Shown here: positions 1 to 27,864 of the stretch, piece by piece
Numbering within the stretch: the stretch's first letter is position 1
Layout: the number at the start of each line of letters is the position of its first letter
Translations under genes and position numbers: made by a program
The notes under the pieces: model-generated
Seen by the model: only the letters and a program-made list of their open reading frames with translations
Told to the model about the DNA's origin: nothing
Databases searched by the model: none
Source of the DNA: a virus
Strand: one strand, 5' to 3'
Length of the DNA stretch: 27,864 nt
Virus record (IMG/VR): IMGVR_UViG_3300013132_000204
Span: 1-27,864 of that record

Positions 1-2
1 CG

Positions 3-494
3 CTCATCCCCGAGCGCTACGACAGGGAGATCCGCACCGCCTCCGAAACCTGGCTCCCCGGCCTGCCGTGGGAATTGTGGAAAGCACAATTATTTCAGGA
101 ATCCAGGCTCCGGCCAGATGCCGTCAGCCCAGTCGGCGCTCGAGGTCTCGCCCAGTTCATGCCCGGTACGTGGCGTGAGGTCGCCGCCGCGCTCCGCTAC
201 GACGCGAGCGTGAGCCCGCACAGCATTGAGCCTGCCATCCTGGCCGGCGCCTACTACATGGCCCAGCAACGCCGGGCGTGGCGCACGGTGGCCGACTTCG
301 ACCGGCACCGCCTCGCCGCGGCGGGCTACAACGCGGGCCTGGGTAACATCCGCAAGGCCTCGAGGCGGGCCGGTGGCGCGACGGACTGGACGTCGGTGGC
401 TGCCGCCCTGCCGGATGTGACGGGGCGGCACGCGCTCGAGACGCAGACCTACGTGACCCGGATCTGGCGCTGGTTCGCCATTCTGGCCGTCTGA
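3..494 (+). CDS. Lytic transglycosylase (SLT-type endolysin), 5' end cut by window
   Basis: Cleaves the glycan strands of peptidoglycan, acting as the phage endolysin or as a virion-associated muralytic enzyme. The frame is open from the window start (163 codons seen), so the true start lies upstream; the internal TTG at 75 would remove conserved sequence and is not the start. Visible SLT signatures are the catalytic Glu in the QESRLRPDA motif (residue 33 of the visible part, nt 99-101), then GLAQFMPGTW, then AAGYNAGLGNI, and a C-terminal ETQTYVTRI segment. All are in the usual order and spacing for family-1 soluble lytic transglycosylases. Its position immediately before a holin-like gene and spanin-like genes supports a lysis role. 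No signal peptide can be judged because the N-terminus is missing. Confidence 0.88.
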   Translation, partial: LIPERYDREIRTASETWLPGLPWELWKAQLFQESRLRPDAVSPVGARGLAQFMPGTWREVAAALRYDASVSPHSIEPAILAGAYYMAQQRRAWRTVADFDRHRLAAAGYNAGLGNIRKASRRAGGATDWTSVAAALPDVTGRHALETQTYVTRIWRWFAILAV

Positions 495-496
495 CC

Positions 497-772
497 GTGG
501 CCGAAGACTTGAGTGACCAGACTATCAGCGCCATACGGCGCGCCGTGGCCGATGAGCTTGACCATCGGTCCCGGGTCGATGCCGAAACCCACTACCTGCA
601 CCATCAAGCATGGCAGGAGTGGATCGAGTGCCGCCAGAAACGGCGCGAGGTTGCGCTCGCCGTGATCAAGCACGTATTGGGCTGGTCAGCGGTGCTGGGG
701 GTCGGCTGGGTTGGGAAAGTCATCTGGGAGGCGCTCGCCGCCGCCGCGAAATCGCATGGAGTGAATCAGTGA
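497..772 (+). CDS. Small one-TM membrane protein, holin-like
   Basis: 91 residues from a GTG start two bases after the transglycosylase stop. The N-terminal ~50 residues are charged and helical (many Arg, Glu, His), followed by one hydrophobic segment at about residues 60-82 with Trp and Gly, then a short polar tail. This resembles small phage proteins that sit beside endolysins and anchor in the inner membrane. It may act as a holin or holin regulator controlling endolysin timing, but a single TM segment with a long cytoplasmic-looking N-terminus is not diagnostic. The stop overlaps the next start (GTGA), suggesting coupled translation with the spanin. The holin role rests on position and topology only. 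Confidence 0.6.
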   Translation: MAEDLSDQTISAIRRAVADELDHRSRVDAETHYLHHQAWQEWIECRQKRREVALAVIKHVLGWSAVLGVGWVGKVIWEALAAAAKSHGVNQ

Positions 773-1260
773 TCACAAGCGTTGTCCGCATGGGCCGCCG
801 CATGAGCCACCGCATGGTACACCGGGTGCTGGTCGGCCTGCTGGTGGCTGTGACGCTGGCGGTCGTGGTGCAGTCCTGGCGATTGAACTCCGAGCAGGGG
901 CGCCGCGCGGTGGCCGAGACAGGCCAACAGGCTGCACTGCAGCGCGTCCACGATGTCGAGCAGCGGGCGAAGACCCTCATGGCCCAGGTGGATGTGGGCA
1001 ATGCCGAGCAGGCCGAGTGCGCCGCCGCCAATGCTTCCAACGTGGCGACCATCCAGCGCTACGTGACCGCGACGGCGGCACTGCGCGATGAGACCCTGCG
1101 CCTGAATACCGATCTGGAACGCGTTCGCCAGGCCGCGCGCCAGGCTCGCACCGCCGACGACGAGGCCGACCGGGCCCTCGAAGCCCGCCCCGACCGCCCA
1201 TCCCCCGACGAACTCAATGCAGCGCTCGGCGAGCGCGGCGCCGGGTGGTTGTGGCAATGA
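769..1260 (+). CDS. Rz-like i-spanin (inner-membrane spanin subunit)
   Basis: 163 residues from a GTG at 769 that overlaps the previous stop as GTGA; the frame is open further upstream, but an earlier start would overlap the holin-like gene heavily. The protein has a short basic N-terminus, one TM helix at about residues 20-34 (VLVGLLVAVTLAVVV), then a long periplasmic helical region rich in Gln, Ala, Arg and Glu with coiled-coil character. This is the architecture of Rz-type i-spanins, which pair with an outer-membrane lipoprotein and fuse inner and outer membranes in the last step of lysis. A lipoprotein partner lies at 1619-1939. An alternative start is the ATG at 790. The call comes from architecture and context. 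Confidence 0.7.
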   Translation: MITSVVRMGRRMSHRMVHRVLVGLLVAVTLAVVVQSWRLNSEQGRRAVAETGQQAALQRVHDVEQRAKTLMAQVDVGNAEQAECAAANASNVATIQRYVTATAALRDETLRLNTDLERVRQAARQARTADDEADRALEARPDRPSPDELNAALGERGAGWLWQ

Positions 1261-1273
1261 TCCCCCCCAACCT

Positions 1274-1277
1274 GGAG
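1274..1277 (+). promoter_or_regulatory. Shine-Dalgarno GGAG deciding the start at 1284
   Basis: GGAG lies six bases before the ATG at 1284. The same frame offers a GTG at 1245 and an ATG at 1257 that overlaps the Rz-like stop as ATGA. Those would add a proline-rich leader and lack a comparable site, so 1284 is preferred. Confidence 0.6.
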
Positions 1278-1283
1278 ACTCCC

Positions 1284-1619
1284 ATGAGCGAAGAAGCTGC
1301 CATCCTGCGTGTGCCTTTCATCGGCCTGATCGTGGCCTACTGCCTGAGCGCCAGCGACTGCGAGCGCATCAACCAGCGGCGTGCGGATGCCCGTGATCAC
1401 ATCGACGAACACCGGGCGAACGCCAACGGCGTGCAGATCCATGTCGGCAACAGCGTGGCCGAAGGCGATGTGTACCCGATGCTTATCACGCGGGTGTGGG
1501 GCGACGGGCCCGACGCGCTCGTGAACGGTCAGGTGATGCTCGACGGCAATGATGTCCTGTGGACAACTTCGGTCAAGGTCGGCGAAGGCCCGCAGACATG
1601 GGCGTGGTCGACTTTCTGA
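1284..1619 (+). CDS. Small conserved phage protein of unknown function
   Basis: 111 residues. It begins with a variable stretch, then VPFIGLIVAYCLSASDCERI, a basic helical stretch with RRADARDH, and a C-terminal half with HVGNSVAEGDVYPM, the ITRVWG segment and VMLDGNDVLW. I recognise this pattern as a widespread small phage protein of the kind whose members carry GN-x-EGDVFP and LDGNDxxWVTSV motifs, but I know no function for it. The predicted fold is mixed alpha/beta without TM segments or signal peptide. It lies between the two spanin-type genes. Its stop overlaps the ATG of the lipoprotein gene (TGATG), so the two are probably translationally coupled. Confidence 0.75.
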   Translation: MSEEAAILRVPFIGLIVAYCLSASDCERINQRRADARDHIDEHRANANGVQIHVGNSVAEGDVYPMLITRVWGDGPDALVNGQVMLDGNDVLWTTSVKVGEGPQTWAWSTF

Positions 1620-1939
1620 TGAACCGCGCGGCCCTGATTGTCCTGTGCGCGCTGGGCGGTTGCGCCGGCCAGCCGCCGGTTGAGCCTGTGGCCGACCCGG
1701 TTGCAGCCCGGACGGTCACGCGCACCGAGACCGTGGACGTAGCGGTCGCCGCGCCGCGCGAGGTGCCGCCCGAGCTTCGCGAGCCCCTGCGCGTGGCACG
1801 GCCGACGCTGTTGCCTGCCGGCCAGGGTGACTACGGCCTGTCTCTGCAGGACGCGCTGCGCGTGCTGCGCATGGTGTCGGCCTACCGCCAGCACTACATG
1901 ACCTGCGCCGGCTTCGCGAGCCCGGAACCTGCGAAATAG
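1619..1939 (+). CDS. Rz1-like o-spanin lipoprotein
   Basis: 106 residues from the ATG at 1619. The N-terminus MNRAALIVLCALGGC is a lipoprotein signal with lipobox LGGC and modified Cys15, so the mature protein should be attached to the outer membrane. Residues after the cysteine are rich in Pro, Val and Arg, with PPVEP and PPELREP, as is usual for Rz1-type o-spanins. With the Rz-like protein at 769 it would form the spanin complex that disrupts the outer membrane. A GTG at 1559 and an ATG at 1598 are in frame, but they would bury the lipobox behind about 20 or about 7 extra residues. At 106 residues it is longer than the ~40-residue mature Rz1 of lambda, similar to non-nested two-gene spanins. 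Confidence 0.7.
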   Translation: MNRAALIVLCALGGCAGQPPVEPVADPVAARTVTRTETVDVAVAAPREVPPELREPLRVARPTLLPAGQGDYGLSLQDALRVLRMVSAYRQHYMTCAGFASPEPAK

Positions 1940-2017
1940 CCCCATGCCACACATCGGCCCGGACCGAGATCGCGCCTCCTGCGGCATCCTACGCTGTCAC
2001 TTTGGTGCCAACTGCCT

Positions 2018-2605
2018 GTGAAACCAGCACTTTCGCCCAAAGAAGAGCGCTTCTGCCTTGAGTGGTGGCAGAACGGCGGTGATGCGCTTGCAGCCTTGCG
2101 CGCGGCGTTCCCGCACACCGACAACTGGAAAACCGCAGCTGCATCGGTTAAAGCAAGCAGGTTGCTCGATTCCGATAAAGTGCAACTAAGGATCAAGGAG
2201 TTACGAGACGCCGCCGCCGCTGTTGCGATGGTCGGCCCAGTCGAAACGCTCAAGGAGCTGGCCGCGCTGGTCTTCAATGACCCCGCCACCGCCTTCGACG
2301 AAGCGAACGATGTCCTGCCCATCCGCGACATGCCTCGCTCGACCCGCGCCGCCATCGCGGCCGTGAAACAGCGCCGGACGTTGCGCGGCGATCTCGTGAC
2401 CGAGGTGAAGTTCTGGGACAAGAACGCCGCCCTGGATAAGCTGATGCGTCACCTTGGCATGTTCGAGCGCGACAACGCACAGAAGCAGGATGCCTACGAG
2501 AACCTGCTGCAGGCGATGACGCAGCTACTCGGCGGACCGCCGCCGCCTGTTGTTCGCGCCCCTGAAGCACCGCCCTTGCTGGAAGCACCGCCTACCGTGC
2601 AATGA
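2018..2605 (+). CDS. Terminase small subunit
   Basis: 195 residues starting at GTG 2018, 78 bases after the lysis genes. The N-terminal half (MKPALSPKEERFCLEWW, then DALAALRAAFPH, then a VKASRLLDSDKVQLRIKEL segment) matches the Terminase_2 small-subunit type, whose helix-turn-helix region recognises viral DNA (pac or cos). The middle holds a helical oligomerisation region (VGPVETLKELAALVFND), and a KFWDKNAALDKLMRHLG motif follows, as is usual in this family. The C-terminus is Pro-rich and probably disordered. It works with the large subunit, whose ATG overlaps this stop (ATGA). Whether packaging is headful or site-specific cannot be told from the sequence. The GTG start has only weak ribosome-binding complementarity. 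Confidence 0.88.
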   Translation: MKPALSPKEERFCLEWWQNGGDALAALRAAFPHTDNWKTAAASVKASRLLDSDKVQLRIKELRDAAAAVAMVGPVETLKELAALVFNDPATAFDEANDVLPIRDMPRSTRAAIAAVKQRRTLRGDLVTEVKFWDKNAALDKLMRHLGMFERDNAQKQDAYENLLQAMTQLLGGPPPPVVRAPEAPPLLEAPPTVQ

Positions 2606-4131
2606 GCGCCGCCGCCTCTGTGATGACCGACCAGATGCGGATGCTTCTGGAGTTCCGGTCCGACTTTGAATACTACGCGCCGCATGCGCTCAAGATACGC
2701 ACCAAGGACGGCAAGGTCGTACCGTTTCGCCTGAATCGGGCGCAGACCTATGTGCATCGGCGCCTCGAGACCCAGCGCCGCGACCATGGCCGCGTGCGTG
2801 CCCTGGTGCTGAAAGGCAGACAGCAAGGCATGTCGACCTACATCGAAGGTCGCTTCTACTGGCTGACCAGCGGCACGCCCGGTGTTCGCGCTTTCATCGT
2901 GACGCACGAGGACGCCGCGACCGCCAACCTGTTTGAAATGGCCGCGCGCTACCACGAGCACTGTCCGGCTTTCCTGAAGCCGCGCACCGGCCGCTCGAAC
3001 GCGAAGGAACTCATCTTCGATAGGCTGGACAGCGGCTACAAGGTCGCGACCGCAGGCACAAAAAACGTCGGTCGCTCATCGACCATTCAGTACATGCACG
3101 GCTCCGAGGTCGCGTTCTGGCCGCACGCCAAGGATCATCTTGCTGGCCTCGGGCAGACCATCCCGGATGCGAACGGGACGGAGGTCATTCTCGAATCGAC
3201 CGCGAACGGGCCCACCGGCGAGTTCTACAGCCTGTGGAACGACGCGACGTGCGGCCGGAACGACTACATCGCGCTGTTCGTGCCGTGGTACTGGCAAGAG
3301 GAGTACCGCCGCGCCGATGCGGTTGCGACGCTCGAGCTGACGGCCGAGGACAAGGACTATCAGGAGACGTTCGGCCTCGACGATGCGCAGATGGCGTGGC
3401 GCCATGCCAAGATCCGCGGCGACTTCCGTGGTGATGTCTCGCTGTTCGACCAGGAATACCCGGCCACCCCGGCTATGGCTTTCCTGCACATCGACGGCCA
3501 GACACTCATCAAGGCGACGCATGTGGTCCGCGCCTGCGCCCGTAGGGACCTGGAAGCGCGCGGCGCCCGCATCATCGGGGTTGACCCGGCCGAGTACGGC
3601 GACGACGACACAGCGATCATCTTCCGCCAGGGTCGCGTTGCGTCGGATCTCCTTCGTGTGCATGGCAAGTCGCCAATGGAGATCGTCGGCATTGTCGCGC
3701 GCATGGCTGACCGGCTGGGCGACATCGACGCGATCAACGTGGACTCGACCGGGCTGGGTGCTGGCATCGTGGATCGCCTCATCGAGCTGGGCTACCCGGC
3801 CAACCGCATCATGGTCGGTGAGTCCGCCATCGATGATGTGCAGTACGCGCGCCGTGGTGACGAGATATGGGGCGAAATGCGCGACTGGCTGGGCGACCTA
3901 TGCCAGATCCCGGATGACGAGGTGCTGCGCGGCGATCTGATCGCGCGCACGTACAGTTACGACTCGTCGCGCTGCATCAAGCTGACCCCGAAAGAGAAGC
4001 TGAAGGCCGAAAGCAAGAAGTCACCGGACGCCGGCGACGCGCTGTCGCTGACCTTCGCGACCCGATTCAACCCCAACTTCAAGGGCAAGAAGCTGAACCA
4101 TCAACGCCGCTCCCGTGGCAAGGTGCTGTAA
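2602..4131 (+). CDS. Terminase large subunit (packaging ATPase/nuclease)
   Basis: 509 residues, usual length. It powers translocation of phage DNA through the portal and cuts the concatemer. The N-terminal ATPase carries a deviant Walker A at residues 70-79 (LKGRQQGMST, the RQxGxS/T form usual in terminases), Walker B-like SEVAFW at 168-173, and coupling motif EST at 198-200 followed by ANG. The C-terminal RNase H-like nuclease has Asp328 in GVDPAEYGDDD, Asp381 in NVDSTGLG and Asp479 in SPDAGDALS, the expected acidic triad. It overlaps terS by four bases and lies four bases before the portal gene. All key residues appear present. Confidence 0.95.
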   Translation: MSAAASVMTDQMRMLLEFRSDFEYYAPHALKIRTKDGKVVPFRLNRAQTYVHRRLETQRRDHGRVRALVLKGRQQGMSTYIEGRFYWLTSGTPGVRAFIVTHEDAATANLFEMAARYHEHCPAFLKPRTGRSNAKELIFDRLDSGYKVATAGTKNVGRSSTIQYMHGSEVAFWPHAKDHLAGLGQTIPDANGTEVILESTANGPTGEFYSLWNDATCGRNDYIALFVPWYWQEEYRRADAVATLELTAEDKDYQETFGLDDAQMAWRHAKIRGDFRGDVSLFDQEYPATPAMAFLHIDGQTLIKATHVVRACARRDLEARGARIIGVDPAEYGDDDTAIIFRQGRVASDLLRVHGKSPMEIVGIVARMADRLGDIDAINVDSTGLGAGIVDRLIELGYPANRIMVGESAIDDVQYARRGDEIWGEMRDWLGDLCQIPDDEVLRGDLIARTYSYDSSRCIKLTPKEKLKAESKKSPDAGDALSLTFATRFNPNFKGKKLNHQRRSRGKVL

Positions 4132-4134
4132 ACC

Positions 4135-6846
4135 ATGGCCGCAGTCATGAACACCCCCGGCGCGCAGCTTATGCAGTCCGGCGCAACCGCGGACATTCTC
4201 GAACAGCAGGAGCGGCCGAGCGGCATCGGCCAGGCCGCGCCGATCACCGAGGAGGAATGGGGCCAGTGGCTGATTGAGATCCACGACCAGCCGCCGTTCC
4301 GCAAACAGCAGGACCGTGATTGCGACTACTACGACAACAACCAGCTGGATGCCGAGCAGTTGGCCGAGATTGAGCGGCGAGGCATGTTGCCGGTGGTCGA
4401 GAATCTGGTTCAGCCGACCATCGATGTGGTGCTCGGATTGGAAGCGAAGATGCGCACCGACTGGCGCGTGCAGGCCGATACCGACGAATTCCAGGACGTT
4501 GCCGAAGCGTTCTCGCAGAAGCTGCACGAGGCCGAGCGCGAGTCGCATGCCGATTACGCGCTGTCCGATGCCTACGCGAGCGAGGTGAAGGCAGGTCTGG
4601 GCTGGGTGGAGGTCATCCGCGCGCGCGACCCGTTCGAGTACCCCTACGAGGTCAACGCCGTCCACCGACGCGAGATGTACTGGGACTGGGCCAGCCGCGA
4701 CCGCACGATGAAGGATGCGCGGTATCTGTTGCGCCGCCGCTGGTTCGATGTCGATACGGTGGCAGCCTACTTCCCGCGCTTCAAGGAAGGACTGCGGCAG
4801 GTCGGCAGCGGCACCAACATCGACACATGGATCCGGGCCGACATGGAGGCCGCCGCGCGCGGCTTCGAGCTGGAATGGACAGGCCGCATGTCTACCGAGG
4901 AATGGGAATGGCGCGACACCAGCCGCCGCCGCCTCGCGCTGTTCCAGGTGTACTACCGCCGCCCGGTGCGAGGCTACGTGTTCAGCATGCCTGACGGCAG
5001 GCATGTCGAGTTCGACCCGCGCAACCAGTGGCACATGGCTGCCGTCGGCTCCGGCCGCGTGAAACCGCGCGTCGCGGTGTTCTCGAAGCTGCGGCAGGCC
5101 ATCTACTGCGGACCGTTCAAGCTGTCCGACGGCGACGTTGAGCGGCGAAAGACGCCTTACACCCCGTTCTGGGCCTACCGCGAAGACCTGACCGGTGTGC
5201 CCTACGGCCTCATTCGGTCGATGATCAGCCCACAGGACGAGGTCAACGCTCGTACCCAGAAGATGCTGTGGTATCTGGCCGCCAAGCGCGTGACCATGGA
5301 CAGCGACGCGCTCGACACCCAGCAGAACGACGTTCAGGAAATGCTTGAGGAAATTGCGCGCGCCGATTCGGTCGTGCAGCTGAACCCGAACCGGACCAAC
5401 CGCGACGACAAGGCGTTTCAGGTGAACGACAACCTGACCCTGGCCGATGCGCAGTGGAAGGTGCTGCAGGACAAGCGCGAAACATTGCAGAAGGTGCGCG
5501 GCATCTTCAACGCGATGCTGGGCAGCGAGGACGGCGCGCATTCCGGGATCGCGATCAACTCCCTCATCGAGCAGTCGATGACCGTGCTGGCGTCGATCCA
5601 GAGCAATTACCAGTTTGGCCGGCGCGTGGTCGGGGACGACATCGTCGAGCTTATCCGCCAGGACCACATCGGCCGCGAGGTCGAGATCCTCGTGGAAGGG
5701 CAGGGCGCCCGCAAGAAGACCATCATCCTGAACCAACGCGTGCGGGACGAGCAGACCGGGATGATCGTTCTCGAGAACGACGTAGAGCGCTCGCGGCTCA
5801 AGGTCGCGCTGGAAGATGTGCCGTCGACGCCGGCCTACCGCGCGCAGCAGATGCTCATCATGTCGGAGATCGTGAAGTCGGCGCCGCCCGAGATACAGGC
5901 CATCCTGTATCCGGTTTATTTGGAAGGCACCGAACACCCGAAGCGCAAGGAGCTGGCCGATCAGATCCGCAAGATGACCGGTACGCAGAACCCGGACGAT
6001 CTGCCTCCAGAGGAGCGCGCAGCGGTCATGCAGCAGCAGGCCGAGGCGGCAGACCTGAACAAGCGCATGGCGATGGCGCAGCTGGCCGAGCAGGAAGGCA
6101 AGGCCGAGACGGCCGTCGCCGCTGCCGCGAAGCTCCGCAAGGAGATCGAGACGCTGGGGCAGGGCATGGAAGGCGAGCAGGCCGCGGCCGTCGCCGAAAT
6201 CCAGAAAATGGCCGACGAGCAGATCCGCGCCATGGAGCAGAAGGCGGCGCTACTCGAGCAGGCCGTGAAGGACCGCAAGGACGAGATCGCGGCCAAGTAC
6301 AACGCCGAGGTCATGAAGGCCAGGTTGGGCGCCGCCGCCGAGGTCGAGACGGCCAAGGTCAACGCGAACAGCGAGCGCGTGATCACGGCGCTGGCCGAGA
6401 AGTTTGAGGAACTGAAGCGCGAGATCGCCGAGAAGGACGCCCAGATCGTGGCCGAGCGCGACGAGATCATGCGCAAGGTGCGTGAGGACCATTCCGGCGA
6501 GCAGTCGAAGCAGCTCGAAACTCTCATGAAGCAGATCGCGGAGGCCAGCGAGGACGCGGGCGACGCGATGACCGATGCGGTGAAGATGCTGGGCGAACAG
6601 ATGAAGGCCGCGAACGCTGAGATAGCCCAGGCGCTGAAGGCGGTGACGAGCACAGCCATAGCGCCGGCACAGGCGGCAACCGCCGCGCAGGACGATGGGG
6701 CCGTGGAAATCTCCCTCGAGACGGACAAGAGCGGCCGTGCGGTCGGCGCCGTGGTCAAGAAGGCCGGCGGCACGACGCGGTTCGCGATCAAGACGGATGC
6801 CAAGGGCAACCCCATCGGCGCGACGACGACGGGAGACAAGTCCTGA
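4135..6846 (+). CDS. P22-type portal protein with long coiled-coil C-terminus
   Basis: 903 residues; P22 portal is 725. It forms the dodecameric ring at the capsid vertex through which DNA is packaged and ejected. The core (about 1-620) has P22-portal-like features: a LPVVENLVQPTIDVVLGLEA stretch near residue 90, a wing region with WVEVIRARDPFEYPYEV, and a crown/stem region containing SGIAINSLIEQSM. From about 626 to 840 the chain becomes an almost continuous Ala/Glu/Lys/Gln-rich helix with strong coiled-coil character, which could form an extended barrel inside the capsid like the P22 barrel but longer. About 60 residues with beta character (ISLETDKSGRAVGAVVKK and after) close the protein. 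The start ATG is four bases past the terL stop, and its own stop overlaps the next start (TGATG). Confidence 0.9.
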   Translation: MAAVMNTPGAQLMQSGATADILEQQERPSGIGQAAPITEEEWGQWLIEIHDQPPFRKQQDRDCDYYDNNQLDAEQLAEIERRGMLPVVENLVQPTIDVVLGLEAKMRTDWRVQADTDEFQDVAEAFSQKLHEAERESHADYALSDAYASEVKAGLGWVEVIRARDPFEYPYEVNAVHRREMYWDWASRDRTMKDARYLLRRRWFDVDTVAAYFPRFKEGLRQVGSGTNIDTWIRADMEAAARGFELEWTGRMSTEEWEWRDTSRRRLALFQVYYRRPVRGYVFSMPDGRHVEFDPRNQWHMAAVGSGRVKPRVAVFSKLRQAIYCGPFKLSDGDVERRKTPYTPFWAYREDLTGVPYGLIRSMISPQDEVNARTQKMLWYLAAKRVTMDSDALDTQQNDVQEMLEEIARADSVVQLNPNRTNRDDKAFQVNDNLTLADAQWKVLQDKRETLQKVRGIFNAMLGSEDGAHSGIAINSLIEQSMTVLASIQSNYQFGRRVVGDDIVELIRQDHIGREVEILVEGQGARKKTIILNQRVRDEQTGMIVLENDVERSRLKVALEDVPSTPAYRAQQMLIMSEIVKSAPPEIQAILYPVYLEGTEHPKRKELADQIRKMTGTQNPDDLPPEERAAVMQQQAEAADLNKRMAMAQLAEQEGKAETAVAAAAKLRKEIETLGQGMEGEQAAAVAEIQKMADEQIRAMEQKAALLEQAVKDRKDEIAAKYNAEVMKARLGAAAEVETAKVNANSERVITALAEKFEELKREIAEKDAQIVAERDEIMRKVREDHSGEQSKQLETLMKQIAEASEDAGDAMTDAVKMLGEQMKAANAEIAQALKAVTSTAIAPAQAATAAQDDGAVEISLETDKSGRAVGAVVKKAGGTTRFAIKTDAKGNPIGATTTGDKS

Positions 6847-7724
6847 TGTATCTCATGGCGCTCGCAGATACCAGCCCGCACGCGCATTTCGAATCACTGC
6901 AGGCTGGCGTGCTGTCGGCCTGGGGCCTGCGCGATAACGTCGAGATACACGCCAACAACGTCTCCGAAAACTGGTCCTACGATGCCGTGGAGGATGCGGC
7001 TAAGTCGACCATGAACGGCGCGAACATCAGCTACGCCACGGCCGATCAGATCATCCTGCCCTTCGCTTCGGCCATCGACAGCAACGTCCACGACTACATA
7101 TCGTGGCAGTGCGAAGTGAAGTACGGCGCGGCCTGGGTCGGCGACCTCGGTGCGCTGCTGAACCACAAGGCCATCCGGCTCGACGACGCGGCGAAGCTTT
7201 TCAACGGCGGTGTCGGCGATGAGCGCATGCACGAGCTCCAGATGCGGTACTCGGTCACGGACGGCACGGCCGTCGCGGTGCCGACGCTGCGGAGCTACTC
7301 GTGCACGAACAGCCCCTCGACCAACGAGGATCCGCTGCGGGACAGCAACTCGAACCCGATCAACTGGCAGCCGGGCGGCTCGCGCTACTACCTGTCATCG
7401 TCGGGCAGCATCCCGGCCACGGATCACATGCAGTCTGGCAAGCCGTTCATTTTCCTGCCCAATACGTGGGTGCGCATCACCTACGTCTGGGACAAGGCGA
7501 CTGGGCTGGTCACGCTGACCATGGCCGACGCTGACAACCAGGCGGCGAAGGTGATCGAGTACCTGTCGTCGCGCAGCACTGGCCGCACCTGCGCCGACAC
7601 GCTGCGGTTCGAGTTCAACAGCAGCCAGACAGCGCCGCCGAACATGACGACGGATCACGACATCTGGTGCCGCAACGTCCTGATTGATGTGAACCCGATC
7701 CCGTTCGGCACGATGGCAGCCTGA
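6846..7724 (+). CDS. Putative lectin-like (LamG/concanavalin-type) virion protein
   Basis: 292 residues; I do not recognise a named family with confidence. The second half has a jelly-roll-like pattern: PFIFLPNTWVRITYVWD at about 200-216, then LVTLTMADADNQ, then LRFEFNSSQ and a final VLIDVNPIPFG. The NTWVRI...W...GLVTL...ADA arrangement is typical of LamG/concanavalin-like sugar-binding sandwiches. No signal peptide or TM segment is visible. It starts on the portal stop (TGATG), so it is co-translated with the portal, and begins the block of presumed surface proteins before the scaffold. A role in carbohydrate binding or capsid decoration is inferred from the fold pattern and neighbours. Internal Asn/Ser-rich sequence around 150-195 is probably loop. 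Confidence 0.6.
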   Translation: MYLMALADTSPHAHFESLQAGVLSAWGLRDNVEIHANNVSENWSYDAVEDAAKSTMNGANISYATADQIILPFASAIDSNVHDYISWQCEVKYGAAWVGDLGALLNHKAIRLDDAAKLFNGGVGDERMHELQMRYSVTDGTAVAVPTLRSYSCTNSPSTNEDPLRDSNSNPINWQPGGSRYYLSSSGSIPATDHMQSGKPFIFLPNTWVRITYVWDKATGLVTLTMADADNQAAKVIEYLSSRSTGRTCADTLRFEFNSSQTAPPNMTTDHDIWCRNVLIDVNPIPFGTMAA

Positions 7725-7758
7725 TGTACGCGGCTGACTGCTGTTTCAAGGTGTTACC

Positions 7759-8910
7759 ATGACCCTCGTCGCACTCCCTGGCTCGCCTATTCGTTGGCCT
7801 AACCCGTTCCCCAGCGGCGGCTTGCCGGCGCTCGCGGCTGCGTCTACGGCGGACGCGGTGGGCGAAATCATTGCGTTTATCGGGCATGTGCGATTTGCCG
7901 CAGGCGCGGGAACGTCCAAGACGTTCAGCAGCAGCGGCGGAAGACTGGGTTTTCGCACCGGCACCGTTGTGTGGGTGAATGGAGCGACGAATGTGCGGCT
8001 CGGCATTCAGGATGTGTCCGCAACGACTGGTCCCGTCATGCAGCCGGATCAAACGTGGACGGGCGAGACCTACGCTGACATCGTGCCGGGCGTGGATACG
8101 CTCAACTCTGCAGCGTGGAATAACATTGCAATGGACACCGGCAGCGGTCGCACGCTGACGCATGGTGATCTAATTGCCGTAGTTTTCGAAATGACGGCAA
8201 GGGGTGGCTCGGACACGTTCACACTGACTGGCCTCGCCGCATTGCAGTTGCAGCACCGCTCTTTGATGGTGCTGAAAACCGCCAGCTATGCCGCAGTCAA
8301 TACCATCCCGAACATCATTATCGAGTGCGACGACGGCACGCTCTGCACGCTGATGGGCGCGTTTCCATGCAGCAGCGTCACTACACGCACGTTCAACACT
8401 GGCACGGCATCGGCAGACGAGTACGGCAACCGCATCGTGCCGCCGTTTGCGTGTTCCGTGGATTCTCTGTGGTCTGCCGTGGATTTAGACGGTAACGCTG
8501 AATTCAAGCTCTACAGCGGCACGGCGGCCAGCCCCGTCGATGAAGCCGATGTGCAACTTGACGCGAATCAGCGTGCCTCGTCTGCAGGGCTGTTTCTTAA
8601 CGCAGGATTGGCGACCAAGGAAACACTGACGGCAGGCGCAGAGTACTTCGTTACCTGCCGGCCAACTTCCGTGACCTCGTTGTCACTTGCCGAAATAGGC
8701 GTCAACAGTAACGCGCATCTTGCTTTCTGGCCTGGTGGAGTGGACTGCTACAAAGTGACGCGCTTGGATGACGCGGGCGCGCTGACTGCCACGACAACGG
8801 CGGTATTTCTGATGGGTTTCGGCATCTGCGAGCTGGATGATGGGGCTGGCGGTGGCGGTGGAGGCGGTGGAATCAGTCGGGCGCGCGCCGGATCGGGAAT
8901 GGGATCATGA
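7759..8910 (+). CDS. Putative virion surface protein with oligoglycine hinge
   Basis: 383 residues, not assigned to a named family. The start at 7759 has AAGG upstream. The body is rich in Thr, Ala, Gly and Val with short alternating strands, suggesting beta-sandwich domains: one at about 40-170 (FIGHVRFAAG to ALQLQHRS) and a second at about 200-355 (TFNTGTASADEYGNRI, FKLYSGTAASP, EYFVTCRP). The C-terminus is distinctive: acidic ELDDGA, eight consecutive glycines (364-371), then ISRARAGSGMGS. Such a tail could be a flexible tether. Sampled lines of this gene carry less G+C (31 and 34 of 60 at 8161 and 8281) than a portal line (38 of 60 at 4861), a hint of different ancestry. Its stop overlaps the fibre start (ATGA). 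Confidence 0.6.
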   Translation: MTLVALPGSPIRWPNPFPSGGLPALAAASTADAVGEIIAFIGHVRFAAGAGTSKTFSSSGGRLGFRTGTVVWVNGATNVRLGIQDVSATTGPVMQPDQTWTGETYADIVPGVDTLNSAAWNNIAMDTGSGRTLTHGDLIAVVFEMTARGGSDTFTLTGLAALQLQHRSLMVLKTASYAAVNTIPNIIIECDDGTLCTLMGAFPCSSVTTRTFNTGTASADEYGNRIVPPFACSVDSLWSAVDLDGNAEFKLYSGTAASPVDEADVQLDANQRASSAGLFLNAGLATKETLTAGAEYFVTCRPTSVTSLSLAEIGVNSNAHLAFWPGGVDCYKVTRLDDAGALTATTTAVFLMGFGICELDDGAGGGGGGGGISRARAGSGMGS

Positions 8911-10106
8911 GTGAACGTATTCCGCAGTCCAGTTCGAAGCGCGTGGTGTTCCGCGCGTTTCTTTCCAGTGACCACGTAACGCCAGCGACCGGCAAAACCA
9001 TCGCGATCACGATCAGCAAGAACGGCGGCGCCTTCGCCAACCCCGCAGCGGGTGCAACGAACGCCACGGAGATCGCCAGCGGCTTCTATTACTTCGATCT
9101 CGGCACGGGCGACACCGACACGCTTGGCCCCTTGGCGTACCGGGGCGCCGAGGGCACTATTGACGATGTGGGCGATTGCTACACGGTTGCAACCGGCCTG
9201 GAGTTTGCAGCAAACGTAACGCAATTCGGCGGTGTCGCAGGCACATTCAGCGGCGGCCGGCCGGAAGTGAACGTCAGTCACATTTCCGGCGACTCAGCAG
9301 CGGCGGACAACTGCGAGGCGTGGTTCGACGGGACCGGGTACGCGGGCACGAACAATGTCATCCCGACCGTGACCACCGTCAACGGGCTGGCGGCTGGCGT
9401 GATTACAGAGGCCAGCATTGCGGCTGACGCCATCACGGCAGCAAAGATTGCCACGGGCGCCATCGACGCTGATGCAATAGCGGCGGACGCGATCACGGCG
9501 GCGAAGATCGCAGACGGCGCGATTGACGCCGCGACATTCGCGGCAGGTGCTATCAATGCCGCCGCCATCGCAGACGGCGCAATTGACGCGGCGACCTTCA
9601 CGGGCGGCACGCTGCTGGACGCGGCCGGTATTCGCGCTGCGCTGGGCCTTGCTGCGGCGAACTTGGACACGCAGCTTTCCGGGGTTCCGACAGCCGTCTG
9701 GGGCGCTGGGACACGCCAACTGACCGGAACACAGACGTTCAACCTGACCGGCAGCATCACCGGAAACCTCAGCGGCTCCGTCGGTAGCGTGAGCGGTTCC
9801 GTGGCCAGCGTCGCGGGGGCTGTGGGATCTGTAACTGGCGATGTCGGCGGCAACGTGGCTGGCTCTGTCGGAAGCGTCACCGGCCTGACCACTGCGACCA
9901 TCGCCGCAGCGGTATGGGGATACACACTTGAAGGCGCCATGACTGCCATCCATTGGGCGCGCATCGTTCTGGCGGCGCTGGCCGGCAAGTCGAGCGGTCA
10001 TTCAACGTCGTCCCCGGCATACCGTGACCTTGCTGATACCAAGAATCGGATCACGGCCACGACGGACGCTGACGGACGCACATCGGTGACCCTGGACGGC
10101 AGCTGA
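8907..10106 (+). CDS. Repeat-rich putative fibre protein
   Basis: 399 residues. An N-terminal beta domain (about 1-160; VFRAFLSSDHVTPATGKTIA, then GFYYFDLGTGDTD) is followed by thirteen five-residue repeats at about 168-232 of the type ADAIT/AAKIA/DGAID/AATFA, then a linker (LLDAAGIRAALGL). A glycine-serine-valine repeat follows at about 279-326 (GSVGSVSGSVASVAG type), and the C-terminus has AAAVWGYTLEG and DADGRTSVTLDGS. Period-5 and period-4 repeats of this kind build rigid beta-helical or beta-prism shafts, so an elongated fibre projecting from the virion is likely. It is coupled to its neighbours at both ends (ATGA at 8907, TGATG at 10104). Receptor binding is inferred, not shown. Confidence 0.65.
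   Translation: MSERIPQSSSKRVVFRAFLSSDHVTPATGKTIAITISKNGGAFANPAAGATNATEIASGFYYFDLGTGDTDTLGPLAYRGAEGTIDDVGDCYTVATGLEFAANVTQFGGVAGTFSGGRPEVNVSHISGDSAAADNCEAWFDGTGYAGTNNVIPTVTTVNGLAAGVITEASIAADAITAAKIATGAIDADAIAADAITAAKIADGAIDAATFAAGAINAAAIADGAIDAATFTGGTLLDAAGIRAALGLAAANLDTQLSGVPTAVWGAGTRQLTGTQTFNLTGSITGNLSGSVGSVSGSVASVAGAVGSVTGDVGGNVAGSVGSVTGLTTATIAAAVWGYTLEGAMTAIHWARIVLAALAGKSSGHSTSSPAYRDLADTKNRITATTDADGRTSVTLDGS
9423..9602 (+). repeat. Three 60-bp tandem repeats encoding pentapeptide-like repeats
   Basis: Three consecutive 60-base units align without gaps, sharing blocks such as gcgatcacggcggcgaag and atcgcagacggcgc at 60-base spacing (for example 9507 and 9567). Each encodes four five-residue units with a central Ile or Phe and flanking Ala/Gly/Asp. 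Third-position differences between units show the protein pattern is kept while the DNA drifts. Confidence 0.85.
9741..9884 (+). repeat. Gly-Ser-Val low-complexity repeat in fibre gene
   Basis: Encodes residues 279-326 of the fibre, built from variants of GSV, GSVGSV and GNV with Gly or Ser at nearly every second position. The DNA is degenerate (ggctccgtcggtagcgtg-like units). It is a different repeat class from the five-residue repeats upstream. Confidence 0.7.
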
Positions 10107-10597
10107 TGTTCTTCGATGCCTACTTTCACGCCGAATACTGGCAGGTTGGGTATTGGGCGCGGAGTACCGGAGATCCTGTGGTTGTCGTGCCGCCGGTGCC
10201 GTCCGGCAGCGGTGGCTACGACATCACCGACGACGACCACGAGCGCGAAGAACACTATCGCAAGCGTGCGGAGTACATCGCCAGACAGGTTGCGACACCT
10301 GTCTCGCCGAAACCTGCGCCGCTCGAGGTCGCAGCCAAGGCGCCGGCAGATCCGACCCTTTCGATACTTTCGACACTTCCGTCCCTGGGGCTTTCGGACG
10401 CTGAAACTGTCGCAGAAGTCGCTGTCGCAAGACCGGCGAAACCCCGAAAAGCGAAGCCTGTGGCCGTCGCAGACGATCCAGTCACGGCTGAAATTGCGGC
10501 AATCGAGTCAGAGATACTGGCCCAGGAAGCCGCTGACCTGGCCGCGCACAACCAACGTATTGAGGCCCTTCTGCTGATCATGGCAGTGGCGGCGTAA
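10106..10597 (+). CDS. Small protein with aromatic N-terminus, putative fibre-associated
   Basis: 163 residues, no recognised family. The first 20 residues are strikingly aromatic (MFFDAYFHAEYWQVGYWARS), followed by a Pro/Val linker, a short charged helix (DDDHEREEHYRKRAEYIARQ), a Pro/Ala/Lys-rich disordered stretch, and a C-terminal amphipathic helix (PVTAEIAAIESEILAQ through LLLIMAVAA). Short phage proteins with spaced Tyr/Phe/Trp at the N-terminus often follow fibre genes, which suggests an accessory or linker role in fibre attachment. It starts on the fibre stop (TGATG), so the two are probably made in step. No TM segment is convincing, although the last ten residues are hydrophobic. Confidence 0.55.
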   Translation: MFFDAYFHAEYWQVGYWARSTGDPVVVVPPVPSGSGGYDITDDDHEREEHYRKRAEYIARQVATPVSPKPAPLEVAAKAPADPTLSILSTLPSLGLSDAETVAEVAVARPAKPRKAKPVAVADDPVTAEIAAIESEILAQEAADLAAHNQRIEALLLIMAVAA

Positions 10598-10622
10598 CAG
10601 AACGTAATCAGAGGACACGACC

Positions 10623-11129
10623 ATGCCCAGCGCACCACTACCGTCCACGTTCAACTTCGCCGAGAAGGGCATCGCGTTCGGTTTCGACCCGGACATCAGC
10701 CCGGCGGGCCTGCTGGTCCCTGCGTACATGACCAACAACGCCATGCACGTATGGGTGAAGTCGAAGCAGGCCGGTGAGCGCGACGAGAATGCGACCAACG
10801 GCAGCGACTTCATGGAGGTTTCCGCGGCCTGCATGGTGCAGGAAGTGGCTTTCGGGGCGGGGGACACGGTCCTGAGCACCGGCCCGGCCATTCTCTATGG
10901 CTACCGTGTCACGACAGCGCTCAGTGCCCACGCATGGACCATCGATGACGCCGCAGGAACCGTGCGAGTCCGGATCCTTGCCTCCAGCCCGGCCGGCCTT
11001 CAGACGCTACCCGGTCCGGTCATCTTCAAGACCAGTTGTACGGCCAATGTCGGGACGAGCGCATCGGCAGGCGTGATCGAGTTCTACTTCCGCAAGGTGC
11101 CTGCTGGTACCGTGGCCTGGGCGTACTGA
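10623..11129 (+). CDS. Putative virion structural protein, beta-rich, unknown function
   Basis: 168 residues starting at ATG 10623 with GAGGA seven bases upstream. The sequence has alternating short strands (IAFGFDPDISPAGLLVP, NNAMHVWVKSK, MVQEVAFGAGDTVLSTG, VRVRILASSP, VIEFYFRKVPAGTVAWAY), suggesting a small beta-sandwich. No catalytic motif, signal or TM segment is seen. It lies between the fibre-associated protein and the esterase, with one base separating its stop from the esterase ATG, so it is probably coexpressed with both. It could be a decoration or adaptor protein for the surface module; I do not recognise the family. Confidence 0.6.
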   Translation: MPSAPLPSTFNFAEKGIAFGFDPDISPAGLLVPAYMTNNAMHVWVKSKQAGERDENATNGSDFMEVSAACMVQEVAFGAGDTVLSTGPAILYGYRVTTALSAHAWTIDDAAGTVRVRILASSPAGLQTLPGPVIFKTSCTANVGTSASAGVIEFYFRKVPAGTVAWAY

Positions 11130-11130
11130 T

Positions 11131-12570
11131 ATGACGCTGACGGCTGGCGTCACGACGCTCGAGTCGATGCTCCACCCCTATCCGGCGCAGACGATTGGCG
11201 GCTACAGCGTCGGCTACAGCACCGCCTATGGCTCACAGGCCAAGACACGGTCATTCCGGGGACGACTGCCGGCCGGATACACCGCGACGAAGCGCTACCC
11301 GCTGGTGATAGCACTGCACGGTGGTCGTTCCGGCGGCGAAGACCAAGAGACCATGACGCAGTTGTCGGCGCGCGCCGACCGCGATGGGTTCATTGCCGTC
11401 TACCCCGATGGTCTGGGCTGGGACATCGTCCAGGTTCTGGGTGGCGGCTCAGGGAGTCTGACGTCGATCACGGTGGGCGGTGACGAGATCCTGACCGGCA
11501 CGGTGAACTGGACCACGAACGCCGCTACCACGGCGGGCCTGCTGGCTGCTGCCGTGGGTGCGAACGGTTACACGGGCGTCGCGGCGGGCGACTTCGTCTA
11601 CTTCGCGGGTCCGCACGGCGGCAACGTGCAGGTCGTCGGGACCATGTCTGAATTTATCGCCAAACTGAATCCGGGCTGGAACGCGTCCGATCAGGTCACT
11701 GGCTTCCCGGCGCCGTCGGCTGCCTCGCTGGCGATGGCCGGCTGTCCCTCGAGCTACGTGAACACCGACACATGGGCCGAGCGCTGGCACCTGCCTGATG
11801 TCGACTTCATTCGGCAGCTGATCGGCTGGGTGAAGCGCAATGCCTCCGTCGATGACCAGCGCATCTACATCATGGGCTTCTCGAACGGCGCACGCATGGC
11901 GCACCGCTGCGCGCGTGAACTGTCGGATCTTGTGGCGGGTGTCGGCTGCATGGGCGCCGGGATCATGCTGACGAACTACGACACCAACAGCCCCTTCCGC
12001 AACGTCCCGGCGCGGCCGGTGCCGCTCATCTACATGCACGGCACGCGCGACCCTCTCGCTTACTACGGCGGCGAGTACCCGTACCCCGGTGGTGGCGGGC
12101 CGGCGGATGGCGACTTGATTAGCTACAACCTGGGCAACGCCTACTACCTGAACCCGGACGAGACGGTGAAGGAGTACGTGCTGCAGGCCGGTGGCGACCC
12201 GACGAAGTACTCGCAGGTCGTGCTGCCCGAGGTGAACAACGATATCTACGACACATCGATGGTCGTGCGCCGCTGGAACGCACCATCTGGCACTGACTGT
12301 GACGTCGAGCTGTGGCGCCTCATCAACACCGGGCATACCTGGCCGATGCTGGGCGCCGAGAATTGGGCCTACGTGACCGGCAACTGGGCAACCGACATCA
12401 ACTTCATCGGTCGGCCGAACTATCAATTCAGCGCGACCGACACGATGCTGAAATTCCTGCTGCGCCATCGCTGGGACAGCAATGCGCCCGTGGCGCGGGC
12501 GTCGACCGCGACGCATACGCGTGAAGCGACGCGCCAGTACGTGACCAACCGCGCCGCCTCACGGCGCTGA
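11131..12570 (+). CDS. PHB-depolymerase/LpqC-type esterase with inserted domain
   Basis: 479 residues, longer than the ~300-350 usual for this alpha/beta-hydrolase family. Visible catalytic parts are the oxyanion HGGRSGGEDQ at 63-72, YPDGLGW at 91-97, nucleophile elbow GFSNGAR with Ser251, the acid Asp307 in HGTRDPL, and His402 in NTGHTWP. These belong to the secreted polyester/feruloyl/acetyl esterase group (PHB depolymerase, LpqC). Between YPDGLGW and VDFIRQLIGW, about 120 residues are inserted (about 98-218), including ITVGGDEILTGTVNWTTNAA and a YTGVAAGDFVYF segment that resemble small beta domains in phage tail proteins. No signal peptide, so it is probably virion-borne or released at lysis. 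A likely substrate is an ester group on a host surface glycan or polyester, but specificity cannot be read. Last gene of the block before a terminator. Confidence 0.82.
   Translation: MTLTAGVTTLESMLHPYPAQTIGGYSVGYSTAYGSQAKTRSFRGRLPAGYTATKRYPLVIALHGGRSGGEDQETMTQLSARADRDGFIAVYPDGLGWDIVQVLGGGSGSLTSITVGGDEILTGTVNWTTNAATTAGLLAAAVGANGYTGVAAGDFVYFAGPHGGNVQVVGTMSEFIAKLNPGWNASDQVTGFPAPSAASLAMAGCPSSYVNTDTWAERWHLPDVDFIRQLIGWVKRNASVDDQRIYIMGFSNGARMAHRCARELSDLVAGVGCMGAGIMLTNYDTNSPFRNVPARPVPLIYMHGTRDPLAYYGGEYPYPGGGGPADGDLISYNLGNAYYLNPDETVKEYVLQAGGDPTKYSQVVLPEVNNDIYDTSMVVRRWNAPSGTDCDVELWRLINTGHTWPMLGAENWAYVTGNWATDINFIGRPNYQFSATDTMLKFLLRHRWDSNAPVARASTATHTREATRQYVTNRAASRR
12551..12567 (+). other. Hairpin in 3' end of esterase gene
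   Basis: gcgccg at 12551-12556 and cggcgc at 12562-12567 form a perfect six-base stem with a five-base loop, just before the stop codon. It is the first of three hairpins leading to the terminator at 12604. It has no T-run of its own. Confidence 0.4.
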
Positions 12571-12581
12571 CGAATTTCGCA

Positions 12582-12595
12582 GGCCGGCAACGGCC
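12582..12595 (+). other. GNRA-tetraloop hairpin before terminator
   Basis: ggccg (12582-12586) pairs with cggcc (12591-12595) around the loop gcaa, a GNRA tetraloop. It lies 12 bases past the esterase stop and 8 bases before the terminator stem. It could slow 3' exonucleases or simply be part of a termination region. Confidence 0.4.
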
Positions 12596-12603
12596 AGTGA
12601 ACC

Positions 12604-12626
12604 AACCCGCTTCGGCGGGTTTTTTT
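12604..12626 (+). terminator. Rho-independent terminator after the esterase
   Basis: The seven-base stem aacccgc/gcgggtt with a ttcg tetraloop is followed by a run of Ts to 12626. It is a textbook intrinsic terminator on the + strand and separates the surface-protein block from the scaffold gene. The remaining 104 bases to the scaffold ATG show no convincing -35/-10 pair. Confidence 0.88.
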
Positions 12627-12730
12627 GCGCCCGCAATTCCGAAACGGATCGAAAAACGCGCCTCGTCCTGCGCGGGAAAGCGGGTGTCTCTCAACCCTCG
12701 CAGCCATGCGACAAATGGCGAAGGTGAACG

Positions 12731-13663
12731 ATGGACTCAATGAACAACACCGAGTTTGACCTGGCGACGATTGACCCGGATTCCCCGGAATTCGCAGCCA
12801 TGTTGGACAAGGCGATGGGCGCTGAAGAAGAACTCCAGGACGAACAGGTCGAAACCAGCGCGACGGCCGGCGCAGCCAGGAGTATGGGGAACGAGGACAA
12901 AGCAACCGGCATCCTGGCCGCAGATGGCAAGCACATCATCCCGATCGATGTGCTGCGCAGTGCGCGCGCTGCTGAAGCGCAAGCACGCGAAGCCGCGGCC
13001 GCCGCGATAGCGGAACTCGAAGCACTCAAGGCGGCTGCCGCCAAGAGTGAAGCGGGCGACGAGATCGAAGTGGATGTCGAGCAGTCGGACGAACTCGATG
13101 CACAGCTGGCGACGCTCGCGGAGGACTACCCGGAACTGGGTGGGTTCGCCAAGAACCTCGCTGCGCAGGTGAAGGCGATGCGCGATGTCGTGAGTCAGCT
13201 CGCGGCAGACCGTGAAGCCAATGCGACGCAGGAGCGCGTTCAGCGACAGTTGAGCGTGCGCGAAGCCATCGACAGCAATCCGACCTTGCTCACATGGGAG
13301 CAGAGTGATCCAGAAGCGTGGTCGCGTGCCGTTGCATACGACAAGCTGCTGCGCGAACGGCCGGACTGGCAGGGGAAACCCATTCAGGAACGGTTCGAAC
13401 AGGTCGCGAAACTCGTCCAGGTCGATTACCCCAGCGCCAAGAAGCCCGTCGGCACCGCACCGAAGACGGACAACGGTATCGCATCGAAGGCCAGAGAGGC
13501 GCTCGCAGCAGCGAGTGACCTCGAGATCGAATCGCTGACTCAGATCCCGGGCGGTACGCCGCCGAACGATCAGGAATTGGCGGGACTGTCCGTGACGCAG
13601 CTCGAAGCAATGTTCGAGCGCAACCCGGACAAGATCGACGCACTTCTCATGCGCTACGCCTGA
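12731..13663 (+). CDS. Capsid scaffolding protein
   Basis: 310 residues, acidic and Ala/Glu-rich. The ATG at 12731 has AAGGTG at 12721. Short N-terminal sequence (DLATIDPDSPEFAAMLDKAM) leads to helical regions with coiled-coil character at about 72-106 and 120-178, then a conserved-looking AIDSNPTLLTWEQSDPEAWS segment at about 179-198 with YDKLLRERPDWQGK after it, and a C-terminal helix (SVTQLEAMFERNPDKIDALL). This is the usual composition and position of scaffolds in P22-like phages: immediately before the coat gene, assembling coat subunits into a procapsid and then leaving. Terminators of nearly the same sequence lie on both sides. Confidence 0.8.
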   Translation: MDSMNNTEFDLATIDPDSPEFAAMLDKAMGAEEELQDEQVETSATAGAARSMGNEDKATGILAADGKHIIPIDVLRSARAAEAQAREAAAAAIAELEALKAAAAKSEAGDEIEVDVEQSDELDAQLATLAEDYPELGGFAKNLAAQVKAMRDVVSQLAADREANATQERVQRQLSVREAIDSNPTLLTWEQSDPEAWSRAVAYDKLLRERPDWQGKPIQERFEQVAKLVQVDYPSAKKPVGTAPKTDNGIASKAREALAAASDLEIESLTQIPGGTPPNDQELAGLSVTQLEAMFERNPDKIDALLMRYA

Positions 13664-13693
13664 CACCGTCCTCGGTTCAACAACCCACACATG

Positions 13694-13714
13694 ACCCGCC
13701 TCGGCGGGTTTTTT
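13694..13714 (+). terminator. Rho-independent terminator between scaffold and coat genes
   Basis: Stem acccgc/gcgggt with loop ctcg, followed by six Ts ending at 13714. The stem is the same as that of the terminator before the scaffold gene; the hairpins differ by one loop base. It lies 30 bases after the scaffold stop and 28 bases before the coat ATG. Confidence 0.85.
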
Positions 13715-13742
13715 CGTTTCTGAACAGATAGGAGACCTCGCA

Positions 13743-15038
13743 ATGACTGCGACTTCCATTCCGTCCAGCAGCGGGTTGGCGAACAAGCTGATTTCTGTCG
13801 CGCTGTTTGCTCAGACCTGCCGCTCTCCCAGCATCGCCAACATGCTCACCGGCCCCGCGCCGCAGGCAAGCGAAGCTTGTCGCAAGCTCCAGAGCCAGTC
13901 GTCCGCCGGCTATCCGTGCGTGCGCGTGACCAACCTCCAGAAGACCTGGGGCGACAAGATCACGATGGACTGCGTCAACATCGTCGGTGGCAAGCCCATC
14001 GTCGGTGACGTCAACGCCGAAGGCAAGGGCCGGCCGCTGTCTTTCAGCAGCCAGGAATTCGTCATCAACCTGCTCACGCAGGTGCTGGATGTCGGCGGCA
14101 AGATGACGCAGCAGCGTACTCGCCACGATCTTCAGATGCTGGCGAAGGACATCGCACGCGGCTACATGGCGCGTCTCGAGACCTGCCAGACGCTGGTTCA
14201 CCTGGCCGGCGCCCGTGGCGAACAGGCTGGTGATTCGTGGCCGGTGCCGCTTTCGAGCGACGCCGACTTCGCGGACATCATGATCAATCCGGTCAAGGCG
14301 CCGACCTACAACCGGCACTTCGTGTGCGATCACACGACCACGACCGATCTGGTCAAGGGCGGTCAGCAGATCCCGAACCTGACCAACTCGTGCTTCCTGA
14401 AGCTCGAACACATCGACTGGATGCGCACCTATCTCGACAATCTCGAGTTCCGCATGCAGCCGGTGAAGATCGCCGATGACCCGGCCGCCGAAGACGAGCC
14501 GCTGTACGTCCTGCTGGTGCCACCGAATTCGTGGCGTCACCTGCTGACGAACACCAGCGGCGCGGTGCTGCGGACGTTCCACCAGAACGCGTTCCAGCGG
14601 GCGAACTGGGGCAGCAAGCATCCGCTGTTCAAGGGCGAAGTCGGGATCTGGAACAACATCCTCGTCAAGAAGGTCGAGTACTCGGTCTACTGGGCGGCGA
14701 ACGGTTCCAGCACGACCAAGTACAACGCCAGCACCGACACCGCCGGCGAGGAAAGCGGCACGGCGACGATGCCGACCATTTCCGGGTGGCAGGTCGAGCG
14801 CTGCATGTTGCTGGGCGCCCAGGCGGTCGCCAACGTGTACGGCCGCAATCAGTCGTCGGACTACTACTACGGCTGGCTGGAGAACAAGTACAACTTCGGC
14901 CGTGCCAAGGAAATCGGCGTCGAAATGATGAACGGTAAGGGCAAGGTGCGTTTCTCGCCCAAGGATGCGACGGGCACTCCCATCGCTACCGATCACGGCG
15001 TCACCATCATCGACGTGGCCGCGAAGGCCATCCAGTAA
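13743..15038 (+). CDS. Major capsid protein, N4-gp56/DUF4043 type
   Basis: 431 residues forming the icosahedral shell. The start has AGGAG at 13730-13734, eight bases upstream. The family signature runs GDKITMDCVNIVGGKPIVGD (70-89), EGKGRPLSF, VLDVGGKMTQQRTRHDLQML (114-133) and LVHLAGARGE (151-160), matching N4-gp56/DUF4043 capsid proteins with an HK97-type fold. Further on, EDEPLYVLLVPPNSW and WGSKHPLFKGEVGIWNNILV correspond to the later conserved blocks. Position between scaffold and decoration protein fits. The gene has its own terminator upstream and a strong ribosome-binding site, as expected for the most abundant virion protein. A P22 gp5-type coat was considered, but the motifs fit DUF4043 better. 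Confidence 0.88.
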   Translation: MTATSIPSSSGLANKLISVALFAQTCRSPSIANMLTGPAPQASEACRKLQSQSSAGYPCVRVTNLQKTWGDKITMDCVNIVGGKPIVGDVNAEGKGRPLSFSSQEFVINLLTQVLDVGGKMTQQRTRHDLQMLAKDIARGYMARLETCQTLVHLAGARGEQAGDSWPVPLSSDADFADIMINPVKAPTYNRHFVCDHTTTTDLVKGGQQIPNLTNSCFLKLEHIDWMRTYLDNLEFRMQPVKIADDPAAEDEPLYVLLVPPNSWRHLLTNTSGAVLRTFHQNAFQRANWGSKHPLFKGEVGIWNNILVKKVEYSVYWAANGSSTTKYNASTDTAGEESGTATMPTISGWQVERCMLLGAQAVANVYGRNQSSDYYYGWLENKYNFGRAKEIGVEMMNGKGKVRFSPKDATGTPIATDHGVTIIDVAAKAIQ

Positions 15039-15056
15039 GGCGAGGAGGACACACTC

Positions 15057-15485
15057 ATGCCCACTTACAACCCTGTCAATCTCGCCAAGGCGCTGCACGG
15101 GGCCGTGTTCGGCAACCGCAACGTCTTCGTCGACCGCGTGGTCATCACGGCCACGCTCACCAACGGCGACCAAGTGCGAATGGTCCGTGTGGCCGGCGGC
15201 ACCCTGGTCGATCGCGTCACCATCAATACGCCCGATCTGGACTCGACCACGACGCTGACCGGCAAAATAGGTTTCATTGCCGAAGACGGCACGGTCCTGG
15301 ACGACGACATCGTAGTGGCTGACGGCGCCATCTGGCGTGCTGCCGGCACGGCGACCGTCGAACTGTGGCCGCCGTTTCTCGTCGAGAAGGACGCGTTTCT
15401 GGTGGCTTCCATCACGGCAACTTCTGGTGGCGGCACCGGTACGGTTCACGCCAAGGTGGAAGGCGAGATGGTCGGCATCAAGTAA
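15057..15485 (+). CDS. Putative capsid decoration/stabilisation protein
   Basis: 142 residues, starting after a strong GAGGAGG site at 15042-15048. The sequence is beta-rich: VFVDRVVITATLTNGDQVRM, GTLVDRVTINTPDLDSTTTL and ATVELWPPFLVEKDAFLVAS suggest a jelly-roll or beta-sandwich. Small proteins with this NGDxVRLVxVxxGxxVDxVxI arrangement commonly follow DUF4043 capsid genes and are thought to bind the capsid exterior. No enzymatic motif. Its strong ribosome-binding site and shared transcript with the coat gene are consistent with high copy number. The function is inferred from position and composition. Confidence 0.68.
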   Translation: MPTYNPVNLAKALHGAVFGNRNVFVDRVVITATLTNGDQVRMVRVAGGTLVDRVTINTPDLDSTTTLTGKIGFIAEDGTVLDDDIVVADGAIWRAAGTATVELWPPFLVEKDAFLVASITATSGGGTGTVHAKVEGEMVGIK

Positions 15486-15510
15486 GCCGCGAGGCTTGCT
15501 GCAATCTGGA

Positions 15511-15541
15511 AGACGGCCCCGCTTGGGGCCGTCTTTCTTTC
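15511..15541 (+). terminator. Rho-independent terminator after capsid/decoration genes
   Basis: A perfect ten-base stem agacggcccc/ggggccgtct with loop gctt is followed by ttcttt. It lies 26 bases past the decoration-protein stop and is the strongest hairpin of the three terminators. The next ribosome-binding site (AGGAGG, 15542-15547) begins directly after it. Confidence 0.88.
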
Positions 15542-15551
15542 AGGAGGACAC

Positions 15552-15860
15552 ATGACAGAGCGACGCAAGCACCGCGCTACCGGTAATCCGGTCGGCCGGC
15601 CGCGCAAAGAACAGGTCGCGGCGAGTACGCCGGACACCACCGTGCGGCGGTACGGCCCGGAATCCCTCACCGAGGATGAAGTGCTGGAACTCGAGCAGCC
15701 CATCATCCGCCAGGACTTCACGCAGATGAACGAGCAGCAACTGCGCGCGTTCGCCTACGAGCATTACGGCAGGCAATTCCCGGAAGGTGAGTCGTTCGAG
15801 ACGATCCGGAACGACGTCAAGATGCGCACCGGGATGAACCTCTACCAGCGGTATGCCTGA
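15552..15860 (+). CDS. Small basic protein with HeH/LEM-like C-terminus
   Basis: 102 residues with AGGAGG at 15542-15547. The N-terminus (RKHRATGNPVGRPRKEQ) is basic and contains a GRPRK AT-hook-like core, suggesting nucleic-acid contact. The C-terminus (MNEQQLRAFAYEHYGRQFPE then FETIRNDVKMRTGM) resembles HeH/LEM/SAP-type short helical motifs common in phage head-region proteins. No catalytic residues are evident. The stop overlaps the adaptor start (TGATG), placing it in the head-completion operon. Function unknown; a head-completion or DNA-binding role is a guess from sequence. Confidence 0.6.
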   Translation: MTERRKHRATGNPVGRPRKEQVAASTPDTTVRRYGPESLTEDEVLELEQPIIRQDFTQMNEQQLRAFAYEHYGRQFPEGESFETIRNDVKMRTGMNLYQRYA

Positions 15861-16189
15861 TGGCGCGCATACAGGACATCGTCAACCTTGCGCGTGAGTC
15901 GCTGAACGACGACGAGAAGATCCGCTGGCCGGATGACGAGTGCCTGTTGTACGCGCAGGACGCGCTGGACGCGATCTACCAGATCCGGCCAGACCTTTAC
16001 ATCACGCAGTTCAACACCTTCAATGCCGAGACGTTGAAGCTGACCAGCCAGAACCCGCTTGAGACGCGCTACCGCCGACAAATAGCGGACTACATCATCA
16101 TGCGCTGCATGATGAAGGACGACGAGGCGGTCAACGCTAACAAGGCGGTCAACGCCAACGAATACTTCATGTCGAGGCTGCTGACATGA
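15860..16189 (+). CDS. Head-tail adaptor-like protein
   Basis: 109 residues, mostly helical: MARIQDIVNLARESLNDDEK, then RWPDDECLLYAQDALDAIYQ and IRPDLY, then YRRQIADYIIMRCMMKDDEA. The pattern of an N-terminal helix, a W-x-DDE helix and an xxRPD loop is shared with small phage adaptor proteins (DUF6682-like) that connect portal to tail. It lies between the small basic protein and another adaptor-like gene, overlapping both (TGATG, ATGA). It probably binds the portal dodecamer after packaging, in the manner of P22 gp4; that role is from context. Confidence 0.65.
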   Translation: MARIQDIVNLARESLNDDEKIRWPDDECLLYAQDALDAIYQIRPDLYITQFNTFNAETLKLTSQNPLETRYRRQIADYIIMRCMMKDDEAVNANKAVNANEYFMSRLLT

Positions 16190-16821
16190 CCGCGATCACC
16201 GACTTCTACGACTACGTGATGCCGCACTGCCCAGGTCTGGGCAAGCTGCTGGCGTTTCAGTCGGTCCGCAGCGCAGGTATCGAATTCTGCGAGCGCTCGC
16301 TGCGCTACCGCTACGACCATCCGGCAATCGACGTTGTCGGCAACACCAGCACGTACACGTTGACGCCCGAGGCCAGCGCGCGCGTGTGCGACATCCTAAG
16401 CGTGCGCTACAACGGCACGCTGCTGGACCCTGCCACCGATGACGAACTCGACATGCTGTGGACGGACTGGCGGACCGTGGCCGGATCGGTCGGCTACTAC
16501 CAGGGAACGCTCGCCATGAACGCCGTGAAGCTCATCCGTACCCCGGATGTGAGCCTGACCGATGGCCTGACCGTGGTAATCGCGCAGGCGCCGGTCCACA
16601 ACACGACCACTTTTCCGGACTGGATGTTCGAGCGGTATCGGGAAGGGATTGTCGCAGGCGCGTTCATGCGCCTGTACGCGATGCCGAAGAAGCCGTGGAG
16701 CGACGACGGTCTGTCTGTCTACTACGGCAACATGTTCGACCAGGCCATCGGGCGCGCGAACACCGACAAGGCGCAGGCCGACACCCGCAAGCGGCTGCGC
16801 ACGACACCCTGCTTCCGATGA
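16186..16821 (+). CDS. Head-tail connector/tail completion protein
   Basis: 211 residues. The N-terminus YDYVMPHCPGLGKLLAFQSV with SAGIEFCERS next is a recognisable signature of phage connector proteins (xPxCPxxxxxxALRxAAIEFCERS). The middle is beta-rich (NTSTYTLTPEASARVCDILS, TVVIAQAPVHNT), and the C-terminal helix includes IVAGAFMRLYAMPKKPWSDD and then AIGRANTDKAQADTRKRL. It probably forms a ring below the portal. It overlaps both the upstream adaptor (ATGA) and the downstream nozzle gene (ATGA), so the three connector proteins are translationally coupled. Confidence 0.7.
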   Translation: MTAITDFYDYVMPHCPGLGKLLAFQSVRSAGIEFCERSLRYRYDHPAIDVVGNTSTYTLTPEASARVCDILSVRYNGTLLDPATDDELDMLWTDWRTVAGSVGYYQGTLAMNAVKLIRTPDVSLTDGLTVVIAQAPVHNTTTFPDWMFERYREGIVAGAFMRLYAMPKKPWSDDGLSVYYGNMFDQAIGRANTDKAQADTRKRLRTTPCFR

Positions 16822-19160
16822 TCGACATTCGCACGTTCGGCGGGATTATCCCGAAGCGCGACCCGCACCTGCTGCCGGAGACGGCCGCACAGATCGCCGC
16901 GAACTGCAAACTGTGGTCCGGTGCCATCGATCCCATGCGCCAGCCGTTGCTGGCGTTCCAACCGACCAAATCGGGCGACATGATCTCGATGTACCGGGTG
17001 GACGACCGCGCCGGCGGATCGGACTTCTGGCTGTCCTGGCCGCGCGATGTCGATGCCATCCGTGGCGCCGTGGTCGATACCCAGCAGCGGGTCTACTACA
17101 CCGGCGACTACGAGCCCCGCGTGACGACCTACGAAATGGCGACTGCCGGCACCGACACGCAGGACGGATCTGATCGGTATCCGGCCAGCTTTGGCACCAG
17201 CGGAACAGACTACCCTCGAGCGTTCTACGCGCTGGGTGTGCCGAACCCGCTCACCGCGCCCGTTGTGGCGCCGTCCGGCGGCGCCGCGGCCGATGAGGAA
17301 CGGGCCTACCTCTACACGTTCCTGGACATGTGGGGGCAGGAGTCCGGGCCCAGCCCGGCGACGCTCGCGACCGGCAAGCCGGACGGTACCTGGGCACTTT
17401 CGAGGCTTCAAACGGCGCCGCTGAACACGGGCAGCATCGTGGCCGCCACGCACTCTGCCGGCACGGTCACCGTCTACACCAGCGCGCCGAACTGGCTGAA
17501 GGCTGGCCACCGGATCGCGGTCTCGAGCGTGAGCGGTATGACCGATCTGAACGCCAACCACACAGTCACCGACGCGCTGAACGTGTCCGTGACCACCGTA
17601 AGCCGGGCCCGCAATGCCAACGTCGCGACGTTGGTGTTGAAGTCTGTGGACGGTCTCAAGGTCGGCCAGACAATTGTGGTCGCTGGCTTGGGTGGAGCCA
17701 GCTACAACGCCACGGCCGTCATCACGGGCGTCAACGCCGCCATCAAGGCCATCACCTACGCCAACACCGCCGGAAACGAAGGAACGACGGCCGACACTGG
17801 CGGGCTGGTTGAAATGGGCATGTTCCGGGTCGCCCTGACCACGGCACAGACCTACACCAGCGGCGGCACCTGGAAGCGTGAGGCACCGTGGAACGTGAAC
17901 GGACTGGTGAAGCGCATCTACCGCACGGTCACCGGTGCCGCTGAGACGGTCTACCTGCGGGTCGACGAAGTGGCTGCCGCCACGACGACCTACAGCGACA
18001 CCGTGACCGCCGCGAATCTGGGCCCGGTCTTCGCCACCGAAGGCTACGACACCCCGTCGGGCACCATGATCGCGATCACCGCCATGCCGAACGGCATGAC
18101 CGCCGGTGCTGCGGCCAACGAGGTCTGCTTCGCGGAGCCGTTCAAGCCTTACGCATGGCCCGTGGTGTACCGACAGCCGGTCAACTGGCCGATCGTGGGC
18201 CTGGGCGCATTCGGGCAAAGTCTGGGCGTGATCACGACGGCACTGCCGTACATCGCAACCGGCACGCACCCGGGCGCGATCTCGATGCAGGACGGCGACA
18301 CGCCCTATCCCTGCCAGGCCAAGCGCGGGATCCAGAGTCTGGGCTGGGGCGTCACCTATCCCGCTGACGCCGGCATGGTCGTGCTGTCGGCACGAGGGGT
18401 CGAGCTTGCCACCCAGTCCTTCTACTCCCGCGACGAGTGGCAGGACGCGGCAAACGGGGGCGATTTCGCGGCCTCCATGGTGTTCGAGGGACGGTACTAC
18501 GCCTTCTGGACCGAGGGCGAACTGTCCTACGCCTACATCATGGACGCCAAGGAGCCTACCGCGGTCATCACGCAGGGCACCGAGAAGGCCATCGGCGCAT
18601 GGTGCGATCCCGAATCCGGGCTGGCCTACATCCTGGACAAGAACGGCGACATCATGCAGTGGGACGCCGATCCTGCTTATCGCCTGACCTATCAGTGGAA
18701 GTCGGCCATCTACCGCGCGCGAGAGCCGATCAACTACGGCGCCGCGCGGATCGAAGGCGATTTCTCCGTCACGCCAGCCGAGACCGCCGCGATCGATGCC
18801 GTGAACGCGGCACGCGTGATTGCCAACGCCGCTCTGATCGCCGGCATGACTTCCGGGATCCCGACGCGTGACAACCTGTGGGGCTCGCTGGGCGGGCGTC
18901 CGCTGGGCGCGCTGGCCCTGGCGAAGACGCGGCTGGCCGATCTGCTGTCATCCGCACCGCAGTTCATCACCTTCCAGCTGATCGCGGCCAATGACGACGG
19001 CACGCAGGTTGTGCGGTTCTCGACCACCTTGACCAAACAGGGCACGTTCCGTCTCCCCGGCGGGTACATGTCCGACAAGCACCATGTGAACTTGGTCGGC
19101 AACGTGCGCACCACGCGCTGCCTGGTCGGGCCGACCGCTGACCTTCTGCGCAAGCGCTGA
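16818..19160 (+). CDS. Tail nozzle/DNA-stabilisation-type structural protein
   Basis: 780 residues from the ATG at 16818 that overlaps the previous stop (ATGA); the frame is open back to 16458, but that would overlap the connector gene for 364 bases. The N-terminus FGGIIPKRDPHLLPETAAQI with ANCKLWSGAIDP after it is the signature of phage nozzle / P22 gp10-like proteins. Later matches include VKRIYRTVTGAAETVYLRVD, the ITAMPNGMTAGAAANEVCFA block, KPYAWPVVYRQ and TQSFYSRDEWQ. Between about 200 and 332 two similar beta stretches (SAGTVTVYTSAP / NVATLVLKSVDG) interrupt the protein. It should close the tail channel and hold the packaged DNA. The stop overlaps the next ATG (TGATG). Confidence 0.8.
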   Translation: MIDIRTFGGIIPKRDPHLLPETAAQIAANCKLWSGAIDPMRQPLLAFQPTKSGDMISMYRVDDRAGGSDFWLSWPRDVDAIRGAVVDTQQRVYYTGDYEPRVTTYEMATAGTDTQDGSDRYPASFGTSGTDYPRAFYALGVPNPLTAPVVAPSGGAAADEERAYLYTFLDMWGQESGPSPATLATGKPDGTWALSRLQTAPLNTGSIVAATHSAGTVTVYTSAPNWLKAGHRIAVSSVSGMTDLNANHTVTDALNVSVTTVSRARNANVATLVLKSVDGLKVGQTIVVAGLGGASYNATAVITGVNAAIKAITYANTAGNEGTTADTGGLVEMGMFRVALTTAQTYTSGGTWKREAPWNVNGLVKRIYRTVTGAAETVYLRVDEVAAATTTYSDTVTAANLGPVFATEGYDTPSGTMIAITAMPNGMTAGAAANEVCFAEPFKPYAWPVVYRQPVNWPIVGLGAFGQSLGVITTALPYIATGTHPGAISMQDGDTPYPCQAKRGIQSLGWGVTYPADAGMVVLSARGVELATQSFYSRDEWQDAANGGDFAASMVFEGRYYAFWTEGELSYAYIMDAKEPTAVITQGTEKAIGAWCDPESGLAYILDKNGDIMQWDADPAYRLTYQWKSAIYRAREPINYGAARIEGDFSVTPAETAAIDAVNAARVIANAALIAGMTSGIPTRDNLWGSLGGRPLGALALAKTRLADLLSSAPQFITFQLIAANDDGTQVVRFSTTLTKQGTFRLPGGYMSDKHHVNLVGNVRTTRCLVGPTADLLRKR

Positions 19161-19399
19161 TGGCGGTCAAGAAGCCATCGCTACCCCTGCCGTCTGACAG
19201 GGGATTCGCGGCTGCAGCAAAAGAATGCCTCGAGCGGATCATGGGACGCCGCGGCGGACGCACCGAGAAAGTCCCGGCCATCGCACTCGACACCCTCACC
19301 AGCGCGCCGACGGCCGCTGACTTCAACACCCTGATGGCCGCGCACGAGACGCTTCGCGCGCGCTTCAACGATCTGCTGGACCAGCTCGAGGATCCGTAA
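19160..19399 (+). CDS. Small conserved tail-region protein, unknown function
   Basis: 79 residues. The N-terminus is basic with Pro (MAVKKPSLPLPSDRGFAAAA), followed by a helix (KECLERIMGRRGGRTEK) and a C-terminal helix (APTAADFNTLMAAHETLRAR then FNDLLDQLEDP). The final helix has heptad spacing that could mediate oligomerisation or binding to a neighbouring tail protein. Start and stop both overlap adjacent genes by one base (TGATG at 19158 and TAATG at 19397), so it is part of the nozzle-fibre operon. No known domain recognised; a tail accessory or fibre-attachment role is possible. Confidence 0.6.
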   Translation: MAVKKPSLPLPSDRGFAAAAKECLERIMGRRGGRTEKVPAIALDTLTSAPTAADFNTLMAAHETLRARFNDLLDQLEDP

Positions 19400-20580
19400 T
19401 GGCAAAGCTCAAGTACACCGACAACGCCGCCTCGCTGCTGACCGTTGCGGTCCTGAACACCGACGTTCCCGCGTCGCTTATCCTGACGTCCGGCACCGGC
19501 GCCAAATTTCCCGCGCTGTCGGCCGGCGACTGGTTCCCGGTTATCGTGATCAAGGCCGCGACGCTGGCCTACGAAGAAATGCGCGCCACCGCCCGCAGTG
19601 GCGACACCATCACCGCCACGCGCGCGCAGGGCGGCACCACGGCGCTGACGTTCGACATTGGTGACGTCGTCTACCTGGGCTCGACAGAGAGCTTCATCGA
19701 CGAATTCCTCATGACTGAGGACGCTCAGGGCGGAAAACCCCACTGGTTGGGCCTCGTGAGCGGCACGGACACGCTGACCGCTGGCGCCACGCCCGCAATC
19801 ACGGCCTACGCGGCCGGTCAGCTGTTCACCTTTCAAGCCGAGGCCGACAACACCACGGCCGTCACCATCAACATCGACAGCGCCGGTGCGCAACGCATCA
19901 TCGACAACAACGGCGCCGAACTCACCGCCGGCATGCTCAAGACTGAAGGCGTCTACCAGATCCAGTACGACGGCGCCGACTTCCGTTTGCAGACCACGCC
20001 GGCACCGGCGCTTGCCAGTACCACCGTGGCGGGCCTGTTCCGCATCGCCAGCACCGCCGAAGTGCTGGCCGGCGCCGCCCTGGACGCGGCCGTGACGCCG
20101 TTCACGCTGGCGCGCGCGCGTGTCGGCGAAGTTGTCATGTGGGTGAGCGCATCCGCCGTGCCGACTGGCTGGCTTGAGTGCAACGGCCAGAACTTCACAT
20201 CGGCGACCTATTCCGACCTGGCGGCCCTGCTGGGCACGACATGGGGCACGCCCAGTGTCGGCCTGACGACCACGCCGAACTTTTCCCGCCGTGTCCCGAT
20301 GGGGGCCGGCGGCACCGGGACCGGCACGATCGGCAACGCGGTCGGCAATACCGGCGGCGCGGAGTCCGTGAACCTCGCACACACGCACACGCAGCAAGGC
20401 ACGTTCACCACGAGCGTGAACAGCACCAACATCGGCGACGACAACCAATCGCCGCCAACGACTGCAGCCAAAGACCACACGCACACGGTCACGATTTCCG
20501 GCAGCACGGCCTCAGCGCTCACCACGACCTCGCTGATCCAGCCGGCAGCCATCGTGAAGTTCATCATCAAGGCGGTGTAA
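19399..20580 (+). CDS. Tail-collar-domain fibre protein
   Basis: 393 residues. The C-terminal ~150 residues carry a phage tail collar domain: GEVVMWVSASAVPTGWLECN, then YSDLAALLGTTWG, TPNFSRRVPMGAGG, and two HTH metal-site-like motifs (His328-Thr-His330 and His360-Thr-His362), ending in AAIVKFIIKAV. Such domains occur at the tips of short tail fibres. The N-terminal ~200 residues are Thr/Ala-rich beta sequence, including DTLTAGATPAITAYAAGQLF, and probably form the virion-attachment and shaft part. It follows the nozzle and a small accessory protein, fitting a fibre at the tail. Host-binding specificity cannot be read from sequence. Confidence 0.85.
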   Translation: MAKLKYTDNAASLLTVAVLNTDVPASLILTSGTGAKFPALSAGDWFPVIVIKAATLAYEEMRATARSGDTITATRAQGGTTALTFDIGDVVYLGSTESFIDEFLMTEDAQGGKPHWLGLVSGTDTLTAGATPAITAYAAGQLFTFQAEADNTTAVTINIDSAGAQRIIDNNGAELTAGMLKTEGVYQIQYDGADFRLQTTPAPALASTTVAGLFRIASTAEVLAGAALDAAVTPFTLARARVGEVVMWVSASAVPTGWLECNGQNFTSATYSDLAALLGTTWGTPSVGLTTTPNFSRRVPMGAGGTGTGTIGNAVGNTGGAESVNLAHTHTQQGTFTTSVNSTNIGDDNQSPPTTAAKDHTHTVTISGSTASALTTTSLIQPAAIVKFIIKAV

Positions 20581-20582
20581 CC

Positions 20583-21017
20583 ATGATCGAGATCCGCAAG
20601 TCAGTATGGCCGGGCTCACCTGAAGAACTGGATGCGGCTGTGAAGGACTTCCGCATGAAGCTCGCCATCCACAAGAACACCGTGGGTGTTCCTGCCCCGG
20701 TCGCGAGCGACCTGGTCGAATACCTTGCCCGGTCCCGCGACGAGTACCGGATCGTGTCGGACCCGACAACCTCGTTCTATGTCCGGCACAAGCAGCTGGT
20801 CGACCAGTCCGCGCATGTCGTGTTCGGCGCGCTGGTCGCCGCGGCGCTGGCGCTGGTCCTTCCTTGGTACGCGGCTTTCGGCCTGATGATGGTGGCCGCG
20901 TTCGTGCGCGAGCTTGCACAGCACCGGGGATTCAATCTCGGAGCGGGTAGCGCGCTCGACCTCGCTTTCTTTGCTGTTGGTGGCGTGCTGGGGATCCTGC
21001 CCGGGGTGCTGTCGTGA
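20583..21017 (+). CDS. Two-to-three-TM membrane protein, possible second holin
   Basis: 144 residues from the ATG at 20583, two bases after the collar-fibre stop; the frame is open upstream but would overlap the fibre gene. The first ~75 residues are soluble and charged, ending in EYRIVSDPTTSFYVRHKQL. Then come hydrophobic stretches at about 78-93 and 97-108, a basic linker (RELAQHRGFNLG), and a further TM segment at about 125-142 (LDLAFFAVGGVLGILPGV). It may be a holin-like protein, an inner-membrane channel component for DNA entry, or a superinfection factor. Its distance from the main lysis genes makes a plain holin less certain. The stop overlaps the next GTG (GTGA). Confidence 0.6.
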   Translation: MIEIRKSVWPGSPEELDAAVKDFRMKLAIHKNTVGVPAPVASDLVEYLARSRDEYRIVSDPTTSFYVRHKQLVDQSAHVVFGALVAAALALVLPWYAAFGLMMVAAFVRELAQHRGFNLGAGSALDLAFFAVGGVLGILPGVLS

Positions 21018-21493
21018 ATACCTGGACCGACGAATCCATCGCCGGCCGCACGCCGGAGCAGCTATTCGCCGGGAACGAAGCCGCCTACGCTCTTGCCCTG
21101 TTGCTCATTCAGGTCTCGAACGTGTGGGACGACATCATCGATGGCGACACCTTCACCGGTACCGCTGTGGATGCCTGTTTCTGGTCGATCCTGTCGGGCC
21201 TCCCCCGAAACGCGTTCTACCGCCAGCACCAAGCGACTCTGCAGCCGCTGATCGAGAGCGCCATGCTGGGCTACTTCTGCGCGAACGAGTGGGAAGAAGC
21301 GCGCGATCCGCACGGCATCGAGTTGGGTCACTTCCTGCGCTACGGGGTGACGCAGGTAATCGCGCACATCGTGTTCCTGTGCCTGGGGCTGGCAGAGGCG
21401 CGCAAGGTGCTGCCCAGCCTCTACGTCGCCCTGTGTGACGACCGCATCGACGACTACCGCCGCGAAATAATGGAGACCTCCACCGATGGCTAA
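21014..21493 (+). CDS. Helical phage protein with DDxxD motif
   Basis: 159 residues from a GTG start overlapping the previous stop. It is nearly all helical: EAAYALALLLIQVSNVWDDI, then DGDTFTG, a PRNAFYRQHQATLQPLIESA helix, AMLGYFCANEWEEARDP and HFLRYGVTQVIAHIVFLCLG. The WDDIIDGD motif (38-45) contains a DDxxD (39-43) like the metal-binding Asp cluster of isoprenoid synthases, and a second acidic cluster (DDRIDD, 142-147) lies near the end. I recall similar WDDxxDxD proteins in phage tail/ejection operons, but no activity is known to me. At this length it is too short for a complete terpene synthase. Its position directly before the ejection-type genes suggests a virion or assembly role. Confidence 0.6.
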   Translation: MNTWTDESIAGRTPEQLFAGNEAAYALALLLIQVSNVWDDIIDGDTFTGTAVDACFWSILSGLPRNAFYRQHQATLQPLIESAMLGYFCANEWEEARDPHGIELGHFLRYGVTQVIAHIVFLCLGLAEARKVLPSLYVALCDDRIDDYRREIMETSTDG

Positions 21494-22736
21494 CAACCCC
21501 TTCAAGAGCAAGGTCAAGGCCCCGAAGACCGATCCAGCGGTTGGCGAGATCGCGAAGACCCAGAACAAGCTGGCTCTCGAAGCGGCGACCTTTGGCCGCG
21601 AACAGAACGAGTGGCAGAAGGAACTCGACAAGTACCGATTCGACGTCGCGAAACCGATCATCGCGCAGCAGCAGGGCGTCGCCAACACCGCGCTCGAGCG
21701 CGGGACCGACGCGGCTGGCCGGTACGCGTCCGAATTTGCACCCCTCGAGGGCCTGCAGCTGTACGACTCGCTGGGCGCCGGCTGGACCTCGCTCGACGCG
21801 CAGAACCAACTCGCCGATCAGATGGCGCAGCAGCAGATCGCCGCTCTGGATGCCGACGTTGCCAGCGGACGGGTGTCGATCTCGGAAGCCAACCGCCAGC
21901 GGACTGCGATCCAGCAGCGCGCCGCTACCGAGAAGACCATGCAGGGTGTCTCGAAAGCCGCAGAGGACTCGGCCGCCTCGCGCGCTATCGCCGACACCGC
22001 TGCCGGCGAGGGGCGTTTCATTGCCGGTCTGACCGACGAGGCCGCACGCATGGGCGTCGATCCGTCGCGCGTCCTGGCCGGCGCCGGTGCCGCCTCGCCG
22101 TCGGCCGCGGCGGCGGCGGCGCACGCCGGCAACACCGCTCGTTTCGGGTTCCGGGAACAGCAGTCCACCAACCTCGCGCGCGGCGTGAACACGGGCCGTG
22201 CCATCGAAGCAGATGCCGATCAGGGTCTGGGCCTGGCCGTGAACGCCGGTAGCGCCGCCGTCGGCAACACCAATGCGACCCTGGCGGGCTCGACTGCCGG
22301 ACGCACCGCGCCAGCAACGTGGTTCGGGCAAGGTCAGTCCGGCCTGAGCGCGGCCAGCGGCACCTATCAGCAGCAGTTCAACAACCAGCAGGCGCGCTAC
22401 CAGAACGAAATGAATCGCGACAGCGGCCTGCTCGATCTCGCCGGCACCGCAGCGGGCATCTACATGGCGTCCGAGCGCAAGGTGAAGCGTCGCAAGAAGC
22501 CGGCGGGCACGAAGAAGGCCATCGACGCGATCCGCGACATGGACGTCGATACGTGGGACTACAAGCCCGGTAAGGGCGACGGCGGGCACCATGTCGGGCC
22601 CTACGCCGATGAAATGGCCGAGCTCGGCCTGTCCGACGGCAAGACGGTGCATCCGATGGACACCGCTGGTCTCGCGCTCGCGGGCGTGAAGGCCATCATC
22701 AAGAAACTCGACGCCATGGGCCTGGAGCACGCGTGA
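21486..22736 (+). CDS. Internal/ejection-type protein with peptidase-S74-like C-terminus
   Basis: 416 residues, overlapping the upstream gene by eight bases. The first 290 residues are Ala/Gln-rich, low-complexity and helical (NKLALEAATFGREQNEWQKE and onward), like P22-type ejection proteins. Near residue 329 the sequence MASERKVKRRKK introduces a C-terminal module: KKAIDAIRDMDVDTWDYKPG, then GGHHVGPYADEMAELGLSDG and DTAGLALAGVKAI. This resembles peptidase_S74 intramolecular-chaperone domains (S-D/E-x-x-x-K start, YkPG, Gpy/AqE, D-x-x-G...AikeL). Ser329 and Lys334 would be the putative Ser/Lys dyad and cleavage site. S74 modules normally end tailspikes, so its use here is unusual. Confidence 0.65.
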   Translation: MANNPFKSKVKAPKTDPAVGEIAKTQNKLALEAATFGREQNEWQKELDKYRFDVAKPIIAQQQGVANTALERGTDAAGRYASEFAPLEGLQLYDSLGAGWTSLDAQNQLADQMAQQQIAALDADVASGRVSISEANRQRTAIQQRAATEKTMQGVSKAAEDSAASRAIADTAAGEGRFIAGLTDEAARMGVDPSRVLAGAGAASPSAAAAAAHAGNTARFGFREQQSTNLARGVNTGRAIEADADQGLGLAVNAGSAAVGNTNATLAGSTAGRTAPATWFGQGQSGLSAASGTYQQQFNNQQARYQNEMNRDSGLLDLAGTAAGIYMASERKVKRRKKPAGTKKAIDAIRDMDVDTWDYKPGKGDGGHHVGPYADEMAELGLSDGKTVHPMDTAGLALAGVKAIIKKLDAMGLEHA

Positions 22737-24262
22737 TGGAGAGAGGATCAGCACTCGCCGGCGGACTCGAGCGCGGCTACCGGCTGGGCCTGCTTGGCCG
22801 ACAAGCCGACAACGCCGAGGAAGACCGCGCATGGCAGCAGGAACAGCGCGCCCGTGAGCGGAAAGGGTGGAACGAAGAAGACCTCCTGAAGGACTTCGAA
22901 GCCAACCTCGTCGCGACGCCGGCACCGACGCCGCCCCCGGATCTGCCCGCAGGTGTGCAGCCGATCGCCCAGGCAGGTGCCGATGCGAATGGACTGGCTC
23001 CGGCGGCCGCCGCTGCACCGGCAGCCAAGCAGGAAAGCCACCTCGACCGCTACAGCACGACCGTGCAGCGCGCGTTCCAACTTCTGGATGACCCGAAGTA
23101 CGCCCCAGTGCGCGGTAAGGCGCTTGAGCGGATCACGGCACTCAGCAAGCAATCGGCCGAGATGAATCAGCTGATGGTGGAGGAGGCGCGTCAGCGCGCG
23201 CTGCCGCACATGCGCACGCTTTACTCCTCGGGCGTCGGCGATGACCAGAAGTCGGTCGCACTCTCGAGCCTCATGACCGAACTCTACCCGGACGGCCGTC
23301 AGTACCGCGCGCAAGTGTCGGGCGACGCAATCACCATTCTGGACGAGAAAGGCCAGCCGATGACCGGGCCCGACGGCAAGCCGATGGCAATGACCATGGC
23401 CGACGTCGACACCATGGTTCGTGATGGTCTGGCGACGCCGGAAGCGTTCTTCAACATCCGCCAGGGCGCGATCGAATCGCGCGCCGCCGCCGCCATCAAG
23501 GAAGCGGACTACCAGCGCACGCGGAAGGACAAGCTCAACGACCGGGAATACACCGCCAATCAGGAACGGAGCAAGGAATCCCGCGCCGAGGCGCGCGCGC
23601 TACGTCAGGACCGCCGCAACTTCATATCGAAGGCCATGGCCGCGTTCGACAAGGATGCCGCGGCGGGTCTGGTCGATTCGAAGGAGCGCGTCGCCTATCT
23701 CGAGCAGGTTCGCGCAACGGCAAGCGAAACCTACGGAGGGAGCGATCCCGCGAACCCGGTACCAGGTACCGGGTTGCCAAAGCCCAACCCTGCACAGCCT
23801 GCCGGGTTGGGCGCGCCGGGCACAGTCATCGACGTCGATCTGGACACACCTGCGCCCGCCGCAGCGCCCGCCGCTGGTCTGCCGCCCGTGCCTGTGCCGA
23901 AAGGTGCATCCGCGCCGACGGGTGCCCCTGAGATCGGCATGCCTGACGATCTCTCCATCGAGCCCACGGCCGTGGAGAAAGTCGGCAAGGCCATCGCCGG
24001 CACTGCCGCCGGCGCCGTCGCCGGCCTTGGCGAAGCTGGTCGGGCGATCCAGGCCAAGGTGCCGACCAATCTGGAAAACACCACCCGCACCGTGAAGACC
24101 CTTCGCGCCGCCATGGGCACTGGTAAGCCGCTCACGCGTGAAACGGTCGGCCAGGTGCGCGAGCTGGCACGCCAGCCGGATGACGCACTGATCGCCGCCG
24201 GCCTGAACCCGCGCGAAATCCAGACCGTTCGGGCCATCGCCCAGAAACTCGGAGCCCGATAA
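22736..24262 (+). CDS. Internal/ejection-type protein, Pro/Ala-rich
   Basis: 508 residues from the ATG at 22736 (TGATG with the previous stop); a GTG at 22733 in frame would add one residue. The order is a helical N-terminus (LERGYRLGLLGRQADNAEED), a Pro/Ala linker, a helical region (TVQRAFQLLDDPKYAPVRGK, then QSAEMNQLMVEEARQRALPH), a short beta part (DAITILDEKGQPMTGPDGKP), a charged coiled coil (TANQERSKESRAEARALRQD), a Pro-rich linker at about 340-400, and a Gly/Ala-rich hydrophobic segment (AIAGTAAGAVAGLG) near 425. Composition and place between the S74-type protein and the giant ORF match P22-like ejection proteins that cross the cell envelope with the DNA. The stop overlaps the next start (TAATG). 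Confidence 0.6.
   Translation: MERGSALAGGLERGYRLGLLGRQADNAEEDRAWQQEQRARERKGWNEEDLLKDFEANLVATPAPTPPPDLPAGVQPIAQAGADANGLAPAAAAAPAAKQESHLDRYSTTVQRAFQLLDDPKYAPVRGKALERITALSKQSAEMNQLMVEEARQRALPHMRTLYSSGVGDDQKSVALSSLMTELYPDGRQYRAQVSGDAITILDEKGQPMTGPDGKPMAMTMADVDTMVRDGLATPEAFFNIRQGAIESRAAAAIKEADYQRTRKDKLNDREYTANQERSKESRAEARALRQDRRNFISKAMAAFDKDAAAGLVDSKERVAYLEQVRATASETYGGSDPANPVPGTGLPKPNPAQPAGLGAPGTVIDVDLDTPAPAAAPAAGLPPVPVPKGASAPTGAPEIGMPDDLSIEPTAVEKVGKAIAGTAAGAVAGLGEAGRAIQAKVPTNLENTTRTVKTLRAAMGTGKPLTRETVGQVRELARQPDDALIAAGLNPREIQTVRAIAQKLGAR
23753..23775 (+). repeat. Perfect 11-bp inverted repeat inside coding sequence
   Basis: aacccggtacc at 23753-23763 is followed, after one base, by its exact complement ggtaccgggtt at 23765-23775. 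The pair encodes part of the Pro-rich linker (NPVPGTGLPKP) of the ejection-type protein. Confidence 0.75.
23782..23812 (+). repeat. Second inverted repeat (9-bp stem) in same linker
   Basis: gcccaaccc at 23782-23790 and gggttgggc at 23804-23812 form a perfect nine-base stem with a 13-base loop. It lies six bases after the upstream palindrome. No T-run follows, so a terminator is not supported. Confidence 0.7.
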
Positions 24263-27200
24263 TGCCGAAGATGACCGCGCTCGGACGGATGGAGGATGGC
24301 GTCGAGTACGCCACCGACGGTCAGACCATCTACCAGTTGGTGCCGGGAAAGGATCGCCCGAAAGCAGTGCGCATCGAGCCTGAACGGGAAGCCCGGATCA
24401 AGGCACGCGTCCAGGCCGCGCGCACAGGTGAGGGAACTCCCGCCAAACAGCCGAGTTTCCTGAGTGACATGGGGAACCTCGCCGGTGCGGGGTCGGCCAA
24501 GTTGGTCAGCAGCGCCGGGCGCGTCGCCACCGCTGCCGGCCTGGACGAGATCGGGCCCGCTGTCACCCAGGCTGCGGACGATGTCGCGGCGAGCTATCAG
24601 GAAGGTCTGAGCGACGCCCAGCGCGCTGCGCAGGAACGCCCCTTTTTCGATGAGGCGGGAAACTTCGACAGCGACGCCGTGACACCGCGTAAGGTCGCAG
24701 GGCTGGTTGCGGAGTCCGTGCCGGCCACGGCCGTCGGCATGGGCGCCGGTGCGCTCCTGATGCGCCCCCTGATGGCCGCTGGCATGTCTCCGACCGCTGC
24801 CGGTATCACCGGCGGCGCAGTGGGCGAGGGCGCCATCGGCGGCGTTATGTCGGCCGGCCAGATCGCCGAAATCATTGACCAGACGCCCGAGGACGCGCTG
24901 GTGACCGCAGAGCCGTACCAGCGCGCCTATCACGCGCTGCCGGCCACCCTGGACGATGCGACGCGCCGGAAGCAGGCGCGCGAGCAGGTGAAGCTGGCCG
25001 CGATGAAGGACGCCGGCCTGAGGACCGCCGTGGTCACGGCCATTCTGGGCGCGCCGTCCGGTGCGGCCCTGGGCAAGCTCATTGGGGGCGAGGGTGCCGC
25101 CACCCTGGCCGGCCGCGTGGCGAAGCAGGGCGGGCTCGAAATCGCGCAGGAAGTGCCGCAGAGCGCGTTCGAGCAGCGCGCGCAGAACGAAGCCATCCAG
25201 CAATTCGCCGATCCGACGCAGGATCTGAACGAAGGTCTCGCCGAGGCCATGGTCGGCGGCGCGCTCGCGGGTGGCGCCATGGGTGCGGGTTTCGGGGCTA
25301 TTTCTCCGGCCCCACTGCCGCAGGCGCAGCCGGCGCCCGTTGGTGGCAACACGGAAAAGTCGCCGACTTTCGACGTTACCACCGAAACCCCGCCTTCGAC
25401 CGACGGCCAGTTGGGCGTGCCCGGCCCGCAGCCGCCCGAGAGCATGCCTGTATCGCCGTCCGTGGCCGACCAGCGCGTGCGCGACGTTCAGGCTGCCGTG
25501 GACCGCGGCGAGCGCCCCGCGCCGCGTGACAGCACGCGCACGCCCCGCGCCGAGGCCGCGCCGCAGGCAGACGCTACCGGCTACGGTCTGCAGCAGCGCG
25601 TCAACGCCGCGCGCCTGGCTCTCCAGAAGCACGAAGCCGCCACCAGCGGCAGCCCGCAATGGGTAGCACAGCACAAGGAACTGACCGGCGCCCTGTTGGA
25701 CGCCCAGATCGAGAACGCCCGCCACCGCCGCGAGCGCAAGGCCGCTGCCGGGCGTCCGACTGACGAACTCGACCGCTACATCGCCGAGCGCGAGCGCACG
25801 CGCGGCACCGGGATTGACGTAGAGGAAGGCGCTGAGGAGATCACCGTCGCGCCGGCGCCGGGCGACCCGCGGCTGGTGGAAGCCGCCGACGAACTCCGTC
25901 AGGCCATGCGCGAGCCTGCGCCGGCTTCGAACATCGACGTTCAGGAGGAGACGTTCCCCGTGGAACGTGTCGATGGCGCCCCGCCGCCCGATACGCTCGC
26001 GCCGCCGCCCGATGGCCCGGGGAGCAACGTCGCCGTCGACGATGACCCCGAGATAGAGAACATCGACTACCCCGAGGTCGCGCTGGACGAGCGCATGCGG
26101 CCGATGCCGCCCGAGGAACGTGCGCGGCTGGATGCCGAGACTGCCAAGGTCCGTGCCCGCATAGAGCGCATCAAGAAGCAGCGCGCCATCCGGCCGGCCG
26201 AAGATGATCTGCTGACCGCGATCGCCAAGGCTGGCGGTCTGCGCCGCGATGAGGCTGAGGCCCAAGGCGTCGATCCGGCCAATTTCGGCCGCCGCGGTTT
26301 CCGGATCGCACGGATCTTCACTTCGACCGGCAAGTCGTTCGAACACATGGCCGAGACCCTGGCCGAAATGGGTTACCCGGTCACGGATGACGCGGGCAAC
26401 TATTCCGGCAACTCCATGCTCGAGGCCGTGTCGCGCGCGCTGGCCGGGGATGACATCCGTACCCCGGAGTCGCGCATCGCCAAGGCCGAGGCCAAAGCCG
26501 CCGAGGAACCGGAGGCCATCGACGACTTCGACCCGTTCGCCGACGGCAGCGAGCCGTTCCTCGAGGACGAGGAATACGACGGGCTGGAAACCGCCGGCCA
26601 GCAGGCCATACTGGATGCCATGGAGCGCGCACGCGAGGCGGGCGTGTCTGAAGATGCCATTGAGTCGATCGCCGAGCGCGCCGCCATACAGGAGCTTTCC
26701 GATGAAGAAACCATCGCCCAGTACGAAGCAGCCATCAAGCGCACGGCTGGGCGTCCTGGCGGCGCTGGTGAAGTTCAAGGACAACCGGGCGGCGAAGCAC
26801 GTACCGAAACGGCGGGCGACAATGAGCCCGTCCTCAAGCCGTACACTGCCGAAGAAGTAGCCGCCCGCGAAGCCGCGAAGGCCGGCGTCCAGAAGGCGAA
26901 GGACGACGAGGACAAGAAGGCCGCGGCCGACGCGCAGCGCGATTCCTTCACGCTGACCGGCAGCGACCGCGATGCCGATGTCGCCGCCTCCAAGGGGCAG
27001 GCTGGGCTGTTCGATGTGCCTGCCAAGAAGCCGGAAACCGAATCCAAGGTAATCAAACAGGCGAGAGCGAAGGTCGGCGAAGAACGATTTGCCGAACTGG
27101 TTAAAGCTCGACTGGACGCGACCCCCGACACCATAGCGTTCGGGCAAATGCGAGCCATCCTTGAAGATGTCGCGCAGCAGGTGCTGGATGACGACATCGC

Positions 27201-27864
27201 CGTTCCCGAAGATCATCCTCTACAGACCGACAAGCGCGAGGACTACATTGATCGCGCGATAATGAGCCGGGTCTACACGCCCAACGAACAGAAATTGCGT
27301 GAAGCAATTTCGCGTGATGCCAGCAATGACGAGATACTGACCATTTCTCAGTTGAAGCATGCAGGTCATGGCGGAAGCTGGGACCGCGCGTATGTCATGG
27401 TTCAAGGTTCGACGCTGACTATCAATGCGAACCCCGTCGAAACAGTCACGCTCAAAGGGAACGAAGTCGCGAAAAGGCTGCGGCGACTGTACGGAAGCCC
27501 GGTCGACGCCGCCGCTCACGCTGCCGCCACCAGCCCGAAGAACGACCTTCCCGACCCTACCGACGCGCAGAAGGAAGCTGGCAACTACCAGAAGGGCCAT
27601 GCCACCGTCGATGGCCTAAACATCAGCATCGAGAACCCCGCCGGCAGCAAGCGTCGCCCCGAATGGCCGACGCTGAAATCCCACTATGGCTACCTGAAGC
27701 GCACCGAGGGCGGTGACGGCGAACACATCGACGTCTTCATTCGCCCCGGTACGGAGGCCTCGCCGAAGGTGTTCGTCGTGGACCAGGTCAACACCGATAG
27801 CACGTTCGACGAGCATAAGGTGATGATGGGCTGGAAGTCGCAGGCCGGCGCGCGTCTCGGCTAC
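24262..27864 (+). CDS. Giant internal/polyvalent protein with InPase-like domain, 3' end cut by window
   Basis: Open for 1201 codons from the ATG at 24262 (TAATG overlap) to the last base with no in-frame stop, so the C-terminus is missing. The N-terminus (MPKMTALGRMEDGVEYATDG) leads to Gly/Ala-rich hydrophobic stretches at about 145-195 and 260-350, with EIAQEVPQSAFEQRAQNEAI between them, as in very large phage ejection or internal proteins. Pro/Arg/Glu-rich linkers follow, then a helical unit (674-712, TSTGKSFEHMAETLAEMGYP), and FTLTGSDRDADVAASKGQAG at about 896-915, a linker seen next to effector domains in polyvalent proteins. Residues 1103-1201 match the inorganic-pyrophosphatase-like polyvalent domain: GNYQKGH, ISIENPAG, HYGYLKRTEGGDGEHIDVFI, and DQVNTDSTFDEHKVMMGW. 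Likely packaged and delivered with the DNA; later domains are not visible. Confidence 0.85.
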   Translation, partial: MPKMTALGRMEDGVEYATDGQTIYQLVPGKDRPKAVRIEPEREARIKARVQAARTGEGTPAKQPSFLSDMGNLAGAGSAKLVSSAGRVATAAGLDEIGPAVTQAADDVAASYQEGLSDAQRAAQERPFFDEAGNFDSDAVTPRKVAGLVAESVPATAVGMGAGALLMRPLMAAGMSPTAAGITGGAVGEGAIGGVMSAGQIAEIIDQTPEDALVTAEPYQRAYHALPATLDDATRRKQAREQVKLAAMKDAGLRTAVVTAILGAPSGAALGKLIGGEGAATLAGRVAKQGGLEIAQEVPQSAFEQRAQNEAIQQFADPTQDLNEGLAEAMVGGALAGGAMGAGFGAISPAPLPQAQPAPVGGNTEKSPTFDVTTETPPSTDGQLGVPGPQPPESMPVSPSVADQRVRDVQAAVDRGERPAPRDSTRTPRAEAAPQADATGYGLQQRVNAARLALQKHEAATSGSPQWVAQHKELTGALLDAQIENARHRRERKAAAGRPTDELDRYIAERERTRGTGIDVEEGAEEITVAPAPGDPRLVEAADELRQAMREPAPASNIDVQEETFPVERVDGAPPPDTLAPPPDGPGSNVAVDDDPEIENIDYPEVALDERMRPMPPEERARLDAETAKVRARIERIKKQRAIRPAEDDLLTAIAKAGGLRRDEAEAQGVDPANFGRRGFRIARIFTSTGKSFEHMAETLAEMGYPVTDDAGNYSGNSMLEAVSRALAGDDIRTPESRIAKAEAKAAEEPEAIDDFDPFADGSEPFLEDEEYDGLETAGQQAILDAMERAREAGVSEDAIESIAERAAIQELSDEETIAQYEAAIKRTAGRPGGAGEVQGQPGGEARTETAGDNEPVLKPYTAEEVAAREAAKAGVQKAKDDEDKKAAADAQRDSFTLTGSDRDADVAASKGQAGLFDVPAKKPETESKVIKQARAKVGEERFAELVKARLDATPDTIAFGQMRAILEDVAQQVLDDDIAVPEDHPLQTDKREDYIDRAIMSRVYTPNEQKLREAISRDASNDEILTISQLKHAGHGGSWDRAYVMVQGSTLTINANPVETVTLKGNEVAKRLRRLYGSPVDAAAHAAATSPKNDLPDPTDAQKEAGNYQKGHATVDGLNISIENPAGSKRRPEWPTLKSHYGYLKRTEGGDGEHIDVFIRPGTEASPKVFVVDQVNTDSTFDEHKVMMGWKSQAGARLGY

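Follow-up and report, generated by a model that had tools for sequence, protein, structure and literature searches.

The interval between the portal and scaffold genes of this phage is probably a cargo slot, occupied here by a mobile virion appendage cassette (genes g2 to g4) and an esterase (g6). The window analysed, a stretch of 27,864 bases from IMG/VR, carries six ORFs on one strand (g1 to g6) which fill positions 6846-12570, between a P22-type portal gene and the scaffold gene. The locus belongs among phage surface-appendage modules.

The left border of the slot is the portal gene (4135-6846, plus strand; PF16510, 1e-100; phrog_156, 9e-131). The right border is a scaffold-like gene (12731-13663, plus strand; phrog_479, 8e-37), the product of which is 39-41% identical to its counterparts in the relatives L002 and L007; the major capsid gene follows (13743-15038, plus strand; PF13252, 9e-93). 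A P22-like portal followed by a scaffold and a PF13252 capsid is the arrangement of a P22-type head module, and the families and their order are those of F116, Stx phage P27 and the Bcep22-like phages. Portal and scaffold are not adjacent in the window: they are separated by 5.9 kb of fibre and enzyme cargo, whereas the gap in six published phages of the same lineage (CF418P1, Stx phage P27, F116, 8P, Vibrio douglas 12A4 and BcepIL02) is 0.01-1.2 kb.

Counted from the portal stop through g6, the gaps between genes are -1, 34, -4, -1, 25 and 1 bp, and a further 160 bp lead to the scaffold gene; the ATG of g1 (292 aa; 6846-7724, plus strand) overlaps the portal stop by 1 bp. An intrinsic terminator with a 7-bp stem, a 4-nt loop and a run of T lies 3' of g6 (12604-12621, plus strand). 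No convincing promoter was found 5' of g1 in the window, and the block is probably transcribed with the late head genes, ending at this terminator. With secure flanks and this ORF spacing, the coordinates and cassette-like layout agree with the earlier note, which had described a six-gene block from portal to scaffold with overlapping or abutting members and a terminator at its end. That note also placed a second fibre at the usual position, and a Collar-domain fibre is indeed found at 19399-20580. GC3 is 0.64-0.73 in g2 to g4 versus 0.83-0.87 in the portal, capsid and terL genes; this is a weak argument for a cassette because the GC3 of the scaffold gene is also lower (0.73). A second terminator, a near copy of the one at 12604, lies 3' of the scaffold gene (13693-13710); the scaffold gene thus has similar terminators on both sides.

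Relatives were gathered with portal and capsid profiles from viral contigs and bacterial genomes. Slot genes were called by simple ORF rules, many of the contigs are fragments, and near-identical records were left out of the collections. The portal-to-scaffold gap lies between -7 and 7,735 bp (median 805) in 164 distinct relatives; it exceeds 1 kb in 76, 2 kb in 54 (33%) and 4 kb in 16. Because the gap spans 0 to 7.7 kb, adjacency of portal and scaffold is not a constant feature of the lineage. The slot has the greatest length variation of the head junctions measured, with a standard deviation of 1,712 bp versus 128 bp for scaffold to capsid and 465 bp for terL to portal; a stretch between two genes on the tail side is also variable (standard deviation 1,390), yet on a constant large base. 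Near relatives disagree in slot length: it is 0.4 kb in L009 (capsid identity 63%), 6.7 kb in L007 (71%) and about 9 kb in the contig which holds L008 and L089 (overlapping ends; 62%). The flanking core genes are conserved; for example, the gene at 16186-16821 matches 104 of the same relatives by tblastn. Homologues of g1 to g6 were sought by tblastn in 165 relatives, and none was found apart from a weak match to the g3 repeats (the N-terminal domain of g3 was found by profile).

Other cargo takes the place of these genes. The relative with the highest capsid identity over the matched segment (74%), L002, encodes a NosD/beta-helix protein (5e-8) directly 5' of the scaffold, and a family of 21 loci (L135/L153) has a beta-helix protein in the slot (4e-16, 2e-12). 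L007 has two adjoining related proteins 5' of the scaffold, one with a weak, below-cut-off Beta_helix match. The slots of L131 and L149 encode PF14099 polysaccharide lyases. A Cupriavidus numazuensis prophage (L174:11998-17441) has an Ala-rich fibre, a 766-aa tailspike which resembles Klebsiella phage EPS depolymerases, and an AT3-SGNH O-acyltransferase; the trio is a possible adsorption plus serotype-conversion set. Lysozymes, a holin, methyltransferases, GNAT, a transposase and regulators make up further cargo. Given this variety, the slot is a general insertion site in which surface-active cargo is frequent but not exclusive. The earlier note's interpretation is thereby supported in part, namely that the block is a swappable cassette concerned with the surface: the six-gene set is not kept in relatives, the slot is variable, and alternative surface cargo is found there.

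Some slots hold cargo of other kinds. Those of L064, L073, L113, L036 and L039 carry apparent lysis genes, among them a lysozyme or peptidase and holin- and spanin-like genes, and that of a Brenneria prophage (L204:12299-13846) encodes a colicin-like protein (PF03515, PF09000). Several slot proteins of L007 (12568-19200) and L068 (12545-16277) have signal-peptide-like starts, which are odd in virion proteins. A hydrophobic N-terminal region of 100 aa (46%) is common to L007:15529-16113 and L089:5318-5896. A C4 antisense RNA is found at L039:4885-4967, and a tRNA (L067:14739-14810) lies within the L067 slot. PF23140 (podophage GP4 fibre I) has one entry in the slot Pfam tally; two candidate fibres failed to match it, and it was not used.

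Such contents also bear on the idea that the block is moron or lysogenic-conversion cargo, expressed from the prophage or released from the cell, with an esterase which acts on host or environmental polymers and not from the virion. We regard this as improbable. The acyltransferase, GNAT, methyltransferases, colicin-like protein and transposases of other slots fit it, as do the signal-peptide-like starts in L007 and L068, but the block itself has no promoter 5' of g1, shares a coding overlap with the portal gene and is nearly gapless on the late strand; in addition, none of g1 to g6 has a signal-peptide-like start, and g3 and g4 are of the fibre-module type. A virion appendage cassette is the preferred reading; the non-virion cargo of some slots (lysis genes, transposase, regulators) counts against it.

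The centre of this cassette is g3 (399 aa; 8907-10106, plus strand), a fibre gene with an N-terminal domain, degenerate repeats and a conserved C-terminal domain. The repeats match tail fibre family phrog_892 (2.8e-11). At its C-terminus the protein shares 55% identity with the last part of a fibre-like protein of phage MW202621. The latter is encoded between portal and capsid; both flanking proteins are unrelated to the portal and capsid of the window. A scan of viral contigs with the C-terminal domain (A5 family; 9918-10103, plus strand) matched at least 110 contigs, 80 of which were analysed. In each of the 81 matches, at most 8 aa separate the domain from the end of the protein. The g3-type fibre with a YF adaptor is a family defined in the present analysis, and g3 has the A5 domain at its C-terminus as the family does.

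The next gene, g4 (163 aa; 10106-10597, plus strand), encodes a putative YF-repeat adaptor with an aromatic N-terminus, an A/P/K linker and a hydrophobic C-tail. Proteins were assigned to the YF class if they have at least six aromatic residues in the first 30, typically as MFGxRYFGxRYFGxRYWG. The g4 product (MFFDAYFHAEYWQVGYW...ALLLIMAVAA) falls in this class; it combines the aromatic-repeat N-terminus with one of the two C-tail types, hydrophobic or acidic, looked for. The gene 3' of a g3-type fibre is of the YF class in 41 of 65 distinct loci, versus 27 of 858 control ORFs (3.1%; p 3e-36). A strict hydrophobic C-tail is found in 9 of 273 slot genes versus 13 of 1240 (p 0.01); this enrichment is treated as weak because in the YF set the tail is seen in 3 of 65 genes and is not enriched. 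The g4 product and a slot protein of L007 have a GGxD...EHYxxR stretch in common (30% over 96 aa). A profile built on slot proteins of the g4 type recovered nothing beyond its own training set and near-identical contigs.

Seven contigs, six of them distinct, have a recognised P22-type portal upstream and a recognised capsid downstream of the fibre (L293, L294/L298, L296, L299, L314 and L319). In all of them the portal comes first, followed by small proteins, the fibre, the YF gene, the scaffold and the capsid; the window agrees, save that it has g5 and g6 in addition, 5' of the scaffold. The g2 gene (383 aa, glycine-rich C-terminus; 7759-8910, plus strand) is also a partner of the fibre gene: homologues occur in four contigs, L293 (6e-45), L306, L304 and L283, each time 5' of a g3-type fibre. 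Judged by gene content and order, the g2-g3-g4 core is a cassette which recurs in divergent phages. The fibre and its small aromatic partner recur next to head genes in many unrelated phages, which suggests that they belong to a widespread but little-described system of surface attachment; no description of the fibre/YF pair was found in the open-access literature, and novelty is provisional.

We infer that the products of g2 to g4 are present in the virion and that g4 has an adaptor role. The g3 product would be an elongated fibre consisting of its N-terminal domain, the repeats and the conserved C-terminal domain, with g2 as its beta-rich partner. The g4 product would be a small adaptor, the YF-repeat N-terminus and hydrophobic C-tail of which probably link the fibre either with the virion or with a different subunit. 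As an extracellular-type serine esterase, g6 probably strips ester groups off a polymer on the host surface, which would give the fibre access to its receptor; for g1 and g5, a role as structural or ligand-binding subunits is assumed.

Whether such an appendage would be mounted on the head or on the tail can be approached through its neighbours. When the nearest large genes around g3-type fibres were counted by PHROG family, terminase, portal, head scaffolding, head morphogenesis and head maturation protease came out first, and there were two minor tail matches among the 25 families listed; the counts are not independent, since one member may match several families. By the seeds used, 62 of the 80 A5 contigs have no portal or capsid anchor, and in four anchored contigs the fibre is 5' of the portal. 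Placements in tail regions also occur. A fibre with a g3-like N-terminal domain (40% over 72 aa) is encoded 3' of the tail nozzle in L138 and L146, preceded in L146 by a LamG-like gene. The cassette of L286 is part of a siphovirus tail module, with a tail-tube-like gene on one side and the tape measure on the other, and adjoins a diversity-generating retroelement (L286:6433-9837); this has a reverse transcriptase ORF (6989-8245) and a 113-nt repeat pair which is 83% identical, and is directly 5' of the g3-type fibre and YF gene.

These tail placements are the ground for a different account, that an ordinary tail-fibre module has been relocated beside the portal, with g3 and g4 binding the tail hub and gene position alone being unusual. 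The N-terminal likeness of g3 to the L138/L146 fibre, the LamG-like gene and the L286 cassette agree with it, but in all seven doubly anchored contigs the fibre is between portal and capsid (in four others it precedes the portal), and most of the weight in the neighbour tally falls on head and packaging families. We find this account less likely. Taken together, the recurrence of the cassette and its placements in L138/L146 and L286 indicate a transferable appendage module. For the window phage, mounting of the cassette on the head is slightly preferred on the evidence of gene neighbourhood, because packaging and head genes predominate among its large neighbours. An extension of the appendage reading to tailed phages in general is tentative: YF-repeat adaptors might hold fibres with a common C-terminal domain on the capsid or at the portal vertex, and such fibres, with esterases or other surface enzymes as exchangeable cargo, would be encoded between portal and scaffold so as to assemble with the procapsid.

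Head fibres are known from other phages. Those of phi29 have been proposed to aid cell attachment (PMC7602432), and head fibres have been described in crassviruses (PMC10172136). These and T4 Hoc are accessory surface proteins, as the products of the window cassette would be; no family match links the cassette to any of them. The predicted role of g6 likewise has a parallel in the tailspike esterases of the N4-like phages G7C and Moo19/B2 (PMC11654681), which are phage surface enzymes acting on ester groups for receptor access. In those phages the esterases are tailspike proteins, whereas g6 is of the PHB-depolymerase/feruloyl-esterase type and is a separate gene 5' of the scaffold.

The g6 gene (11131-12570, plus strand) encodes a 479-aa alpha/beta-hydrolase esterase. 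Its best solved match is the feruloyl esterase 9j07 (1e-11). The match falls into two pieces, g6 residues 18-96 and 221-314, which are adjacent in the solved protein; bacterial (proteobacterial) relatives match as the same two pieces. The product is therefore a hydrolase split by about 120 phage-specific residues (approximately residues 97-220). An ALHGG motif is present, together with a G-x-S-x-G elbow (GFSNG at 249), an acid motif of HGTxD type (HGTRD at 303) and a candidate catalytic His (GHTWP at 401); this is a reading of motifs, of which GFSNG and HGTRD align with 9j07. Hydrolase core and active-site motifs are as in the feruloyl esterase/type-1 PHB depolymerase hydrolases (9j07, 8daj, NF050058), from which g6 differs by the insert, the lack of a signal peptide and sub-cut-off family scores. 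Searches of the insert for a known phage domain by PHROG, tblastn and hhalign gave nothing, and no close relatives of g6 were found in viral contigs and phages.

By fold class, g6 is a feruloyl-esterase/PHB-depolymerase-type hydrolase. One specific possibility, which the matches to NF050058 (short-chain-length PHA depolymerase, 2.8e-28) and TIGR01840 (2.3e-10) might suggest, is that it is a depolymerase of polyhydroxybutyrate and attacks PHB granules in the infected host. This is very improbable: both scores are below the curated cut-offs (99.2 bits versus 150 and 40 bits versus 108), the best solved match is a feruloyl esterase, and other slot enzymes act on polysaccharides. Because of the types of cargo in neighbouring slots, the most likely substrate of g6 is predicted to be an ester on a surface or extracellular polymer.

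The remaining genes are less well characterised. The earlier note's labels of repeat fibre (g3), aromatic N-terminus (g4), glycine-tailed (g2) and esterase (g6) stand, while "lectin-like" for g1 finds no supporting family match: g1 gave no Pfam, PHROG, NCBIfam or phage tblastn match, and none to lectin/LamG or jelly-roll families. A comparison of g1 with the PF14099 polysaccharide lyases of other slots returned an hhalign probability of 0.2%, and that assignment was dropped. AlphaFold2 models made without homologues were unusable for both g1 (pLDDT 32) and g6 (pLDDT 31). The g5 gene (168 aa; 10623-11129, plus strand) plausibly encodes a beta-rich protein; it has no family match in Pfam, PHROG and NCBIfam, and a weak hhalign match to the protein which occupies this position in L010. 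Relatives of g1, g5 and the g6 insert were looked for and none was found.

Receptor-binding genes are usually looked for in the tail module. If a recurrent fibre-adaptor cassette in the head module does carry exchangeable polysaccharide-active enzymes, host-range determinants are being overlooked. The pairing of the g3 C-terminal domain with a YF-repeat gene directly after it would then serve as a sequence signature for finding them in metagenomic phages, and it becomes testable whether phage heads bear receptor-binding or enzyme-bearing fibres more often than supposed.

Two further features lie outside the slot. In L002 the capsid gene (2673-4891) is interrupted by about 900 bp with an HNH-type ORF (3191-3871); a group I intron was considered, and there was no Rfam match. 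In the window, an ORF of at least 1,201 residues (24262-27864) runs off the contig end; it may encode a large injected or antirestriction-type protein of the kind known from relatives.

Follow-up and report, generated by a model that had tools for sequence, protein, structure and literature searches.

The virion esterases that we found described are of the SGNH type. Tail-fibre enzymes of this type deacetylate surface glycans, as in G7C gp63.1 and the Klebsiella prophage RBPs (PMC13123978), and the job that we propose for the protein studied here, de-esterification of host surface polysaccharide during attachment, is one that it would share with the SGNH tail-fibre and tailspike esterases. It belongs, however, to a different fold family, being an alpha/beta hydrolase with HGG and GxSxG motifs, and a search of the open-access literature returned no paper on PHB-type or LpqC-type esterases in virions. 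An extracellular PHB depolymerase (8DAJ/9BYU) and an acetyl xylan/feruloyl esterase (9J07/9J08) have the same fold and catalytic residues but lack the 86-residue insert that the present protein carries, and its bacterial relatives are exported whereas it has no signal sequence. The window analysed here, 27,864 bases long, is an IMG/VR virus record in its entirety, and the features discussed below are collected in Table 1.

Table 1. Coordinates in the window of the esterase gene, its sequence features and the neighbouring genes.
Feature	Position	Strand	Evidence or remark
Portal protein gene, left border of interval	4135..6846	+	phrog_156, E 8.8e-131
Five genes between portal and esterase (starts 6846, 7759, 8907, 10106, 10623)	6846..11129	+	8907 tail-fibre-like
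Esterase gene (479 aa); product an alpha/beta hydrolase of PHB-depolymerase/CE1 type, interrupted by an inserted domain	11131..12570	+	Pfam, NF050058, family HMM, Foldseek
HGG oxyanion motif, residues 63-65	11317..11325	+	H63 and G64 shared by 32/32 relatives
YPDG motif, residues 91-94, strand end preceding insert	11401..11412	+	Y in 29/32, P in 31/32 relatives
Inserted domain, residues ~97-182 (86 aa)	11419..11676	+	missing from relatives
WNA motif, residues 183-185, family WNxG resuming after insert	11677..11685	+	family sequences
Lengthened loop, residues 186-216, ahead of family DDVxF (LPDVDF, 221-226)	11686..11778	+	family alignment
Ser251, predicted nucleophile, in GFSNG	11881..11883	+	S in 32/32 relatives
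Asp307 in HGTRD	12049..12051	+	D in 32/32 relatives
His402 in GHTW	12334..12336	+	H in 32/32 relatives
Intrinsic-terminator-like hairpin and T run, directly 3' of esterase gene	12604..12628	+	AACCCGCTTCGGCGGGTT TTTTT
Scaffold-position gene, right border of interval	12731..13663	+	phrog_479, E 7.8e-37
Major capsid protein gene	13743..15038	+	Phage_capsid_3, E 8.7e-93; phrog_334

To judge from its sequence, the window protein is an alpha/beta hydrolase from the PHB-depolymerase/acetyl-xylan-esterase (CE1-like) group that retains a full set of catalytic residues and is predicted to be active. Pfam Esterase_PHB matched at residues 46-93 (7.7e-6) and Abhydrolase_2 at residues 235-309; the whole protein passed the gathering cut-off of PF10503 (25.7 vs. 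23), the best stretch for that model being residues 46-93 only, which alone scored 18.2. No SGNH family was found in the Pfam scan of the protein, alpha/beta hydrolase families being found instead. NCBIfam NF050058 (e_dPHAscl_type1) matched in two stretches at 2.8e-28, and with 99.2 bits, under the curated cut-off of 150, and no sign of being an exported protein, the window protein falls outside equivalog-level membership of that model. A family HMM built from 32 relatives, all Bacteroidota (29 ORFs from Bacteroidota genome-search loci and three from L013-L015), matched in two blocks, residues 34-96 and 217-455, with E = 1e-48. H63, G64, S251, D307 and H402 aligned with the same residues in every one of these relatives; thus, the catalytic motifs are not a chance set, and the Ser-Asp-His triad, the GxSxG elbow and the HG oxyanion motif all occur in family order. 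The geometry of the triad was assessed by alignment and not from model distances. An AlphaFold model computed with seven relatives, a shallow alignment, had a pTM of 0.66 and pLDDT values of ~70-90 for the core strands and helices, and its top Foldseek matches in the PDB were the PHB depolymerase 8DAJ/9BYU (8DAJ, E 1.6e-13) and the esterase 9J07/9J08. The original prediction, which had assigned the protein to the PHB-depolymerase group and named the Ser251/Asp307/His402 triad with its HGG motif, is therefore borne out by Pfam, the family HMM, and PDB matches in both sequence and structure. It had also described the protein as lacking a signal peptide, and this holds as well: no hydrophobic N-terminal segment was present (best 12-residue hydropathy within the first 50 residues, 1.04), whereas an export signal was found in 31 of the 32 bacterial relatives (12-residue hydropathy >=1.7).

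The protein departs from its family in the segment between the YPxG motif and the nucleophile, which spans 160 residues here compared with 50-67 in those relatives whose YP motif was detected. Relatives show a YPxG motif, a short spacer, WNxG, approximately 10-20 residues and then DDVxF. An insert of about 120 residues (98-218) after YPDGLGW had been proposed; the extra segment is real, but its boundaries are better placed at residues ~97-182, because the family WNA motif reappears at residues 183-185. The remaining length lies in the loop between WN and D223, which has ~38 residues against roughly 10-20 in relatives. Reading W97-D98 as the family WN would instead give an insert of 99-216; the conserved W97-N98 that appeared in an alignment made after deletion of residues 98-210 was an artefact of the join and was discarded. 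The match to 9J07 was split in the intact protein (1e-11) and became continuous (5e-16) once residues 98-210 were removed. Residues ~101-178 were predicted as bbb-alpha-bbb-alpha both with and without an alignment, at low confidence, and the structure prediction that had been called for was informative in part: the core matched 8DAJ/9J07, but the insert stayed below a pLDDT of 60 in the seven-relative run, and a single-sequence run gave a pLDDT of 31.

The insert had been thought to resemble domains of phage tail proteins. Searched alone, it gave no credible match in PHROGs or Pfam and no tblastn match (E up to 10) in 50,697 phage records, and its PDB matches (methyltransferase, nucleosidase, citrate synthase) were at chance level and were set aside. 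Since these searches found no relative, the phage-like label is not supported. Nor is the insert the usual lid of the subfamily among the 32 Bacteroidota relatives. In the alpha/beta hydrolase topology, this loop, which follows the strand after HGG and precedes the nucleophile-elbow helix, lies on the catalytic face, and a role for the insert as a cap or in substrate selection is therefore plausible. It is also in such loops that lids arise, and the insert may, though we think it rather doubtful, be a lid that has become enlarged in this esterase lineage, neither a separate domain nor of phage origin, a reading that would suit whatever role the enzyme has. Its lack of relatives in Pfam, PHROGs, the PDB and phage genomes fits such an origin. 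It is less easily reconciled with 86 residues of regular strand-helix pattern in two predictions, with a maximum of 67 residues from YPxG to Ser in the sampled relatives in which the YP motif was picked up, and with the retention of both family motifs, YPxG and WNA, at the flanks of the insert.

The window runs from lysis-type genes (SLT transglycosylase) through terminase, portal, six further genes, the phrog_479 gene and the major capsid protein gene to tail genes, and its structural operon is podovirus-like. The placement of the esterase gene within a phage structural operon, as originally described, is confirmed by the portal, tail-fibre-like, phrog_479 and capsid genes around it, and the gene is virion-associated in the sense that it is encoded among virion structural and tail genes. 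Together with the five genes that precede it, the esterase gene occupies the interval between the portal gene and the phrog_479 gene, the latter a putative scaffold gene by its position. It is the final gene of this interval; its ATG lies one base past the stop of the 10623 gene, and the frame (+) is open throughout, with a GC3 of 0.83, similar to that of its neighbours. The hairpin that follows it was one of 9 terminator-like sites found over the scanned stretch, where 4.7 were expected. Among the five upstream genes, the one starting at 8907 matched phrog_892 (tail fiber, 2.8e-11). The other four (6846-8910 and 10106-11129) had no confident PHROG or Pfam match, and three of them gave no tblastn match in phage genomes. 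No virion-anchoring domain was recognised at the N- or C-terminal end of the esterase, and no close relatives of it turned up in scans of viral and genome collections or in profile scans of viral contigs.

Relatives of the capsid protein occur in phages including Achromobacter CF418P1 (50%), Pseudomonas 8P and F116. Because CF418P1, 8P and F116 carry zero or one small gene within the portal-to-scaffold interval, this interval is variable. In another phage fragment (L007), which shares 74% capsid-protein identity across the matched region, a gene for a right-handed beta-helix protein, tailspike-like, directly precedes the same scaffold-type gene, so that the slot can hold genes of the surface-enzyme type; the argument comes from one fragment, in which the beta-helix gene is cut at its 5' end. 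By analogy, L007 and the position of the esterase gene support a surface-enzyme slot here. A scan for relatives of the portal protein found none.

The same type of esterase occurs in the tail modules of three other independent phage groups. The best viral structural matches to the model were cyanophage tail-module proteins with a C-terminal esterase behind YHYH or subtilase domains, in which GxSNG, Asp and His are kept. These proteins (e.g. S-ShM2 SShM2_094, S-MbCM7_177; PHROG 2576) belong to the phage tail/baseplate module and share the esterase type of the window protein, but in them the esterase is fused behind YHYH or subtilase domains and has no insert after the YP-equivalent strand. SShM2_094 (L004, 4924-6645) is annotated as a gp7 baseplate wedge initiator; Pfam and alignment identify it as YHYH plus an alpha/beta hydrolase. 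The two other groups came from a motif scan of viral contigs with short exact patterns, which may miss relatives. In one (L062, IMGVR_UViG_3300031566_002791, 2-3220, minus strand), a PHB-type esterase with HGG, GISNG, HGDAD and FHIW motifs is nested within a tail protein (phrog_376, 2e-118), with one half of a repeat-like segment (GDFVKH ... IYRCKIAHTSGTF) on each side; a match to phrog_20269 covers residues 197-584 for 100 profile positions. Here, the tail protein hosts the esterase, whereas in the window the esterase hosts the insert, the reverse nesting. In the other (L053, IMGVR_UViG_3300045738_000588, a siphophage), a PHB-type esterase gene (4731-5810, minus strand) whose product has no N-terminal hydrophobic segment lies downstream of the genes for the tape measure and the distal tail; the genes that come after it have matches to sulfotransferases (weak) and glycosyltransferases (clear). 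An insert of the residue 97-182 type was present in none of the three. The description of the enzyme as unusual thus applies to the insert, the esterase type itself being found in three other phage groups. Two further loci were not counted as virion cases, one being a truncated end piece (L016) and the other having a signal peptide and a host-gene-like character (L056). MT838005 and MT838057 (L006 and L005), although filed as phage, appear to be bacterial chromosome fragments with transporter and metabolic genes and were therefore used as family members only.

The enzyme is well formed and the insertion is real, and a role on the virion is likely. On balance we favour the reading that the protein is an esterase of the adsorption apparatus that de-esterifies a host surface polymer at attachment. 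From the gene's position and the precedents in other phages, we infer that the esterase is built into the virion. Its gene closes the tail-fibre-type cassette that lies between portal and scaffold. The protein would be carried on the tail and, as the phage attaches, would cleave ester-linked groups (acetyl or other acyl) off the polymer at the host surface; the insert of 86 residues on the active-site face would serve as a cap or as a binding or oligomerisation domain that selects the substrate. A bolder version, which we put forward tentatively, is that the active-site rim of a tail-borne PHB-type esterase has been replaced by an unrelated, undescribed folding unit giving specificity for the host polymer, as part of a wider and unrecorded habit among phages of recruiting esterases of the CE1/PHB type into tails, with nesting in either direction (cf. 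L062).

The absence of an export signal would also fit a cytosolic metabolic enzyme, not part of the virion, that acts on stored polyester or other esters in the infected cell and feeds phage production, and the family match is to PHB depolymerases. We regard such a role as unlikely, given that the family is extracellular in type, with export signals in all but one of the sampled relatives, that the gene stands in a structural operon with a tail-fibre-like gene and not among early or metabolic genes, and that related esterases in phages are found in proteins of the tail module. The same precedents, in which the esterase is fused to a tail or baseplate-module protein or embedded in one, speak against a late-expressed free enzyme that is released at lysis and clears exopolymer for the released phages; this, too, seems improbable, even though the lack of a recognised anchoring domain is in keeping with it and the gene, as the last before the terminator-like hairpin, could be a self-contained add-on. 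That the gene is a degenerate, functionless passenger is very improbable: no close relative was present in the collections searched, which would fit such a gene, but its frame is open, all catalytic residues are retained and its GC3 is like that of its neighbours.

If the adsorption-apparatus esterase is indeed on the particle, the surface enzymes of phages also include esterases of the PHB-depolymerase/CE1 type, which phages can refit by placing a domain into the active-site loop. It would then provide testable candidates for de-acylating the exopolymers of environmental bacteria and raise the structural question of how the insert affects substrate choice.

Two other genes of the window deserve mention. 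At the right end, a giant gene on the plus strand (24262-27864) encodes at least 1201 aa and runs off the end of the contig; its product resembles a large internal or injected protein with multiple domains, and a 1161-aa ORF on the minus strand (23731-27216) was dismissed as a shadow of this open plus-strand gene. The plus-strand gene at 21486-22736 has a Peptidase_S74 (endosialidase chaperone) match at residues 331-379, near the C-terminus of its product.
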